The translations under genes were made by a program, and so were the position numbers. Shown here piece by piece: positions 1-64,000 of a DNA stretch of 64,000 nucleotides. Origin of the DNA: Halobium salinum (lineage in GTDB: Archaea; Halobacteriota; Halobacteria; Halobacteriales; Haloferacaceae); assembly GCF_026586625.1 (NCBI RefSeq), contig NZ_JAODIW010000005.1, forward strand, positions 248,001 through 312,000, written 5' to 3'. Position 1 is the first letter of the stretch; each line of letters starts with the position of its first letter. Below the pieces are notes generated by a model. It searched no databases, had not been told where the DNA came from, and was given only the letters and a program-made list of their open reading frames with translations.

Positions 1-1
1 G

Positions 2-556
2 GAACAGGACCTGTTCTCGAACATCGACACCCGGATTGCGAGTCGTCTTCGCGCCCGGACGCGGATTCAGTTCGACTACTACCGGGACGACGAACTCATG
101 TCCATTCTCAACGACCGTGCTCGGTGGGGACTCCGCGAAGAAGCAGTTGGTCGGGAGCAGATTAAGCGGATAGCTCGGGCGTCCGGCGGGGACGCACGGG
201 TTGCTATCGGAATCCTTCGGACAGCGGCACAGCGGGCGACTGACCGTGGAGATGTTTCGATTACGGACGCGGTGATTCGTGAGTCGGTTCCGGAAGCAGA
301 AGCGGAAATCCGTCAGAAGAACATTGAGCAGTTGACCGAGGACCAGCGCCTCATCTACGAGATTCTGTCGGAGCACGACGAGCTCGCGTCCGGGGACCTG
401 TACGAACTGTATGAGGCGCGGGCGTCGGACCCGAAGACGAAGCGGATGGTGCGAAACTACCTCCAGAAGATGGCGCACTACAATCTGGTTGTCGCAGACG
501 GGGAAGCGAGAGGGCGAACGTACCGGGTGGTTAGTCCGGCAGCTTCGGCGTCATAA
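2..556 (+). CDS. cdc6: Orc1/Cdc6 replication initiator, C-terminal part
   Basis: Partial gene entering from the left edge; the frame is open from base 2, so the AAA+ ATPase core (Walker A/B) lies outside. The visible 184 residues carry the end of the AAA+ lid, with the typical phrase SGGDARVAIGILRTAAQRA, followed by the winged-helix DNA-binding domain (about the last 85 residues, from LTEDQRLIYEIL to the end). Family knowledge: Orc1/Cdc6 proteins bind origin recognition boxes and help load MCM. Haloarchaea carry many paralogues, often one per replicon, so this copy need not serve the main origin. Any linked origin would be expected upstream, outside the window. The family is clear; which paralogue it is cannot be told. 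Confidence 0.93.
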   Translation, partial: EQDLFSNIDTRIASRLRARTRIQFDYYRDDELMSILNDRARWGLREEAVGREQIKRIARASGGDARVAIGILRTAAQRATDRGDVSITDAVIRESVPEAEAEIRQKNIEQLTEDQRLIYEILSEHDELASGDLYELYEARASDPKTKRMVRNYLQKMAHYNLVVADGEARGRTYRVVSPAASAS

Positions 557-585
557 TACCGATTTTCATATGTGTATCTCCGGGG

Positions 586-1182
586 CTACGGGAGGGATTT
601 GGCGGCGTTCTGGAGTTCTTCTTCGTCGCGCCATTCCAGGCACCGGCCACCCGTCAGCAACATCTTGGTATGAGAGGCGGCCATTCCGTTGTCGAACCGT
701 TCGCGTTCCACATCCTCATCTCTGTACCGTCGCTTCAGAACCCAGACCTTCTCCCGGTACGACGGTGCGAACAGTAACCCGAGTTCCCACACGTATCCTC
801 CGTCAAAGTCCTCCAGTACGGCGACGATGTCCGTTGCGCGTCCGCACAGGATGTCGAACACCCGGGTCCACAACTTGATGTCCTCGCGTGTCAACCCGAA
901 ATCCTCCAGCCGAGTTGCGACTGCATCCTCCCGTTCGCCAAGGAGATTACATACCGTCATTCGCCGTGTTGCAGCTCCGGTTTCACCACCGGCACCGACG
1001 ATTAGGTAGCGGCGGTCGTGGCCCTTGATGCGACGCATCTCCTCGCCGTTCACCACGTCTTTGACGCGCTGGTGTTCGGTCGGCGTGAGACTGATGTCCG
1101 TTATCCCGTCAAGTATCTCGGACTCTGTTGGGATGTCGTCCCTAGCCTCCTCTGTTTCCGATGCCGTTTCGTCTTCGTCCAT
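586..1182 (-). CDS. Unknown protein, nucleoside-deoxyribosyltransferase-like fold possible
   Basis: A 198-residue acidic protein whose ATG sits about 20 nt downstream of a TATA-like GTTAAACG (minus strand). I do not recognise it with certainty. An acidic N-terminus (1-35) leads into a possible alpha/beta core. The stretch DIVAVLEDFDGGYVWELG (about residues 117-134) resembles the nucleotide-binding/catalytic loop of nucleoside 2-deoxyribosyltransferase and TIR/SLOG-like proteins, where the Glu of WELG is catalytic; this is resemblance by eye only. It is transcribed divergently from the winged-helix gene at 1282, which may regulate it. A defence or nucleotide-sensing role is conceivable but unproven. 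Confidence 0.6.
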   Translation of the reverse strand: MDEDETASETEEARDDIPTESEILDGITDISLTPTEHQRVKDVVNGEEMRRIKGHDRRYLIVGAGGETGAATRRMTVCNLLGEREDAVATRLEDFGLTREDIKLWTRVFDILCGRATDIVAVLEDFDGGYVWELGLLFAPSYREKVWVLKRRYRDEDVERERFDNGMAASHTKMLLTGGRCLEWRDEEELQNAAKSLP

Positions 1183-1281
1183 TAACCAGTCGTACTATCG
1201 TTTAACGCATGAACCCTTGATTCGATGCCCAATTAGTTGCGGTAGTAGTTGCGCTTTAACCTCAGTTGAGTGCGAGTGTTT

Positions 1282-1743
1282 ATGGTGATGGGAGCGAAAG
1301 AGGAAGGCATGAGACCGCAAGCGGAAGTGGGTAAGGACGGTCGCGGGGCGGATAGTGAGGAGTCTGATTTCGATACGTGGCGTGCGCTCCAACGAGTTGT
1401 CGACAAGAAGCGTGCGGACATTCTCGCTGACATCGTGGGGCATCCGAAAGGAGCACCAACCGTTGAGGAACTGGACTACATGAACCCCCCGCTGAGCGAG
1501 GATTCAATTCGCCGCCACCTGAAGACGTTGGAAAATGTCGGCGTGGTTCGGGTCCGTGAGTTCGAGACGGGGAATCGTGTCCGAGGGTATCCGTACCAGT
1601 TCTTCGAGCTCACTTCGGAGGCGCGGGAGTTGTTCGATCAGAACGGGTTGTTCCCGAAGGAGGCATGGAGGCGTCAGTACGATGCTGTCGAGAAGACCGG
1701 TCGGATCGAAGACGTCGAGTCCATGCCTCGACCGGACCACTAA
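1282..1743 (+). CDS. Winged-helix transcriptional regulator (PadR/ArsR-like)
   Basis: Small cytoplasmic DNA-binding protein. Residues about 25-110 form a winged helix: ADILADIVGHPKGAPTVEEL is the first helix pair, SEDSIRRHLKTLENVGVVRV is the recognition helix and wing, and YPYQFFELTSEARELF is the terminal helix. The start is uncertain: ATG codons lie at 1282, 1288 and 1309 and a GTG at 1270. The TATA-like GCTTTAACC near 1250-1258 favours 1282 or 1288 as a leaderless start. It is head-to-head with the unknown gene at 586-1182, sharing an intergenic space of about 100 bp, so it may control both. The ligand is unknown. Confidence 0.75.
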   Translation: MVMGAKEEGMRPQAEVGKDGRGADSEESDFDTWRALQRVVDKKRADILADIVGHPKGAPTVEELDYMNPPLSEDSIRRHLKTLENVGVVRVREFETGNRVRGYPYQFFELTSEARELFDQNGLFPKEAWRRQYDAVEKTGRIEDVESMPRPDH

Positions 1744-1928
1744 ACCCCCCAGGATTCTGCTTGTTCGACCCCGGTGGCTAACTATCGGTATGAGGTTTGA
1801 CCGGGGCCGTGTTCGGCGAGCGACTGCGTTTTTGTTTCTCGACGTGATCTGTGAGGCTTCGCAGGTCAGCCCGGAATCATCGGATTGAAGCAAGCGGTCA
1901 TGAAAGCTATTCACACACAGCCACGCCG

Positions 1929-2676
1929 ATGAGTGAACCAGACCAGTCGCCAACGGTAGACCGCCTGACGAATCTCCTTGACGAGGGAGACTCCGAGAAG
2001 ATCGTGACCCATCTGGACCGGCTCGACGCGGCTGATGCGAAGACTCGCAGGCGTGCGCTACGGGCGGTTCGAGATGTCGCTGCAGAGCCGCCACGCTCCT
2101 TCGAAGAACTCGCTGAACCCACTTTCGAAGTTCCTGACCGACGAGGACCGCGCTGTCAGATTGACGACCGCGAAACTGTTCGTTACCTTGGCGAAGTCAG
2201 AGCCGAGGGCCGTCCTCCCCGCTGTCGACGCGCTCGCCGAGCGCCTGGCCGACGACGAAGAGTTCTACTACGTCCGGGCGCGGAGTGCCGAAGCACTCGG
2301 CTACCTTGCGGTCGAAGCGCCCGAAGCAGTCACCAGCCCGGAAACACTGGCCGACTTCCGCATCGGGCTCAGATTCGACGAACCCGAAGTCAGAGCAAAG
2401 CTGGCGAAGGCGTTAGCGTACGTCGCACTCGGGAATCCAAGGAGGCTTCGCCACCAAGTGTCCTCGCTAACCGAACACCTCGACGACGAGAACGAACTCG
2501 TCCGGTATCACCTCTGTACAGCGCTGGTGGTCGTCGGGTGTGAGTACCCGGCGAAGCTAGCCGAGGCAGCGGAGCCACTGCAGGAGCGGCTTGCTGATGA
2601 AAACCCGTAGGTCCAGGGGTGTGTTTACCGCAGGCGAATGCGTCGAGATTGTCGTCTCTGCATTGATTCCGCCTGA
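1929..2676 (+). pseudogene. HEAT-repeat protein, frameshifted and with an internal stop
   Basis: The N-terminal part from ATG 1929 reads MSEPDQSPTVDRLTNLL and continues as alpha-helical HEAT-type repeats to about 2112 (EELAEP). The match then jumps to the +1 frame (LSKFLTDEDRAVRLTTAKLF) and continues through three or four repeats to a TAG at 2608. Past that stop the same frame continues briefly (VQG...) to a TGA at 2674, where a repeat would be expected to go on. The simplest reading is one gene with a frameshift near 2105-2120 and a Tyr-to-stop change (ENP-stop-VQG in place of ENPYVQG). HEAT-repeat proteins are protein-interaction scaffolds; the partner is unknown. A sequencing error could explain the frameshift but would have to coincide with the stop. 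Confidence 0.72.
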
Positions 2677-3618
2677 CTAAGTGACTTATTCCTCGCTGGG
2701 TTCGCCGATTGGGAGTGGCAACGCTCTGTAAGAGCACCAAAAATCCGTGCAATATCCCATACTCACTCGATTATCTCGTTCAGAATAGGCCGGAGTTGAG
2801 TACTTCGTTAGGAATTAGAACCCGAACCGGCGGAGACTCGACCCAAAACTGGCCTATCCTCCGAAACTGTGGAACTTCACCAGCGGACCAAGTCAGTATA
2901 GCAGTTTGTAGTTTATCAAGCGAAGATTGGCCCGGTATCGGGCCCCTCACCGGTTCTACCCCTAGAACCCCAGCAAAAGTCTGCACACGTGATTAGCACG
3001 ATAATCACGTGTGCGTGAGGGTCAATCGACGCTGTCGGGCGGTCACGAACGGATGGATTCGACGGGACGCCTCTCCTGGGGCAGAACGGTCTCTTCGAGC
3101 GATTCCACCGACCGACGGCGCCGAGTGCTCGGCCTTCGGGTCCGGCCGTGCGACCACGGTACGAAGTTCGTTCCTCGAATCCGACGGGTTGCGCTTCCCC
3201 TCCAGGAGTTCCCGTCTTCTCGGTCCGACGCGAGAACGGCCCCACCCCCGGGGCGTCGTCGGTGATGTGCGACGGGCCCGACGGAAACCCCCGATTCGAC
3301 CGGAAGCCACGCGATGAGTGGGGGTCGCCGCCGAGGCACCCGGTCGCGACCGAGCGGACGCTCGATGGAGTTGCTCGAACACGATACGGAACGGCGTGCT
3401 GGTGTCCGCCTCGGGTCTGGATGCGTCACAAATCCCCGGGACTTCGAGCGCCCCGTGTACGGTAACGTCAAGCAGCGGCAGTACGTCCGGAACGGAGTCG
3501 ACCCCGTTCGCGTCACGCCTCGGGGCCAAGCCCCGAGGCACTCATATCGCGCATCAGTAGACTGCGGTCTGGGAATCTGCCAGTGAATTCGAGGAGACGT
3601 CGATTCACCGAGGCGAAC
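2677..3618. other. Non-coding stretch of about 940 bp
   Basis: No frame here has convincing haloarchaeal coding character: candidate peptides are rich in Arg, Pro and Ser and lack acidic bias. The first third (2690-2920) is less GC-rich than the rest. The stretch holds a run of three perfect hairpins at 2929-3014, described separately. It lies between the decayed HEAT gene and the nucleoside-recognition gene and may mark the edge of an accessory segment. Confidence 0.6.
2929..3014. repeat. Three consecutive perfect inverted repeats
   Basis: Seen directly: GGCCCG (2929-2934) with CGGGCC (2939-2944), 4-nt loop; GGTTCTA (2952-2958) with TAGAACC (2963-2969), loop CCCC; and GCACACGTGATTA (2983-2995) with TAATCACGTGTGC (3002-3014), 6-nt loop. 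Such a chain could fold as a structured RNA or cruciform, act as a recombination site or element end, or bind a dimeric regulator (the third contains CACGTG). No long T-tract follows on the plus strand, so it does not look like a simple terminator. Confidence 0.7.
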
Positions 3619-4629
3619 TCACAACGGGAGTGGAATCCACAGTACGGTGGCGACCGCCACCCCGATCCACACGACTTTCAGCGCCGTGTTCACCGCGACC
3701 ACTTTCGAACCGAACTCCGCTCCCCAGATGCCGTACTGGAACGGAATCGAGCGCTTGAACGTCGAGAACGCGAAGGAGACGATACCACCGACGAGCATCG
3801 TCGCCACGGCCTGCCGTGGAGTGAACTCCACGCCGACCAGCGGGGAGATGGTCGCCGCTCCCGCCGTGGTGTCGAGCGCGAAGACGGCGACGACGGGGAT
3901 CGCCGCGCCTGGGAGCCCGACGACGGTCGCAAGTGGGTCCGCCAGTTCGGTGAGGGCTGTGAGGTCCGTCGTTCGGGTGAGGACCACGACGAGAGTGTAG
4001 ACGACGGCGAGTCGAGGAACGATGCGCCGAAGCTTCGGGAGTGTGCGACCCCACGCCTCGCGGACGACCGCAAGAGGGGTGTCGGCACTCTCATCGGGTG
4101 CATCGCCGTCGGCCGTGACCGTCGCCGAACGGTCGTCGTCAGGCGGTGAGAGCAGGAGCGCTCCGGCGACGACACCGGTGAGCGTGATACAGAGCGCGAC
4201 GAACGCCCGCGCCCCGACGTACAGGAACCCCACGTGAAGGCCGAGAATCGGCAGGAGTACCGGCAGGTAGAACGTGAAGATGTGCTGTACGAAGCCGAAG
4301 AACGTGTTGATAGTGACGGCGACGAGCGTCTCCCGGTCGTCGAGTGCGCCCGACTCGCGGAACTCCGCGAGCATCCCGTAGCCGGCGGTCGTGGAGGCAG
4401 CGGTCGTCAAAATGGCTGTCCCCACCTCGTCGGGGAGATTCGCTGGACCAGTGAGGAACCGCGAGAGCCCGGCGACCCGCTCAACGAGGCCGAAGCCGAC
4501 GGCGAGGTTCGCGAAGAACACTCCCACTCCGATGAGGAGGACTATCCGTGCGACTCTGGGAAGCACCTCGGCCATGACCGGGAGGAGTGCACTCGGCTGT
4601 ACTTGAACCGCGACCACCACGGGACTCAC
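3619..4629 (-). CDS. Nucleoside recognition GATE-domain membrane protein
   Basis: A 336-residue polytopic membrane protein with about eight hydrophobic segments. Paired Gate-type halves surround residues 85-130 (LTTAASTTAGYGMLAEF) and 245-300 (FALDTTAGAATISPL), separated by a charged cytoplasmic loop (about 165-195). The repeated small-residue/Thr motif TTAG..A in both halves is typical of the nucleoside-recognition (Gate) family related to spore maturation proteins SpmA/SpmB and to concentrative nucleoside transporters. The transported or sensed ligand is unknown. It stands alone, followed by the convergently unrelated thioesterase gene on the same strand. The family call is good, the role is not. 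Confidence 0.78.
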   Translation of the reverse strand: MSPVVVAVQVQPSALLPVMAEVLPRVARIVLLIGVGVFFANLAVGFGLVERVAGLSRFLTGPANLPDEVGTAILTTAASTTAGYGMLAEFRESGALDDRETLVAVTINTFFGFVQHIFTFYLPVLLPILGLHVGFLYVGARAFVALCITLTGVVAGALLLSPPDDDRSATVTADGDAPDESADTPLAVVREAWGRTLPKLRRIVPRLAVVYTLVVVLTRTTDLTALTELADPLATVVGLPGAAIPVVAVFALDTTAGAATISPLVGVEFTPRQAVATMLVGGIVSFAFSTFKRSIPFQYGIWGAEFGSKVVAVNTALKVVWIGVAVATVLWIPLPL

Positions 4630-4708
4630 GGGTGTCGCTCAGGCACGAGGAGGAAAGTCTGCATCGGTCCGTAGCGTACTCGGTCGCATCCCAACCGTCC
4701 GGAGTTAC

Positions 4709-5152
4709 TCAATCGCTGTTCTCGCCGGAGAGGGCGGCGTTCCGAAGGGTCTCACACTCGTCGGTCTCGACGTCGAGATCCGGGACTGCGACCGGGGTCC
4801 CCTCTTCGTCGACGGCGACGAAGACGAAGTACGCGTCCGTCGTCTGCTCTCGTTCGCCAGTCCGTGGATTCTCGTGGAACGCTTGAATCCGAACGCGAAT
4901 GCTACTCTCCCCGGTCGCGTACGCGTACGCGCTAATCACACAGGTGTCACCCTGTGGAACCGGACGTCTGAAATCGAGGTCGCTGACGTGGGCGGTCACG
5001 CACGTATCGCCGGCGTGGCGCATCGCAGACATCGCGCCGATTTCGTCCATCCAGTGCATGATGTTCCCCCCGTGGGCGCTCCCGTAGTTGTTGGTGTCGT
5101 TAGGTTGGATGCGCTCTCTGTTCTCCATGTGGGTCTCGCTGATACTCGCCAC
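4709..5152 (-). CDS. Acyl-CoA thioesterase (hotdog fold, YciA/ACOT type)
   Basis: Hydrolyses acyl-CoA to free acid and CoA in the cytoplasm. The 147-residue protein has the single hotdog domain layout: N-terminal strand with NDTNNYGSAHGGNIMHWMDE (about 18-37; N, H, G and D match the ACOT active-site loop around the hot-dog helix), then THV/TAHVSDLDFRRPVPQGD (about 53-71), then the final strands with TDAYFVFVAVDEEGTPV. Length fits the family. ATG 5152 gives a short polar N-terminus. Neighbours give no pathway; substrate chain length cannot be read. Confidence 0.88.
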   Translation of the reverse strand: MASISETHMENRERIQPNDTNNYGSAHGGNIMHWMDEIGAMSAMRHAGDTCVTAHVSDLDFRRPVPQGDTCVISAYAYATGESSIRVRIQAFHENPRTGEREQTTDAYFVFVAVDEEGTPVAVPDLDVETDECETLRNAALSGENSD

Positions 5153-5778
5153 GATTGGTGTACGGCTCCGTCCGGTGACTCTTTAACCCGTTTGGCTCCT
5201 CCGCTCGGAGACGGTGGCGGTCAGGTATCGACGACACGTGCGATACGCCGTCGAAGGGACCCGAGTCCGAGCCGTTCTTCTTCGGAGGAGGCCGCCGACC
5301 GACTCACGGATGCCGACGACGACGTCACGCTCCGAGTTCACACAGTCGGCGTGGCGTCGGCCTGGGGTCGATGGTGTCCGGAGACACGCGCCGATGGACA
5401 TCGAAGCAGCCTACCGCTACGACAGTCAGTCGCCACCCCCACGTGACATCGATAGATAGGCGAAGCTCAAAGTGAAATTATAAAGATACATCGAGCTCGC
5501 GGACTAATTGGATGACAGAGGGATAAGCGAGCGTCCCCGCCGCCAGTTCCGCACACACGAGAACGACGTGGACACGCTCTAGGAGTGCCCGTATTTTGGT
5601 GAGTAGAGTGCGCATCGATGCCTGTGCTCGCGTCCCGATAATTGCTGTTTCAGCCGCTCTGCTGGACACACGGCACGCGTGTAGCGCAGTATCTCCATCC
5701 CAGCAGAGCGCGATAGCAGCCAACACCGCTGTGCCTCTCAATCGATAGAACTTACGTCCATTTCCGTCCAGTGGGAGT

Positions 5779-7020
5779 ATGACCAATGTCGAACCGGCCG
5801 GGACACGTCGGCTCGGCACGCTTCTGACGTGGCGAGTCGCGACTATCGCGTCCGGATGGCTGATGCTTCTGTTCGTCGGAGCCTATCTGATCACGCCAGC
5901 CAGCATCCTCCCGCTGGTGATGGCAGACCTCGGCACCACCGAGGCCGTGTCCGCCGCGCTCGTCTCGATGCCACAGGTGACCGCGACGGTAGTCGGGATT
6001 CCGGTCGGCATGTATCTCGACCGCGTCGAAACTCGAACGGTCGTCCCGGCCGCAGCAGCCGTTCTTTTCCTGGGTAGTGCTGGGGACTGGGTCGCTGCCA
6101 GCGGAGGAGACGTCTGGTTGCTGGTTGCCTCGCGGCTGTTCGCGGGCGCTGGGATGTTCGTTCTGTGGGTTGTCAGTATCAACATCGCCTCGAGTGCGTT
6201 CCCACCCGACCGGCGGGCAACGGCGACATCGGTGACCATATCGGGTTACCCGGCAGGGTACGCACTCGGCCAGTTCGGGGCCCCACGCATCGCCGAGGTC
6301 GTCGGCTGGCCGGGAGTGTTTCCGGTCTTCGGCGGCGCGGTGGTGGTACTGTCGCTCGCGTTTTACGTCGCGGCAGGCAACGTCTCTCGGTTCGATAGAT
6401 CGCCCGAACCGCCGAGTCTAGCCGATTTCAAGCGGGTGTTCGCAGACCGAAACGTCTGGATGATAGTCGTCGTCACCCTTCTGGGCTACTCGCTGTACAT
6501 GATGTTCAACTCGTGGATGCCGACGTACATCACCCGCCGGTTCGGCGTCTCTTTGGCAGAGAGTGGCACGTTCGTCGCGCTGTTCCCGCTGGTCGGTGTC
6601 TTTGCTCGGCCCGTAGGGGGGTGGCTCTCGGACGCGGTGTTAGGTCAACGACGACGTCCCGTCTTTGCCGTCGCTTTCCTTGGTACGACTGTGCTGGCGG
6701 TCGCCATGTTCTACAGCACGACGATCGCGGTGCTGGTCTCGATGCTCGTCCTCGCAGGGGTGTTCGTCCAACTCCAGATCGGACTCATGTACCAGTTCGC
6801 ACAGGAATCGGTTCATCCCAGTGCTGCCGGGACAGCCGTTTCGCTCGCGAGCGTAGCGGGGTGGTTGGGGTCGTTCGTCGCCCCCGTCGTAGCCGGGAAA
6901 CTGGTCGCCACCACTGGAACCTACGCCGCAGTGTTCGGATTCGCAATCGGCCTGGGAGCGATGGGGGTGGTCACTGTCTGGCAGATGGCCGAATCCGGTG
7001 TGGCGACGGTGCCTGCTTGA
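5779..7020 (+). CDS. MFS transporter (CynX/NimT-like)
   Basis: A 413-residue, twelve-helix major facilitator. The degenerate motif A GMYLDRVETR lies between helices 2 and 3 (residues 77-86), and its repeat GGWLSDAVLGQRRR lies between helices 8 and 9. The N-terminal tail is short and cytoplasmic. Related proteins export or import small organic anions or drugs; the substrate is not evident. It is followed after about 320 nt by a convergent flavoprotein gene, so it is monocistronic. The 5' region 5460-5778 shows no gene. Annotation as MFS is secure, subfamily tentative. Confidence 0.88.
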   Translation: MTNVEPAGTRRLGTLLTWRVATIASGWLMLLFVGAYLITPASILPLVMADLGTTEAVSAALVSMPQVTATVVGIPVGMYLDRVETRTVVPAAAAVLFLGSAGDWVAASGGDVWLLVASRLFAGAGMFVLWVVSINIASSAFPPDRRATATSVTISGYPAGYALGQFGAPRIAEVVGWPGVFPVFGGAVVVLSLAFYVAAGNVSRFDRSPEPPSLADFKRVFADRNVWMIVVVTLLGYSLYMMFNSWMPTYITRRFGVSLAESGTFVALFPLVGVFARPVGGWLSDAVLGQRRRPVFAVAFLGTTVLAVAMFYSTTIAVLVSMLVLAGVFVQLQIGLMYQFAQESVHPSAAGTAVSLASVAGWLGSFVAPVVAGKLVATTGTYAAVFGFAIGLGAMGVVTVWQMAESGVATVPA

Positions 7021-7343
7021 CTCCGTCGACGGACGTCGCGGGCGAGTCTCAGAGACAGACCGTCGGCTGTTACCACGTCTCGCTCGTAACGTACGACACT
7101 GATTGCCGTTCCGAGTCCCGAGCGGTTCGAAGGTGTTCTCCGATTGAGGACATCGCTACCAGCGACTCGAGGCCTTCTCACGGCATCGTGGTCGGCGACG
7201 AACTGAGTGTCGCCGAACTCGAATCCGCAGTCGACGTGGAGGTCCGCAGTTTCCACTCCTGACTGGAAGAGAGGGGCTGTATCCCTTCCTGCGCTCCGGT
7301 CAACCGCTTACTGAGAAAGGGGCGCTCAGGCTCGCTCTTTCGG
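7021..7343. other. Convergent intergenic region, nothing recognised
   Basis: About 320 bp between the 3' ends of the MFS gene and the flavoprotein gene. Possible reading frames here run into the MFS gene and have no protein-like composition. No clear hairpin/T-run terminator was seen. Confidence 0.5.
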
Positions 7344-8843
7344 CTAATACTTGCGTCGATCGGCGGGAATGCCGAGTTCGTCGTTGAACGCGTCGTCCAC
7401 AGCGTCCCGAGCGTCACGCCACTCGAAGAAGCCGTCACGAGTTGCCGGATACTCGCCGTAGAGTCGTTCGTACTTCTCGGCGTATCTTCGGGTCCGGACG
7501 AAGTCGAGGAGCGTTCGACCCACCGCTCGCTTCGTGGTGTCGAGTTCCTCCAAACGGTCGTCGCTGACCAGCGACAGCGCGTTCTGCACCACGCCACTCG
7601 CGAGGCGGATGGCGCTCCGAACGCCGAGTGAGTTACCCTCGGAGGAGACAACGTCCGCGATCGCATCTTCGGGCAGGAGGGCGACCGCCGCACGCACGTT
7701 CTCCATCCCGACCTGCGACGCGGCGATATTGTAGGGGTCCTTGACCGCGGTGCGCGTCCCGAGGCCGTGCTCGACATACACGAAGTAGTTGTGAGCCCAG
7801 AGGTCCGCTTCCGAGATAAAGCCGTCTTCGTCGTCGCGAACCGCCGCCGCGCCGTGTTTCCCGGCAGAATAGCCGGTGACGGCGGCCCCTCTGATTCCCT
7901 TCCCCGTAATCGGGTGCGTGGTGCCGGCATTACAGCCGACCGTGATGTACCCGGGTGCGACCATCGAGTCCAGTGGCCGTCGAAGGGCGAGCGCGGCACC
8001 CAGTTTGTTGGCCCCGCCGTTCACGGTGTCGAGGTCCGCGCCGTCGAATTCGGGCCGCCCCTCGAGGTCCGCTCTCAGTCGGTCGACGAGCGTGACCGGG
8101 TCCTTGTTCATCTGGAATCCCAGTCCGACGTTGATCTCGGTCGCCGTTCGCGGGAAGTACCAGATGTACCCCATCCGCTCCAGCGGTTTTCCGACGAGCG
8201 CGTTGTCGTAGGGAACGGGCGCCTGCGTGTGGAACACTTCTCGATACGCGGACCCGAACTGCTGGTAGTTGGGTTTCTCGAAGCTGGTCTCGGGCTCTGC
8301 ATCCAAGCTACCGAAGTCGACGTTGGCCATGACGCTCGACAGCGAGCCGCCGGCGTCGACGACGAGGTCGGCGGTGTACGTGACAGCTTCCCCGTCTCTG
8401 ACGGCTCGTACCCCCTCGACCTGCGCGTCCTGGAGAACGCCGTTGACGACGGTGTCGAAGTGCTGGTCGACCCCACAGGCCGCCGTCTGTTCGAGCAATC
8501 GCTGCCCGAACTCGTAACGGTCGACGACGTTACTGTGACCATCGTACGGTAGGACTTTCTTCACGTCGAGCTCCTCGTCCCACCACTCGATCCGGTCGAT
8601 GTTCCCGTCGATGAGCACGTCCTCGTCCGCCGCGATAGCGCTCATGTCGATCGGCCCGGGATACTTCTTCGAGTCGGTCGGGCTCTTCATCGCGTCGCCG
8701 CAGGCGATGTGTCCCGCCTCTTCTGCGGACTTGCGTTCGAGCTGCACGACGTCAGCCCCCCGGTCGGCGGCGGTCGCAGCCGCAAAACAGCCCGCTATGC
8801 CACCCCCGATGACGACGATTTCGTAAGCCTCGGAAACAGGCAC
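7344..8843 (-). CDS. FAD-dependent geranylgeranyl-reductase family oxidoreductase
   Basis: A 499-residue cytoplasmic or membrane-associated flavoprotein. The N-terminal Rossmann dinucleotide motif VVIGGGIAGCFAAATAADRG (about 10-29) is followed by ACGDAMKSP (about 47-55), matching the CGD signature of geranylgeranyl reductases. The second FAD motif, VGCNAGTTHPITGKGIRGA (about 303-321), corresponds to the GDAAG..NPxTGxGI loop. Family members saturate isoprenoid chains of archaeal lipids, menaquinone side chains or related substrates. The protein is about 90 residues longer than typical archaeal digeranylgeranylglycerophospholipid reductases, with a C-terminal helical extension. Haloarchaea have several paralogues, so the substrate is open. 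Confidence 0.85.
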   Translation of the reverse strand: MPVSEAYEIVVIGGGIAGCFAAATAADRGADVVQLERKSAEEAGHIACGDAMKSPTDSKKYPGPIDMSAIAADEDVLIDGNIDRIEWWDEELDVKKVLPYDGHSNVVDRYEFGQRLLEQTAACGVDQHFDTVVNGVLQDAQVEGVRAVRDGEAVTYTADLVVDAGGSLSSVMANVDFGSLDAEPETSFEKPNYQQFGSAYREVFHTQAPVPYDNALVGKPLERMGYIWYFPRTATEINVGLGFQMNKDPVTLVDRLRADLEGRPEFDGADLDTVNGGANKLGAALALRRPLDSMVAPGYITVGCNAGTTHPITGKGIRGAAVTGYSAGKHGAAAVRDDEDGFISEADLWAHNYFVYVEHGLGTRTAVKDPYNIAASQVGMENVRAAVALLPEDAIADVVSSEGNSLGVRSAIRLASGVVQNALSLVSDDRLEELDTTKRAVGRTLLDFVRTRRYAEKYERLYGEYPATRDGFFEWRDARDAVDDAFNDELGIPADRRKY

Positions 8844-9071
8844 GATATTCGGATAAAGACCCCATCCTACTTACGTTCACTTCTTCCGTACAGGCGGGCG
8901 TGTGAGCGGACAACTCCAGTAGTGAATTACAGTTCTGCGGGTACAAGGAGGCGAGTGCCTCGGGGCGCGTCCCAGAAATGTTTCACAAGCGCTCTACGGC
9001 TCGATTCCGCTCTCAACGCCGACTCGTCACTGTATCACACGAGGGGCGCCGGGTGTTCGAGAGCCTGCGGC

Positions 9072-9626
9072 TCACGCGAGCCGACACTGACGAGGGTCGC
9101 CTGCTCGACCGAGGAAGAAGACGAGAAGCAACAGCCCGGCGAGCCGAAGGAGGTTGCCATGGAACGGCATCGCGGCGAGCGCTCCGGCGAATCCGAGGAG
9201 ACCCAGAACGCCGGCCCCACAGCTCGCACAACCCGAGGCGAGCAGTCCCGGGACGATGCCGAGGAGGTCGGAGAACCCGGAGACCTGGGTCCGCTTCACT
9301 TGGCTGGCGACGTTGAGAAGTGCGACTCCGGTCAGAACGGCGTAGGCGACGATGAGCCCGACACCGACCGTCCCGATCGACCGATAGGTCGTCTCCAGAA
9401 GCGCGACGAACGCCGTCGCGGCGTACCGAACGATGCCCGCCGAGAGCATCTGGACGGTGTAGCCGGGAAACGTGCTGAACACGAGCCCGACGAACGTCGC
9501 CGTCGCGAGCCCCGCCGTTAAGACGAACCGCCGGGGAGTTGTCGCGGGGTACGCCAGCGCCGACCGGAGGTCGGTCAGAAACCACGATGCCCGTCTTCGG
9601 ATTCTTCGTTTCGTGGGCATCGTCAC
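9072..9626 (-). CDS. Membrane protein with intramembrane CASC motif, DsbA partner
   Basis: A 184-residue protein with a basic N-terminus and about five transmembrane segments (near 35-53, 60-78, 87-106, 122-148 and 155-172). The fourth begins LASGCASCGAGVLGLLG, placing a CxxC pair (Cys133, Cys136) at a membrane boundary; there is one more Cys near the C-terminus. Its ATG overlaps the stop of the upstream DsbA-like gene by 4 nt (ATGA), so translation is coupled. Inference: the CASC pair may exchange electrons with the DsbA-like lipoprotein, in the manner of DsbB/VKOR, although no DsbB or VKOR signature is visible. The function is not established. Confidence 0.72.
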   Translation of the reverse strand: MTMPTKRRIRRRASWFLTDLRSALAYPATTPRRFVLTAGLATATFVGLVFSTFPGYTVQMLSAGIVRYAATAFVALLETTYRSIGTVGVGLIVAYAVLTGVALLNVASQVKRTQVSGFSDLLGIVPGLLASGCASCGAGVLGLLGFAGALAAMPFHGNLLRLAGLLLLVFFLGRAGDPRQCRLA

Positions 9627-10423
9627 TCGGTGACCGTTTCGACGGCCTTCGAGAACCGTTCGTAGGGCTGGGCACCGGTGAGTTTCCCGGAACGGTCGGT
9701 GTCCCGACCGTACGCGACGAACCCCGGAGTGACCCCGACACCGGACTCACCGGCGCGCTGGCGCTCGGAACGAATCGTGTCGAGTTCGTCCGCGTTGTCA
9801 CCTGAATAGCAGGATTCGACGGCGTTCGCGTCGGCACCGTCGACCGACTCCGTAATGGAGAGGAGCTTTTCGGCGCTCGCCCACCCCGAGTTGGGCTCGC
9901 CCTGCGCATCGAACACCGCTCGGTGCCAGTCGACGAAGGCGGCCGGTCGCGTGTCCCGGACGTCCTTCCAGACACAGCGAGCCATCACTGCCGCGTTCCA
10001 CGACGCCTGTCCGATGTTCGGGAGCGAGAGCGGGACGATTCTGAGCTCCCCGTCGGCGACTTCGTTTTCGAGGAGTTTCGGGAACGCCCCCTCCTCGAAG
10101 CGTTTGCAGAACGGACACTGGTAGTCGCTCCAGTAGTAGAGGTCGGCCGTCGCATCGGGCTGACCGATGATGGCGTTCCCGTCGACCGAGACGTCGTACC
10201 CGGTCGTTCCGGAGCCGGCGTTCACCAACGAGGCGGAGCCGGCACCGGACTCACCGCCAGTTGTCGGCCCGTTCCGCGACGTCTGTCCCGAGTCGCCGAC
10301 GGTGTTCGCGCCGTCAGACTCGTTCGAGCGAGCACTACTACAGCCCGCGAGGCTCCCGATTACGGCGACACCGGTTCCGGCGAGAATCCGCCGCCGTGAA
10401 AACCGCGTCTGTTGCCCGGTCAT
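9623..10423 (-). CDS. DsbA-family thioredoxin-fold lipoprotein (Tat signal)
   Basis: A 266-residue exported thiol oxidoreductase/disulfide isomerase. A twin-arginine signal (SRRRILAG, 9-16) ends in a lipobox LAGC with Cys28 as the expected lipid anchor. A Gly/Ser/Asn-rich linker (30-75) is followed by the DsbA domain: YYWSDYQCPFCKRF places the redox pair at Cys103/Cys106, the alpha-helical insert follows, and GVTPGFVAYG supplies the cis-Pro loop. I chose ATG 10423 because it starts exactly at the Tat signal; upstream frame extension is poor. It is the first gene of a two-gene operon with the CASC membrane protein and is divergent from the HTH gene at 10523. Confidence 0.9.
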   Translation of the reverse strand: MTGQQTRFSRRRILAGTGVAVIGSLAGCSSARSNESDGANTVGDSGQTSRNGPTTGGESGAGSASLVNAGSGTTGYDVSVDGNAIIGQPDATADLYYWSDYQCPFCKRFEEGAFPKLLENEVADGELRIVPLSLPNIGQASWNAAVMARCVWKDVRDTRPAAFVDWHRAVFDAQGEPNSGWASAEKLLSITESVDGADANAVESCYSGDNADELDTIRSERQRAGESGVGVTPGFVAYGRDTDRSGKLTGAQPYERFSKAVETVTE

Positions 10424-10522
10424 CGTCGGGAGTTCCCGCGAGTACCATATCAAGCGTGGACAGCGTTTTCTGACTCGGAAAACACCCGAGAGCCCTTTAC
10501 CGGCGGGAATCATCTCCCGAAC

Positions 10523-10879
10523 GTGAGTGAGGGTTTCGACTCGACGGAGGTGCTGCGCCTCTTGGACGACGAGTACGCGCGAACCATCCTCACCGCAACT
10601 AGTGACCGGCCGATGTCGGCGAAAGAGCTCAAAGAGGAGGTCGGTGCGTCCCTGCCGACGGTCTATCGACGGGTCGAAGGTCTCCTCGAGCAGGGGCTCG
10701 TCGTCGAATCCACCGAGATCGACCCCGATGGCAATCACTACAATCGGTACGAGGCGGCAGTCGACCACATCGACATCGACATTCAGGACGGGATGATGAA
10801 CATCGACGTATCACGGACGACGGACCCGGCGGACCGGTTCACGAGTGCTTGGGAGCGTATCCGGGGTGACGAGCGGTGA
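10523..10879 (+). CDS. ArsR-type winged-helix regulator
   Basis: A 118-residue cytoplasmic DNA-binding protein starting at GTG 10523. VLRLLDDEYARTILTATSD (helix 1), MSAKELKEEVGASLPTVYRR (HTH, recognition helix around LPTVYRRVEGLLEQG) and VVESTEIDPDGNHYNRYEA (beta wing) match the haloarchaeal ArsR-like family that carries this wing. Its TGA overlaps the start of the next gene (GTGA), a fixed couple with a small membrane protein that recurs in haloarchaea as I recall. Inference: the pair forms a membrane-linked sensing unit. It is divergent from the DsbA operon (about 100 bp apart) and could regulate it. Confidence 0.83.
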   Translation: MSEGFDSTEVLRLLDDEYARTILTATSDRPMSAKELKEEVGASLPTVYRRVEGLLEQGLVVESTEIDPDGNHYNRYEAAVDHIDIDIQDGMMNIDVSRTTDPADRFTSAWERIRGDER

Positions 10880-11139
10880 GCACGGTACTCGTCGCTGGCA
10901 ACCTGCTAGCCATCGCGCTGGGGTACTTCATCGCCTATCAATCGTACCGAGGCTACCGGCGAAACGACAGCTCCACGATGTTGTTCATCTCCATCGGATT
11001 CCTCCTCGTCAGTACGTCCCAGGCGATGGACTGCACCGTTCTCTCCTTCCTGAGTGACCCCATTCCAGCCGCCTCGTACGTTCGAACCGGGTTCATACTC
11101 GGAGGGATGGCGTCGATATCCTACTCCCTCTACCAGTAG
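10876..11139 (+). CDS. Small membrane protein coupled to HTH regulator
   Basis: An 87-residue protein, GTG start overlapping the regulator stop by 4 nt. Three hydrophobic helices are visible: about 3-22 (VLVAGNLLAIALGYFIAYQS), 35-55 (MLFISIGFLLVSTSQAM) and 67-86. Between helices 1 and 2 is a conserved-looking YRGYRRNDS loop. This resembles a haloarchaeal membrane family always found next to winged-helix genes (I believe catalogued as DUF7521; not verified). The role is unknown; it may tether or modulate the regulator. Confidence 0.75.
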   Translation: MSTVLVAGNLLAIALGYFIAYQSYRGYRRNDSSTMLFISIGFLLVSTSQAMDCTVLSFLSDPIPAASYVRTGFILGGMASISYSLYQ

Positions 11140-11287
11140 CTGTGGGGTCGTCTACCCCCTCTACCAGTTATTCTGGAGCCGTCTGCCCCACGAGTAGAGC
11201 CGTGGCCGTCCGGCTCGAGCCCTCGTGAGTCTCACGAGCGGTCGTACCCGGGGTCGGCCGTACAGGACTGCGTCGCGCTGCGGTCCA

Positions 11288-12061
11288 TCACTCGATGTCG
11301 TCCCACGCGCCGACCTCGCTGCGCCGAAGCTCGCCGGTCGCCTGCCAGATGCGCGGGCGGAACGTGATACCGACGAGCACCGCGTAGAACGCGCCGACGA
11401 CCGCGATGATGGCCGTCCCGGGCAGTACACCGACCGACGCACTCGCGGGCCAGGTGCTCCCGGTGCTGGGGGTGGCGAGGATGCGGAACAACCACGCCGC
11501 CAGCAGGACGGTGAACAGCGGCAGATACACCCGGCGGAGCCGGTGGGCAATGGCCTCCTCGTAGGAGACTTTCACACGGGGCTCGCGGTAGTCCCGTGAG
11601 AGACGCGGTCGCCAGTCCGGGTCTTCGATACCCTGTGAGGGGTCCAGCGAGTACGCGAACACGTTCCGCTGGAGCATCCGCACCCGAGACCGCCACATGT
11701 CGTAGCCGCGGTACCGTCGGGCTTCGATGACGAGGAAGATGCTCACCATCACGACGCCGACGAGGATGACGTAGTGTGGACGGCTGGCACTGGAGAACGC
11801 GTAGGTGAGGATGGCCGCGATGAGCGTCACCGCCCAGTTCGAGGTGCGGTCGAGACGCTCGCGCCACAGTTTCATCCGGTGAATCTCACCCCGGTAGAGG
11901 TGCGCCATCGACCCGCCCGGCGAGCTGGACTCCTCGAAGAACCCCCGGCCCATGGTTCTGGCCTCCTCGCTCAGCGCGTCGAAGGACTCGTCGCGGTCGT
12001 ATCCGCCCTCCGCGGGGTCGGACTGCTCTTCTTCGGGTGTGTTCGATACGGAGTCGCTCAT
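11288..12061 (-). CDS. DUF2270 integral membrane protein
   Basis: A 257-residue protein starting at ATG 12061 (upstream codons in frame give implausible basic sequence). The acidic N-terminus (1-35) precedes a conserved HLYRGEIHRMKLWRERLDRT region (about 54-73), two helices at about 75-110, a cytoplasmic block MWRSRVRMLQRNVFAYSLDP typical of DUF2270, and two further helices at about 175-230. Molecular function is unknown. It is last in the leftward tusA-dsrE-DUF302 gene row with gaps of 3-80 nt, so it is probably co-transcribed with sulfur-carrier genes. Confidence 0.82.
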   Translation of the reverse strand: MSDSVSNTPEEEQSDPAEGGYDRDESFDALSEEARTMGRGFFEESSSPGGSMAHLYRGEIHRMKLWRERLDRTSNWAVTLIAAILTYAFSSASRPHYVILVGVVMVSIFLVIEARRYRGYDMWRSRVRMLQRNVFAYSLDPSQGIEDPDWRPRLSRDYREPRVKVSYEEAIAHRLRRVYLPLFTVLLAAWLFRILATPSTGSTWPASASVGVLPGTAIIAVVGAFYAVLVGITFRPRIWQATGELRRSEVGAWDDIE

Positions 12062-12137
12062 GAGGTGGGTCGTGAAGTCGGTGGGTGTCTTTCGGGGGAG
12101 CTGTGACAGCAGCGGTCGGTTCCGAGGTCGTCGCAGG

Positions 12138-12524
12138 TTACAGCGACTCGAGCACGCGCTCGAAGCGCTCCGAAACATCTTCCGCGATACTGTCGAGGTC
12201 CGGATTGTCGGTTATCCCGACGAGCTGGGCAGGGTCGACTGCACTCACCACGACCGAGCCGTCCTCCGCCTCGTAGACGACGACGTTGCACGGGAGGAGT
12301 GCCCCGAGCTCGATTTCCGCTCCGAGACCCTGGTACGCCAGCTGCGGATTACACGCACCGAGGATTCGGTACTGGCTGAACTCCTCGTCGAGTTTCTTCG
12401 CGAACGTCGCCTGCACGTCGATGTCACAGAGGACGCCGAACCCTTCGTCTTCGAGTGCGCTAATCGTCCGTTCGACGACCTCGTCGAACTGTCCGTCTAC
12501 CTGTTTCCGAGTCGTGTAGTTCAT
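12138..12524 (-). CDS. DUF302 family protein
   Basis: A 128-residue cytoplasmic protein. TVISALEDEGFGVLCDIDVQATFAKKL-type sequence (about 20-45) and LGACNPQLAYQGL (about 55-67) followed by LLPCNVVVYEAEDGSVVVS (about 77-95) are hallmark DUF302 segments; the ACNP and LPCN cysteines are conserved in the family. DUF302 domains occur widely beside sulfur-carrier, rhodanese and YeeE genes. ATG 12524 gives the expected N-terminal strand. It is third in the leftward operon, 46 nt after the DsrE-like gene. The Cys pair could bind a ligand or sulfane sulfur, but that is inference. Confidence 0.87.
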   Translation of the reverse strand: MNYTTRKQVDGQFDEVVERTISALEDEGFGVLCDIDVQATFAKKLDEEFSQYRILGACNPQLAYQGLGAEIELGALLPCNVVVYEAEDGSVVVSAVDPAQLVGITDNPDLDSIAEDVSERFERVLESL

Positions 12525-12570
12525 GATGGGGGAGTGGGTGTCTGCGAAGCGCGTGTTCGGTGGGTGGTGC

Positions 12571-13179
12571 TCAGACCAGCAGCTGGACGTCGGCGTCGGC
12601 CATGCGCTGGAGCGCGGTGGCGGCGCCGACACCGGTGGTGACGCCGTCGTAGAAGTCCGCCTCGTCGTAGTTCATCAGCTCGATGGTCATCTGACAGGCC
12701 TGCAGGTCGACGCCCTGGTCGAGCGACACGTCGATGAGCTCCTCGATGGTCGCGGTCCCGTTGTCGGCGATCTTCTTGTTCATCATCTTCGTCGCCATCG
12801 TGTCCATCCCCGGAAGCGACGCGATGGCGTTCGGCATCGGCATGCTCGGGTTGCCGACCGCCGAGAGCTTGAGGTTCTTCGATTTCTTCTCGTGGAGGAT
12901 GTCGAGCCCCCAGAACGTGTGGAAGACGGTGACGTCCCAGCCGAACGCCGCGGCCGTCGAGGCGAGGATGAGCGGCGGGTACGCCATGTCCAGGGTCCCC
13001 TTCGTCGCGACGATGACCATCGATTTCTGGTCGTCACCGAGGTCGGCCTTGAGGTCCGCGAGCTCCTCGCGGAGCTCCTCGACCTCGGCGGCCAGCTCGG
13101 CCGTAGACAGGTCTTCGGGGGCGTCGATCGAGTCGGCGGCGTCCCCCGTATCGGCGGTGTCCGGTGTATCCGTACTCAT
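12571..13179 (-). CDS. DsrE/DsrF-like sulfur carrier (DsrE2/DrsH type)
   Basis: A 202-residue protein. Residues 1-50 are an acidic linker and predicted coiled coil (LSTAELAAEVEELREELADL). Residues 50-200 are the DsrE fold: SMVIVATKGTLDMAYPPLIL, TVFHTFWGLDILHEKK, then VDLQACQMTIELM, whose Cys (about 164) is the candidate persulfide carrier, ending GAATALQRMADADVQLLV. The FHTFWGL phrase and the MPMPNAIASLPGMDTMAT insert are typical of DsrE2. It lies 2 nt from tusA, matching the tusA-dsrE2 arrangement known in sulfur-metabolising prokaryotes. Role: passing sulfane sulfur between TusA/rhodanese partners. Confidence 0.9.
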   Translation of the reverse strand: MSTDTPDTADTGDAADSIDAPEDLSTAELAAEVEELREELADLKADLGDDQKSMVIVATKGTLDMAYPPLILASTAAAFGWDVTVFHTFWGLDILHEKKSKNLKLSAVGNPSMPMPNAIASLPGMDTMATKMMNKKIADNGTATIEELIDVSLDQGVDLQACQMTIELMNYDEADFYDGVTTGVGAATALQRMADADVQLLV

Positions 13180-13181
13180 GG

Positions 13182-13427
13182 TTACTCCGTCTTGCGCACG
13201 TAGTGTTTGAACACGTCGCCGTCCGCTTCCTGGTCGAGGAGTTCCACACCCGGGGTCGTCTCCGCCCACCCCTTCAGGTCGCTCATGCTGCCGGAGTCGG
13301 TCGCGAGTACCTCCAGTACGTCCCCCTCGCTCAGGTCGTCGATGGCGCCTTTCGTCTTGACGACCGGCATCGGGCACGATTCGCCTTTCACGTCGAGCGT
13401 CTCGGTGACAGTGTATTCCGTACTCAT
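13182..13427 (-). CDS. tusA: TusA/SirA-family sulfur carrier
   Basis: An 81-residue cytoplasmic sulfur-transfer protein. The family signature is intact: DVKGESCPMPVVKTKGAI puts the persulfide-forming cysteine at Cys18 in CPMP. SEGDVLEVLATDSGSMSDLK matches the beta-alpha-beta second half. Length is standard for TusA. It is the first gene of the leftward operon tusA-dsrE-DUF302-DUF2270, facing the rhodanese-MBL gene across a 233-bp divergent promoter region with a palindrome at 13591-13619. Expected partners are the adjacent DsrE protein and the rhodanese domains of the MBL fusions. Confidence 0.95.
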   Translation of the reverse strand: MSTEYTVTETLDVKGESCPMPVVKTKGAIDDLSEGDVLEVLATDSGSMSDLKGWAETTPGVELLDQEADGDVFKHYVRKTE

Positions 13428-13590
13428 TGTGGGTCTGCCCGTTCCGTATTGGGCTTACCCCACAATATCATGGGACCACTGAAAAGGTTGTCGATTCTTG
13501 GGCTAGTAATGCACTACTGATAGTGGAGATGCTGGGCTCAGAGTCCCGTATTGTATCTCATGCGCGTTTTGAGCCGAGCAGTGGCGAGAG

Positions 13591-13632
13591 ATGGTATTGT
13601 GACTCTTGTGAAATACCATGCAAACCCTTATG
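13591..13632 (+). promoter_or_regulatory. Palindromic operator candidate plus TATA box before rhodanese-MBL gene
   Basis: ATGGTATT (13591-13598) and AATACCAT (13612-13619) form a perfect inverted repeat with a 13-nt spacer. It is followed at once by the TATA-like CCCTTATG (13624-13631), about 30 nt before ATG 13661. A dimeric regulator bound here would sit over the BRE/TATA region. The divergent tusA operon shares the intergenic space, so one protein could control both directions. Confidence 0.55.
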
Positions 13633-13660
13633 TGGGAGGGCCCAGTAGCGAGAGGTAGAG

Positions 13661-14845
13661 ATGGACGCTCCCGAACCGGACGTGGAAGTGGAATCGATCG
13701 CACCCGAGGACGTCAAACGGCGTATCGACGACGGCGAGCCCGTCACGATTCTCGACGTGCGCGCCGAGAGCGAGTTCGAGGAGTGGGGCATCGACGGCGA
13801 CAGCGTCGAGGTCGTCAACCTTCCCTACTTCGAACTGCTCGACGGCGTGAGCGAGGAGCAACTGGAGCGCATCCCCGACGGCGACCCGACCGTGGTCGTC
13901 TGTGCGAAGGGTGGCTCGAGCGAGCTCGTCGCCGATCATCTCCTCGACGCCGGCCGTGACGCAGTCAACCTCGAGGGCGGTATGAAAGGATGGGCGCGAA
14001 TCTACGAGTACCGAGAACTCGACGCCGACACCGACGCGACGGTCGCGCAGTATCAGCGGCCCTCCAGCGGCTGCATGGCGTACATGGTCGTCAGTGACGG
14101 CGAAGCCGCCGTGGTGGACCCGCTTCGGGCGTTCGTCGACGACTACGTGCAGGACGCGCGGGCGATGGGTGCAGAAATCAAGTACGCAATCGACACGCAC
14201 GTCCACGCCGACCACGTCAGCGGCGTCCGCGAACTCGCCGCCGAGACGGGCGCACGGGTCGTCCTCCCCGAAGCGGCGGTCGAGCGGGGCGTCGACTACG
14301 ACGTCGACTACGAGACGGTCGCCGACGGCGATTCGCTCTCGGTCGGCGCCGTCGGGGTCGACGTGCTCCACACGCCCGGTCACACCTCCGGGATGACGAG
14401 TTACCTCGTCAACGACGCGGTGCTCCTCACCGGCGATGGCCTGTTCACGGAGAGTGTCGCTCGACCCGACCTCGAAGGCGCCGACGACGAGGAGGCTCGC
14501 GCGGCCGCAGCCGAACTGTACGAAACGCTCCAGTCGAAGGTGCTCTCGCTCGACGACGACGTGTTGGTCGCACCCGCACACTTCAGCGACGCCGCCACGC
14601 CCCGAACGGACGGCACGTACGCCGCGCGGCTCGGCGACCTCGAGGCGAGGATGGACGCACTGTCGATGGGGCGCGAGGAGTTCGTCGAGTTCGTCCTCTC
14701 GGACATGCCCCCGCGCCCCTCGAACTACGAGGAGATCATCGCGACGAACCTCGGTCGGCAGGACACCGACGACGAGGAGGCGTTCGAACTGGAGCTGGGG
14801 CCGAACAACTGCGCCGCCAGCAGCGACGCGATGACGAGTGACTGA
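13661..14845 (+). CDS. Rhodanese-metallo-beta-lactamase fusion (persulfide dioxygenase-like) 1
   Basis: A 394-residue cytoplasmic fusion. The rhodanese domain (about 8-120) has the loop CAKGGSS with the sulfur-accepting Cys81. The MBL domain (about 125-360) has the metal motif THVHADH (179-185), the second His in HTPGHTSG, TGDGLF and the terminal APAHFSD. Known relatives oxidise glutathione or other low-molecular-weight persulfides (ETHE1 type) or act as sulfurtransferases. Here the rhodanese precedes the MBL, opposite to the bacterial PRF order. A C-terminal ELELGPNNCAA tail (Cys384) is shared with the paralogue at 17384. It heads the rightward sulfur operon. Confidence 0.9.
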   Translation: MDAPEPDVEVESIAPEDVKRRIDDGEPVTILDVRAESEFEEWGIDGDSVEVVNLPYFELLDGVSEEQLERIPDGDPTVVVCAKGGSSELVADHLLDAGRDAVNLEGGMKGWARIYEYRELDADTDATVAQYQRPSSGCMAYMVVSDGEAAVVDPLRAFVDDYVQDARAMGAEIKYAIDTHVHADHVSGVRELAAETGARVVLPEAAVERGVDYDVDYETVADGDSLSVGAVGVDVLHTPGHTSGMTSYLVNDAVLLTGDGLFTESVARPDLEGADDEEARAAAAELYETLQSKVLSLDDDVLVAPAHFSDAATPRTDGTYAARLGDLEARMDALSMGREEFVEFVLSDMPPRPSNYEEIIATNLGRQDTDDEEAFELELGPNNCAASSDAMTSD

Positions 14846-14869
14846 TGACGGAGCGTTCGAACTAAGCCA

Positions 14870-15367
14870 ATGGACATGACCACACTCCCGCTGGTCGCGC
14901 TCGCGGACCTGTTCCCGAGAGGCGTCGCCCAGTACGCCGTCGGTGGGTTGCTCATCGGCCTCGGCGTCGCCGTCATCTACCTGGGGACGGGCATCATCGC
15001 GGGCGCGAGTACGTTTCTCGAGTCGACGCTGTCGTACGTCTCGAGCGTTCCCCGGTTCAACCGGGCGAAGTACCTGGCCTCCCGGGACTGGCGCGTGGTG
15101 TTCACGCTGGGCATCGTCGGCGGGGCCGCCGTCTACGCGTTCGCGTTCGGCGAGTTCGGTTGGACGACCGACGTCCAGTGGTGGCGCCTGCTCGGTGGCG
15201 GCTTCCTCGTCGGCGTCGGTACCCGCGTCGGGAAGGGCTGTACCTCCGGCCACGGCGTCTGTGGGGTCGGCTCGCTCTCGGAAACCTCGCTGGTGAACGT
15301 CGCGACGTTCATGGCCGTCGCCATCGGCACGGCCCAGATCGTCGCCGCCCTGGGGGTGTCGCCATGA
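14870..15367 (+). CDS. YeeE/YedE-family thiosulfate/sulfur transporter, N-terminal half
   Basis: A 165-residue membrane protein with about four helices. The motif GKGCTSGHGVCGVGSLSETS (about 123-142) is the diagnostic YeeE/YedE (TsuA) cysteine signature; these cysteines relay thiosulfate across the membrane in characterised TsuA. The protein is half the length of a full TsuA; the second half is encoded by the overlapping gene at 15364 (4-nt ATGA overlap), so the two are probably made in equal amounts and assemble. It lies 25 nt after the rhodanese-MBL gene in one operon. Confidence 0.92.
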   Translation: MDMTTLPLVALADLFPRGVAQYAVGGLLIGLGVAVIYLGTGIIAGASTFLESTLSYVSSVPRFNRAKYLASRDWRVVFTLGIVGGAAVYAFAFGEFGWTTDVQWWRLLGGGFLVGVGTRVGKGCTSGHGVCGVGSLSETSLVNVATFMAVAIGTAQIVAALGVSP

Positions 15368-15837
15368 GAGGCGACGACGAGCGCGGAGTCGCGTTCACCC
15401 TCGTAATCCTGCTCGGGGGTCTCGTGTTCGGGTTCGGTCTCGGCCTCAGCGGGATGGCGAAACCCGAGATCGTCCTGGACTTCCTCCAGTTCGAGGACTT
15501 CGGCCTGCTGTTCGTGATGGGTGGGGCCGCCGTCGTCTCCGGCGTGACCATCTTCGGCGCCACGAACTTCCTCGACCGTGCGCCGCTGACCGGTCGCGGG
15601 TACACCCGTCGCCTGAAAACCATGGACAGGAACGTCCCCATCGGTGGCGTCATATTCGGCGTCGGCTGGGGGGTCTCGGGCATCTGTCCCGGGGCCGCCT
15701 ACGCGAGCGTCGGCCTCGGCAACGTCACCATCCTGTGGGCCATCCTCGGGATGTTCCTCGGCGCGTACGCACAGGGGTTCGTTCGGTCCTCCCGGGCCGA
15801 CGACGCCGGCGCGACGGCCGCCACGACCACCGACTGA
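15364..15837 (+). CDS. YeeE/YedE-family transporter, C-terminal half
   Basis: A 157-residue membrane protein, ATG overlapping the stop of the preceding half by 4 nt. LVFGFGLGLSGMAKPEIVLDF (about 21-41) repeats the family fold. GVGWGVSGICPGAAYASVGLG (about 101-121) carries the single conserved Cys of the second half, corresponding to the GxCPG loop of TsuA. About four helices are visible. With the upstream gene it reconstitutes a full YeeE/YedE thiosulfate/sulfur transporter, feeding TusA and the rhodanese-MBL proteins encoded beside it. Confidence 0.9.
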   Translation: MRGDDERGVAFTLVILLGGLVFGFGLGLSGMAKPEIVLDFLQFEDFGLLFVMGGAAVVSGVTIFGATNFLDRAPLTGRGYTRRLKTMDRNVPIGGVIFGVGWGVSGICPGAAYASVGLGNVTILWAILGMFLGAYAQGFVRSSRADDAGATAATTTD

Positions 15838-15931
15838 GTCCCATGTTTCGAAACTGGTGGGTCGATGGGTCGCGGCGAGCAGTATTGGTTAATAGTCGAA
15901 ATGGCACACACAGTCGTGAGAGAGAACTGAG

Positions 15932-16081
15932 ATGCTAGGGATCGAAAGTATGAGCGGGTCGGCGGAAGCGATAGCGACGATAGGGCTCGTCCTCGCGGAG
16001 GCTATCGCACTGTACGTAGGGTACGGCGCTCTCAGCAGCGTCGTCGGAGAGACGATTCTCGACGCAGTCGGGGGTGACTGA
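15932..16081 (+). CDS. 49-residue single-helix membrane peptide (DUF7512-like)
   Basis: Short ORF from ATG 15932 to TGA 16081. It begins MLGIESMSGSAEAIATIG, continues as one hydrophobic helix (about 12-38, LVLAEAIALYVGYGALSS) and ends with an acidic tail. An acidic overall character, haloarchaeal codon use and its stop lying 2 nt before ATG 16084 of the TauE gene support translation. It resembles a small family that I recall next to haloarchaeal TauE genes (DUF7512; not verified). Inference: accessory subunit or stabiliser of the exporter. Confidence 0.75.
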   Translation: MLGIESMSGSAEAIATIGLVLAEAIALYVGYGALSSVVGETILDAVGGD

Positions 16082-16083
16082 GG

Positions 16084-17082
16084 ATGGACATCCTCGGACT
16101 GACCCCGATGATGGTGGGGATATTCGTCGGCTTCGGGCTGCTCATCGGAATCCTGTTCGGGTTCTTCGGGATGGGCGGGTCGTTCCTCGTCACCCCGGCT
16201 CTGTTGGTGATGGGCTACCCGTCGACGGTTGCGGTCGGGAGCGGGCTCGCCTTCGTCTTCGGGACGAGCGTCATCGGCGCGCTCCGGCACCGTGACCACG
16301 GACAGGTCGACTACAAACTCGCGCTCATCATGACCCTCGCCATGACCGTCGGCATCGAGGGCGGGAAGCGCGTCGTGTTCTTCCTGGATTCGACCGGGAT
16401 GGCGGACCTCATCATCAGTGTCGCGTACGTGGGCCTGCTCGCGGTCGTCGGCCTGTTCACGCTACGCGACGCGTGGGGCTCGGAGGAGACGGACTCGACG
16501 GGGCGTGACCTCGCCGACCGCGTGCAGTCGCTCCACATCCCGCCGATGGTGACGCTGCGCGGTGACGTCCGCGTGTCCGGCACCATCGTCTTCGCGGTCG
16601 GTCTCGTCATCGGCGTGCTGTCCGGGTTCCTCGGGGTCGGCGGCGGATTCTTACTGATGCCCGCGATGATGTACGGCCTCGGCGTCCCCGCCGCCGTCGC
16701 CGTCGGGACGGACATCCTCCAAATCACCATCTCCGGAGCGTTCGGCGCGTTCCGCTACGCCCAGTCCGGGTCGGTCGCGTTGCCGGTCGTCGGCGCACTG
16801 CTCGCCGGGAGCGCACTCGGCGCCCGCATCGGTGCGGGTGCGACACAACTCGTCGAGGAGGACGCCATCAAGGGGTACTTCGCGGCGATGCTGCTCGCCG
16901 GGAGTGTCGCCGTCGCCGCGAAGGAGCTCGGAACCGCGTACGGAATCGGACTCCTGAACACGGTCAGTATCGTGCTCATCTTCGGTGCGGCGGTCCTCGT
17001 CAGCGGGGCGGTCGTCCTCGCCGCCATCTGCCGTCTCCGAAACGACGGCACGGGGACGTGGTGTCGACTCACCACCACGTGA
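16084..17082 (+). CDS. Sulfite exporter TauE/SafE family transporter
   Basis: A 332-residue membrane protein with about eight helices in two related halves. GFFGMGGSFLVTPALLVMGY (about 23-42) and SGFLGVGGGFLLMPAMMYGL (about 181-200) are the paired TauE/SafE motifs (G.GGG/S..P.L). A cytoplasmic charged loop sits between the halves (about 128-155). Members export sulfite, sulfoacetate or other organosulfonates, or move sulfur compounds. It follows the 49-residue peptide by 2 nt. Position in the island suggests removal of sulfite made by the persulfide-dioxygenase-like enzymes. Confidence 0.9.
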   Translation: MDILGLTPMMVGIFVGFGLLIGILFGFFGMGGSFLVTPALLVMGYPSTVAVGSGLAFVFGTSVIGALRHRDHGQVDYKLALIMTLAMTVGIEGGKRVVFFLDSTGMADLIISVAYVGLLAVVGLFTLRDAWGSEETDSTGRDLADRVQSLHIPPMVTLRGDVRVSGTIVFAVGLVIGVLSGFLGVGGGFLLMPAMMYGLGVPAAVAVGTDILQITISGAFGAFRYAQSGSVALPVVGALLAGSALGARIGAGATQLVEEDAIKGYFAAMLLAGSVAVAAKELGTAYGIGLLNTVSIVLIFGAAVLVSGAVVLAAICRLRNDGTGTWCRLTTT

Positions 17083-17383
17083 CGAGTTCGCCTCACCGAC
17101 GCCGAGTCGACTTCCGAACGGACGTTCGACCGGCGGCCTAACGCTCCCATTCCGAGGGTCGTGTCGTCTCCGCGACGGCCCCCTACACGATTGTAACAGT
17201 GCCACAACAGAGGGATGAGCCGACGGTGTGGACGACGACCTCGGACAATCTTCCACAGAGAGAAGAGCGCCACCGCAAACCCCTCTGGGACGGACTCAGC
17301 GGGTGTTTGCCGATTTCGACAGTCGAAGGTGGAGTTCCGAAGCCGACGAGCTTAAGTGTTTTCCGTGCTGAGTTGTGGGCGTA
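17083..17383. promoter_or_regulatory. Intergenic region with operator-like palindrome and TATA box
   Basis: About 300 bp without a gene. TTCGAC-A-GTCGAA (17315-17327) is a perfect palindrome. CTTAAGTG (17351-17358) is a good archaeal TATA box 26-33 nt before ATG 17384, so the second rhodanese-MBL gene is probably transcribed leaderless from its own promoter. The rest shows nothing recognisable. Confidence 0.5.
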
Positions 17384-18505
17384 ATGAGCAAGACTGGATA
17401 CACGGCGGCGGAGGTCGCACGGCGAGTCCAAGACGAGGAGTCGGACCCGTTCATCCTCGACGTCCGACGCGAGGAGGACTTCGAGGAGTGGCAGATTCCC
17501 GGCAGCACGAACCTGCCTATCTACGACGAACTGCTCGAGAACGACTACTCCACGCTGGAAGACAATCTCGACGAGCTTCCGGAAGACGAGGAGATCGTCG
17601 TCGTCTGCATCGCCGGCGTCACGTCGGGTCGCGCCGCGTCGTTCCTCCGCGAACACGGGTACGACGCCGAGTCTATCGACGACGGCATGAACGGCTGGGG
17701 TCGCGTCCACCGCCAGTACGACGTCGAGGGCGTAGAAGGCGTCGTACAGGTCGTGCGCCCCGGGACGGGCTGTGTCTCCTATCTCGTCCACGACGGCGAC
17801 GAGGCCGTCGTCGTCGACCCGACGCAGTACGTCGACGAGTACCTGAACGCCGCCGACGAGCGGGGCGTCGAGGTCGTCGGCGTCGTCGACACCCACGCCC
17901 ACGCGGACCACGTCTCCGGGGCGCGTCGGCTCGCAGGCGAACTCGACGTTCCGTACTACCTCCACGGGGAGGACTCGGGTGAACTCGACCGCGTGACCGA
18001 GCTCGCGGACGGCGACACCATCGAGGTCGGCGACCGCGGTCTCGAGGTGCGCCACACGTCCGGTCACACGCCCGGGAGCGTCTCCATCGTGTACGGCGAC
18101 GCGCTCCTCTCCGGGGACACACTGTTCCTCCGGAGCGTCGGCCGCCCCGACCTCGAAGACAGCGACGAGGACGCCGTCCGCGAGGCCGCGAGCCTGCTGT
18201 TCGACAGTCTCGGCGGACTGCTCGACCTCGACGACGGGACGGTCGTGCTCCCCGGCCACTTCAGCGACGAAGCCGTCCGACCGCTCGCGACCCAGCTCGG
18301 CGAGCTCCGCGAGGAGACGACCAACGAACTACTGAGCTACGTCGAAGAGGGCGACGAGGAGGCGTTCGTCGGGACTATCGTCGAAAGTCTGGCGGACGAG
18401 CCCGCGAACTACAACGAGATCAAGCAGATCAACTGGGGCAAGCAACAGCCCGGCGACGACGTCGAGGAACTCGAACTCGGCCCCAACAACTGCGCGGCCA
18501 ACTGA
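17384..18505 (+). CDS. Rhodanese-metallo-beta-lactamase fusion 2
   Basis: A 373-residue paralogue of the 13661 gene. Rhodanese domain about 1-105, with active loop CIAGVTSG (Cys75). MBL domain about 110-345, with DTHAHADHVSG, HTSGHTPGS, SGDTLF and LPGHFSD metal ligands. The same C-terminal ELELGPNNCAA (Cys370) ends the protein. I use ATG 17384, which fits a leaderless start after the TATA at 17351, rather than the in-frame GTG 9 nt earlier. Probable role: oxidation of low-molecular-weight persulfide or sulfur transfer. The different Cys-loop (CIAGVT versus CAKGGS) suggests a different partner or substrate. Confidence 0.9.
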   Translation: MSKTGYTAAEVARRVQDEESDPFILDVRREEDFEEWQIPGSTNLPIYDELLENDYSTLEDNLDELPEDEEIVVVCIAGVTSGRAASFLREHGYDAESIDDGMNGWGRVHRQYDVEGVEGVVQVVRPGTGCVSYLVHDGDEAVVVDPTQYVDEYLNAADERGVEVVGVVDTHAHADHVSGARRLAGELDVPYYLHGEDSGELDRVTELADGDTIEVGDRGLEVRHTSGHTPGSVSIVYGDALLSGDTLFLRSVGRPDLEDSDEDAVREAASLLFDSLGGLLDLDDGTVVLPGHFSDEAVRPLATQLGELREETTNELLSYVEEGDEEAFVGTIVESLADEPANYNEIKQINWGKQQPGDDVEELELGPNNCAAN

Positions 18506-18519
18506 GCACCGAGGCGAAC

Positions 18520-18524
18520 TTTTT
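18520..18524 (+). terminator. Possible T-tract terminator
   Basis: A TTTTT run 15-20 nt after the stop of the rhodanese-MBL gene; T-rich runs end transcription in haloarchaea. It lies only 2 nt before the next ATG, so it could instead be part of a promoter or be incidental. Confidence 0.3.
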
Positions 18525-18526
18525 CG

Positions 18527-19810
18527 ATGTCGTACACGCAGGGCATCCGACGAAACTGGTCACAGTTCGCGTTGCAGTTGCTCACCGTCTTCGCGGTCGG
18601 GCTGACCATCGGCGCCGAGCGAAACGTCGTCCCCGTGCTCGGCCGTGACGTGCTGGGCGTCGAGTCGGTGCTCGTCATCGGCTCGTTCGTGGTGAGCTTC
18701 GGCTTCGTCAAGGCCCTGCTCAACCTCTACGGCGGGAAGTGGTCCGAAACCTACGGTCGGAAACCCATCCTCGTCGCCGGCTGGCTCGTCGCGCTGCCGA
18801 TTCCCGTCGTCCTCGTCTACGCGCCGAACTGGTGGTGGATAACGCTCGGGAACGTACTGCTGGGAGTCAACCAGGGACTCGCGTGGAGCATGAGTGTCAA
18901 CGCGAAGATCGACCTCGCCGGGAGCGACGCGCGGGGGTTCGCCGTCGGCCTCGACGAGGCGTTCGGATACGGTGGCGTCGCCGTCGGGTCGTGGGTGACG
19001 GGCGTGGTCGCCGCACAGTACAGCCTTCGCCCCGAGCCGTTCTACGTTCTCGCGGGCGTCGTCCTCGTCGGGCTCGTCGTCTCGGTCCTGTTCGTCGAGG
19101 AGACGCTCCCCTACGCACGAGCCGAGGCCGAAGCCGAATCTGAAGACGGCGACGGGACGGATGCCGACCTCCCCTTCCGCTCCGTCCTGAAGCGTGCGAC
19201 GTGGGGAGACCGGACGCTGTTTGCGGCGGCACAGGCCGGGAGCGTCGAGAAGTTCGTCGACGCGCTCGTCTGGATCGCCTACCCGCTGTACTTGACGAGT
19301 GCCGGACTGTCGGTCGCACAGGTCGGCGTCGTCGTCGGCGTGTACGGCGGTGTCTGGGGTGTGCTCCAGCTCTACACCGGAAAACTCGCGGACGACATCG
19401 GGCGACGGCCGCCCATCGTCGCGGGGATGTTCCTCGCCGGCGGAGGGGTACTCGCGACGGTCCTGGTCGAGGGGTACTGGCCGTGGGTCGCGACTGCCGG
19501 CGTCACCGGTGCTGGGATGGCGCTGCTCTACCCGAACCTAATAACGGTCGTCGGCGACGCCGCCCACCCCTCGTGGCGCGCGACCGGACTCGGCGTCTAC
19601 CGGATGTGGCGCGACGCCGGGTACGGCTTCGGGGCGGTCCTCATCGGCGTGACGGCGGACCTGGTCTCGACGGAGGCCGCGTTCTACGCCGTCGCCGCCG
19701 CGATGTTCGCCTCCGGAGCCGTCACGGTCGTCTGGATGCGAGAGACCCACCCGGAACGAACCGACCGTTCGGAGCCGACGCAGCTGTCGCAGTCCGTCGA
19801 CGAGGGCTGA
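18527..19810 (+). CDS. MFS transporter
   Basis: A 427-residue, twelve-helix major facilitator. Motif A variants: GGKWSETYGRKPIL between helices 2 and 3 (about 66-79) and TGKLADDIGRRPPI between helices 8 and 9 (about 284-297). A long acidic cytoplasmic loop (about 204-223, ARAEAEAESEDGDGTDADLP) separates the two halves. The substrate is unknown. It starts 21 nt after the rhodanese-MBL gene, so it may belong to the sulfur island and carry a sulfur oxyanion or a related compound, but this rests on position alone. Confidence 0.88.
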   Translation: MSYTQGIRRNWSQFALQLLTVFAVGLTIGAERNVVPVLGRDVLGVESVLVIGSFVVSFGFVKALLNLYGGKWSETYGRKPILVAGWLVALPIPVVLVYAPNWWWITLGNVLLGVNQGLAWSMSVNAKIDLAGSDARGFAVGLDEAFGYGGVAVGSWVTGVVAAQYSLRPEPFYVLAGVVLVGLVVSVLFVEETLPYARAEAEAESEDGDGTDADLPFRSVLKRATWGDRTLFAAAQAGSVEKFVDALVWIAYPLYLTSAGLSVAQVGVVVGVYGGVWGVLQLYTGKLADDIGRRPPIVAGMFLAGGGVLATVLVEGYWPWVATAGVTGAGMALLYPNLITVVGDAAHPSWRATGLGVYRMWRDAGYGFGAVLIGVTADLVSTEAAFYAVAAAMFASGAVTVVWMRETHPERTDRSEPTQLSQSVDEG

Positions 19811-19911
19811 ATCGGCGGAGCCCGCAGAGCCCGCGAGCGACACGACCACGAGTCGAAGACCGCTGCCACACCGTCCGCCACGATATCCGGGGCTACTGGA
19901 CCGCCGGGAGC

Positions 19912-20490
19912 TCAGGCGTCCGCCAGCCACTCCTCGGCGAGCAGGCCGTATCGGCGACAGTCGACGTACTCGCCCTCGTACCAGTTCTCCTTCCGGTAGG
20001 TGCCCTCCTGCTGGAAGCCGAGACCTTCGAGAACGGCCTGTGACGGCCTGTTCGGCTCGACGACCATCGCCCAGACCTTGTTGAGGCGGCGTTCGCCGAA
20101 CGCGTGGTCCAAGAGCAGCGTCGTCGCCGCGGGGACGTACCCGTTCCCCTGCTGGTCCGGGGTCGCCCAGTACATGAGCATCCCGGAGCCGGACGGCTGG
20201 TTGACCCAGGGGATGGCGACCTCCCCGACCCGTGTCAGTTCGTCGGCGTCGCCGGTCCGCGCGGCCGACTCCTCGCCCGTGCAGACGAGAAAGACCATCC
20301 CGTCGTCGTCGTCTCCGTACACCCGTTTCTCGAAGAACTCCTCGACCTGCTTCCGGTTTCGCGGCGAGACGTCGGTGAGCGGACGGCGGACGACCTCCCG
20401 GTTGCGATTCCTCTGGAAGAACTCGTGGTCCTCTTCGTCCCACGCGTGGAGGCTAACCGACTCCCCTCGGAGGAAGGCGGGACCGGGCAT
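19912..20490 (-). CDS. GNAT N-acetyltransferase (RimJ/RimL type)
   Basis: A 192-residue cytoplasmic acetyltransferase. MPGPAFLRGESVSLHAWDEE starts the RimL-like fold; the acetyl-CoA motif is ATPDQQGNGYVPAATTLLL (about 114-132; consensus Q/RxxGxG/A), followed by NRPSQAVLEGLGFQQEGTYR (about 150-169) and EYVDCRRYGLLAEEW. I start at ATG 20490, the position equivalent to the paralogue start, giving a TGATG overlap with the upstream gene. The acceptor (protein N-terminus, antibiotic, small amine) is unknown. It is the second gene of a tandem pair. Confidence 0.9.
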   Translation of the reverse strand: MPGPAFLRGESVSLHAWDEEDHEFFQRNRNREVVRRPLTDVSPRNRKQVEEFFEKRVYGDDDDGMVFLVCTGEESAARTGDADELTRVGEVAIPWVNQPSGSGMLMYWATPDQQGNGYVPAATTLLLDHAFGERRLNKVWAMVVEPNRPSQAVLEGLGFQQEGTYRKENWYEGEYVDCRRYGLLAEEWLADA

Positions 20491-21023
20491 CAGTTCGCCC
20501 TCCACTCGTCGACGAGGAGTCCGTAGCGCAGGACGTCCTCGTAGACCCCGTCCTGAAACGTAGCGTCGCGGAACCGACCCTCCCGAGTGAACCCCAGCGA
20601 TTCGAGGAGCCGCCGGGACGCGTCACTCGTCGCGAAGCAGTCCGCACGGACGCGGTGAAGACGGAGTTCGTCGAACCCGTACGCGAGGAGGAGCGACACC
20701 GCCTCGCTCCCGTACCCCTCCCCCTGGTGTTCGGGGAGAATCCAGCAAGAGAGGTCGCCCCTCCCGGACGAAGGGTCGACGCTGGGGAACGTTACAGCGC
20801 CGACGGTCTCCTCGGCGGCAGCGACGACGAACCAGTAGCCGTCGTCGCTCGAGACGGTCTCCTCGAAGAACTCCTTGAGGGTGTCGCGATTCCCCGGCGA
20901 ATCGACGCCGAGAGGAACGCGGACGTCGGGGTCGCTTCTGGCGCGTGCGAACGCGTCGAGGTCTTCCTCCTCGACCGTGTGGAGGCTCACGCGGTCGCCA
21001 GCCGAAAAGACGGGGCCAGGCAT
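20490..21023 (-). CDS. GNAT N-acetyltransferase, tandem paralogue
   Basis: A 177-residue RimL-like acetyltransferase starting MPGPVFSAGDRVSLHTVEEE. LPEHQGEGYGSEAVSLLLAY (about 101-120) binds acetyl-CoA; SDASRRLLESLGFTREGRFR (about 135-154) and DVLRYGLLVDEW complete the fold. It shares start, motif spacing and C-terminus with the following gene, showing local duplication. Its stop shares one base with the next start (TGATG), so the pair is translationally coupled. The acceptor is unknown. Confidence 0.9.
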   Translation of the reverse strand: MPGPVFSAGDRVSLHTVEEEDLDAFARARSDPDVRVPLGVDSPGNRDTLKEFFEETVSSDDGYWFVVAAAEETVGAVTFPSVDPSSGRGDLSCWILPEHQGEGYGSEAVSLLLAYGFDELRLHRVRADCFATSDASRRLLESLGFTREGRFRDATFQDGVYEDVLRYGLLVDEWRAN

Positions 21024-21197
21024 ACCACTCGATGTCGGAGGCGTGTTCAAAGCGTTTGTGAAAGAACGACGAGGGTTTTCGTCGTCGAAGCGGGCAACGA
21101 GGCGCGTAGCCCTTCTGCAATCCGACCACCCTCGTACCGTAGCCCGGCACCGACGGGAGGAGCGCAGAGCAGAGAAATCGAAGCGGAGATAGGGGCG

Positions 21198-21371
21198 ATG
21201 GCAGTATGGGTTCACGTGGCGATTATCGTCGTCTGTGACGACTGCGGCCGCGGCTACGACTGGATGGACTTCCGCGGGGAGAGAGACCCGCACGGCTCCC
21301 GGCCTATCCAGTGTCCGAACTGCTATGCCTATCTCGGCCGGACGGAACAGGGGACGAGTTCGAGGCCGTAA
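21198..21371 (+). CDS. 57-residue zinc-ribbon protein
   Basis: Small protein from ATG 21198. CDDCGRGYDWMDFRGERD and IQCPNCYAYLGRTE give two CxxC knuckles about 26 residues apart, as in rubredoxin-like or zinc-ribbon microproteins common in haloarchaea. The hydrophobic start (MAVWVHVAIIVV) is the first strand rather than a clear membrane helix. It is divergent from the GNAT pair. Function is unknown; such proteins often bind nucleic acid or act as adaptors. Confidence 0.6.
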   Translation: MAVWVHVAIIVVCDDCGRGYDWMDFRGERDPHGSRPIQCPNCYAYLGRTEQGTSSRP

Positions 21372-21572
21372 CACGACCCAGCCGGCCGCCCGAGAGAGAC
21401 CGTGGACGTCTATCCGGAGACGGATTGACGGACCACTTCGATTCGAGGTCACCTGAAGCGGTTATCCCGCTCGCCCACGGAGGACCACTATGCAGCGGTG
21501 TGACCTGTCGACGGGACGGACTCGGAGCGAGGGGACGGGACTTCCAGGCCGAGGGGGGAGGGGGTCGACAGC

Positions 21573-22226
21573 GTGAACGAGGAGCCGCTCCCCGCCGAGT
21601 ACCTCTCGCCGCTCGCCGCGCTCGTCGACGACGTCCTCGCAGGCGTCGGATACGAGGTCGCGACGGCCATCGAGACCATCGACGACGCCGTCCCGGGCTA
21701 CGGTGGCCTGTTCGACCCTGCGACTACCAGCGATGAGCTACGAGCGGCACTCGAACGTGTGCGGTCCTCGGAGCTCACCCGACCGCCCATTCCCGAACCA
21801 GCGGACGACGCGTTCGTCCTCTACGTCGACGGGAGTTCACGGGGCAATCCCGGCCCCGCAGGTGCGGGTGCAGTCATCCTCGACGAAGTGGAGGACGAAC
21901 TCGCCCGCCTCGGCCGTCCCGTCGGCTCCCGAACGGGGAACAACACCGCTGAGTACGCGGCGCTTCAGCTCGGACTCTCCGAACTACTCGCCCGGTACGA
22001 GCCACGCAGGTTGGAGGTTCGTATCGACTCGATGACCGTCATCCGGGACGTCTGGGATGGTGACGACCCGACGGAGCCGGGCGTCGAGACCTACAGCACA
22101 GCCGTCGCGACGGCGCTCTCGACGGTCCCCGAGCATCGGTACACGCACCTGGCCGACAGCGACCCGAACCCCGCCGACGCGCTGGCGACGGTCGGCGCCG
22201 ACATCGCATCGCTCGGGCCGGGGTAG
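21573..22226 (+). CDS. rnhA: Ribonuclease HI
   Basis: A 217-residue cytoplasmic endonuclease that cuts the RNA strand of RNA-DNA hybrids. The N-terminal 75 residues are a haloarchaeal helical extension. The RNase H core follows: FVLYVDGSSRGNPGPAGAGA (first Asp about 88), NNTAEYAALQLGLSELL (Glu about 130), VRIDSMTVIRD (Asp about 152) and NPADALAT (final Asp), so all catalytic acidic residues are present. GTG 21573 is the start. It is monocistronic, convergent with the sulfhydrylase gene. Confidence 0.93.
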   Translation: MNEEPLPAEYLSPLAALVDDVLAGVGYEVATAIETIDDAVPGYGGLFDPATTSDELRAALERVRSSELTRPPIPEPADDAFVLYVDGSSRGNPGPAGAGAVILDEVEDELARLGRPVGSRTGNNTAEYAALQLGLSELLARYEPRRLEVRIDSMTVIRDVWDGDDPTEPGVETYSTAVATALSTVPEHRYTHLADSDPNPADALATVGADIASLGPG

Positions 22227-22292
22227 GCGTAGCCGCCGTTCGAGCGTGGGAAAACGGAACGCGGGTGGCCGAGTCGGACGTTCCCGAACTCG

Positions 22293-23588
22293 CTACTGTG
22301 TCGCTTCGATAGCCTGCTCCAGGTCCGCGACGATGTGTGCGGGGTCCTCGATGCCGACCGAGAGGCGTATCAGGTCGTCGGTGACGCCGGAGGCCTCCTT
22401 CTCGGCGTCGGTCAGTTGCTGGTGGGTAGTGCTGGCGGGGTGGATGATGAGCGTCTTCGCGTCGCCGACGTTGGCGAGCATGCTCGCGAGCTCGGTCGAT
22501 TCGACGGTCTTCCGAGCCGCCTCGTAGCCGCCTTCCAGTCCGAAGGTGAGCATCCCGCCGTAGCCACCGTCGAGATACTCGCTGGCGGCCTCGTGTGTCG
22601 GATGCGACTCGAGTCCGGGGTACGTGACCCAGGAGACGGCCTCGTGGTCCTGGAGATACTCGGCGACGGTCATCGCGTTCTCACAGTGGCGCTCCATCCG
22701 GAGCGGGAGGGTCTCCAACCCCTGGAGCGTCTGCCAGGCGTCGAAGGGCGCTTGCTGATTTCCGAGGTCGCGCAGCCCGCGCGCGATGGCAGTGTAGGTG
22801 AACGCCGCCTCCCCGAACGTCTCCGCGAAGTTCACACCGTGATACGCGGGGTTGTCCTGTGCGATTTCGGGGTACTTCTCGGCGTGGTCGGCCCAAGGGA
22901 ACGACCCGCCGTCGACGACGACGCCACCGACGGTCGTCCCGGAGCCGTGGAGCCACTTCGTCGTGGAGTCCCAGACGAGGTCGGCCCCGTGTTCGAGGGG
23001 ACGGCAGAGATACGGCGTCGCGAAGGTGTTGTCGACGAACAGCGGCACGCCGTTCTCGTGGGCGATGTCGGCCACCCGCTGAATGTCGGGGGTGTCGAGC
23101 GCCGGATTGCCGATGGTCTCGAGGTGGACGTACGCCGTGTCGTCGTCGATGGCCTCCTCGTAGGCGTCGTACTCCAGGGTCTCGACGAACCGGGTGGAGA
23201 CGCCTCGGCGTTCGACGGAGTGCGTGAGGTACGTGTAGGTCCCACCGTAGAGCGAGGACGCGGAGACGATGTTGTCGCCCGCCTCGGCGAGGACGAACGT
23301 CGTGAGGTCCAGTGCGGCCATCCCGGACCCGGTGGCGACGGCACCGACGCCGCCCTCGAGCGCGGCCATCCGCTCCTGGAGCGTCTCCACCGTCGGGTTC
23401 ATCAGCCGGGAGTAGATGTAGCCCGGTTTCTCGAGTGCGAACTGGGAAGCGGCGTCCTCCGCGTCCTCGAAGACGTAGGAAGTCGTCTGGTACAGCGGCG
23501 GTGCACGCGCTCCAGTGGCCGGGTCCGGGTCCTGTCCGGCGTGGAGTGAGTCCGTCGAGATCGAGCGGTCTGTTGGATGGTCGCCCAT
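22293..23588 (-). CDS. metY: O-acetylhomoserine sulfhydrylase-type PLP enzyme
   Basis: A 431-residue Cys/Met-metabolism PLP enzyme. TDSLHAGQDPDPATGARAPP and YQTTSYVFEDAEDAA are the N-terminal tetramer segments. GSGMAALDLT contacts PLP phosphate. FVDNTFATPYLCRPLEHGAD precedes WDSTTKWLHGSGTTVGG, whose Lys (about 214) is the Schiff-base lysine. The long FGLEGGYEAARKTVESTELA C-terminal domain is the MetY rather than the MetB/C type. Reaction: O-acetylhomoserine plus sulfide gives homocysteine and acetate. A metX partner is not adjacent. ATG 23588 starts the family region; upstream extension lacks coding character. Confidence 0.92.
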   Translation of the reverse strand: MGDHPTDRSISTDSLHAGQDPDPATGARAPPLYQTTSYVFEDAEDAASQFALEKPGYIYSRLMNPTVETLQERMAALEGGVGAVATGSGMAALDLTTFVLAEAGDNIVSASSLYGGTYTYLTHSVERRGVSTRFVETLEYDAYEEAIDDDTAYVHLETIGNPALDTPDIQRVADIAHENGVPLFVDNTFATPYLCRPLEHGADLVWDSTTKWLHGSGTTVGGVVVDGGSFPWADHAEKYPEIAQDNPAYHGVNFAETFGEAAFTYTAIARGLRDLGNQQAPFDAWQTLQGLETLPLRMERHCENAMTVAEYLQDHEAVSWVTYPGLESHPTHEAASEYLDGGYGGMLTFGLEGGYEAARKTVESTELASMLANVGDAKTLIIHPASTTHQQLTDAEKEASGVTDDLIRLSVGIEDPAHIVADLEQAIEATQ

Positions 23589-23856
23589 ACCGGGGTATCG
23601 TGAGTATCGCGTATTACCGTGGGGCTCGTGACGGAATGTTGCCTGCAGTGTGTCTCGTAGAGAGCGCGGGTGATTACGCGGCGACGTCACCACAGCCGTC
23701 GGAGAGGGAGAAGGGAGGCGAGGAACGGAGAACGGGTCCGGGCGACTCCGGTCGGGCGTCTCCGTCGGCTCAAACCGTGGAGTACCGGGAGGATGAACGG
23801 ACCGGGAGGATGAACAGACCAGGGGGTGACGGTTCGCCGCCGAGACCATGTACGCA

Positions 23857-24699
23857 TCACTGGGACGAAGCGTCGACGAACGCGTGGAGACGAGTCGCGA
23901 CGGCGGAACGGAACGCCCGCATATCGACCGGGTCGGTGTCGTGGTACAGTCGCGGATGCGCTTCACGAACGATGTCGTCCAGAACACGGTCGTAGAGCGC
24001 GTCGAACGTCACCGCTCGGTTCTCGGCTTCGAGGTCGGCTGCGAGCCGGTCGAATCGTCGTTCCGTCGCGTATCTGGCGGCCAGTTCGTCCGGTGATGCC
24101 TCGAGCGGAGTGGGGTCGCTCGCCTCTCGGAACTCCGGGTGGAGCAGCTGCGCTCTGTGACCGCGTTTGTCCCGAACGACCACCCCTTCGGCGGGGCCGT
24201 CGTACCACGCGGACTGCGGGACGGTGTAGCGACTCGGGTCGAAGTCCCGCGTGTGCCGCTCCCGTTCGACGGCGTTCACGGGGGTCAGGCCGAGGCGCTC
24301 GAAGATTCCTTCGACCGCGTCGGGTGCGCGAAACGTCTCGGCGTCGGCCGACCACACGTCGAAGCCGAGAAACGACGGAGTGCGCTCCCAGTCGTAGTCG
24401 ATCGTGTGTCGGTGCATCGCTTCGCCGAAGAAGACGACGTCCTCGACGTCGTCGACGGCGCGCCGGAGTGCCGCACGCTCGAGGTTCTCCTGAACGTGAC
24501 GGACGGCGTGTCGATACGGTTCCGGTACGTCGGCGGGGGTCTCGAACACCCGCGTCCGGTCGCCGAATCGAATCGCACCCGAACGCTGGAGCTGGAAGCG
24601 GAGGTGCGCCCCGTCGACCTTCTCGAGTATCCAGAGATGCCCTCGCTCGTGGACGGTCGAGCCGTCCTCGAGGTGGGGAATCGAGGGGTATCGCTTCAT
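23857..24699 (-). CDS. RNA ligase family protein
   Basis: A 280-residue nucleotidyltransferase-fold protein. The ligase motif I EKVDGAHLRFQL places the adenylated Lys at 27; VVFFGEAMHRHTIDYDW is motif III/IIIa (Glu-containing), SFLGFDVWS follows, and EGVVVRDKRGHRAQLLHPEF contains motifs IV and V (EGVV, K.R). These match T4 Rnl2-like/archaeal RNA ligase families that seal or repair RNA. The C-terminal 90 residues are helical. ATG 24699 leaves 26 residues before the catalytic Lys, as usual. It is monocistronic. Confidence 0.87.
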   Translation of the reverse strand: MKRYPSIPHLEDGSTVHERGHLWILEKVDGAHLRFQLQRSGAIRFGDRTRVFETPADVPEPYRHAVRHVQENLERAALRRAVDDVEDVVFFGEAMHRHTIDYDWERTPSFLGFDVWSADAETFRAPDAVEGIFERLGLTPVNAVERERHTRDFDPSRYTVPQSAWYDGPAEGVVVRDKRGHRAQLLHPEFREASDPTPLEASPDELAARYATERRFDRLAADLEAENRAVTFDALYDRVLDDIVREAHPRLYHDTDPVDMRAFRSAVATRLHAFVDASSQ

Positions 24700-24948
24700 C
24701 ACACTCCCAGTTGTCGCTCGCCCCAATAAGAATCAGCCCCTGCGGTGTGAGTGGTCGACTACGGTGGCCTCGACAGTCGACGGCGTTCTACGAGGGAGAC
24801 GATGAACGGCGGCGAGCGGTCGTCGGAGCGTCTGTGAGCGTTTCACGGGGGTCCTCACGGGACGGAAGTTATCAAAACTCGTGAAAACCGGGGGCACTCA
24901 CCGACTGGTTGCCGGACGCTTATCACCCTGAAGTCGATTCTCGTGAGT

Positions 24949-25101
24949 ATGACTGACTATCGGACGGTCGGGGACGACATCGCGGACGCACAGGCTGCAC
25001 TCGACCACGCGGTCGGCGCCGACGCCTACGAGCAACTCTCGGCGGAGGAGCAAGCGTATCTCCAGGAGGCAGCCCACTTTCTGACGCTCGTCGGGAACTG
25101 A
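24949..25101 (+). CDS. 50-residue acidic helical protein, unknown
   Basis: Short ORF beginning MTDYRTVGDDIADAQAALDH and ending FLTLVGN. It is predicted to be two helices, acidic and Ala-rich, typical of translated haloarchaeal small proteins. The start is preceded at 24921-24926 by TTATCA, a weak TATA about 25 nt upstream. It contains no cysteines or membrane helix. Function is unknown; composition supports a real gene. Confidence 0.55.
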   Translation: MTDYRTVGDDIADAQAALDHAVGADAYEQLSAEEQAYLQEAAHFLTLVGN

Positions 25102-25339
25102 CCCCGGGAGCGGCGGGAGTAGAGGGCTGGCGGGCGAACCGTCTCGTCGGAGACGGCAGGGGCAGGCCGACGGGCACCGTTGCGCCGGACGAAACCCCGG
25201 TCGCCCTCGGAATCACGTCTCGGACGCGTCGACCACACGCCGGTCTCGTCTCCCTGCCGCTGAGAACTGGCGCCTGCGACGGACTCGACGCCGGCCGCGA
25301 AGCAGGAACAGCCATACCAGTCGGGGGTCAGGTACAACC

Positions 25340-26191
25340 ATGATAGACGAGACGGTGCGGCAGATTCAGGGCGACGAGATTCAGAGCCCGTCTATCGGAG
25401 CAGTGAAAGCCGCCGAAGCGCTCCGGGAGCTGTCTACTCGGGAGTACCACACCGTCGAGGAGTTCATGCGGTCGTTGGTCAGCAACAGCCGGGCACTCAG
25501 GCAGGCGAATCAGACGCACGCGATACTGTACACGACCCAGCAGCGGATTATCGCCGAAGTCAACGAACTGGACCCCACCACGGTGGACGAGGCCAAAGCA
25601 CGACTGAACTCGGTCATCGAGGACACCGTCACGAGAGTCGAGCAGAGCAAGCGACGGGCGGCCGAGAGAGCGGCCGAACTCGTCGACGACGGTGACACAC
25701 TGCTCGTCCACGAGCACTCTTCGACGGTGATGGCGACACTCGACCGCGTACTGGAGTCGGGAAAACGACTCACACTGTACGTGGCCGAAGCGCGACCGCG
25801 ATATCTCGGGCGGAAGACGGCCCGCCGGTTCGCCGGCAGGGACGGCGTCGACACGACGCTCGTCGTCGACGGGGCTGTCGGGTACTACCTGTCCGAAGCT
25901 GACCGTGTCCTGGTCGGAATGAACTGCCTCGTCGAGGACACGGTCTACAACACCGTCGGGACGTACCCGATCGCCGCCACGGCCGCGTCCGAAGCGGTCC
26001 CGGTGACCGTCGTCGGCTCTGCCGCGAAGTTCATCGGGAGCGGGTTCGACTTCGACAACGAGTTCGGTCCCTCCCCCGAAGTGTTGCTCGAGCCGGCCGA
26101 GGGGTTCAACGTCGGCAACCCCGAGTACGACGGAACGCCGACGCGGCTACTCGAGACGGTCGTTACGGAGGACAGCGTAATCGAGTTCTGA
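25340..26191 (+). CDS. eIF2B-alpha-like protein, probable ribose-1,5-bisphosphate isomerase
   Basis: A 283-residue member of the eIF-2B/methylthioribose-1-phosphate isomerase/R15P isomerase superfamily. An N-terminal helical domain (1-110) is followed by the Rossmann-like domain with LLVHEHSSTVM, YVAEARPRYLGRKTARR, DGAVGYYLSEADRVLVGMNC and NTVGTYPIAATA. In R15P isomerases a Cys and an Asp near these positions catalyse ribose-1,5-bisphosphate to ribulose-1,5-bisphosphate. The C-terminal GFDFDNEFGP region resembles the family end. R15P isomerase is the likely role in haloarchaea. A class I aldolase and a PfkB kinase lie 1.5-3 kb downstream, consistent with nucleoside-pentose breakdown. Confidence 0.8.
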   Translation: MIDETVRQIQGDEIQSPSIGAVKAAEALRELSTREYHTVEEFMRSLVSNSRALRQANQTHAILYTTQQRIIAEVNELDPTTVDEAKARLNSVIEDTVTRVEQSKRRAAERAAELVDDGDTLLVHEHSSTVMATLDRVLESGKRLTLYVAEARPRYLGRKTARRFAGRDGVDTTLVVDGAVGYYLSEADRVLVGMNCLVEDTVYNTVGTYPIAATAASEAVPVTVVGSAAKFIGSGFDFDNEFGPSPEVLLEPAEGFNVGNPEYDGTPTRLLETVVTEDSVIEF

Positions 26192-26297
26192 GCGCTCCGA
26201 TGGTCGTCCCGACCCGTCGTAGCGAGTCGTCTACCGAGGCACCCGTCGACTGACGTGTAGCGGTGAACGGCCGGTACCGGGCTTCCGGTGGCCGTGC

Positions 26298-26513
26298 TCA
26301 CGTGACGTGGAGTTCGTCGTCGACGAGGTAGACGTACCCCTTCGAGAGCAACCGGTCGAGGAGCGAGTCGGCCTCCGACTCGGGATAGCCGGCTTCGGCG
26401 AGCGCCGACAGCACGTCCGACCGCCGCTTCGACTCCGTCCCGCCGACGACCGCACCGACCCGCTCGAGCGTCGCCTCCTCTCGGGGGGTGAGTGGCGTCT
26501 GCGAGTTCGCCAT
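26298..26513 (-). CDS. Small winged-helix-like protein
   Basis: A 71-residue protein starting MANSQTPLTPREEATLERVG. SDVLSALAEAGYPESEADSL and LLDRLLSKGYVYLVDDELHV form a helix-turn-helix with a short wing. A TATA core ACTTATC on the minus strand (plus 26536-26543) lies 23-30 nt upstream of ATG 26513, so it is expressed leaderless. The target is unknown; it could regulate the convergent R15P-isomerase-like gene or act elsewhere. Confidence 0.68.
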   Translation of the reverse strand: MANSQTPLTPREEATLERVGAVVGGTESKRRSDVLSALAEAGYPESEADSLLDRLLSKGYVYLVDDELHVT

Positions 26514-27109
26514 GATATGCGCTCTCACATCCACCGATAAGTATCTTTCTCCGGAACGGCCCGTTGTCGAACGGACGGCTATCGAGGACTCCGGAATCAG
26601 GGCGTCGGAGGAGACGGCGGAATCGGTGCCGACCCACCTCAGCCCACGAGCCACGACGGAAAACAACAGCACCCTGATAACGGAGCGACACCATCGCGGT
26701 ACGACACGTTCGGCTCTGTTCGTCACGTGAGCGCGGAGACGGGTTCCACGTTCGAAGTATCTACGTAAATATTAGATTCGATCCCGACAGTGCTCGTTCC
26801 TTATATCGTCTGAATCGGCTTCTTCTCTGCAATACTCCGTAGATAACTTCACGGATCGAGTTTGCTTCTCAAAATTCTTTTTGAGCCATTTTAGAGTTAA
26901 TTTATTCTATATAATTACTTTTGGATGTAGCAAGCAGGATTATTATGCTTTTTGTCGTTATAAGTAGCTGTACGGCCAGTCTTGGCTATTACGAATACTT
27001 ATGTTGAACACGTGTTATCGGAAAGTAGTTATCGGAGGCATCGCCGATCCGGACGACGTCACTACCGACCCGCTCGCAGGACCGTCCCTCGCACGAGCGA
27101 GGTGGCAGT
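26514..27109. other. AT-rich intergenic region
   Basis: From about 26755 to 27010 the sequence turns markedly AT-rich against a GC-rich background, with multiple TATA-like runs (TTAATTTATTC, ATAATTACTT, GTTATAAGTAG). No credible reading frame is present in the AT-rich core. It may hold promoters, a replication-related or integration region, or remnants of transferred DNA. Confidence 0.55.
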
Positions 27110-27322
27110 TTACCGGTCGGGTTTGGGGGGGCGCGTCGCCGGTCCCGACACGGGACACCTCATCTCCCAGGGCAGAGCCGCTAACTTAGTACCCCTCGGC
27201 TGCGAGACCGTGTAGCCGTTCTCAGTCGGCTTCGTCGGCGGTTCGAGACAGGGCGCTTGACCAATGTCGTCGGCTGTCGTCCGACCGTAGCACCGCTTCG
27301 TGCTCTCGTCGGTATCGGTCAC
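27110..27322 (-). CDS. Possible 70-residue cysteine-containing protein
   Basis: Starts at a GTG (27322) and reads MTDTDESTKRCYGRTTADDI, an acidic, haloarchaeal-looking N-terminus, then contains APCLEPP and MRCPVSGPATRPP. Three Cys residues are present but no clear zinc motif. There is no good TATA box. Codon composition is plausible; I cannot assign a function and am not sure it is translated. Confidence 0.3.
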   Translation of the reverse strand: MTDTDESTKRCYGRTTADDIGQAPCLEPPTKPTENGYTVSQPRGTKLAALPWEMRCPVSGPATRPPKPDR

Positions 27323-27695
27323 GACGACGTTAGGTCAGTCGGGAACGCGACCATGACAGCCGTAGACCCAGAAGTGTCGGAGAGCGAAAATCGGTGACGT
27401 ACCCGCAGACAGCAGTCACCGTCGTCGTGGGAGAGCAGAACAGCACGACGCTGGAGTGCCGGTTCAGAACACGAAGCGGGTCGACGATGACCGAGCGTCC
27501 CGGGCCTCCGTCCCATCCGTCGGGGCGACCTTCGTCCGCTCTTCACTCACCTACTCGACCTCTCGCCGCTCGGGCCAACTCATCGTTCTGCGTCCGCCGA
27601 CTCACAAGCGCCTCGCGGATATCCGGGGCGAGTACAGGGGCCGTATCGAACGGCTCTGTGGTTGTGTCGGTGTGGGAAAACCACGCGTATCGCCA

Positions 27696-28520
27696 TCAGT
27701 CGGAGGTAGTAGCATGACTCTCGGCCGACGACATCACTCCGAGCGCCTCGTCGGCCGTCTCGTCCTCGAAGATGACCTGTTCGAGTGCATCGAGCAGTTC
27801 TGTCGGGTTCTCCCGCTGGAATACGTTGCGGCCGACCGCGAGGCCCGAGGCACCCGCGCTCATCGCCGTCTCGACGGTTTCGAGGAACTCCCGGTCGCTC
27901 GTCTTCGACCCGCCGGACATAACGACCTTCGTGTCGCCGGCGACGTCACACGCCCACTGCATCGCGTCGGCGGAGCCCGGATATTTGACTTTCGTGATGT
28001 CGGCACCGAGTTCGAAGCCTAGACGGGAGGCGTAGGCGATAGTGCTCCCGCCGGTGTCGTCCTTCAGACCCTGCCCGCGTGGGTAGGACCACATGACGAC
28101 GCCCATGTCCCGGTCGCGAGCCGCTTCCTGTGCGTCGCGGAACTCTTCGGCCATCTCGACTTCGTTGTTCGAACCGCCGTAAAACGTGAAGCCGATAGCC
28201 TCCGCACCGAGGTCGGCAGCGCTCTCGACCGACCAGTTGACCGCGGAGTCCGGTTCACCCATCCACATGTTGGAGGTGCCGTTCACCTTTGCGAGGAGCG
28301 TGACGTCGTTCTCGTAGGACGGGTAGTACGCTTCTGCAAGGCCCTTCTGGACGCCGAAGCCGGTAACGGCGTCGTGGGTCGCGACGTCGAACACCGTCTC
28401 CGGGTCCGCCGACGCCGGGACGTCTTCGAAGTCGACCGGACCGTGTTCGAGTCCGTGGTCGTACGCGAGGATCAGTGCCTTGCCACTGTGTGTGACCGCA
28501 GAGTCTGCTCCGGGTCTCAT
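27696..28520 (-). CDS. fba: Class I fructose-bisphosphate aldolase (archaeal FbaB/DeoC family)
   Basis: A 274-residue TIM-barrel aldolase. LILAYDHGLEHGP (16-28), QKGLAEAYYPSYENDVTLL, NGTSNMWMGEPDSAVNW, VVMWSYPRGQG and VVMSGGSKTSDREF are archaeal class I FBA signatures. The Schiff-base lysine lies in GADITKVKYPGS (Lys177 or 179), and the GLAVGRNVFQRENP C-terminal phosphate loop is present. Reaction: fructose-1,6-bisphosphate to DHAP plus glyceraldehyde-3-phosphate; related haloarchaeal enzymes also cleave ribulose-1-phosphate. Promoter region upstream (28521 on) is shared divergently with the kinase gene about 800 bp away. Family sure, physiological substrate open. Confidence 0.88.
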   Translation of the reverse strand: MRPGADSAVTHSGKALILAYDHGLEHGPVDFEDVPASADPETVFDVATHDAVTGFGVQKGLAEAYYPSYENDVTLLAKVNGTSNMWMGEPDSAVNWSVESAADLGAEAIGFTFYGGSNNEVEMAEEFRDAQEAARDRDMGVVMWSYPRGQGLKDDTGGSTIAYASRLGFELGADITKVKYPGSADAMQWACDVAGDTKVVMSGGSKTSDREFLETVETAMSAGASGLAVGRNVFQRENPTELLDALEQVIFEDETADEALGVMSSAESHATTSD

Positions 28521-29320
28521 CAGCTACCTCCATTCACACCGTACACTTAGGCTTGGGTTATCGGGAGAAGATATCATCATTCAGCACAGATATACCTCGG
28601 TATTCTTGCACCCACGAGAACCAACGGAGGAGACGGTCTGGCTACTTCTCGGACTCGAGTCCGAGAGATAGCAGGCCGGGTTTTACCGGTGCAAAGCGGG
28701 TGACCACGTCCTCCGGAACGAGCAACCGTGGTCGGTACCGATATCGAACACCGGTGTCCGACGAGAGTTCGAGTCGGTCGTGTAGGCAGCCGTGTCGAGT
28801 GTCCGGTTCGAGAAGCCGCACTCGTCGCCGTACCAAGCTAGTGTGCGTTGCGCCTCGTCTGGTCGTACCTATCCGGTACCCTCGTGAGAACTCACCGAAA
28901 GGGACTGCAAAAACCCTCTATGACTGGTGTGTTCCTGCACAGCCCTTCCGGACGAGTTATAGTTAGTCGAGCACCTCACCGAGGGGAGAAGTAACGGCAG
29001 CCGTTCGACACGCAGCGTCGAGTGGGGCTTCCGTATCTGTTGGTCCAGCCTTCACACCAACCCCAGACTGTACCCTAATTTTTTAACAGCCACTACCGTA
29101 CCTCCTCTCATGCGTCTGCTAGCAGGACCGCTGGCACCGATGGTTATCGAGCCGGTCGGGTCCAACCCACCGTACAGTGCACCGCGGTGTTCGACCGAAG
29201 CCGGGAGGCTCGGCCGCTCTCCGAGTCACCAATCTACTACACTGGTGAAACAGTGCACTGGAGACACGACCCACGGAGTGTGCTGGGGACGAGCGCTAGC
29301 AGTCGACAGAATTGAGACCG
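28521..29320. other. Divergent 800-bp region without a recognised gene
   Basis: Lies between the divergent aldolase and PfkB-kinase genes. Candidate frames are Arg/Ser-rich and lack haloarchaeal acidity. CCTAATTTTTTAAC near 29073-29086 is a TATA-like AT-rich block on the plus strand. No repeats or RNA gene were recognised. Confidence 0.5.
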
Positions 29321-30451
29321 ATGGCGCCTGCTAACTATCCGGATTCCAAGACGCGTGACGCGGTAGTTTCGTGCCGAGAACACCTCCCGTCCGAACCGAG
29401 TGGTGGAAGGGTGGTGTTCGGCTTCGATGGCTATGTCGACAACGTTCGAGAAGCCGGGACGAACGCAGGTGCGTCGGATAGCGAGCGTATCGAGACACTG
29501 AGTGAGTTCGGTAAGGAGATTGTCACATCGGCCGCCGCAGGGAGCTCCCTGTCTATCTCGTGGAAGCGTTCCGGACAGCGAACTGGTGGGCACGTGAGCC
29601 ACTTATCGCGTGCGTACCAGAATCTGGGGTTCGACCCGACACTCGTTGGGATGTGTGGAGACCCGGTTCTCGATATCTTCGAGCAGGAGTTCGAGTCGTG
29701 TACGATCCACTCGCTGGGAGACCCGGGAGTCACCGACGCCATCGAGTTCGACGACGGGAAGTTCATGCTGATGGACAGTGGCGGTGCTGCGACGTTGGAC
29801 TGGGAGACGCTCCGATCGACGGTCGGAATCGACACGTTGATCGACGAACTCGGAGGGGCGAAACTGCTTGGAGTTGGCTACTGGGCGATGATCCCCGAAC
29901 TCGGGACCATCTTGGATCAGCTCCGAGAGAACGTATTCCCAGAGTTAACAGACCCACCGCAGCACGTTCTGCTCGACCCGGCGAACATCCGAGAGATCGA
30001 CCGTGAAGTGCTGGAGTCGATCGTCGCGGCGACGGGCCGACTCAGGAACGTCGTCGAGGTGACCGTCTCGGCGAACCGCTACGAAACCAAAGAACTCGCG
30101 ACTGTACTGGGCGACCACACCGGCGACGACCTCGAATCGGACGCTCGCGCCGTGTTCGATGCGTTGGATGTCGACCGGTTCGTCGGACACAGCGCGACCG
30201 AGTCCGTGGTCGTGAGCGATGAGGACACGACGAGTGTTGGCATCGCTCCGGTCGAGTCCCCGGAGTTGACCACCAGCGCAGGGGACCACTTCAATGCGGG
30301 ACTCTCTCTCGGTCTCGTCGAAGGGTTACCCGAAGATGCCGCTGTTGTCCTGGGCAATGCCCTCGCTCGTGTGTTCGTCGAGATGGGCGAGACGCCGTCG
30401 TACGACGACGTCGTAGAGGCAGTCACTACGTACCATAGGCAGTTCGAGTAG
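29321..30451 (+). CDS. PfkB-family sugar/nucleoside kinase
   Basis: A 376-residue cytoplasmic kinase of the ribokinase fold. VVFGFDGYVDNVREAG (about 31-46) binds substrate; GGHVSHLSRAYQNLGFDPTL (about 94-113) matches the N-terminal PfkB GG/N motif; SPELTTSAGDHFNAGLSL (about 309-326) is the second PfkB signature, with catalytic Asp in AGD and the anion hole. Length exceeds typical PfkB (about 300-320), with insertions resembling ADP-dependent sugar kinases. Candidates: ribose-1-phosphate kinase of nucleoside degradation, or an acid-sugar/keto-sugar kinase of the neighbouring cluster. ATG 29321 chosen over a TTG 9 nt upstream. Confidence 0.8.
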   Translation: MAPANYPDSKTRDAVVSCREHLPSEPSGGRVVFGFDGYVDNVREAGTNAGASDSERIETLSEFGKEIVTSAAAGSSLSISWKRSGQRTGGHVSHLSRAYQNLGFDPTLVGMCGDPVLDIFEQEFESCTIHSLGDPGVTDAIEFDDGKFMLMDSGGAATLDWETLRSTVGIDTLIDELGGAKLLGVGYWAMIPELGTILDQLRENVFPELTDPPQHVLLDPANIREIDREVLESIVAATGRLRNVVEVTVSANRYETKELATVLGDHTGDDLESDARAVFDALDVDRFVGHSATESVVVSDEDTTSVGIAPVESPELTTSAGDHFNAGLSLGLVEGLPEDAAVVLGNALARVFVEMGETPSYDDVVEAVTTYHRQFE

Positions 30452-30860
30452 ACTCTGGACTGGTTCTATCTGAGTGGAGCTGACGTACTCTACCCCGTCG
30501 CACGGTGTCGTCAAACGGTCACTGACCGCGCTGCTCCCATCTCGCCGATGCTATCCAGATTGTACCAGTCGACTCGTGTCTATGCCCCCGTACGAATAGT
30601 GTGCTGTGTGAGTTCGAAACCTCGACCTTGGAGGATGACGTTCACCGAGCGGACCCGACTTCGAGACTATCGGCGAATGCGACGGGGACCAACGGACGAA
30701 TCCCGCGGACACACGGTTGCGATCAGTAGGGGTCACAACTCGTCCCCGGTTGCACAGTCTCCAGCCGCTCGTGCACACGAACGAGCGTCGGGTCAACCCG
30801 TAGACTGCGACGCTGAGCAGTTAAAAGAGGACTATCGCCACTCTTTAGAAACCAGATAGG
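30452..30860. other. Convergent intergenic region, nothing recognised
   Basis: About 400 bp between the ends of the PfkB gene and the ABC-importer operon. No frame looks coding. CAGTTAAAAGAGG near 30819-30831 is AT-richer, but no clear terminator hairpin was seen. Confidence 0.45.
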
Positions 30861-32009
30861 TTACGTCTGTTCACTCACCGTGACTTCCGCCTCTGAATCG
30901 AGGGTCCGCTGGTGAATCGTCTCCCCCGAGATCGCATCGAACAGATGAACGTCTTCTTCGGGGATTTTAACGTTTATATGCTCTCCTTCGGTGATCGGTT
31001 GTTTCCCATCCGCCTCTACGACGAACGTCTGGTCGCCTTCCTGCCTCCTCGGTCGGAGATACACGTACGAGATGCTCCCCATCGGTTCGACGACGTCGAC
31101 GACCGCCTCGAACTCGTAGTCGACGTTTGCACGCTCGTGGAGCGTGATGTCCTCCGGGCGGATACCGAGTACGACCTCATCGCACTCCTCGGACGACGAC
31201 TGCATCCGCTCGGTGAGGTCAAAATCGAATCCATCGGCTCGAAGGGTCCCATCTTCGACAGGACCCTCGAAGAAGTTCATCGACGGCGAGCCGATGAACC
31301 CCGCGACGAACCGGTTGGCCGGGCGGTAGAAACACTCGAGGGGCGTGCCGACCTGCTGGAGCTCGCCGTGGTCGAGGACGACGAGGCGGTCGCCCATCGT
31401 CATCGCCTCCGTCTGGTCGTGCGTGACGTACAACGTCGTCACGTCGAGGTCGTTCTGGAGACGGTTGATTTCGGTACGCATCGTCGTCCGGAGCTTGGCG
31501 TCCAGGTTCGACAGCGGCTCGTCCATCAGGAACACGTTCGGGTCACGGACGATGGCGCGACCCAGCGCGACGCGCTGTTGTTGCCCGCCGGAGAGTTCTC
31601 CAGGTTTGTTGTCCAGCAGGTCGCCAATTCCCATCATCTCGGCGGCGGACGTGACCTGCTCTTCGATCTCCGCCTTCGAGAGCTCCGTCGACATCTTCAG
31701 TCCGAACGACATGTTCTCCTCGACGGTCATGTTCGGGTACAGCGCGTAGTTCTGGAACACCATCGCGATGTCCCGTGCGCGCGGGCCGAGTTGGTTGACG
31801 ACCGTGTCGCCGATGTAGACGTCGCCCTCGCTCTGCGTCTCGAGTCCGGCGACCATCCGCATCAGCGTCGACTTCCCGCTCCCGGACGGCCCGACGAACA
31901 CGACGAACTCCCCGTCGCCGATGTCGAGTGAGACGTCGTCGACGGCGACGACCGCGTTGCCTCCCTCTCCGAAGCGCTTCGTGACGTCGTCTAACGTGAT
32001 GTCGGCCAT
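30861..32009 (-). CDS. ABC transporter ATPase (UgpC/MalK type)
   Basis: A 382-residue cytoplasmic ATPase of a CUT1-type sugar/polyol importer. Walker A GPSGSGKSTLMRMVAGLE (about 39-56), Q-loop FQNYALYPNM, signature LSGGQQQRVALGRAIV (about 138-153), Walker B VFLMDEPLSNLDAKLR and H-loop YVTHDQTEAM are all intact. The C-terminal 140 residues form TOBE/OB domains (VVLGIRPEDITLHE). It is last in the leftward operon solute-binding protein, permease, permease, ATPase, with a 127-nt gap after the second permease. The substrate is suggested only by context (acid sugars or polyols). Confidence 0.94.
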   Translation of the reverse strand: MADITLDDVTKRFGEGGNAVVAVDDVSLDIGDGEFVVFVGPSGSGKSTLMRMVAGLETQSEGDVYIGDTVVNQLGPRARDIAMVFQNYALYPNMTVEENMSFGLKMSTELSKAEIEEQVTSAAEMMGIGDLLDNKPGELSGGQQQRVALGRAIVRDPNVFLMDEPLSNLDAKLRTTMRTEINRLQNDLDVTTLYVTHDQTEAMTMGDRLVVLDHGELQQVGTPLECFYRPANRFVAGFIGSPSMNFFEGPVEDGTLRADGFDFDLTERMQSSSEECDEVVLGIRPEDITLHERANVDYEFEAVVDVVEPMGSISYVYLRPRRQEGDQTFVVEADGKQPITEGEHINVKIPEEDVHLFDAISGETIHQRTLDSEAEVTVSEQT

Positions 32010-32136
32010 CAGTTTGCCCCCCTACTGCGGCTGTTCAAGCCCGCCGCGTGGGCGTAGTTCGTGCACGGTGCATCTCGTTCGTTCGCCGTTCGTTCCGACT
32101 CAGTACTCGGGTTCGTGTTCGTATTCAGGTTCGTTC

Positions 32137-33012
32137 TCATTCTTTGATCACCACGCCGAAGCTGAGACCGGCCGCGAGGTACTTGTTCACCGCAATCAGG
32201 AAGACGACCACCGGGACGATCATCGCCGTCGAGGCGGCCGCGAGCATCGACCACTCGATGGAGCGCGAGCCGATGAACGAGTAGACGAACAGCGTCACCG
32301 GCACGGCGTTGAAGCTCGTGAGCACGAGCCCGAACAGCAGTTCGATCCAAGCGAAGATGAACGAGATGATGGCGACCGAGAAGATGCCGGGCTTGGCCGC
32401 CGGGAGGACGACCTTCATGAAGCCTTGGAACTGCGTCGCGCCGTCGACACGGGCGGCCTCCTCCAGCGTCTCGGGAATCCCGTCGAAGAACGCCTTCATC
32501 ACCCACACGACCAGCGAGAGGTTGATGCTGACGTACATCAGCACCATCCCGATGCGCGTGTCGAACAGGTTCAGCTGCTGGAAGATGACGAAAAACGGGA
32601 TGACGACCGCGATGGGCGGGAGCATGCGCGAGGAGAGAATCCACACGAGTACGTCCCGCTCCATCGGGATGTCGTACCGCGAGAGGACGTACGCGGCCGG
32701 CACGCCAATCAGCAGGACGAGCACTACCGAGGCCCCGACCATGACGACGCTGTTGGCGAACGCCGCGACGAACTCCCCGTTCTGGGCGAGCTGGATGTAG
32801 TTGTACACCGTCGGTAGGAACACCCAGTCCGGCGGAAGCGAGTTCGCCTGCCCCGGCGGCTTCAGCGACATCGACGCGAGCCAGTAGAGGGGGAACAACA
32901 CGACGACAGACCACCCCAGCAGGACCGCATGCCGGGCGACCGTGACGAGCGTCTCCTGAGTGTCCTTGTCCAGGCGCTGGGACGACCCCGGTTCGACGTC
33001 GGACGTCGCCAT
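32137..33012 (-). CDS. ABC importer permease 2 (CUT1, MalG-like)
   Basis: A 291-residue membrane protein with six helices; the cytoplasmic EAA loop is EEAARVDGATQFQGFMKVVLPAA-like (about 193-215, with G in DGA). The N-terminal 25 residues are polar and cytoplasmic. The start ATG 33012 shares one base with the stop of permease 1 (TGATG), so the pair is coupled. Together with permease 1 it forms the channel driven by the 30861 ATPase. Sequence around SIEWSMLAAASTAMIVPVVV fits the polyol/sugar MalG subfamily. Confidence 0.93.
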   Translation of the reverse strand: MATSDVEPGSSQRLDKDTQETLVTVARHAVLLGWSVVVLFPLYWLASMSLKPPGQANSLPPDWVFLPTVYNYIQLAQNGEFVAAFANSVVMVGASVVLVLLIGVPAAYVLSRYDIPMERDVLVWILSSRMLPPIAVVIPFFVIFQQLNLFDTRIGMVLMYVSINLSLVVWVMKAFFDGIPETLEEAARVDGATQFQGFMKVVLPAAKPGIFSVAIISFIFAWIELLFGLVLTSFNAVPVTLFVYSFIGSRSIEWSMLAAASTAMIVPVVVFLIAVNKYLAAGLSFGVVIKE

Positions 33013-33944
33013 CAGTCCCACACCCCCTCGAAGCCGACCTTCGCGATGACGATGTTCGCGATGGCGATGACGAAGACGAGGTAGACGACTGCGATGGCAG
33101 TCGCGACCCCCGGCGAGTTGTTGATGAACATCTGCTCGTAGATGTTGATACTCACGAGTTGGGTGGCCGTTCCCGGTCCACCGTTCGTCAGGCCGTACAC
33201 GACGCCGAACGTCCGGAAGAGGTCGATCATCCGGATGAGGGTGGCGACGAACACCACCGGCTTCATGTACGGGATGATGACGTGGACGTACCGACGCCAC
33301 AGCGGCGCCCCGTCGACCCGCGACGCCTCGACGAGCGTGTCGGGCACCGACGAGAGCCCGGCGTAGAAGATGATGAACATGAACGGCGTCCAGTTCCACG
33401 TGTCGAGCAGAATCACGGTCAGCAGTGGAATCTCAGAGAGGAACGCCGGCGCCGCAAAGGGCGTCGCCGTGTTGATGAGGTACGGGACGACCCCGATCTC
33501 GGTGTTCAGCATGATGCGGCCGATGGTCGCGAGCGAAACGGGGGCGACCGCCATCGGGATGATGAACAGCACCCGGTAGAACGACTTTAGCCGCGAGGAC
33601 TCCACGCCAGTGACGAGCGCGGCGAGAGAGAACCCGAGGACGCTCTCGAGGGCGAGTGCGCTGACGACGACCGTGACCGTGATGACGAACGAGTGTAGTG
33701 CGCCGCCGCGTGTGAATGCCGTCTGGTAGTTACTCAGACCGACGAACTCGGCCTCGAAGACGTTCAGCGTCGGCTCCGCGATGACGCTGAGGTAGAGATC
33801 GTAGGCGCCGGGGAAGAAGGTGATCATCACCATCACCAGCACCATCGGCGCCACGAACCAGTACGGGAGATAGTCGTTGAAGACGTCCCGGACCCTGGCG
33901 GTGCCTGTCCGCTGTTTTCTATCTGTCTGTGTTGGTGTACTCAT
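33012..33944 (-). CDS. ABC importer permease 1 (CUT1, MalF-like)
   Basis: A 310-residue six-helix permease starting MSTPTQTDRKQRTGTARVRD. The EAA loop VEASRVDGAPLWRRYVHVII (about 205-224) and FGVVYGLTNGGPGTATQLVS (about 242-261) are typical MalF/UgpA signatures. It is 12 nt after the solute-binding gene and overlaps permease 2 by one base. It forms a heterodimer with permease 2 in the membrane. Confidence 0.93.
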   Translation of the reverse strand: MSTPTQTDRKQRTGTARVRDVFNDYLPYWFVAPMVLVMVMITFFPGAYDLYLSVIAEPTLNVFEAEFVGLSNYQTAFTRGGALHSFVITVTVVVSALALESVLGFSLAALVTGVESSRLKSFYRVLFIIPMAVAPVSLATIGRIMLNTEIGVVPYLINTATPFAAPAFLSEIPLLTVILLDTWNWTPFMFIIFYAGLSSVPDTLVEASRVDGAPLWRRYVHVIIPYMKPVVFVATLIRMIDLFRTFGVVYGLTNGGPGTATQLVSINIYEQMFINNSPGVATAIAVVYLVFVIAIANIVIAKVGFEGVWD

Positions 33945-33956
33945 AGGTGAGCCGGA

Positions 33957-35393
33957 TTAGTCGGAGCCGTAGATGTCTTCGGCGACCTTCGCTGCCTGCT
34001 TCATCGCCTTCTCGGCGGGTTTCTGGCCGGCGATAGCGCGCTGTAGCTCCTCGGAGTACCGCTGGCCCCACTCGGGGTACTTGCGGTCGAACGGGTCCGG
34101 CGCTGCCTGCTTCAGCGACTCGAGCGAGACCTGTGCGTAGTCTTCGCCGACCTTCGATCGGTAGTCGTCGTTTTCCCACACCGACTGCCGCACGGAGAAC
34201 ACGCCGCTGCTCTCAAGGTGCATCCACATATCGGTCGGCTGGGACGTCGCCCACACCATGAACAGGAATGCCTGCTCGGAGTTCTTGGCGTTTTTCGACG
34301 TCGAAATCTGCCAATTGAACGCGTTCGGGTTGAGTTCACCGCCTTCCGGCTTGGGGACCTTCGCGATTCGGACGGTATCGGCAACGCTGGACTCGTCATT
34401 AGTGAGCCCGCCCCAGAACATGTTGGCGTCGGCGACGATGTGGCCCGTGCGACCTTCCTGCATCGTCGCTTGTACGTCGGACCAGGTCTGGGTGGACGCT
34501 CCTTCCGGACCAAAGTCCTGAAGCAGCGTACTGTACCAGTCTGCCGCTTCAATTACGCCCTGAGTGTCCAGTCCGGAGTCGTTGGGGAAATCGCTCCAAA
34601 GCTTGGTCCCCTTCTGTCGGAGAAGCGTATTCAGGATATAGATATTCATCCCGTAACCCTTCTGACCACGACCGGCCGTGCCGACGATGTCGGACTCTTC
34701 TTCGTGGATAACCTTCGCGTTCTCACGGTGGTGTTCCCACGTCTCTGCGACCTCCAGTCCGTGCTTGTCATAGAGGTCTTGGAGGTAAAATTGAGTCTGG
34801 ACCTCGACGGTGATGGGCAATCCAGTCCACTTGTCACTGTATCCGCCACCGTGGGCCTGCCAGCGTGACGCCTCGAACAGGTCATCAGGCTTGTACCAAC
34901 CCTCATCATACAGGCTGCTATCGTTGAAGTACGTGTCGAGCGGCTGGAGCCACCCCTCGTCACGGAACTGGTTGACCACCTGATCCATGAAGAAGACGTC
35001 GAACTGGCCGGCGCCGGTGCTCACGTCGGTCTGTCGCTTGGTCCGGAACTGCTGCTCGGGCAGGATGTTCCACTTGACGTCGATGCCGGTGAGTTCCTCG
35101 AACACCGGAATAGCGGGCTTGATCGCCGACACCCACGGATGCTGGACGGCGCCGATGTTGATCTGGTCCCCCTCGAACTGCTTCCACTCGATGTTCGCGT
35201 CCTGGTACTTGCTGAGTGGGATGGCGAGTTCGCCGGAGGAGCCGCCACCACTGCTATTACCCGAGTTACTCGAGTTTCCTCCTCCCCCTCCACTCGAACC
35301 CCCGCGCGTGCATCCCGCGAGACTACCCAGTACACCTGCACTCGTTACACCTGCTGCTTTCAGAAACCGGCGTCTCTCCTGGTCGCTGGTCAT
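33957..35393 (-). CDS. ABC importer solute-binding lipoprotein
   Basis: A 478-residue exported binding protein. A twin-arginine/lipobox signal (ERRRFLKAAG, then LAGC with Cys28) is followed by a Gly/Ser/Asn linker (29-55) and the cluster-B sugar-binding fold: INIGAVQHPWVSAIKPAIPV, VFEELTGIDVKWNILPE, FDVFFMDQV, and a hinge near GLPITVEVQTQFYL. It is first in the importer operon, whose promoter lies at about 35395-35450 (minus strand), with AT-rich GATTATAGTGG near 35421-35431. The ligand is unknown; the size and partners fit sugar/polyol binding proteins. The central part (34240-34920) uses slightly less GC-rich codons. Confidence 0.92.
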   Translation of the reverse strand: MTSDQERRRFLKAAGVTSAGVLGSLAGCTRGGSSGGGGGNSSNSGNSSGGGSSGELAIPLSKYQDANIEWKQFEGDQINIGAVQHPWVSAIKPAIPVFEELTGIDVKWNILPEQQFRTKRQTDVSTGAGQFDVFFMDQVVNQFRDEGWLQPLDTYFNDSSLYDEGWYKPDDLFEASRWQAHGGGYSDKWTGLPITVEVQTQFYLQDLYDKHGLEVAETWEHHRENAKVIHEEESDIVGTAGRGQKGYGMNIYILNTLLRQKGTKLWSDFPNDSGLDTQGVIEAADWYSTLLQDFGPEGASTQTWSDVQATMQEGRTGHIVADANMFWGGLTNDESSVADTVRIAKVPKPEGGELNPNAFNWQISTSKNAKNSEQAFLFMVWATSQPTDMWMHLESSGVFSVRQSVWENDDYRSKVGEDYAQVSLESLKQAAPDPFDRKYPEWGQRYSEELQRAIAGQKPAEKAMKQAAKVAEDIYGSD

Positions 35394-35527
35394 GGTATGA
35401 CTACCGTACTCACACCACTATAATCATTGCACTTAATCCTTTCCCAAAATTCGGTGCGATTAGTACCAGCGGCCGGGTGCGACCGACCCCGGGTACTTAG
35501 CTACCCCACGTTGAACCGATTACTGCA

Positions 35528-36304
35528 ATGGACTGTGACCTCACAGACAAGACCGCACTGATATCCGGGTCCGGAAGGGGAATGGGACGGGCGTCCGCGG
35601 AAGAACTGGCACGAAACGGCGCGGACGTCGTCGTCAACGACGTCGACGAGGCGGTGGCCGAAGAGACCGCGGCGGACGTTCGCGACCTCGGCGTCGACGC
35701 GATCGGCGTCCCCGCAGACGTGAGCGACGGAGCAGAAGTGGCTGCGATGGTCGAAACGGCGGTGGACGAGTTGGGACCGATCGATATCCTCGTCAACAAC
35801 GCCGGTGTGGGCGATTCCGGGCCGTTTCTCGATGGGGAGTACGACGAGACGTTCGAACTGAATCTCGACGTCCACCTCCACGGGGCGTTGAACTGTACCC
35901 GGGAGGTCGTCGACGGGATGGTCGAGCAACAGTACGGAAAGATAATCAACTTCACCTCGATCCACACGAAGAACGGGGTCGGGATGTCGCCCGCGTACGA
36001 CGTCGCGAAGTACAGTCTGCTGGGGCTGACGAAGAGCCTCGCTCTCGAACTCGGGCGGGAGGGTATCCGCGTCAACGCGGTCGCCCCTGGATGGGCGAAC
36101 ACCAGACTGACCGAGGGGTTCAGCGATGCAGTCACCGAGCAGATTCTCGACAACAACCCGCTCGGGCGGTTCGCCGAACCCGAAGAGGTCGCCGACGCAG
36201 TGGCCTTCCTGGCCGCCCCGGCGAGTGACTATATCAACGGCCACGAGCTCCGCGTCGACGGCGGACAGGTGCCCATCGACAGTTGGCGACTGGACAGTCG
36301 ATAG
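35528..36304 (+). CDS. SDR-family dehydrogenase
   Basis: A 258-residue NAD(P)-dependent short-chain dehydrogenase. Cofactor motif LISGSGRGMGRASAEELARN (TGxxxGxG, about 11-30); NDVDEA with Asp after the second strand suggests NAD preference; NNAG at about 90-93; catalytic Ser/Thr in INFTSIH, then Tyr and Lys in SPAYDVAKYS (YxxxK). A C-terminal GHELRVDGGQ strand is standard. Likely oxidises an alcohol or lactol of the imported carbohydrate. A TATA-like GTACTTAGC near 35491-35500 lies 28-37 nt upstream. Divergent from the importer operon. Confidence 0.92.
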   Translation: MDCDLTDKTALISGSGRGMGRASAEELARNGADVVVNDVDEAVAEETAADVRDLGVDAIGVPADVSDGAEVAAMVETAVDELGPIDILVNNAGVGDSGPFLDGEYDETFELNLDVHLHGALNCTREVVDGMVEQQYGKIINFTSIHTKNGVGMSPAYDVAKYSLLGLTKSLALELGREGIRVNAVAPGWANTRLTEGFSDAVTEQILDNNPLGRFAEPEEVADAVAFLAAPASDYINGHELRVDGGQVPIDSWRLDSR

Positions 36305-36342
36305 ACCCCCGACACTGGCAGCCCACCCGAGTAGCACCAATA

Positions 36343-36350
36343 TTTATATA
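36343..36350 (+). promoter_or_regulatory. TATA box of the zinc dehydrogenase transcript
   Basis: TTTATATA is the strongest TATA match here. It predicts a transcript starting near 36375, which leaves about 170 nt of leader before ATG 36547, unusual where most genes here look leaderless. The leader has no clear structured element. Confidence 0.5.
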
Positions 36351-36546
36351 CAATGTCCGGGTGTATTCGCTTGGAGTTACATCGTGTACAGGACTCGGCC
36401 TCGACCGTGGGCGGAGCCCCATCCCTCCTGCGAACGTCGAGGTTCCCCGAGTCTCACGATACAGCGATAGCAATGATACAGATACACAGACGCGACGTCC
36501 GAGTCGAAGAGCCAGAGCCAGCAACCAGCTATCCACGGAGACGACG

Positions 36547-37578
36547 ATGCGCGTAGCCTCACTGACGGACGTCGGCGAGATGAACGTAGAGGAGCGAGAA
36601 CGTCCGGAACCGAAACCGGACGAGGTCGTGATACGCGTCGGTGCGTGTGGCGTCTGCGCGACCGACCTCCACATGTACCACGGGTCGTACGCCGTGGACT
36701 TCCCGATCGTGCTGGGCCACGAGAGCGCCGGCACCGTCACGGCGGTGGGGTCGGACGTCACCGGCGTGGAGTCCGGTGACCGCGTCGCGTTGAACCCCGC
36801 GGTGCCGTGTGGGACCTGTTCGTATTGTAAGCGTGGGAAGACGAACCTCTGTGATAACGCGACCGCGATCGGCGGTGCCGGCGACCGCATCATCGACGGC
36901 TCGTTCGCCGAGTACGTCCGAGTGCCAGCGGGCAACGTCGAGAAGGTCGGCGACCTGCCGTTCGACCACGCCGCCCTCGCCGAGCCACTCGGCTGCTGTG
37001 TTCACGCTGCCAACCGCAGCGGCGTCGGGCAGGCGGACAGCGTCGCGATAATCGGTGCCGGACCGATCGGGCTCATGATGTTACAGACGCTTCGGAACCG
37101 TGGTGCGGGGCCGATAGCTGTCTCGGAACTCGACCCGAAACGTCGCGAAGTCGCCGCCGAGATGGGCGCGGACCTCGTGGTCGATCCCAGCGAAGGCGAC
37201 CCCGTCGAAACGATTCGAGACGAGATCGGTCCGGTCGACGCCGGCATCGAGGTCGTCGGGCTGGTCCCGACCATCCAGCAGGCCTACGACGTGACCGCCA
37301 AAGGGGGCAACACGCTCATCGTGGGTGTGCCGAAGCAAGACGCGACGATGGAGATCAATCCCTTCGAGCTCTACTACAACGACCTCGACATCCGTGGGAC
37401 GTTCGCGCTCACACAGGAGACGTTCGAACGAGCAGTGTCACTGCTCCGGCAGGGCCGTATCGACGCCGAGTCGCTCGTGACCGAAGAAATCGGTCTCGAA
37501 GACATCCCCGACGCGTTCGAACGGATGGAGAACAACGAAGGGCTGAAGAAGGTCGTCATCCCCGGCGACAGCGACTGA
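36547..37578 (+). CDS. Zinc-dependent alcohol/polyol dehydrogenase
   Basis: A 343-residue medium-chain dehydrogenase. Catalytic zinc ligands are Cys in GACGVCATDLHMYHG (about 33-47), His-Glu in LGHESAGTVTAVG and a later Glu in ALAEPLGCC. The structural zinc lobe is CGTCSYCKRGKTNLC (four Cys, about 91-105). The NAD(P) motif IIGAGPIGLMMLQTL (about 166-180) is followed by ELDPKRREVAAEMGA, with acidic Glu suggesting NAD. It resembles sorbitol/threonine/idonate dehydrogenases. Position between the SDR and acid-sugar kinase suggests oxidation of a polyol or sugar acid. ATG 36547 gives the family N-terminus. Confidence 0.92.
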   Translation: MRVASLTDVGEMNVEERERPEPKPDEVVIRVGACGVCATDLHMYHGSYAVDFPIVLGHESAGTVTAVGSDVTGVESGDRVALNPAVPCGTCSYCKRGKTNLCDNATAIGGAGDRIIDGSFAEYVRVPAGNVEKVGDLPFDHAALAEPLGCCVHAANRSGVGQADSVAIIGAGPIGLMMLQTLRNRGAGPIAVSELDPKRREVAAEMGADLVVDPSEGDPVETIRDEIGPVDAGIEVVGLVPTIQQAYDVTAKGGNTLIVGVPKQDATMEINPFELYYNDLDIRGTFALTQETFERAVSLLRQGRIDAESLVTEEIGLEDIPDAFERMENNEGLKKVVIPGDSD

Positions 37579-37591
37579 CGGACTCGGTCTC

Positions 37592-37596
37592 TTTTT
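37592..37596 (+). terminator. Possible T-tract terminator
   Basis: A TTTTT run 14 nt after the zinc dehydrogenase stop, in GTCTCTTTTTCGC; there is no strong hairpin. It would separate this gene from the kinase transcript. Confidence 0.35.
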
Positions 37597-37797
37597 CGCT
37601 GCCAACTTCGAACCTCTCGGAGAAGTTCGAACTCCAGGGAAGCAGGAGCCACATCGGATTGGTATTTCTCGTCTTCCACCCTGCAACGGGGCAGCGACGT
37701 GCGAACGTTTCTTTACGGCGTGTCTCCCAAGACGACCCATGGACGGTCGCAGTCCAGCCGAGCGTGTTCAGTACGAGAACCGTCGAGAGGGACGACC

Positions 37798-39069
37798 ATG
37801 AGCCGATTTGTCGTCGTCGCAGACGACCTGACCGGCAGCTGTGACGCCGGCCACGAGTTCGCGAGGCGAGGGTACGACACCCGGGTCGTGCTCTCCCCAC
37901 AGTCGGATAGGAGGTCGCAGGGGGACGTCAGCGTATACGACACTGCATCACGCTACGTGGTACCCGCCGACGCCGCCGAGTGCGTTCGAACGGTTCTCGA
38001 GGGTTCCGACTCCCCCGTCGTCTACAAGAAGGTCGATTCGACCCTTCGCGGGAACGTTCGCGCGGAGGTCGAAGCTGCCACGCGAGCGGTCTCTCCCGAC
38101 CTGGTCGTCGTCGCTCCGGCGTTTCCGGCCAACGGACGGGTGACGGCGTGTGGGTACCACCTCGTCGACGGACAGTTGGTGACCGAGTCACCGCCCGGAG
38201 GGGACGAGGAACGACCGCCGACACACGACTCCCTCCCGGCGTTCTTCGCGTCGAGTGAGTATCCCGTCGAGCGAGTCGGCGTCGAAGCGGTCTCGCGCGG
38301 TGTGACTGCCGTGCGTGAGGCGTTCGAGTCGTCGTGTTCGACGGAGGAACCGGTCGTCGTCGCCTGCGACGCCGTGACGGACGGCCACCTCGAAACACTC
38401 GCCACGGCGGCCGACGACTTCTCCGGGCGATGTCTGTACGTCGGGAGCGGTGGTCTCGCCCGCCACGTCGTCGTCCCGGGGAGGCCATCGGGGTCCGACT
38501 CGAGCGTCGACGAGAATCGGTCCGTGGTGGGCGTGTCCGGGAGCGTCGCACCGGAGACGCTCGAGCAGGTCACGGCGGTATCGAAGGACCGGCGGCGACA
38601 GCTCGACCTCGAGACGGCGGTCACCGACCCGTCCACCGCGGGGGGCGACCTGGCGTCCCGTGGGGGTGCTGTCGCCGCCGAATACGGGGGTGTGCTCCTC
38701 CACAGTGCCGAGACACGTGACGACGTCGACCGAGCGACGGTCGCCGGCGAACGGGCTGACGTCGATGGGTCGACGGTTCGACGCCGAGTGTCGACGGCGC
38801 TTGCTATCGGTGCTGCGGAGGTCGCCAAGGACGGCCACGCGTCGAACCTCTTTCTCACGGGCGGGGCAACTGCCCGGGCGGTCCTCGAAACCCTCGACGC
38901 GACGGCGCTCCGCATGGCCGGGGAGGAGGTCGCCTCGGGAATACCGCTAGCGACGGTAGAGGGGGGCCCAGCGGACGGGGTGACGGCAGTCACGAAAGCG
39001 GGCGGGTTCGGCAGCGAGCGGGTAATAATTAAGTCCCTCGCTCGTCTCGGTCTTCCCGATGAGCGATAG
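37798..39069 (+). CDS. Four-carbon acid-sugar kinase (DUF1537, DtnK/OtnK-like)
   Basis: A 423-residue kinase. FVVVADDLTGSCDAGHEFAR (about 4-23) is the diagnostic DUF1537 N-terminal motif; KKVDSTLRGNVRAEVEAA (about 82-99) contains the substrate-binding DSTLRGN; the C-terminal nucleotide-binding domain has NLFLTGGATARAVLETL and GPADGVTAVTKAGGFG. Known members phosphorylate D-threonate, L-threonate or D-erythronate at O4. It overlaps the following PdxA2-type gene by 11 nt, the known DtnK-PdxA2 pairing that yields DHAP from D-threonate. ATG 37798 chosen because it starts the family motif. Confidence 0.9.
   Translation: MSRFVVVADDLTGSCDAGHEFARRGYDTRVVLSPQSDRRSQGDVSVYDTASRYVVPADAAECVRTVLEGSDSPVVYKKVDSTLRGNVRAEVEAATRAVSPDLVVVAPAFPANGRVTACGYHLVDGQLVTESPPGGDEERPPTHDSLPAFFASSEYPVERVGVEAVSRGVTAVREAFESSCSTEEPVVVACDAVTDGHLETLATAADDFSGRCLYVGSGGLARHVVVPGRPSGSDSSVDENRSVVGVSGSVAPETLEQVTAVSKDRRRQLDLETAVTDPSTAGGDLASRGGAVAAEYGGVLLHSAETRDDVDRATVAGERADVDGSTVRRRVSTALAIGAAEVAKDGHASNLFLTGGATARAVLETLDATALRMAGEEVASGIPLATVEGGPADGVTAVTKAGGFGSERVIIKSLARLGLPDER
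39024..39033 (+). promoter_or_regulatory. Internal TATA box for pdxA2
   Basis: AATAATTAAG within the 3' end of the kinase gene lies 26-35 nt before ATG 39059, the archaeal spacing for a leaderless transcript. It stands out as an AT block in GC-rich coding DNA and could allow separate expression of the dehydrogenase. Confidence 0.5.
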
Positions 39070-40057
39070 ACTACCGACTATCGGCGTTACCATGGGTGAT
39101 CCGGCAGGCATCGGAAGCGAAGTCATCGTCAAATCACACTCGACGTCGGTCGAGACGGCGAACGTGGTGGTGATCGGCGACGCGTCCGTTCTGGCGGACG
39201 CGGCAGACCGGTTCGCCCCGGACCTGACCGTGCGCCGTGTCGACTCGCCCGCGGCGGCCGACGCCGACCCCGAGGTACTTCCGGTGGTCGACCTCGATAA
39301 CGTGTCCGCCCACCAGTACGGGGAGCTTTCACAGGATAACGGCGAGGCGAGCCTCGAGTACATCCAGCGAGCGATCGAACTCGCGCAGGCCGGTGAGATC
39401 GACGGCATCACGACCGCGCCCATCAACAAGCAGGCGACCCGGATGGCGGGGAGTGAGTACGCGGGCCACACCGGAATGCTCGCCGACTACAGCGATACCG
39501 ACGACTACTCGATGATGCTCATCGAAGACGAGTTGACGGTGACGCACGTCAGTACACACATCCCACTGCGAGAGGCCTGTTCCCAACTCACCGTCGACGA
39601 CGTCGCGTCGACGATTACCGTCACGGACGAGGCACTACGCGACCTCGGTATCGACGACCCTGCTATCGCCGTCGCGGGGCTGAATCCCCACGCGAGCGAC
39701 GGTGGACTCCTCGGCGACGAGGAAGCGGAGACCATCGAACCGGCGGTGGACCGTGTCGCGAAGACGGGCGTCGACGTCACCGGACCTCACTCGCCGGACA
39801 CGGTGTACGTTCGAGCCGCGGCAGGTGAGTTCGACTGTGTCGTCTCGATGTATCACGACCAGGGCCACATTCCGATCAAGATGCTCGGCTTCACCGGCAA
39901 CGACGATGCGGTCAGCGGTGTCAACGTTACCATCGGGCTCCCGATCGTCCGGACGAGCGTCGACCACGGAACAGCCTTCGACATCGCCGGCGACGGAGTC
40001 GCCTCCGAGCAGAGTATGATCGACGCGGTGGCGACGGCCGTCGAACTCGTCCGATAG
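39059..40057 (+). CDS. pdxA2: PdxA2-type 4-phospho-threonate dehydrogenase
   Basis: A 332-residue NAD-dependent dehydrogenase/decarboxylase. IGVTMGDPAGIGSEVIVKS (about 8-26) is the PdxA signature. SEYAGHTGMLADY gives the first metal His, THVSTHIPLRE a second, and MYHDQGHIPIKMLGF the C-terminal metal/phosphate loop; TVGLPI-like and TSVDHGTAFDIAG close the fold. True PdxA acts in pyridoxal phosphate synthesis, a DXP-dependent route not expected in archaea. The overlap with the DUF1537 kinase points to PdxA2: 4-phospho-D-threonate to DHAP, CO2 and NADH. Confidence 0.9.
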   Translation: MSDRLPTIGVTMGDPAGIGSEVIVKSHSTSVETANVVVIGDASVLADAADRFAPDLTVRRVDSPAAADADPEVLPVVDLDNVSAHQYGELSQDNGEASLEYIQRAIELAQAGEIDGITTAPINKQATRMAGSEYAGHTGMLADYSDTDDYSMMLIEDELTVTHVSTHIPLREACSQLTVDDVASTITVTDEALRDLGIDDPAIAVAGLNPHASDGGLLGDEEAETIEPAVDRVAKTGVDVTGPHSPDTVYVRAAAGEFDCVVSMYHDQGHIPIKMLGFTGNDDAVSGVNVTIGLPIVRTSVDHGTAFDIAGDGVASEQSMIDAVATAVELVR

Positions 40058-40113
40058 ACGCGGGTCCCCGCTATCGCTGCTCCGAACAACTGTGCGAGTT
40101 CGTGCCCGGGAGG

Positions 40114-40812
40114 TTACACCAACGCGAAGGCACGAACCGAACATCCACCCGTTCCCTGGACGTTGAGCGGCGGGAAAAAGAAGTCCGCACGCCGACTGTC
40201 CGCACCGTCGAGCACTTGATCGAGGTTCCGTAGCTCCTCGATAGGGATGACGTCGTTCTCGAGTAGCGGGAGATGCGAATCGGCCGGGTGGACGTCGGTC
40301 GACGGTCCGTGGGCCGGCACCTCGTCGTACCACCCGCCGACACTCGCCCCTTCCGTTCCCACTGCCTTCGGGTCCAGCGAAGCGACGTACTCCGCGGCCT
40401 CACCGGTCAGATAGGGGAACTCGAAGAGGTACTCGGGGGTCTGACCGTAGTACTCGTCCCACCCGGTGTGAAGCATGACGACGTCACCGGGCTGAATCTC
40501 GGACTCGTAGGCCTCGATGTCGGCACGAGCTATCGACTCCTCCGGCTCTTTCGGCGTCAAGTCGATGACCACGCCCTCGCCCATGAACCGGTCGATAGCG
40601 AAGTCGTCCAGCGTCTTCCCTTCGGGGATGAAGTGTGCCGGGGCGTCGATGTGAGTCGCAGTGTGGCTCCGCATCTCCAGCCGTTCCATCGTGAACCCGT
40701 CGCGTGCGGCCAACGACGTCCGTTCCAGGTCGACCGGTGGAAAACTCGGCCACACCGGGATGTTCTCGTTGATCGGGTTGGACAGCTCGATGACTTCCTT
40801 GGAGTCGAGCAT
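40114..40812 (-). CDS. Cyclase-family (kynurenine-formamidase-like) hydrolase
   Basis: A 232-residue metal-dependent hydrolase. The family motif is SHTATHIDAPAHF (about 49-61; HxxTHxDxPxH metal ligands). VIDLTPKEPEESIARADIEA and VVMLHTGWDEYYGQ follow; the C-terminal block ends PLNVQGTGGCSVRAFALV. Family members hydrolyse N-formylkynurenine, isatin, or cyclic amides and esters. In this cluster it could open a sugar lactone (e.g. threono-lactone); that is inference. Promoter: ACTTATC (minus; plus 40837-40843), 25-31 nt upstream of ATG 40812. Confidence 0.87.
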   Translation of the reverse strand: MLDSKEVIELSNPINENIPVWPSFPPVDLERTSLAARDGFTMERLEMRSHTATHIDAPAHFIPEGKTLDDFAIDRFMGEGVVIDLTPKEPEESIARADIEAYESEIQPGDVVMLHTGWDEYYGQTPEYLFEFPYLTGEAAEYVASLDPKAVGTEGASVGGWYDEVPAHGPSTDVHPADSHLPLLENDVIPIEELRNLDQVLDGADSRRADFFFPPLNVQGTGGCSVRAFALV

Positions 40813-40836
40813 GGCAGAGCCGACAGACTAGGGGAA

Positions 40837-40843
40837 GATAAGT
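40837..40843 (-). promoter_or_regulatory. TATA box of cyclase-family gene
   Basis: ACTTATC on the minus strand, 25-31 nt before ATG 40812, identical to the core upstream of the 26513 gene. It lies just past the DeoR stop, so the hydrolase has its own start site in addition to any read-through. Confidence 0.5.
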
Positions 40844-40850
40844 ATTGTGC

Positions 40851-41615
40851 TCAGCGGAACACATCTTCGACGAACTCGGTGTCATCGAACAGATCGCGAT
40901 AGTCGTCGGGAACACGACCGTCGGTGACGAGGAGGTCGATGTCGTCGATGGTCCCGAATCGCCGGAAGCTCTGCTCGCCGAACTTGTCGGTGGTGGTGAC
41001 GACGACAGTTCGTGCCGCGTGCTCTACGGCGAGCTGCTTGATCTTCGCCTCGGACTCGTTCGGTGCCGACAACGCACCCGTGGGTTCGATACCGTTTACG
41101 CCGATGAACGCGAGGTCGAAAGACGAGTTTCGAATGTAATCCTCCGTCGTCGGCCCGATCAGTGCCTTGGTCTCGCTCCGGTACTCTCCACCCGTCAGTT
41201 GGACCGTTCCGTCCGCTTTGGATAGTTCCGGCAACAGCAGTGGAGCGTTGGTGACGATGATAGTCGAACTGTCATCAGGGATTTCCTTGGCGACCTGCAT
41301 CGTGGTCGTCCCTGCGTCGAAGAAGACGACTTGACCTTCGTGAATCTCTTCGACGGCTCGCTCCGCAATGGCCTGCTTGCGGTCCAGGTTCTGGACGAGA
41401 CGACGGTCGAACGCTCGTTCGACGCCGACGTTCGTCACGGGAACGGCGCCGCCGTGCGTCCGTTCGACGAGGTTCCGCTCGTCGAGGTCGGAGAGGTCGC
41501 GCCTGATGGTGGACGGCGACACGTCGAGATGTCCGGCCAACTCCTCGACCGAGAGCCCGCCGTGTTTCGTAACCAGTTCCGTGACGGACCGCCGCCGCTG
41601 TTCGGGGGTGCTCAT
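40851..41615 (-). CDS. DeoR/GlpR-family transcriptional regulator
   Basis: A 254-residue repressor. The N-terminal DeoR HTH is EQRRRSVTELVTKHGGLSVE (5-24) and LAGHLDVSPSTIRRDLSDLD (27-46), followed by the family phrase RTHGGAVP. The C-terminal sensor domain of the phospho-sugar-isomerase fold has FFDAGTTTMQVAKEI, VTNAPLL, TGGEYRSETKALIGPTTED and VVTTTDKFGEQSF. Ligands are usually phosphorylated sugars. In haloarchaea GlpR controls fructose/glucose kinases. Here it lies inside the acid-sugar cluster, upstream of the hydrolase and downstream of an aldolase, and probably regulates these. Confidence 0.93.
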   Translation of the reverse strand: MSTPEQRRRSVTELVTKHGGLSVEELAGHLDVSPSTIRRDLSDLDERNLVERTHGGAVPVTNVGVERAFDRRLVQNLDRKQAIAERAVEEIHEGQVVFFDAGTTTMQVAKEIPDDSSTIIVTNAPLLLPELSKADGTVQLTGGEYRSETKALIGPTTEDYIRNSSFDLAFIGVNGIEPTGALSAPNESEAKIKQLAVEHAARTVVVTTTDKFGEQSFRRFGTIDDIDLLVTDGRVPDDYRDLFDDTEFVEDVFR

Positions 41616-41690
41616 GAGACGACCCCCCTGGGCTGGCCCGTTTGCCGCACCGACGCCGTTGGCATGGCTACGACTACAGCCGAGCGGTAT

Positions 41691-42530
41691 TTAGCTCTCT
41701 CGTCCACCCGGAACTGCTGCGGCCTCCGGTTCTTCCCAGACTTCTTCGACGGAGGCCCCTTCGTGGACGATTTTCGTGAGCGCGGAGACCGTCCGTGCTG
41801 GGTTCTCGGACTTCCAGATGGTTCGCCCGATCATCAGTCCACGTGCCCCGGCGTCCATCGCGCCTTCGACCGATTCGAGCATGGCCCGAGTGGTGTCGGT
41901 CGCTGGCCCACCGAGTATCATCACCGGGACCGGCGAGTTCCGCACCAGGGGTTCGAAGGATTCCACACTACCTGTGTACGGTGCTTTGAGGATATCAGCT
42001 CCGAACTCCCAGCCCATGCGCATGGCGTCGGCCACATATTCGGGGTCTGTCTCCAGTTGACCCGGAACCCGTTCGCCCCACATGACGGGTTCGACGACGA
42101 GTGGGACGCCCGTTCCACGCAGCTCTTCGGCGAGCTGCCCGATGTACTCGACGTTGCGGCGGAACGTCTCGTTGTTGTCACGGCCGAACACGAGGACCGT
42201 TTTGACGCCGACGGGGTCGAGTTCCCGGAGGAACTCGGCGTCGAACGCTGGCGTCCAGAGGTCCTGCCCGTGGTCCCGACCGGGACTGGTCGACCACGTC
42301 ACGACGTCTGCCGTGAGAACGACGTCGACGTCGGCCTCCCGTAGCCGGTCCTGATAGTGACGGGCGAAGTGGGGGCCGATGAGTACCGCGTCGGGCTCCC
42401 CGCGTAGTACTTCGTCGAGTGTCTCTTCGGGCGTCTCGAACCCCTCCGGCGAGCCGAGACTGAGGCCGTGATCCAGCGCTACGACGACTGCGTTCCCTGA
42501 CGGCGTGTCTAGAAGCTCTGTTTGGGTCAT
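41691..42530 (-). CDS. DeoC/FbaB (LsrF-like) class I aldolase
   Basis: A 279-residue TIM-barrel aldolase. VVVALDHGLSLGSPEGF (15-31) corresponds to the DHG motif of the archaeal FBA/LsrF/ADH-synthase family; VPLVVEPVMWGERVPG, GADILKAPYTGS (Schiff-base Lys182), VPVMILGGPATDTTRAMLES and GLMIGRTIWKSENPAR complete it. It differs clearly from the 27696 aldolase, e.g. DHGLSLG for DHGLEHG, so it may act on another phospho-ketose. Promoter with a TATA and a repeated TAACCGTT at 42558-42589. It lies 75 nt before the DeoR gene on the same strand. Confidence 0.87.
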   Translation of the reverse strand: MTQTELLDTPSGNAVVVALDHGLSLGSPEGFETPEETLDEVLRGEPDAVLIGPHFARHYQDRLREADVDVVLTADVVTWSTSPGRDHGQDLWTPAFDAEFLRELDPVGVKTVLVFGRDNNETFRRNVEYIGQLAEELRGTGVPLVVEPVMWGERVPGQLETDPEYVADAMRMGWEFGADILKAPYTGSVESFEPLVRNSPVPVMILGGPATDTTRAMLESVEGAMDAGARGLMIGRTIWKSENPARTVSALTKIVHEGASVEEVWEEPEAAAVPGGRES

Positions 42531-42557
42531 CGACTTCGATTGTGGTGAATATGGCCA

Positions 42558-42589
42558 CCTATTTAACCGTTTTCCTAGCGGTAACCGTT
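42558..42589 (-). promoter_or_regulatory. Aldolase promoter with direct repeat TAACCGTT
   Basis: Minus-strand TATA GGTTAAATAGG (plus 42558-42568) lies 28-38 nt before ATG 42530. TAACCGTT occurs at 42564-42571 and again at 42582-42589, 18 bp apart, flanking or overlapping the TATA. This is a candidate operator for the adjacent DeoR/GlpR-type regulator. Confidence 0.5.
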
Positions 42590-43370
42590 ATATCGTCCGC
42601 CAGCCGCCATCGACCATCAGAACCTCGCCGGTCACGTAGTCGGCATCGTCACTGGCGAGATAGAGGGCGGCCCCGGCGACGTCTCCGGGTGTTCCCGCAC
42701 GTCCTGCAGGAACTGGTTTGATGAGGTCGTCCTTCTGAGCTGCCTCCGGCGCCTGCTCCGACCATCCGTCGATGAACTCCGTGGCTATCTGGCCGGGGCC
42801 AACTGCGTTTACTCTGATGTCGTGGTCCGCTAGTTCGAGGGCTGCCCCTCGAGTGATCATCTTGACAGCGGCCTTCGTCGAGTCGTACTGTATCTGGTCG
42901 TGTTGAGCCACGAACGAACTGATCGAGGCAGTGTTGACGATTGTACCCTCGACACCACGGTCGATCATGTCCTGTGCTGCCGCCTGGCAGCCGAAGAACA
43001 CTCCCTTCGCATTGACCTGATGGATCTTCTCGAATTCGTCTTCGGAGACGTCGAGCAGGCTCCCGCCGATGAACAACCCTGCATTGTTCACCATCACGTC
43101 GACACCGCCGTGTTCCCGGGCACGTTCGACGACCGCACGAATCTCGTCGGCGTTCGAAACGTCCGTTTCCACGAACTCGGACGTTCCACCCTGATTCCGG
43201 ATCGCTTCGTGCGTCGGCGTCTCCGCGACTTTGGGCTCGGACTCGATGTCCGCGTTCAGTACTGTCGCCCCCGCGTCGGCGAAGCGTAGCGCGATCGCAC
43301 GTCCGATACCAGAGGTCGCGCCGGTGACCACGACGGTGTCTCCCTCGAAGTCGGTGCTGTAGTCAGGCAT
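42588..43370 (-). CDS. SDR-family dehydrogenase
   Basis: A 260-residue short-chain dehydrogenase. [20 protein letters not shown] (12-31) binds cofactor; NADIES follows strand 2 (Asp, NAD-type); NNAGLFIGG; catalytic Ser in NTASISSF and YxxxK in [12 protein letters not shown]-terminal [16 protein letters not shown] use ATG 43370, 25-32 nt after the TATA CTTTATTT (plus 43395-43402), rather than the in-frame upstream start. It is first in the leftward row SDR-aldolase-DeoR-hydrolase. It likely oxidises a sugar or sugar acid in the same pathway. Confidence 0.92.
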
Positions 43371-44614
43371 CGTAGCGAGTATGGGTGGATTTCGAAATAA
43401 AGATTTGGGGTCTTCCTGTCGAGCGCAGCTCATTTCCCACGTGTGTTGAATATTACTATTTATAGAAAGATGATTTTAGTATGAAATACCCAATATTAAT
43501 TTCTATATTGTTACATGATAACGAGAGGCGCCCCCATGAGACGCTGTGACGCTGTGTCCGAAATCGCACTAATAATCAGGTGGAATAGATTCTTTTGCGT
43601 GGTTTAGAGATAAATTACGAGATATCAGTCAGACACATACAGAGGTAGTGTAAATAACAGCACTAACCTCATTAGGTCTTCATTCACTACTCTCCATTCC
43701 ACATACAAGTATTATGATTTTTATTTGTATTGATTATTGACCCATGTTAGAGTCTCGCTGGTGGGTATACACACAGAGAGTCGTCGGACCGGAGACCGAC
43801 GTCGGTTGTCTATCGCTTCCGAACGGGATGTGGCGATTCAGTCTCACAGATGCGACTTGTGAACCGGCCGGGTCGTGACGTCGAACAACCGAGATAGTAC
43901 AGACCTGCTCGACACACGTCGTGGGGCAGGTGGTGAGGAGCGTCGTGAGCGTGAAACGCCGACGCTGCTCGTCGCATCGTTTCGCTGTCACGCGTACAGA
44001 CGTGGACTACTCGGAGTACTTCGAGTAAAGTCTCAAACCGGCTCGGTCCGCTCGTTTGTCAACCGGCCCGCTGACCGGCAAGCGACCGACCTCGTGAACA
44101 AAAATAACACCATTACACCTGTTATTATAGAGAGAACTGGTGTTTAGCGACCATGCAGCAGAGGTGGCTACGTTGACCGGAGTCCTATCGGCGTGAGTTT
44201 CGAAAAGTTCTGGCATCGTCTCACCCACTATTCGGTACAAGACCGCTTCGCTCGATGCATCTGTCTGAGAGACGTAGAGCCGAGCACGGGTTGCGTTCTT
44301 CGTCGAATGGCTTAGCAACGACGAGCACAAATCTAATGCTTCCGATCGGTTCGAAGAATTATCAGACTTCCGGCTCCCGATGAGGATAGGACGGTTACGC
44401 CGACGATACCGACGAAACGGCGCTGTTGGGTAGATACGCCCAACGTCGGGGAGTTCCGAGAGATGGAGCCCGTTGGAGGAATCGCAGACCAGAGATAGTG
44501 CGCTGGTCGACGCGCCGTCAGCGATGCCGTCCGAACGAACCCGACGGTCGCGACGGTCGCGATAGGTCCCCACGGATGGGGTACGTTTTTGTGAGGCCCG
44601 TTCCAGAGGAAGGT
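43371..44614. other. 1.2-kb region, AT-rich left part, no convincing gene
   Basis: 43430-43740 is strongly AT-rich with no credible frame. 43740-44580 has open frames on both strands, including a minus-strand frame over 44007-44573 (contains RLYVSQTDASSEAVLYRIVG), but none has the acidic composition of neighbours and I recognise no family. AATAACA (44103-44109) and TGTTATT (44120-44126) form a small inverted repeat. TACGTTTTTG (44582-44591) is the likely TATA of the ThuA gene. Confidence 0.5.
43395..43402 (-). promoter_or_regulatory. TATA box of SDR-aldolase-DeoR row
   Basis: CTTTATTT on the minus strand, 25-32 nt upstream of ATG 43370, the archaeal TATA position for a leaderless mRNA. Confidence 0.5.
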
Positions 44615-45367
44615 ATGTCGAACGACATCCGCGTCACCGTCTGGAACGAGTTCGTCCACGAACAGGAGAGCGAGACGGTCGCCGAAGTGTACCCGGACGG
44701 AATCCACGCCGTCGTCGCCGACGCCCTGCGCGAGGGCGGCTTCGACGTGGAGACCGCGACCCTGCAGGAGCCCGAACACGGCCTCACCGAGGCAGTCCTC
44801 GACGACACCGACGTGCTCACCTGGTGGGGCCACGCCGCTCACGACGAGGTGTCCGACGAGGTCGTGGAGCGCGTGAAGTCGCGGGTGCTCGATGGGATGG
44901 GGTTGCTCGTGCTCCACTCGGGGCACTTCTCCAAGATATTTCGTGAACTGATGGGGACGAGTTGCGCCCTCAAGTGGCGGGAGGCCGCGGAGACCGAACG
45001 CCTGTGGGTGACGAACCCCGCCCACCCCATCGTCGACGGGGTCGACGAGTACATCGAGGTACCCGACGCAGAGATGTACGGCGAACACTTCGACATCCCG
45101 GAGCCGGACTCGCTCGTCTTCACCTCCTGGTTCGAGGGCGGTGAGGTGTTCCGTTCCGGCTGTTGTTACTATCGCGGCGAGGGGCGCGTGTTCTACTTCC
45201 GGCCGGGGCACGAGACGTACCCGGTGTACCATCAGGAGGATATTCGGCAGGTGCTCCGCAACGCCTGCGGGTGGGCGGCGCCGAACGACGACGGTCCGGC
45301 GGTCGTCCGCGGGAATCACGAGCCGTTGGCGGAAATCGACACCTCCGACGACCGGACCGTCCACTGA
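44615..45367 (+). CDS. ThuA-like (trehalose-utilisation) glutamine-amidotransferase-fold protein
   Basis: A 250-residue cytoplasmic protein. [20 protein letters not shown] (5-24), [58 protein letters not shown] (about 96-113) and [20 protein letters not shown] match the ThuA family of class I glutamine-amidotransferase-like folds; the nucleophile Cys of true amidotransferases is replaced by Ser in LHSGHFS. ThuA-like proteins act in oxidation or processing of disaccharides by an unclear mechanism. ATG 44615 lies after a TATA-like TACGTTTTTG. It is monocistronic. Confidence 0.9.
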
Positions 45368-45518
45368 GCCGGGTGCGTCCGACCGAACCGGCCCCTTCCG
45401 GAACTGTCGGCCCCCTCCGCGTCGCTGCGGCGTTTCCGCTCGTCTCGCGGACCCACAGCCGTCGCTGTCTCTCGTCGGAAAGCGAGTAGAACGAGGATAT
45501 CAGTACCTGGGGAAAGAG

Positions 45519-45536
45519 GAGAGAGAGAGAGAGAGA
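45519..45536. repeat. (GA)n dinucleotide tract
   Basis: An uninterrupted GA repeat (CT on the other strand) of about 18 nt lies between the convergent ThuA gene and the small gene at 45568. In the minus direction it is a pyrimidine CT run downstream of a stop and could assist termination; it is also slippage-prone. Confidence 0.6.
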
Positions 45537-45567
45537 ACGAAGCCCGTCGCCGGGCCCGGTAGTTACA

Positions 45568-45735
45568 TTACTTGTTGTACGTGTCGGGGATCAGTACGAC
45601 TCCGTGGAAGTCGAACAGGTTTCCGACGATTTCGTCGATGCGGTCGAGGTCGGGCGAAATCGCTGCTGCGGGCAGGTAGAAATCCGTGTCCGTCTTCTCG
45701 CTGGCGTTCGAATCGAACTCGGTCAGTTCACTCAT
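45568..45735 (-). CDS. 55-residue acidic protein, unknown
   Basis: Starts MSELTEFDSNASEKTDTDFY and ends FDFHGVVLIPDTYNK. Minus-strand AAGGAGGGA lies about 22 nt upstream, and a longer in-frame extension is possible but less acidic. Composition is typically haloarchaeal; AAAISPDLDRIDEIVGNLFD looks like one amphipathic helix. No family recognised. The C-terminal FHGVVLIPDTYN is hydrophobic. Confidence 0.55.
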   Translation of the reverse strand: MSELTEFDSNASEKTDTDFYLPAAAISPDLDRIDEIVGNLFDFHGVVLIPDTYNK

Positions 45736-46306
45736 CTCGGTCACTGCTTGTAGCCGTCCCTCCTTAGCCCCTAGCGTGTATAGGTACGGGCCTTTTTGAA
45801 TGACAGAATCCGTATAATTGTTACTGACGGACCGGTACTGCGACCGGCCCCCCGCCGGTCGACCGGGAGACGGGAATCCCCCGACCCGACCGTCGAGAGA
45901 CGAGTGGTCGACGCAGCCCGCCTCACGTCGGTCGTGGGCGACGCCGCCTCGACTCACTCCGTCACGGAAGGTAACACGCGTCTACGGTGTATAGCGGTGG
46001 GCATGTAATATGCCACCCATTCAAATCCACCCTCGTGTCTTCCCCGTCGGTGCGCAGTTGTGGCGCCATTTTTCGTACAATTACTTCTGTCCACTCTTAT
46101 CTCCGAGAGACCCAAAGTAGTCGTCCGCTGGCGCGCCGCGCCCCCGAACGAGAACACTTAACACACCAGTATATGTACGCATTCGCACCGAGGTAAACGG
46201 CATCAGCAACAATGAGATACGAACGCGCGGAGTCCGGAGACGATATGTGGCCACACCGGCGTCGGGTGGACGGGCGTAGCTGTCGACAGTGGGGTGAACA
46301 GCACCG
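45736..46306. other. Intergenic region before HTH regulator
   Basis: About 570 bp with no convincing frame. Near 46159-46176 the run CTTAACACACCAGTATATG is AT-rich and may hold promoter elements, but it is about 130 nt from ATG 46307. No repeat of note was seen. Confidence 0.45.
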
Positions 46307-46966
46307 ATGTCGATAACTGCCAAGATACACATCGAACACGACCGGCTCGCGCTCGTCCCGACGCTACGCGTCCTCGACGACGTGAAAATCAGAGTCATCT
46401 CCCAGGGGACGACCAACCCGGGGGCGACCGTCTTCCCGTTCCTCGTCGAGTACGACGACCGGGAGGCCTTGGAGAGCGCGCTGGACGACGACCCGACGGT
46501 CGCGAGCTACGAGCTCGTCGACTGGGGGGACGGAAACGGAATCTACTACATCGAGCACGCCGGCGAGACGAAACTGATCAGCACCATCGTGACGGACGTC
46601 AACGGGTTCCTGGCGAACACAGAGACCAAGGGGAACGGCTGGCTCGTCCGGCTCCTCCTCCCGAACCGGGAGGCGCTCAACTCGGTGTGGGAGTACGCGC
46701 GGGAGAACGACATCTCGCTCGATATCATCGAGATATACGGGAACGAGAGCGCGGGGACCGAGAGCTCGTACGGGCTCACCCTCGAACAGCGGGTCGCTCT
46801 CCAGACCGCCTACGAGAAGGGGTACTTTCGGGAGCCGCGGGACATCTCCCTGAACGAGGTCGCAGAGGAGATGGGGCTGTCGTCGACGGCGATGAGCGGT
46901 CGGCTCCGCCGCGGGATGCGGAACCTCGTCGCCGCGACGATCGCCGAACCGGACGAAGCGGAGTAG
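46307..46966 (+). CDS. Bacterioopsin-activator-type HTH regulator (HTH-10)
   Basis: A 219-residue DNA-binding protein. Residues 1-150 form the haloarchaeal Bat-type sensor region (IHIEHDRLALVPTLRVLDDV, FPFLVEYDDREALESALDDD, YIEHAGETKLISTIVTDVNG). The C-terminal HTH-10 domain is LTLEQRVALQTAYEKGYFRE (about 155-174), PRDISLNEVAEEMGLSSTAM and SGRLRRGMRNLVAATIAEPD. The order (LTxxQ..al..A...GYF..PR..s..elA..lgiS) is diagnostic. It has no GAF/PAS domain. The target is unknown; it precedes the one-carbon region by 0.7 kb and could regulate it. Confidence 0.92.
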   Translation: MSITAKIHIEHDRLALVPTLRVLDDVKIRVISQGTTNPGATVFPFLVEYDDREALESALDDDPTVASYELVDWGDGNGIYYIEHAGETKLISTIVTDVNGFLANTETKGNGWLVRLLLPNREALNSVWEYARENDISLDIIEIYGNESAGTESSYGLTLEQRVALQTAYEKGYFREPRDISLNEVAEEMGLSSTAMSGRLRRGMRNLVAATIAEPDEAE

Positions 46967-47035
46967 GGCTCCGACCGTCGAGCACCCCAGATACAGATAT
47001 ATTTAGTTAGATAAGTCGTCGCGAGTTCGCCCGCG

Positions 47036-47299
47036 TCACTTCGACCCGCGCTCCTGGTACACCGGTCGCAGGGACGTACTGTCCTTCCCGTAGCCGAGCC
47101 ACGAGCTAAGCAGGGTGGCGACGAACACCAAGTACACCGGAAACAGGATAAACAGCGTGTACGCCGCCAGGGCGAGGGTGAGTCGCCCAGTGGCGTACAG
47201 AAGTCCGATGGTCACGAGCCCCGGAACGGCGCCGGCTACGGTACCGTACCGGAACGCGGCGTTGGCTGCGGGGCCCGGCGACACACGGATTCGATCCAT
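47036..47299 (-). CDS. Small two-helix membrane protein
   Basis: An 87-residue protein starting at ATG 47299: MDRIRVSPGPAANAAFRYGT. Two or three hydrophobic helices (about 18-38, 41-65) with VTIGLLYATGRLTLALAAYT and LFILFPVYLVFVATLLSSWL are followed by a polar tail. No family recognised. Convergent with the HTH regulator. Confidence 0.6.
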   Translation of the reverse strand: MDRIRVSPGPAANAAFRYGTVAGAVPGLVTIGLLYATGRLTLALAAYTLFILFPVYLVFVATLLSSWLGYGKDSTSLRPVYQERGSK

Positions 47300-47615
47300 A
47301 AGTTCACTACTACCCGAAGACGAATAAGAAATTCGCGGGGCGCGATGCCGCGTCACCGCTTGGCTCACCGCCCGTCCGAACTCGGCTCGCCGCCGCCACG
47401 GGTGTAGGGGCCTGCCGAATTCGACAGCCGGTTCGACTTCGCGTAACGCCGTGATCACCGACCCGACTGCCGTTTCGGTCGCCAACGGACGCGCCCCCGT
47501 GTGTCCGGCTACATACAAACACGCCTCTATCCGCCTGCGTCCAACGACGGACATGACAGCCCCTTCATGCGAAAATTCCCGGGGGTACATAAAAGATAGA
47601 GGCTATTAACACCGT

Positions 47616-47623
47616 CATTTATC
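47616..47623 (+). promoter_or_regulatory. TATA box of DmdA-like gene
   Basis: CATTTATC lies 28-35 nt upstream of ATG 47651, with an AT-rich block (ATAAAAGATAG, 47589-47599) further upstream. The mRNA is expected to have little or no leader. Confidence 0.45.
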
Positions 47624-47650
47624 TGGGTTTACCATGTTGAATCGAATGCC

Positions 47651-49024
47651 ATGACAGAGGATGCCGACCACCCGAACCATCCGAGTATCGACCAGTCCGA
47701 CCGCGTCTTACCACGCAACCTGCGCCAGAGCGGCGACCCCGGCATTCAGATGCTGGTTTCGACCCGCGTGCGCAAGTCCCCCTTCTTCGACAAGTCGTTC
47801 AACGAGGAAGGCGCCTGGCGCTGTACGGTGTACAACCGGACGTACCACCCGCGCGGCCTCGTCGAGCCCGAGGACGGCGGTGCGATGGCCGAGTACGAGG
47901 CGCTGACCGAGAAAGTCACCCTCTGGGACGTCGCCGTCGAGCGTCAGATCCGCGTGAAGGGACCGGACGCCGAGGCGCTCACCGACTACGTCATCACGCG
48001 TGACGCCACCCAGATCGAACCGATGCACGGGAAGTACGTCATCCTCTGCAACGAGGACGGCGGCATCCTCAACGACCCCATCCTGCTCCGGGTCGAGGAG
48101 GACGAGTTCTGGTTCTCCATCTCGGACTCCACGCTGATGCAGTGGCTCCAGGGCGTCAACGTCGGCAAGGACTTCGACGTCGAGATCGACGAAATCGACG
48201 TCGCCCCGATGCAGATTCAGGGGCCGCTGTCCGAGGACGTCATGGTCGACGTCGTCGGCGACGAGGTCAGCGACATCCCGTACTACGGTCTGATGGAGGC
48301 CGAGATCAACGGCTGTGAGGTGCTCGTCAGCCAGACCGGGTTCTCCGGCGAGAAGGGCTTCGAAGTGTACGTGAAGGACGCCATGGAGAACGCGGAGCGC
48401 GTCTGGGACCCGGTGCTCGACACGGTCAAGGAGCACGGCGGGATGCAGATCGCGCCCGGGCACCACCGACGTATCGCGGCCGGTATCCTCTCGTGGGGTC
48501 AGGACATGGACCACGAGACCTCGCCGTTCCAGGTCAACTTGGGCTACCAAGTCCCCGACGACAAGGAGGGCGACTACATCGGCAAGGAGGTACTCGAACA
48601 GCAGAAGGAGCAGATCGAGAACGGCGAGTACCCGTTCAACCTCAAGCTGGTCGGCCTCAAGATGGCCGGCGAGCCGATCCGCGACTACGCGCCCGACTTC
48701 TGGATCGTCTCCGACCCCGACACGGGCGAGGAGTGCGGCTACATGACGTCGCCGTGGTGGAACCCCGAACTCGAGACGAACATCGGCCTCGGGTTCGTCC
48801 CCGCGGAGAAGCTCCAGAACGAGACCGACGCGCAGCTCAACGACGAAATCTACGAGGAGGACCTCGACATCGAGTTCCAGGTCCACCTCCCCGACGAGTA
48901 CTCCGAGGAGGAGGACGAGCCCGTCTACGCCACGGTCGGCGAGGTTCCGTTCAAGGAGTCCGTCAACCCGAGCGCCCGCGAGCAGGCGAAACTCAGCGCG
49001 GCGCAGGAAGCCAGCAACGACTAG
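47651..49024 (+). CDS. GcvT-fold folate-dependent methyltransferase (DmdA-like)
   Basis: A 457-residue aminomethyltransferase-family protein. STRVRKSPFFDKSFNEEGAW (about 37-56), YNRTYHPRGLV, YEALTEKVTLWDVAVERQIR (about 80-99), VKGPDAEAL and QTGFSGEKGFEVYV follow the pattern of dimethylsulfoniopropionate demethylase DmdA and of LigM/DesA-type O-demethylases, which pass a methyl group to tetrahydrofolate. It is longer than DmdA (about 370) by an insert and an acidic C-terminal tail (about 400-457). Nearby MTHFR, two dimethylglycine/sarcosine-type dehydrogenases and a BCCT transporter support methyl removal from an osmolyte; DMSP is one option among others. A T6 run follows the gene. Confidence 0.85.
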   Translation: MTEDADHPNHPSIDQSDRVLPRNLRQSGDPGIQMLVSTRVRKSPFFDKSFNEEGAWRCTVYNRTYHPRGLVEPEDGGAMAEYEALTEKVTLWDVAVERQIRVKGPDAEALTDYVITRDATQIEPMHGKYVILCNEDGGILNDPILLRVEEDEFWFSISDSTLMQWLQGVNVGKDFDVEIDEIDVAPMQIQGPLSEDVMVDVVGDEVSDIPYYGLMEAEINGCEVLVSQTGFSGEKGFEVYVKDAMENAERVWDPVLDTVKEHGGMQIAPGHHRRIAAGILSWGQDMDHETSPFQVNLGYQVPDDKEGDYIGKEVLEQQKEQIENGEYPFNLKLVGLKMAGEPIRDYAPDFWIVSDPDTGEECGYMTSPWWNPELETNIGLGFVPAEKLQNETDAQLNDEIYEEDLDIEFQVHLPDEYSEEEDEPVYATVGEVPFKESVNPSAREQAKLSAAQEASND

Positions 49025-49056
49025 TCGGAACGCCGCTGGACACCCTCGATTCGAAC

Positions 49057-49062
49057 TTTTTT
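49057..49062 (+). terminator. T-tract terminator
   Basis: TTTTTT 33-38 nt after the stop of the DmdA-like gene, just before the decayed oxidase gene. T-rich runs of this length are typical haloarchaeal transcription ends. Confidence 0.5.
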
Positions 49063-49079
49063 CACGCCGGCCCCTGCCG

Positions 49080-49691
49080 ATGACGACAGGTTCCCCGATG
49101 GACGAGCGGGCGAGGGCGGCCATCGACACGTTGCGTGAGCGCGTCCGTGGCGCGGTTCTCGAACCCGGTGACGACGAGTACGAGGACGGTCGTAGTACCC
49201 TGTGGAACACCCGCATCGACCGCGAGCCAGCAGTCGTGGTCGGGTGTGCCAGCGCGGCCGACGTCGTCGCCGGCGTCAACGTCGGCCGCGAGTTCGGCCT
49301 CCCGCTCTCGGTGAAGGGCGGCGGCCACCACGTCTCGGGGAGCGCCGTCTGTGAGGACCGGTATCACGCTCGACCTCGGGCCGATGAACTGGATGCGCGT
49401 CGACCCCAAGGGGCGGACGGCCCGCGTCGGTCCCGGCGCGACATGGGGCGACGTAGACTGCGAGACGCAGGCGTTCGGGCTGGCCGTTCCGGGCGGACAG
49501 GACCCCGACATCGGCGTCCCCGGCCCGACCCTCGGGGCGGCGTCGGCTGGCCCAGTCGGAAGTACGGACTCACCTGCGACAACCTCCTGTCGACCGACGT
49601 CGTCACCGCCGGAGGTGACCTGGTCCGCGCGAGCGAGGCGGTCCACCCGAACCTGTTCCGGGCGACCCACCACGTCGAGCCGAACGAGTGA
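49080..49691 (+). pseudogene. Berberine-bridge-type FAD oxidase, truncated and frameshifted
   Basis: From ATG 49080 the frame encodes the start of a PCMH-type FAD-binding oxidase (TLWNTRIDREPAVVVGCASA, ADVVAGVNVGREFGLPLSVK, GGGHHVSGSAV, the flavin-linking GGGH region). Near 49350-49360 the match shifts to the +1 frame (TLDLGPMNWMRVDPKGRTA, RVGPGATWGDVD), and near 49535-49550 it shifts back (SRKYGLTCDNLLSTDVVTAG, ASEAVHPNLF). It then breaks off at RATHHVEPNE, where about 250 further residues (FAD-domain end, substrate and BBE domains) are missing. Decayed remnant; no functional product expected. Confidence 0.8.
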
Positions 49692-49873
49692 CCGGACAGG
49701 CGACCGGGCGTATCCGCGTCGCGTCGTCGAGCGTGTCCACACCACGTCGACCGTCGTGTCGACGGTCGTGTCGGAACGGGCCACCGAGGACCGGGACCGT
49801 CCGCGAAGCCGACGGACTCCAAACCGGAGGCCCGCCGAAGCTCCCTTTCCCCGGGGTCTCGTAACCTCCTCCC

Positions 49874-50266
49874 GTGACAGACGAGTTCGCCATCGTCGAC
49901 CCCGACGACGTCGAGGACGAACGATTTCAGACCTGCGAGACGACCGTTCGGAAACTGACAGCGCCCCTCGACGCGACAGAGCTACGCGCGAACCAGGTGC
50001 TCGTCGACCCCGGCGAGGTAACCACGCCCCACACCCACGAGGGTCAGGAGGAGCTGTTCGTGGCGATGACCGCCGGCGAGATCGAGATCGAGGGCGACCT
50101 GCACGCCGTCCCGGCGGGCGGCGTCGTCCGCGTCGGCCCCGACGTCGTCAGAAACCTCTGTAACCGGACCGGCGAGTCGACACACGTCTGGCTCGCGCTT
50201 GGCGCGCCGCCGGTCGGCTCCGTCGAGGACTTCGGCGCCTACGTCGTCCCCGACGAGGAGGACTGA
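49874..50266 (+). CDS. Cupin-domain protein
   Basis: A 130-residue beta-barrel protein from GTG 49874. LVDPGEVTTPHTHEGQEELF (about 43-62) carries the first cupin motif (H-x-H...E), and GDLHAVPAGGVVRVGPDVVR leads to the second motif, where the usual His is absent (PDVVRNLCNRTGES). It therefore keeps two His and one Glu of the metal site. Possible roles: metal-dependent enzyme, sugar/acid binding or regulation. It lies between the decayed oxidase and convergent MTHFR; no operon. Confidence 0.83.
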   Translation: MTDEFAIVDPDDVEDERFQTCETTVRKLTAPLDATELRANQVLVDPGEVTTPHTHEGQEELFVAMTAGEIEIEGDLHAVPAGGVVRVGPDVVRNLCNRTGESTHVWLALGAPPVGSVEDFGAYVVPDEED

Positions 50267-50362
50267 GTCGGGGGTCGCCGCCGATAGCGCCCCCGCGACG
50301 GAGGCGACTCCGGCCAAGTCGGGCTCGACTCTCCGAACTCGTCGACCCGCCGACCGCGGGCG

Positions 50363-51250
50363 CTACCGCTTGAGTCGTTCGAGCCGCCAGGACTCGAGGT
50401 CGGCCGTCTGGTTGAACGCGTAGATGTGGACGCCACGGATACCGTACGACTCGTCGGCGACGTACGGCGCGAGTCCGTCGATGAGCTCGTCGGGCTTGTA
50501 CGTCCCCCGGGAGCCGATGAGCTGACGGACGAACCCGAGGATACCCGTCGTCTTCTTCAGGAACTTGATCGAATCACCGACGCCGACCTTCTGTGAAATC
50601 TGCAGCAGGCGCTGGTACTTCATCACGCCCGGGATACCGACTTCGACCGGGAGGTCGACCCCCCGGTCGCGCAGCTCCGAGATCCACTCGAGCACCGTCT
50701 CGGGGTCGTAGCAGAGCTGTGTGACGATGTAGGTCGCGAACGGCTCCTTCCGTTCCATCGACTCCCGAAGCGTCTCGTCGGAGAGGAAGTCGTGGCCCTC
50801 GGGGTAGCCCGTGATACCGACCTCCTCGAACTCGTACTCGGTCTCCTCGAGCGCCGTGAGCAGGTCGTACGCCGACTCGAACTCGCCGGCCGGCTCCTCG
50901 CGGTCGCCGCCGGGGACGAAGATGTCCGTGACGCCCGCCTCGGTGAGCCGGCGCGCGATCTCCTCTAAGTGCTCCCGGTCCTCCACGTAGCGGGCGGCGA
51001 CGTGCGGGACCACCTCGTACCCCTGTGCGACCGCCGCTTCGGTCTTCTCGACGGTCCGGTCGATGCCGAGTTGGGGCGACGTGGTGATGGCGACCGTCGC
51101 CCCGTCGGGGAGGTGGGTAATCTCCTCGTCGAAGCTCTCGAACGGCATGAGTTCGAAGCGGGCGTTGCCGAGGAGGACCTCGACGCCGTCGACGTCCTCG
51201 AGGTCGGCGACCGTCTTCGACTCCGTCTTCGACTCGGACTCCAGGGACAT
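50363..51250 (-). CDS. metF: Methylenetetrahydrofolate reductase
   Basis: A 295-residue flavoprotein interconverting 5,10-methylene- and 5-methyl-tetrahydrofolate. FELMPFESFDEEITHLPDGA (about 32-51), VEKTEAAVAQGYEVVPHVAA (about 67-86), TDIFVPGGDREEPAGEF (about 112-128), GITGYPEGHDFL, FATYIVTQLCYDPETVLEWI (about 167-186) and VPVEVGIPGV-like PVEVGIPGVMKYQRL match the MetF barrel, including the conserved D of GGD and Q of TQ. The start ATG 51250 gives the acidic haloarchaeal leader. With the DmdA-like and dimethylglycine-dehydrogenase-like proteins it connects methyl groups to the folate pool. Confidence 0.92.
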   Translation of the reverse strand: MSLESESKTESKTVADLEDVDGVEVLLGNARFELMPFESFDEEITHLPDGATVAITTSPQLGIDRTVEKTEAAVAQGYEVVPHVAARYVEDREHLEEIARRLTEAGVTDIFVPGGDREEPAGEFESAYDLLTALEETEYEFEEVGITGYPEGHDFLSDETLRESMERKEPFATYIVTQLCYDPETVLEWISELRDRGVDLPVEVGIPGVMKYQRLLQISQKVGVGDSIKFLKKTTGILGFVRQLIGSRGTYKPDELIDGLAPYVADESYGIRGVHIYAFNQTADLESWRLERLKR

Positions 51251-51332
51251 TGCTTGTGGTAGGGGTTGGCGTGCAGCCACTTCGCTTTGCGGGTGACTCA
51301 CAACACCCATTTAAGTAGCATCGGCGGGGGGT

Positions 51333-52499
51333 CTACGCACTCCCCGCAGTCGGCGCACTCCGGCGGATGTGGCCGGCGACGTCCTCGTGTGAGAGCTCCT
51401 GTTCCGGCCCCGCCGGAAGCCGTCTGGGGACGAACTCGAGCAGGTTCAGCTGCTGGAGAAGCTCCCGGGCGTCCCCCTCCTCCAGGTCGAGCCGCCGTGC
51501 GAGTTCGTAGAGGGTCACGGAGCCGACGACCGCGTCGACCACGTCCGGAATTCGGACCTCGTCCGGCAGGCCGACGCCGTCGGCGACGAGCGGCTCCGCA
51601 CCGACCGGGTCGGCGTCCGGGTCGACGGCGTCGGAGCCCTCGGCCCCATCGTCGTCGGGAGTGCTGGTATCGGAGCCCTCAGCGTCGCCCTCTCCGACTC
51701 GGGAGTCCTCGGCCTCCGACCTAGCCCGCGGGGCCGTGTCGTAGGTGGTCGGGGCGTGGACGCCGGCCTCTATCATGTACCGCCTGACGGTCTCCGAGGC
51801 GACGTCCATCTCGATACGGCGGCTCATCTCCGTGAACGTCTCGCAACGCTCGTACAGCCGCTCCAAGTAGTCGACGTCGTCGTACGGCGGCACCGACTCG
51901 TCGCGAACCGCTGCGAGCGCCTCGGCTCCGTCCTGGGTTACCTCAGTGCCACCTTCGACTGTCCCCACACCGTCCGCTGCGAGGCCGTCGCCGCCGGCGG
52001 TCGAACTGTCCCGGGTCGGGGTGTCGTCGGCGGAGGGTCGGTCGCCGGTCGGTCCGCGTGCCTCCTCCGTCGACGCCGACGAATCCCCAGTCGTGTCGAG
52101 GTCGGCCGTCGGGGTCGCATCCGACGAGGTCGTCTCCGAGGGGCGGGTCGACCCCTCGATGACGACCTCGACGGTCAGCAGGAGTCCGCCGTCGTCGGTG
52201 GTCGCCGCCCCGCGGACGTCCGCGCTGACGGCCGCGTCGACCCGCTCCACGGCGTCTTCGAGGTGTGGCGCGGAGAACGTGACGCCGATACCACACTCCT
52301 CGTCGACGGACGCCGACTCGGCGGCGAGCGTCGGCCCGTCCTCCCCGTCCGGACCGGGGAACGCGGCCGGGACGGTGACCGTCGCTCGAACCGTCCCGTC
52401 GTCGTCCGTCGACGCCTCGACCGCCCGCACCGACCGCCCCTCCGACTCGTACTGCTCGACGATCCGGGAGAGGAGGTCGAAGGAGGTTCCGAGTGGCAT
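51333..52499 (-). CDS. HTH protein with long acidic linkers, putative regulator
   Basis: A 388-residue protein without a named family. Residues 1-120 form an alpha/beta domain (FDLLSRIVEQYESEGRSVRA; later VTFSAPHLEDAVERVDAAVS). Residues 120-185 are a low-complexity Ser/Thr/Asp linker. Residues 205-245 contain a helix-turn-helix, ERCETFTEMSRRIEMDVASE then TVRRYMIEAGVH. A second disordered linker (250-300) leads to a C-terminal helical module with VVGSVTLYELARRLDLEEGD, another HTH-like unit. Two HTH-like modules suggest DNA binding. The IS1341-type element lies directly upstream of its start (52564 on). Confidence 0.65.
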   Translation of the reverse strand: MPLGTSFDLLSRIVEQYESEGRSVRAVEASTDDDGTVRATVTVPAAFPGPDGEDGPTLAAESASVDEECGIGVTFSAPHLEDAVERVDAAVSADVRGAATTDDGGLLLTVEVVIEGSTRPSETTSSDATPTADLDTTGDSSASTEEARGPTGDRPSADDTPTRDSSTAGGDGLAADGVGTVEGGTEVTQDGAEALAAVRDESVPPYDDVDYLERLYERCETFTEMSRRIEMDVASETVRRYMIEAGVHAPTTYDTAPRARSEAEDSRVGEGDAEGSDTSTPDDDGAEGSDAVDPDADPVGAEPLVADGVGLPDEVRIPDVVDAVVGSVTLYELARRLDLEEGDARELLQQLNLLEFVPRRLPAGPEQELSHEDVAGHIRRSAPTAGSA

Positions 52500-52581
52500 G
52501 TGTTGCTATAGAATAACACACCGTAGAGCATAATCGTACGTGAGGAATAGCCCACCCTTTTACTTGAATGAGGCGCTAAGG

Positions 52582-52624
52582 CCCCTTCTTCAACGAGCGA
52601 CCAACGGGAGCGAGTAGGGAGGGG
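52582..52624 (+). repeat. Left-end imperfect hairpin of the IS1341-type element
   Basis: CCCCTTCT (52582-52589) can pair with AGGGAGGGG (52616-52624) using G-T wobbles; the loop contains ACGAGCGA and GGAGCGAG. It resembles the right-end hairpin, as expected for single-strand-recognised IS200/IS605 ends. Confidence 0.55.
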
Positions 52625-52690
52625 ATACAGCGCCGCACGAGTAGCAAATACGTTCGGCGCTCGGCCCACAAGCCCACAAATCGCAATAAC

Positions 52691-52720
52691 TATGCGCATA
52701 GGTGCGCATAGTGCGTATGT
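52691..52720. promoter_or_regulatory. Reiterated TGCGCATA operator-like repeats
   Basis: TATGCGCATA (52691-52700, a perfect palindrome), GGTGCGCATA (52701-52710) and GTGCGTATGT (52711-52720) give three near-copies of TGCGCAT at 10-bp spacing, one helical turn. They overlap the possible start of the small RHH-like gene, suggesting autoregulation by that protein. They sit inside the element, between its left end and tnpB. Confidence 0.55.
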
Positions 52721-52841
52721 AGTGAGACGGAAGAATATCACCATCCGCGAAGACCAAGCCGAGTGGGTCGAGGAGAACCACCTCAACCTCTCGTCGTTCG
52801 TTCGCGGGCAACTTGACGAACTCATCGAAGAACGCTCGTGA
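52692..52841 (+). CDS. Small RHH-like protein upstream of tnpB
   Basis: The frame from ATG 52692 (or GTG 52722) encodes KNITIREDQAEWVEENHLNL then SSFVRGQLDELIEERS. A beta-strand plus two helices with a conserved-looking S-S-F-V-R turn match the ribbon-helix-helix fold (CopG/Arc-like). Its TGA overlaps the GTG of tnpB (GTGA), so the two are coupled. Such small genes often precede haloarchaeal IS1341-type tnpB, as far as I recall. It probably binds the TGCGCATA repeats and limits expression. It is intact although tnpB is not. Confidence 0.68.
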   Translation: MRIGAHSAYVVRRKNITIREDQAEWVEENHLNLSSFVRGQLDELIEERS

Positions 52842-54061
52842 ACTACAACTACAGGTATCGACTCCGACCGTCCGACGCTCACCGCGAACAGTTAGCGTGG
52901 ACTGTCGATACCTGTAGGCAGGCCTACAACCACTTCCTCCACCGACTCAACCGCACCGACGACACGTCGGCGTACTCCGAGCAGAAGCTCCTGCCGAGCC
53001 TCAAGAAGTGGTGGAGCGACCTGAAAGGCGTTCACTCGAAGGTACTACAGAAGGTCGTGCAACGGCTGTACGACAACCTCTCGACGCTACACGGGAGGAA
53101 AGAGAACGGCTAGCGCGTCGGCACGCTCAAGTGGAAGGCACCGGGCGAATACCGCAGTTTCACCTACAGCCAATCCGGCTTCAAGCTCAAGAACACGAGC
53201 GGTCGGACGCGACTGTGGCTCTCGAAGCTCGGCGAGATACCCATCACCTTTCACCGCGACCTGCCAAACGACGCTGAAATCAAGACCGTCACGGTCAAGC
53301 AGGAACCCACCGGGAAGTGGTACGCCATTCTTGGGGTCGAGACTCCCGACGACCCGCCGGAGAAACCCGAGAATCCCGAGAAATGTGTCGGTATCGACGT
53401 GGGGATTCTCAAGTACGCCCACGACACGGACGGAACCGCCGTCGAATCGCTCGACCTGTCCGACGAACGCGAGCGGTTGGAACGCGCACAACGCGACCTC
53501 TCGCGGAAGGAACACGGGTCCGCGAATTGGGAGAAACAGCGGAAGGTCGTGGCCGAACGTCATGCCGACCTCAAGAACAAGCGCCGCGACTTCCTTCACA
53601 AGTTGTCGAACTACTACGCCCGAGAATACGACCTCGTGGCCGTCGAGGACTTGGACGCGAAGGGTTTGGTCGAACTACCGGGCAACTCGCGCAACCGGGC
53701 AGGAGCGGCGTGGGGGACGTTTCTGCGGATGCTCGAATACAAGTGTGAGCGGGAAGGGACGCACTTCGTCGCCGTGAATCCACGCGGAACAACGAAAGAG
53801 TGCGCGTCCTGCGGCGTTTCGACCGAGAAACCGTTGTGGGTTCGTGAACACTCCTGCCCGGCGTGTGGGTTCGAAGCGGACAGAGACGCGAACGCGGCGT
53901 GGAACATTCTTTCTCGCGGTATCAGGAAGCGGTTAGGAGCGGGACGCTCCGAATCAACGCCTGTGGAGACTGCGCTCCCTGTGGATACGTCCGTGTCTGC
54001 AAAGCGTGTCGTTGAAACAGGAAGCCCCACCCTCAAGCGCGAGCCGTCAGGCGAGCGGTAG
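52838..54061 (+). pseudogene. tnpB: TnpB (RNA-guided nuclease ancestor) with internal TAG
   Basis: One frame from GTG 52838 encodes a full TnpB except for TAG at codon 92 (53111-53113), between GRKENG and RVGTLKWKAPG. The remainder is intact: RuvC I CVGIDVGILKYA (Asp187), RuvC II VAVEDLDAKGL (Glu270), zinc ribbon CASCGVST...CPACGF, and RuvC III ADRDANAAWN (Asp350). TnpB cuts DNA with a guide RNA made from the element's right end. With one stop, full-length protein needs suppression; a downstream product from an internal start would lack the N-terminal wedge domain. One substitution (AAG or CAG to TAG) explains it, so inactivation is recent. Confidence 0.88.
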
Positions 54062-54068
54062 GGTGGGG
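54025..54068 (+). ncRNA. Right-end hairpin / putative omega (reRNA) scaffold end
   Basis: CCCCACCCT (54025-54033) and AGGGTGGGG (54060-54068) form a perfect 9-bp stem closing a 26-nt loop with inner CGCGAGCC/GGCGAGCG pairing. It overlaps the 3' end of tnpB (stop 54059-54061). TnpB guide RNAs (omega RNA/reRNA) derive from this end: the scaffold ends at the element boundary and the guide is the flanking sequence (about 54077 on). Whether it is transcribed is unknown. Confidence 0.55.
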
Positions 54069-54214
54069 TAGTTCACTATCCCGACGGAAACCGGCCGACA
54101 GAATCCATCCGTGGAGCGGAGAGGTTCCGTTCCGCCCGACCGACGGGCGGCTCGGCCGGCGGCGTCACCGGGGCGCCGTGTCGGGGTCTACCCGGCGTCG
54201 CGTCGGTCAGTCGC

Positions 54215-54634
54215 TCACTCCGACAGTTCCTGCCAGCGGTCGACGCCGGCCTCGGCGACGTCCCGGTCCTGCGAGACGGCGCCGCCGGAGACGCCGATCG
54301 TCCCGACGATCTCGCCGTCGCGTTCGAGCGGGTAACCGCCGCCGAATATCACGATGCGGCCCTCGTCGGTGGTCTGCAGCCCGTACAGGGAGTTGCCCGG
54401 CTCCGACGCCTCGGCCAGTTCGTGAGTCGACGTCTCCAGGGCGGCCGCCGTGTACGCCTTGTTCCGCGAGATGTTCACCGAGGCGAGCCAGGCGCCGTCC
54501 ATGCGGTGCTGGGCGATCAGGTTCCCCTCGCTGTTGGCGACCGTGATCACCATCGGGTTGTCGATCTCCTCGGCCCGGTCCTCCGCCGCGTCGATCAGCT
54601 CCGTCGCCGTCTCCAGCGGAATGGATTCGACCAT
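54215..54634 (-). CDS. GlcG/HbpS-family heme-binding-type protein
   Basis: A 139-residue protein of the DUF336 family. ATELIDAAEDRAEEIDNPMV (9-28), VANSEGNLIAQHRMDGAWLA (about 32-51), SVNISRNKAYTAAAL, FGGGYPLERDGEIVGTIGVS and GGAVSQDRDVAEAGVDRW are all standard. Homologues bind heme (HbpS), accompany glycolate/propanediol or C1 pathways, or act as small-molecule sensors. There is no signal peptide, so it is cytoplasmic here. It is divergent from the dimethylglycine-dehydrogenase-like gene at 54841 and may serve that pathway; its role is unproven. Confidence 0.9.
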   Translation of the reverse strand: MVESIPLETATELIDAAEDRAEEIDNPMVITVANSEGNLIAQHRMDGAWLASVNISRNKAYTAAALETSTHELAEASEPGNSLYGLQTTDEGRIVIFGGGYPLERDGEIVGTIGVSGGAVSQDRDVAEAGVDRWQELSE

Positions 54635-54840
54635 CGGACGGAGGGTCGTAGGACGGACCCAAAAGCGTGGTTGCCGCCGGCAGTACCCGTCGCGGGAGCG
54701 GACTGACGAGCGCGCTAGCGGCCGAATAACGGGAGCTCGCCCCTCGAAGCTCTACCTGACACGCCCCCGAAAGGTTGTGCCCGGAACCGTGGGAGGCGGT
54801 AGCTATATTGGCGCGCCCGGGTGACGTCAAAATCAGACCC

Positions 54841-57414
54841 ATGAATCCGACAGACAGCTTGCCGTCCGAGGCCGGCACCGTCATCGTCGGCGCCGGGATC
54901 GTCGGCTGCAACCTCGCGTACCAGCTCACGAAGCTCGGCCGCGACGACGTGGTCGTCGTCGACCAGGGGCCGATGCCCACGACCGGCGGGTCGTCGACCC
55001 ACGCGCCGGGCATCATGTTCCAGACGGCGGAGGAGAAGATCCTCACCAAGTTCGCGAACTACAGCCGGGAGCTGTACTCCGAGCTCGAGGGCGCCGACGG
55101 CCACCAGGCGTACAACGAGGTCGGCGGCGTCGAGGTCGCCCGTACCGAGGAGCGCATGGACTTCCTCGAGCGCCGCGTGGAGAACGGGCTCGCGTGGGGT
55201 ATCGAGGACCCGCAGATCCTCTCCCCGGCGGAGGTCGGCGAGCGCCTCCCGCTCGTGAACGAGGACGAGATCATCGGCGGGTACTACTCCCCGACCGACG
55301 GGCAGGTCTCGGGCGTCGTCGCCTGCGACGCGTTGGCCCGCGAGGCGATGGAGCAGGGCGCCCAGTTCGTCCCGCACACTCGCACCGAGGACGTCGAGTT
55401 CGACGGCGACTCGGTGTCGGCGGTCGTCACCGAGAACGGGGCCATCGACTGCGACGAGGTCGTCGTCGCGACCAACATCTGGGCCCGCCAGCTCGGCGAG
55501 GAGCTCGACGTCCACCTCCCGGTGACGCCCGTCGAGCACCAGTACACCATGACCGAGCCGCTCGACGAACTCGCCGAGGGCGCGGTCGACGTCACCGACC
55601 ACCCGCTGTTCGAGAACTACCGGAACGTCTCCGGCGAGAAGGCGAAGCGCCTGCTCGTCGGCCCCGACCGGCCCATCCTGCGTGACCAGGACAACGCGAT
55701 GTACTTCCGAACCCACGGGGACGCCTACGGGATCGGTTCGTACAACCACGAGCCCATCGTGCCTGACCCGAAGGAGCTCGGCGGCAACGACCCGGACGGG
55801 GAGCAGGGGTCGGTCCACGAGTTCACCGACTACCACATGGAGAACGCGACCCACCCGGACCGACCGGAGAAGGCCCCCCGGCAGGCCAGCGACGAACTGC
55901 TCCCCGCCACGGCCGGCAAGGAGCTCGAACACAAGTACAATGGGATGTTCTCGGAGACGCCCAACGGACTCCCCGCGATGGGGCCGGTCCAGGGGTACGA
56001 CGGGCTCTGGGTGTCGGCGGGCATCTGGGTCACCCACGCCGGCGGCGCCGGAAAGGCCCTCGCGGAGTGGATGGAGAACGGCGTCCCCAGACTCGACGAC
56101 GGGCCCATCGACCTCGCACACGCCGACGTCAACCGGTTCAACGCCCACGAAGGGAGCTGGGACTTCGCACGCGACCTCGGCGCCGAGGAGTACCGCATCG
56201 TCTACAACATCATGCACCCGAAGTGGGTGTGGACGGAGTCACAGCGCGACATCCGGCGGACGCCGATGCACCACACCCACGAGGAGTACGGCGGCGAGAT
56301 GTGGGCCGAGGCCGGCTGGGAGGCGCCACAGTGGTTCGAGTCGAACGCCGACCTCGTGGCGAGGTACGCCGACCGCATCCCCGACCGCGAGGGGTGGGAG
56401 GCGGTGTACTGGTCGCCCATCGAGGGCGCCGAGGCGCTGCACGTCCGCGAGCACGTCGGCCTCCACGACATGACCCCGTTCAACAAGATGGAGGTCATCG
56501 GCGACGACGCCGGCGCGTTCGTCCAGCATCTCTGTACGAACGACATGGACCTCGACGTCGGCGACGTGCGCTACACCCTCATGTGCAACGAGGGCGGCGG
56601 CGTCCGCGCCGACATCACCGTCACCCGCACCGACGAGGACCGCTACCTCCTCCTGACGACCGGCCGCGAGGTCGGGAACAACCACGTCGCGTGGGTGCGC
56701 GAGCAGTCCCCCGACGGCGTCGTCGTCAACGACGTCACCTCCAGCCTCGCCGCGATGGTCTGTACCGGCCCCGACGCCCGGAAGGTGCTGTCGAAGGTGA
56801 CCGACGTCGACCTCTCCGACGACGCCTTCCCGTTCTTCACCAGCCAGCAGTTCTACGTGAAGAACGTCCCCGTCACCGCGCTGCGGGTCTCCTACGCCGG
56901 CGAACTCGGCTGGGAGCTGTACACCCCCTCGGAGTACGGCGAGCGCCTCTGGGAGCACGTCATGGAGGCCGGCGAGGAGTACGACATCCGGCCGTACGGC
57001 AACGGCGCGCTCGACATCCTCCGCATCGAGAAGGGGTTCCGGCTGTGGGGCGAGGACCTCCACACCGAGCACAACCCCTACGAGGCCGGCCTCGGGTGGG
57101 CCGTCGACCTCGACACCGACTTCGTCGGCAAGGAGGCCGTCGAGGCCGCCGCCGCGGGCGACAACATCGACCACGAGGTCGCCCCCCTCACCCTCGACGA
57201 CGAGGAGGCGATGGTGATGGCCCACCGGCCGGTGCTCGACGGCGACGACCCCATCGGCTACGTCCACAGCGCCGAGTACGGCTACAGCGTCGGCGCCTGC
57301 GTCGCCTACACCTACCTCCCGCCGGAGTACGCCGAACCCGGCACCGAGGTGGAGATTCGCTACGAGGGCGAACGCTACGACGCGACGGTCCGCGAGGAGC
57401 CGCTGCTCGACTGA
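54841..57414 (+). CDS. Dimethylglycine/sarcosine dehydrogenase-like flavoprotein 1
   Basis: An 857-residue fusion. The FAD domain (about 12-400) has IVGAGIVGCNLAYQL and GGSSTHAPGIMFQT, where His54 aligns with the covalent-FAD His of mammalian DMGDH (WHAAG). An FAO_M linker (about 415-470) precedes the GcvT-type folate domain (about 480-740; HVGLHDMTPFNKMEVIGDDA, ALRVSYAGELGWELYTP) and a GcvT C-terminal barrel (about 755-855). Oxidative N-demethylation would give a methylene group trapped by tetrahydrofolate as 5,10-methylene-THF. Candidate substrates are dimethylglycine, sarcosine or another methylamine. ATG 54841 is preceded by an in-frame 22-codon extension of poor composition. Confidence 0.88.
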   Translation: MNPTDSLPSEAGTVIVGAGIVGCNLAYQLTKLGRDDVVVVDQGPMPTTGGSSTHAPGIMFQTAEEKILTKFANYSRELYSELEGADGHQAYNEVGGVEVARTEERMDFLERRVENGLAWGIEDPQILSPAEVGERLPLVNEDEIIGGYYSPTDGQVSGVVACDALAREAMEQGAQFVPHTRTEDVEFDGDSVSAVVTENGAIDCDEVVVATNIWARQLGEELDVHLPVTPVEHQYTMTEPLDELAEGAVDVTDHPLFENYRNVSGEKAKRLLVGPDRPILRDQDNAMYFRTHGDAYGIGSYNHEPIVPDPKELGGNDPDGEQGSVHEFTDYHMENATHPDRPEKAPRQASDELLPATAGKELEHKYNGMFSETPNGLPAMGPVQGYDGLWVSAGIWVTHAGGAGKALAEWMENGVPRLDDGPIDLAHADVNRFNAHEGSWDFARDLGAEEYRIVYNIMHPKWVWTESQRDIRRTPMHHTHEEYGGEMWAEAGWEAPQWFESNADLVARYADRIPDREGWEAVYWSPIEGAEALHVREHVGLHDMTPFNKMEVIGDDAGAFVQHLCTNDMDLDVGDVRYTLMCNEGGGVRADITVTRTDEDRYLLLTTGREVGNNHVAWVREQSPDGVVVNDVTSSLAAMVCTGPDARKVLSKVTDVDLSDDAFPFFTSQQFYVKNVPVTALRVSYAGELGWELYTPSEYGERLWEHVMEAGEEYDIRPYGNGALDILRIEKGFRLWGEDLHTEHNPYEAGLGWAVDLDTDFVGKEAVEAAAAGDNIDHEVAPLTLDDEEAMVMAHRPVLDGDDPIGYVHSAEYGYSVGACVAYTYLPPEYAEPGTEVEIRYEGERYDATVREEPLLD

Positions 57415-57671
57415 CGCGCTACGAGGAACCGGTAACCCGACCGACGCGCCGACCGCCGTCCGCGACAACACCCCTCTTCTCGCTGTCAGGTTGTGGTTCG
57501 TTCGGCCCGGCCTCGGCCGTCCAGCCGTTCCGTCGACTCGGCGGTTCGCGGTATCGGCGATTCGACCGCGAGCGCCCTCGGTTCGGGGAGATACCGGTGT
57601 TCCGCCCGACGCCGCGACCGACCCCACCGGTGTCTTTAACATTGCCACGGGGACAACCCGCCACGAGAGAG

Positions 57672-60224
57672 ATGAGCACTACGGACCTCCCGTCCCAGTC
57701 GAGGACCGTCGTCGTCGGCGCCGGCGCCGTCGGGTGTAGCGTCGCGTACCACCTGACGGAGTTGGGCGCCGAGGACGTCACCGTCGTCGACCAGGGCCCC
57801 CTACCGGTCACCGGCGGCTCGTCGGTCCACGCGCCGGGCATCATGTTCCAGACGTCGCCGTCGAAGGTACAGACGAAGGCCGCGTACTACACCAGCCGGT
57901 TCCTCTCGGACATCGGCACGTACGACGAGGTCGGCGGCATCGAGGTCGCCCGCAGCGAGGAACGCATGGACTTCCTCCGGCGGCGCGTCGAGTGGGCGAC
58001 GTCCTACGGCCTCCCCGAACCGGAACTCCTGTCGCCCGAGGAGGTCGGCGAGCGCCTCCCGCTCGTCGACGAGGAGGAGATTCTCGGCGGCTACTACTCC
58101 CCGACCGACGGCCGCGTCGACGGCATCGAGACGCTCCAGTGGTACATCGAGAACACCCCGGCGAACTTCGTCGGCGACACGGCGGTGACCGACCTGGAGG
58201 TCGAAGACGGCGAAATCACCGCCGTCGTCACCGACAGGGGTCGCATCGACTGCGACCGCTGTGTCATCGCGACGAACAACTGGGGGTATCAAACTGGAAA
58301 GCTCGCCGGACTCGACCTCCCCATCGCGCCGGTCGAACACCAGTACGTCGTCACCGAGCCGATGGAGGAACTCGCTGACGCGGAGTCGGGGGTCGGTGAC
58401 CACACCGCCGGCCTGGACGTCCCCGGGGACCGGAACATCCAGGAGTACATGAGCGAGGGGCCCAACCGCCCGGTCGGCCGCGACCAGGACCACTCGCTCT
58501 ACTTCCGGACTCACGGCGACGCACTCGGCATGGGGTCGTACAACCACGAGTCCCTGCCGGTCGACCCGGAGGCGATGGGTCGCAACAGCGAGGACCGGCA
58601 GGCGTCGGTCCGAGGGTTCTCGACGGAGCACTGGGAACGACCGACCCACCCGAACCGGGACAAGTCCGCGAAGCAGGCGTTCGACGAACTGCTCCCGGCC
58701 AGCGCCGACAAAGAGTACGCCGTCACCGAGAACGGCATCTTCGTGTTCACGCCGGACGGGATGCCGGCCGTCGGCCCCACGGCGCAGGTGGACGGGCTCT
58801 GGAGCGCCCTCGCCATCTGGTGGACCCACTCCGCCGGCTACGGCCGCATCGTCGCCGAGTGGATGGAGAACGGCGTCCCGCGGCTCCCTTCGGGACCGGT
58901 GGACACCGGCGGCATCCACGTGCGGCGCTTCGAACCCCACGCCGGCGAGAAGGACTTCTTCGTCGACCGCGGCGCGAAGCGCTACGAGCAGGTGTACAGC
59001 ATCGTCGAGCCGCGCTGGCAGCCCGACGACCACCGCGGGCTCCGAGCCAGCCCGTTCTACGAGCAGCAGCGCGACCTCGGCGCGGAGTTCGTCCAGAGCG
59101 GCGGCTGGGAGTCGGCGCAGTGGTACGAGTCCAACACGGACCTCGTCGACCGCTACGCGGACCGCATCCCGGAACAGGACGGCTGGCGGGGAATCAACCG
59201 TTCCCCCATCGAGGGTGCAGAGCACATCCACACCCGCGAGCACGTGTCGATGTTCGACATGACCACCTTCAGCTCCATCATGGTGTCCGGCGAGGGGAGC
59301 GAGGCGTTCCTCCAGCGGGTGTGTAGCAACGACATGGAAATCGAGGAGGGACAGGTGCGCTACTCGCTCCTGCTGAACGAGGGCGGCGGCATCCTCGCCG
59401 ACGTCACCGTCGTCCGCCTCGGCGCCGAGGAGTACATGGTGACGACCGGCGGCGGCAACTCCCCGCGCATCCACGGCTCGTGGCTGGAGGAGCACGCCCC
59501 GGGCACGGTCTCCGTCCACGTCGAGGAGGGCGCGAAGTCCACTATCGGGCTCTGGGGGCCGAAGTCCCGGCTCCTGCTCCAGCGCTGCACCGACGCCGAC
59601 GTCACGAACGACGGCTTCCCGTACTTCCGCGCGAAGCAGATGTACGTCGGTGAGGTGCCCGTCATCGCCCTGCGCGTCTCGTACGTCGGCGAACTCGGCT
59701 GGGAGCTGTGGGCGCCCAGCGAGTACGGCCGGCGCCTCTGGGAGACGCTGTGGGAGGCGGGACAGGACCTCGACGTGCGGCCGATGGGCGGCGGCGCCCT
59801 CGAGTCGATGCGCCTCGAAAAGGGGTTCCGCCTCTGGGGGACCGACATCGACACCGACTCGAACCCGTTCGAGGCCGGCCTCCCGTTCGCCGTCGACATG
59901 GACACCGACTTCGTCGGCAAGGAGGCGCTCGAGGCCGCGAAAGAGGCGGGTATCGACTCGCGCATCACCCCGCTCACCCTCGACGACACGACCGACATCG
60001 CCCTGAGCGGGCGACCGGTCACGAAGGACGGCGAGGCCATCGGCTACGTCCAGGCGGCCGACTACGGCTACACGGTCGGCGAGTCCATCGCCTACACGTA
60101 CGTCCCGAGCGAGTACGCGGAGGCTGGGACGGACGTGCAGGTCCGGTGCGAGGGCGAACTGTACGACGCGACCGTCCGCGACGAACCGCTGTTCGACCCC
60201 GGCCGCGAGAAGATCATCCGGTAG
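57672..60224 (+). CDS. Dimethylglycine/sarcosine dehydrogenase-like flavoprotein 2
   Basis: An 850-residue paralogue of the preceding gene with the same order: FAD domain (VVVGAGAVGCSVAYHL; GSSVHAPGIMFQTSPS with His53), FAO_M linker, GcvT folate domain (about 475-735; EHVSMFDMTTFSSIMVSGEG, ALRVSYVGELGWELWAPSE) and C-terminal barrel. It diverges from copy 1 at substrate-side positions, e.g. FALAIWWTHSAGYGR-type versus SAGIWVTHAGGAGK near residue 385, suggesting a different methylated amine, e.g. one enzyme for dimethylglycine and one for sarcosine. The 257-bp gap before it has no gene; a TTTAACATTG block near 57632 may be a TATA. Confidence 0.88.
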   Translation: MSTTDLPSQSRTVVVGAGAVGCSVAYHLTELGAEDVTVVDQGPLPVTGGSSVHAPGIMFQTSPSKVQTKAAYYTSRFLSDIGTYDEVGGIEVARSEERMDFLRRRVEWATSYGLPEPELLSPEEVGERLPLVDEEEILGGYYSPTDGRVDGIETLQWYIENTPANFVGDTAVTDLEVEDGEITAVVTDRGRIDCDRCVIATNNWGYQTGKLAGLDLPIAPVEHQYVVTEPMEELADAESGVGDHTAGLDVPGDRNIQEYMSEGPNRPVGRDQDHSLYFRTHGDALGMGSYNHESLPVDPEAMGRNSEDRQASVRGFSTEHWERPTHPNRDKSAKQAFDELLPASADKEYAVTENGIFVFTPDGMPAVGPTAQVDGLWSALAIWWTHSAGYGRIVAEWMENGVPRLPSGPVDTGGIHVRRFEPHAGEKDFFVDRGAKRYEQVYSIVEPRWQPDDHRGLRASPFYEQQRDLGAEFVQSGGWESAQWYESNTDLVDRYADRIPEQDGWRGINRSPIEGAEHIHTREHVSMFDMTTFSSIMVSGEGSEAFLQRVCSNDMEIEEGQVRYSLLLNEGGGILADVTVVRLGAEEYMVTTGGGNSPRIHGSWLEEHAPGTVSVHVEEGAKSTIGLWGPKSRLLLQRCTDADVTNDGFPYFRAKQMYVGEVPVIALRVSYVGELGWELWAPSEYGRRLWETLWEAGQDLDVRPMGGGALESMRLEKGFRLWGTDIDTDSNPFEAGLPFAVDMDTDFVGKEALEAAKEAGIDSRITPLTLDDTTDIALSGRPVTKDGEAIGYVQAADYGYTVGESIAYTYVPSEYAEAGTDVQVRCEGELYDATVRDEPLFDPGREKIIR

Positions 60225-60292
60225 GTTAGACGCGGCCGGCATCCTGCCGGACACAGACAGACCAACGACCAACCCCACCTCACTCATCAGCC

Positions 60293-61540
60293 ATGACCGA
60301 CGACGACACGGGCGGACTCCCCGTCCGGTACGCGGAGATCGAACGGGCCCGCGAACGCCTCGACGACGACAGCGTCGTGAAGCAGACGCCCGTCGAGCGG
60401 AGCACCTCGATCGGCGGGTTCGTCGACGCGGAGGTGTACCTCAAGATGGAGCACCTCCAGTGGACGGGGTCGTTCAAGACCAGAGGGGCGTACAACAAGA
60501 TCAGCCAAGACGTCGAAGGCGGCGTCGACGAGTTCGTCGCCGCGAGCGCCGGCAACCACGCGCAGGGGGTGGCGCTGGCCGCGACGAAGTGTGGGGCAGA
60601 GTCGACCGTGTTCATGCCGGAGAACGCACCGCAGGCGAAGGTCGACGCGACCCGCGGCTACGGGGCCGAAGTAGAACTCGTCGGCAAGGACTTTCAGGAG
60701 ACCATGGCGCGGGCCCAGTCGGCCGTCGAGGGGACCGACGCGGCGTTCGTCCACGCATACGACGACACGGACATCATCGCCGGCCAGGGGACCCTCGGCA
60801 TCGAGATGTACCACGACTGTCCGGAGGTCGACACCGTGGTCGTCCCCATCGGCGGCGGCGGCCTCGTCTCGGGAATCTCGACGGCCGTCAAACACCTCTC
60901 CCCGGAGACCCGCGTCGTCGGCGTGCAGGCGACCGGGGCCGAGACGGTCCACGAGAGCCTGGACAAGGGGATGCCGGTGACACTAGACGAGGTGAACACC
61001 ATCGCCGACGGCATCGCCACCGGCGGAATCTCGGAGACGACGCTCGAGATCATCCGGGCGAACGTCGACGAGGTTGTTACCGTCACCGACACCGAGATCG
61101 CCCGGGCCGTCCTCGTGTTGCTCGAGCGGGCGAAGCAGGTCGTCGAAGGGGCGGGCGCGGCGTCCGTCGCGGCGCTACTGAGCGACGACCTCGACGTCGC
61201 CGGCGAGACCGTCATGCCGCTGCTCTGTGGCGGCAACCTCGACATGACGCAGCTCCAGACAGTGCTCGTCCACGCGCTGACCGAGCGCCGCCAACTCCTG
61301 CAGCTGCGGGTCCGGATCGACGACCAGCCGGGGAAGCTCCAGTCCATCTCGGGTATCATCGCCGACGAGGGGGCGAACATCCGCGACGTCCGCCACGACC
61401 GCTCCGTCGAGGACCTGGAGGTCGGGGAGGCGTACCTCGTGTTCGACGTCGAGACCAGCGGCGTCGAGCACGCGGCGTCGATCATCGACTCGCTCGAAGG
61501 GGCCGGCTACCCTGTCGCCGACGTCACGAAGGCGACCTGA
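60293..61540 (+). CDS. ilvA: Threonine/serine dehydratase (biodegradative-type, with ACT domain)
   Basis: A 415-residue fold-type II PLP enzyme. KMEHLQWTGSFKTRGAYNKI (51-70) places the Schiff-base Lys at 62; SAGNHAQGVALAATKCG (about 86-102), VVPIGGGGLVSGISTAVKHL (phosphate Gly loop) and EGAGAASVAALLSDDL are typical. A C-terminal ACT domain (about 335-410; LRVRIDDQPGKLQSISGIIA) may bind an effector. Reaction: threonine to 2-oxobutyrate, or serine to pyruvate, plus ammonia. Beside glycine-forming enzymes it may drain serine (made from glycine and methylene-THF) to pyruvate. It starts 68 nt after flavoprotein 2, so co-transcription is likely. Confidence 0.92.
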   Translation: MTDDDTGGLPVRYAEIERARERLDDDSVVKQTPVERSTSIGGFVDAEVYLKMEHLQWTGSFKTRGAYNKISQDVEGGVDEFVAASAGNHAQGVALAATKCGAESTVFMPENAPQAKVDATRGYGAEVELVGKDFQETMARAQSAVEGTDAAFVHAYDDTDIIAGQGTLGIEMYHDCPEVDTVVVPIGGGGLVSGISTAVKHLSPETRVVGVQATGAETVHESLDKGMPVTLDEVNTIADGIATGGISETTLEIIRANVDEVVTVTDTEIARAVLVLLERAKQVVEGAGAASVAALLSDDLDVAGETVMPLLCGGNLDMTQLQTVLVHALTERRQLLQLRVRIDDQPGKLQSISGIIADEGANIRDVRHDRSVEDLEVGEAYLVFDVETSGVEHAASIIDSLEGAGYPVADVTKAT

Positions 61541-61670
61541 CCGGCGGAATCGTTCCTCGGGCGGTGCTCGGACGCCCCTGGGCCTCGGGGCGCCGTGCAG
61601 GGGAACCCGCCGCTGACCGCCGGGAAACCTTCTTATGGCTGCTCGCAGATGTGAGAGCGGGTCGTCGGCG

Positions 61671-62114
61671 ATGTACGATAACATACTGCTACCGTACGAC
61701 GGGAGTGACGAAGCGAAGAAGGCGGCCGTCCACGGCATCGAACTCGCGGCCACAGTCGGCGCGACCATCCACGCGTTCTACGTCATCGACCTCCCGGGGG
61801 TTCCCCGGGCGCTGTCGTTGCGGGACGACGAGGAGCGCCTCCGGCGCGAGTACGAGGAGTTCGGCGAGGAGATTCTCGACGAGATATGTTCTATCGCGGC
61901 CGAACACGGCGTCGACTGCGAGACGGACATGCGTAGCGGGACAGTCAGCGACGAAATCGTCGACTACGCGGAGGAGAGGGGGATGGACGCGATCGTGATC
62001 GGGTCTGCCTACCGCGGAAAGGTCGGCTCGCTCCTCGGCGGAACGACGGACAAGGTGGTCCGAACCGCGACGGTTCCGGTCATCTCACAGCGGATGAAGA
62101 TGGAGGACACCTGA
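61671..62114 (+). CDS. UspA-family universal stress protein
   Basis: A 147-residue single-domain UspA. MYDNILLPYDGSDEAKKAAV (1-20) starts the fold; AIVIGSAYRGKVGSLLGGTT (about 113-132, G-2x-G-9x-G(S/T) ATP-binding) ends with RTATVPVISQR. It likely binds ATP and acts under stress. ATG 61671 follows a TATA-like TTCTTATGG (61631-61639) at about 32-40 nt. Function in the one-carbon region is unknown; UspA genes frequently neighbour transporters in haloarchaea. Confidence 0.9.
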   Translation: MYDNILLPYDGSDEAKKAAVHGIELAATVGATIHAFYVIDLPGVPRALSLRDDEERLRREYEEFGEEILDEICSIAAEHGVDCETDMRSGTVSDEIVDYAEERGMDAIVIGSAYRGKVGSLLGGTTDKVVRTATVPVISQRMKMEDT

Positions 62115-62182
62115 CCGCCGACGACCGCGGTCTCGTCCTCACCACGTCGTCGCCGGGTCCGGTGCAGCGCCTTCCGGTCGAG

Positions 62183-62344
62183 TCACCCCTCGACCAGCCG
62201 CGTCTCCCGGAGGTAGATGACGAGACTGGCGCTGATGAAACAGAGTCCGGCGACCATCGTGGCACCGTTCGTCATCGAGACGAGCGCGACCCCGAACAGC
62301 AGTACCGCGAGTACGGCCGCCGCCGTCGCCGGAAGGTTCGCCAT
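62183..62344 (-). CDS. 53-residue two-helix membrane protein
   Basis: From ATG 62344: MANLPATAAAVLAVLLFGVA, then LVSMTNGATMVAGLCFISAS and LVIYLRETRLVEG. Two hydrophobic helices with a short polar loop and a basic/acidic tail are clear, a common design of small haloarchaeal membrane proteins. No family assigned. It is 53 nt downstream of the zinc protein gene start-to-stop order on the same strand and convergent with uspA. Confidence 0.65.
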   Translation of the reverse strand: MANLPATAAAVLAVLLFGVALVSMTNGATMVAGLCFISASLVIYLRETRLVEG

Positions 62345-62397
62345 GGGCCATCGTACTCGTCGGGCGCAGTAAACACTGCCGCAGGGCGGTCGGCCGG

Positions 62398-62814
62398 TCA
62401 GTAGGAGTGTTTGAACTCCCAGTGGTATCGGCAGCCGTGACACGTCGCCCACTCCGGCACGTCGAACGCTTCGGGATGCCGTCGGCCGTGTTCCATCCGG
62501 GTCCCACAGACGGGACAACTCAGGAACAGGAGCTCCAACTCGGGGAACTCCTCGTGAGAGAACTCGGCGACACAGCGCGGACAGTCGATGTCGTCGAGCG
62601 GGTGATGTTGTTCACAGTCGGCGCCACACCGTGGACAGCGTAGTCGAGCGGGTGGTCGCCTCCCCCAGCCGACGTCGCCGTCGTTGGTGGTCGTGTGGAT
62701 TTCGGCACTGGAGAGCCGGAGACTGTCGGAGTCCGGATTCTTCCGAAGCGGGTCGACCACCGCGTTCAGAACCGAGGTGAGCAGACGAAACAGAACCTTC
62801 AGCCTGCCGGGCAT
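62398..62814 (-). CDS. Multi-zinc-ribbon protein, unknown
   Basis: A 138-residue protein. A helical N-terminus (LKVLFRLLTSVLNAVVDPLR) may be membrane-adjacent. Four Cys knuckles follow: CPRCGADC (about 60-67), IDCPRCVAEF (about 75-84), LSCPVCGTRM (about 97-106) and ATCHGCRYHW (about 123-132), enough for two zinc ribbons. His residues between the knuckles are frequent. Such proteins bind nucleic acids or partners; none is evident. Followed on the same strand by the small membrane protein gene. Confidence 0.75.
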   Translation of the reverse strand: MPGRLKVLFRLLTSVLNAVVDPLRKNPDSDSLRLSSAEIHTTTNDGDVGWGRRPPARLRCPRCGADCEQHHPLDDIDCPRCVAEFSHEEFPELELLFLSCPVCGTRMEHGRRHPEAFDVPEWATCHGCRYHWEFKHSY

Positions 62815-63187
62815 GTCAAGGAGTAACGGACCGTCTGCTTAATAGCTCTCCGCCGACGGGACAGCGTCGGCCGTGGTGCTCCGTTACCCGACCAGTCTGT
62901 TCTCGTGAACGTACACCAAGTTTTAATACTGCATGTTTGTTCATGTGTACCGAGGCTGTGCATCGTGTCACGGTTCACTCACATTATCGAAGCGGCGGAC
63001 GGCGACCCGTCTCGTCGCGCTCGCCGTGTCCGGTCCGCGGACGCGGCGGGGGAGCGGCCGAAGCGCGAGGACCGAGCCCCGTCCGGCGGGACGGCGGGTG
63101 GGACACAGTCGAACCGCAGAACGGCGTGAGACGAGACGATGTACCCCAATAATCAACACCTGTGGCCGCATCATCGAGTGATAATGC
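62815..63187. promoter_or_regulatory. Promoter region of BCCT transporter
   Basis: About 370 bp without a gene. CCAATAATC (63146-63154), 34-42 nt before ATG 63188, is the nearest TATA-like block; GTTTTAATACTG (62919-62930) is a second. The central part is GC-rich and non-coding. No clear operator palindrome was found. Confidence 0.45.
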
Positions 63188-64000
63188 ATGGCAGACAGCG
63201 ATAACACGACTGGCGAGATGTCCGACGGCCTCCAGGTGGAGCTGTTCCACCCGGAGTCGGACCGAGAACCGGGCGATACGAACATCGAGAAGTACGGGTT
63301 CGACGTCCATCCGGTCGTCTTCCCCGTCGCCCTGCTCCTGATCGGCGCGTTCATCGCGCTGACGCTCATCCTCGGGGCGGAGCGTGCGAACGAGACGTAC
63401 TCCGCGGTTCGAGGCTTCTTCGAGGGGAACTTCGGGTGGTTCTTCCTGTTGGCGGTGAACATCTTCATCGTCACTATCGTCTACTTCGCGTTCGGGAAGT
63501 ACGGAACCATCCGCATCGGTGGTGTGCAGGCCGAAAAGGAGTTCAGCGACTTCTCGTGGATGGCGATGCTGTTCAGCGCCGGGATGGGAATCGGTCTCAT
63601 GTTCTTCAGCGTCTCGGAGCCGCTGTACTACTTCCAGAACGTCCCCGGGTTCTTCGGTGCGGAGGCGGGGACGGGCGCTGCAGCTTCGGCCGCGATGGCA
63701 CAGACGTTCTTCCACTGGGGGTTCCACCCCTGGGCCATCTACGGCCTCGTCGGCCTCGGGCTCGCCTTCTTCTCGTTCAACCGCGGGCTTCCACTGACGT
63801 TCCGGTCGATCTTCTGGCCGCTGCTCGGTGAGCGTATCTACGGGTGGCCGGGCCACGTCATCGACCTGGTGACGGTGTTCGCGACGCTGTTCGGTCTCTC
63901 GACCTCGCTCGGACTCGGAGTCGCGCAGGTCAACACCGGACTGTCGTACGTGTTCGGCGACATGATGGGGCTGCTGAGCATCCCGACCGGGACCCTCCCC
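63188..64000 (+). CDS. BCCT-family betaine/carnitine/choline transporter, N-terminal part
   Basis: The visible 271 residues are cut by the right edge. The N-terminal polar region (1-38) precedes helices at about 42-64, 81-101 and 123-145. Characteristic segments are MLFSAGMGIGLMFFSVSEPL (the Gly-rich TM3-type segment), AMAQTFFHWGFHPWAIYGLV (about 168-187) and TVFATLFGLSTSLGLGVAQV. BCCT carriers are secondary, sodium- or proton-coupled importers of glycine betaine, choline, carnitine or DMSP. As neighbour of the demethylating enzymes it probably supplies their substrate, or is simply an osmoprotectant importer. ATG 63188 gives a short cytoplasmic tail. Confidence 0.93.
   Translation, partial: MADSDNTTGEMSDGLQVELFHPESDREPGDTNIEKYGFDVHPVVFPVALLLIGAFIALTLILGAERANETYSAVRGFFEGNFGWFFLLAVNIFIVTIVYFAFGKYGTIRIGGVQAEKEFSDFSWMAMLFSAGMGIGLMFFSVSEPLYYFQNVPGFFGAEAGTGAAASAAMAQTFFHWGFHPWAIYGLVGLGLAFFSFNRGLPLTFRSIFWPLLGERIYGWPGHVIDLVTVFATLFGLSTSLGLGVAQVNTGLSYVFGDMMGLLSIPTGTLP

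Follow-up and report, generated by a model that had tools for sequence, protein, structure and literature searches.

A gene cluster of Halobium salinum that probably joins a hexitol/fructose module to a tetronate module

Introduction

Some bacteria reportedly degrade D-threonate by a DtnK-PdxA2 pathway, built on a DUF1537 kinase and PdxA2, which Zhang et al. are said to have described in PNAS in 2016. In Haloarcula hispanica, mannitol and sorbitol are used through the msc system (mscSKGFEMR), for which published mutants cover mscE and mscM, and deletion of mscE abolishes growth on either hexitol (PMC11519228). Growth of this species on hexitols requires 1-phosphofructokinase.

Here we report a gene cluster of Halobium salinum with relatives of both systems, located in a window of 64,000 nucleotides (the whole stretch of DNA that was analysed). 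The region probably (about 0.6) combines two modules, one for hexitols and fructose and one leading from tetroses or tetronates to DHAP, the substrates of both being predicted. The analysis corrects the transporter assignment of an earlier note on this DNA, indicates four-carbon acid catabolism for a sizeable minority of haloarchaea, and yields two testable predictions: a substrate for an orphan group of nickel-pincer isomerases, and an archaeal fructose-1-phosphate cleavage that would resemble the route of animal liver.

Gene content and comparison with the msc system

The following genes were assigned to the cluster:

29411-30451, + strand: ketohexokinase-family (PF25270) sugar kinase (Pfam Khk, 428.8 bits)
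30861-32009, - strand: CUT1 ATPase, MscK orthologue (82% identity to H. hispanica MscK)
32137-33015, - strand: CUT1 permease, MscG orthologue (89% identity)
33012-33944, - strand: CUT1 permease, MscF orthologue (85% identity; Pfam BPD_transp_1)
33957-35393, - strand: solute-binding protein, MscE orthologue (mannitol/sorbitol; 74.5% identity to H. hispanica MscE)
35528-36304, + strand: SDR1, probably the second polyol dehydrogenase in the hexitol module (orthologues in G115 and G138)
36547-37578, + strand: zinc medium-chain dehydrogenase, MscM-like (mannitol to fructose; 64% identity to MscM, 41% to MscS)
37798-39069, + strand: DUF1537 four-carbon acid sugar kinase, DtnK-like (PF07005, 169 bits; PF17042, 71 bits)
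39059-40057, + strand: PdxA2-type 4-phosphotetronate dehydrogenase/decarboxylase (PF04166, 351 bits)
40114-40812, - strand: cyclase-family (PF04199) metal hydrolase, candidate lactonase (Pfam, 120 bits)
40851-41615, - strand: DeoR/GlpR-type regulator (NCBIfam TranRegGlpR_Halo, 367 bits, cut-off 300)
41691-42530, - strand: class I DeoC/LacD-type aldolase, candidate ketose-1-phosphate aldolase (Pfam DeoC, 115 bits)
42588-43370, - strand: SDR2, candidate for an aldose 1-dehydrogenase in the tetrose/tetronate module (234 bits for the NCBIfam glucose 1-dehydrogenase subfamily, cut-off 215)

All genes named in the earlier note (kinase, PdxA2, both SDRs, zinc dehydrogenase, cyclase-family enzyme, DeoR regulator, aldolase and CUT1 importer) were confirmed in the window. 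The ketohexokinase gene, which is part of the conserved neighbourhood, had been overlooked, and the permeases and ATPase of the importer fall outside the interval then considered (33957-43370). The zinc dehydrogenase probably starts near 36547. No Rfam RNA elements were found within the window.

The four importer subunits are orthologous to MscEFGK and encoded in the same order, and in both systems an MscM-type dehydrogenase gene is divergent from mscE, with SDR1 inserted between them in the window. A ketohexokinase family serves downstream in the msc system, and the window cluster also has such an enzyme. The MscS sorbitol dehydrogenase and the IclR-type MscR are absent from the window cluster, where SDR1 and the DeoR regulator are found instead; unlike msc, the cluster includes the ketohexokinase gene and an atypical aldolase, in a genome without a clear 1-phosphofructokinase. 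The H. hispanica homologue of the binding protein is encoded on pHH400, and its identity as MscE was assigned by matching the locus order on pHH400 to the published msc cluster (PMC11519228).

Because the subunits and the zinc dehydrogenase are Msc orthologues, the importer most likely serves hexitols. A role in threonate import was judged unlikely, given 74.5-89% identity to MscE, MscF, MscG and MscK. The earlier note had proposed a D-threonate (or tetritol) pathway with its own CUT1 importer, and the divergent, closely packed arrangement of the importer and the SDR1-zinc dehydrogenase-kinase-PdxA2 genes speaks for it, as do kinase/PdxA2 genes of Haladaptatus that also neighbour CUT1 importers, of another type. 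The importer and dehydrogenase are, however, orthologous to a proven hexitol system and cluster elsewhere without kinase/PdxA2, which makes a dedicated importer very unlikely. Given an importer from an established mannitol/sorbitol pathway, the cluster would comprise two joined catabolic modules and not one threonate pathway with a dedicated transporter.

The kinase/PdxA2 pair

The kinase and PdxA2 genes are co-directional, and their overlap, which the earlier note had indicated, measures 11 bases. Both DUF1537 domains of the kinase (SBD_N and NBD_C) exceed the Pfam gathering cut-offs; its reading frame is open from 37699, with a probable start at 37798 (alignment of relatives and motif MSRFVVVADDLTG). 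Among NCBIfam models, the kinase scored highest against D-threonate kinase (208.8 bits), followed by 3-oxo-tetronate kinase (113.4 bits), both scores being under the cut-off; for the D-threonate kinase equivalog (NF047819), a model named for the gamma group, the cut-off is 450. PdxA2 matched PdxA2-type structures (6e85, 2hi1, 4jqp) with 273-285 bits versus about 179 bits for E. coli PdxA. Structure 6e85 carries the name D-threonate 4-phosphate dehydrogenase, and the score for the equivalog of that name (NF002891) was 311.2 versus a cut-off of 583.

A vitamin B6 role of the PdxA protein was ruled out as far as the genome shows, because one PdxS is present and PdxJ was not found there. This supports the earlier view of a DtnK-like/PdxA2-like pair in an archaeon that would be catabolic and not B6-related. 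The pair shares with the bacterial DtnK-PdxA2 system both enzyme families, their adjacency, overlap and common direction, and a dehydrogenase of the PdxA2 and not the PdxA type. It differs in being archaeal, in a kinase that is about 25-35% identical to bacterial relatives and scores under the equivalog cut-offs, and in the attached hexitol module; haloarchaeal relatives, moreover, usually bear a nickel isomerase.

The kinase was found in 61 of 392 Halobacteriales genomes, and all 61 encode PdxA2 somewhere. At 62 of 66 haloarchaeal kinase loci, a PdxA2 gene of the same strand is found no more than 1 kb away, and the two genes were together at each of the 20 loci looked at; their adjacency is not due to chance. 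The neighbourhood statistics include related genomes, and the genes of relatives were called mechanically. Both the kinase and the PdxA family were matched in Haloferax volcanii, the control genome, and a second kinase/PdxA2 pair is located on the same contig as the window cluster. The earlier statement that an archaeal version had not been described is consistent with the open-access literature, in which no paper mentioning threonate together with haloarchaea was found, but the genes themselves are fairly common in haloarchaea and already annotated (four-carbon acid sugar kinase; PdxA).

Among the scanned genes of the cluster, neither a class II aldolase (OtnC) nor an OtnI-like domain was found. 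The absence had been noted before and taken to favour threonate over erythronate, between which it cannot decide.

A linked nickel isomerase

Many haloarchaeal kinase/PdxA2 pairs lie beside a gene for a 437-residue protein of group 22 of the nickel pincer cofactor-dependent isomerases (NCBIfam NF052515; 486-496 bits, cut-off 400). Copies with at least about 52% identity were found in 52 genomes, 51 of which are among the 61 kinase genomes (Fisher P = 1e-52, kinship ignored), and 35 of 53 copies are within 500 bases of the kinase or PdxA2 gene. The protein has LarA-family features: the NPN-binding residues R70, K180 and H196 (R75, K184 and H200 by position and motif) and the catalytic residues H102 and H167 (H108 and H174 by position and motif) are invariant, while D72 is apparently replaced by alanine. 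In five bacterial loci, copies of 39-40% identity that retain the same NPN-binding and catalytic residues also neighbour kinase/PdxA2. LarC, which serves NPN synthesis, is encoded in 52 of 52 genomes with the isomerase versus 327 of all 392 genomes (Fisher P = 7e-5, kinship ignored). The AlphaFold model had a pLDDT of 83, and all 17 matches at E < 0.001 in a fold search against the PDB were LarA-family proteins; a PDB sequence search yielded nothing meaningful.

No mention of group 22 isomerases was found in the LarA-family papers searched. LarA homologues C2-epimerise 4-deoxy-threonate and 4-deoxy-erythronate (PMC11770544), so that by analogy a D-erythronate/D-threonate 2-epimerase is a natural prediction for group 22. 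No group 22 gene lies in the window cluster: the Halobium salinum copy is located at C10:144380, on the same contig, in a different sugar-acid cluster, and thus need not serve the genes described here.

The linkage also bears on whether the kinase/PdxA2 pair acts on a sugar acid other than a tetronate that can be phosphorylated at C4, such as a branched or C5 acid. In favour of such an acid, identity of the kinase to haloarchaeal kinases beyond its four closest relatives does not exceed 47%, its score is under the equivalog cut-offs, and some relatives have neighbouring genes of the altronate/galactarate-dehydratase type or for FAA-hydrolase and ketol-acid-reductoisomerase-like proteins. PdxA2, on the other hand, is closest to structures of the D-threonate-4-phosphate dehydrogenase type, and linkage to a nickel 2-hydroxyacid isomerase fits a pair of C2 epimers such as erythronate and threonate; a different acid is therefore quite unlikely. 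The ketol-acid-reductoisomerase-like neighbours at some loci prompted a tentative apionate-pathway reading, for which the open-access literature offered nothing usable.

Two modules and their separability

The genes of the two putative modules occur apart in relatives. Genomes G115 and G138 have the aldolase, DeoR, zinc dehydrogenase, SDR1 and importer genes clustered without kinase/PdxA2 in the 20 kb fetched; SDR1 (88-91% identical) is located there between the zinc dehydrogenase and the importer, with no kinase nearby, and a ketohexokinase homologue (44-45% identity to that of the window) lies just past the 20-kb segment. In Halobellus limi, an msc-type importer is accompanied by adjacent genes for a ketohexokinase homologue and the aldolase, again without the kinase/PdxA2 module. 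Conversely, SDR2-type genes accompany kinase/PdxA2 in L042, L047 and L051, the last also with a cyclase-family gene, and SDR2 is near kinase/PdxA2 in genomes without aldolase or ketohexokinase genes nearby; L081 combines cyclase, SDR2, kinase, PdxA2 and nickel isomerase genes and lacks the ketose genes. Cyclase-family orthologues near kinase/PdxA2 were 92-94% (G351, G324), 67% (G115) and 71% (L081) identical.

Against such a split, in all four closest relatives a close ketohexokinase, PdxA2 and the kinase are grouped with SDR2, aldolase and DeoR, and in three of them the msc importer is missing there. In G351, G292 and G322 these six genes, with the ketohexokinase at 76-82% identity, are clustered and the msc importer is absent; judged by its coordinates, G322 is Halomicroarcula sp. 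SYNS111. G324 has msc-type and CUT2 importers, in a cluster that apparently spans the ends of contig C3. The DeoR gene adjoins the aldolase gene in all of these and in G115 and G138. Among the genomes searched, ketohexokinase orthologues of 77-82% identity are restricted to four, the same that have a close kinase orthologue, and the window gene is the only one of this kind found in Halobium salinum. The ketohexokinase and aldolase may therefore be functional partners of the kinase. Although we favour the two-module reading, these two enzymes could be assigned to either module, which is the basis of the main rival.

In this rival, a single linear pathway for ketoheptoses, the ketohexokinase would form a heptulose-1-phosphate (e.g. 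sedoheptulose-1-phosphate), which the aldolase would cleave into D-erythrose and DHAP; D-erythronate would then arise through SDR2 and the cyclase-family enzyme, D-threonate through a nickel epimerase (in relatives), and a second DHAP through kinase/PdxA2. It would account for every core enzyme conserved in G351 and G324 (SDR2, aldolase, DeoR, cyclase, PdxA2, kinase, nickel isomerase, CUT2 importer and ketohexokinase), and the ketohexokinase subtype tracks the kinase subtype. G351, G324, G292 and G322 also bear a second ketohexokinase (49-50% identity) less than 100 bases from a fructose 1-phosphofructokinase gene. Nevertheless, no sign of heptulose use was found, the same aldolase subfamily is found in hexitol clusters without the kinase, and neither cyclase-family nor nickel isomerase genes are present in the clusters of two relatives, so that we regard the pathway as rather unlikely. 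Its broader form is an undescribed archaeal conversion of ketoheptoses (or other tetrose-yielding ketose-1-phosphates) to two DHAP and CO2; this would employ a ketohexokinase-type enzyme, the atypical class I aldolase, an aldose dehydrogenase, a cyclase-family lactonase, the DUF1537 kinase and PdxA2, with the group 22 nickel-pincer D-erythronate/D-threonate 2-epimerase added in relatives, and is unlikely as well.

Proposed chemistry

For the two-module reading, we infer the chemistry of every step from the enzyme families. Module 1 would consist of the importer, zinc dehydrogenase, SDR1, ketohexokinase, DeoR regulator and class I aldolase; after import, mannitol, sorbitol or similar hexitols would undergo oxidation to fructose and then phosphorylation, and the resulting ketose-1-phosphate would be split into DHAP and glyceraldehyde. 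Module 2 would comprise the DUF1537 kinase, PdxA2, SDR2 and the cyclase-family enzyme: SDR2 may oxidise a tetrose at C1 to the lactone, which the cyclase-family enzyme would open to a tetronate (D-threonate or D-erythronate), the kinase would phosphorylate this at C4, and PdxA2 would decarboxylate the 4-phosphotetronate oxidatively to DHAP and CO2. The DHAP of both modules would enter central metabolism. The exact substrates and the role as lactonase are speculative. A route from aldose through lactone, acid and 4-phosphate to DHAP had been suggested in the earlier note; it stays plausible through the recurrence of SDR2 and cyclase-family genes with kinase/PdxA2.

The window aldolase shares fold family, catalytic aspartate and Schiff-base lysine with the archaeal class I fructose-1,6-bisphosphate aldolase of T. 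tenax (1OJX) and the ADH synthase MJ0400, and the lysine (K182) and aspartate (D20, corresponding to Asp24) are invariant. Tyr146 is catalytic in the T. tenax class I aldolase (PMC4881948); the window enzyme has a residue other than tyrosine at the aligned position, and most relatives conserve a VEPVMWG-type motif. In Halobellus limi, among others, genes for the aldolase and a ketohexokinase homologue are clustered. A clear 1-phosphofructokinase was not found in Halobium salinum, G115 or G138 (best scores 53-62 bits), whereas eight other genomes encode one (271-300 bits). Fructose-1-phosphate would thus need another outlet, and its direct cleavage by the aldolase is a reasonable, if speculative, inference from these gene complements. 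Both the aldolase and 1-phosphofructokinase are present in G352 and G355.

The predicted hexitol and tetronate cluster of the window is preceded by a ribose-1,5-bisphosphate isomerase-related gene (25340-26191) and a class I FBP-aldolase-like gene (27696-28520), and a ThuA-domain gene (44426-45367) lies immediately past it. The same genome encodes an additional pair of DUF1537 kinase and PdxA2 (locus L035, G000:C10:61248-63717), which is without the neighbour genes of the window cluster, and a further, putative sugar-acid cluster (locus L071, G000:C10:135000-154999) with the following members:

Importer and enzymes: CUT2 importer, SDR, gluconolactonase-like gene
Further enzymes: group 22 nickel isomerase (LarA-type), ketol-acid-reductoisomerase-like gene, class II FBP aldolase-family gene, FGGY kinase

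On pHH400 of Haloarcula hispanica, the msc cluster for mannitol and sorbitol encloses SDR and galactonate dehydratase genes along with genes of the class II aldolase and rhamnulokinase-family types (positions 16585-20796 of locus L075).

Elsewhere in the window (13661-19810), two rhodanese/metallo-beta-lactamase fusion genes are accompanied by genes for a TauE-type exporter and for an MFS transporter, a set that possibly has a role in sulfur metabolism.
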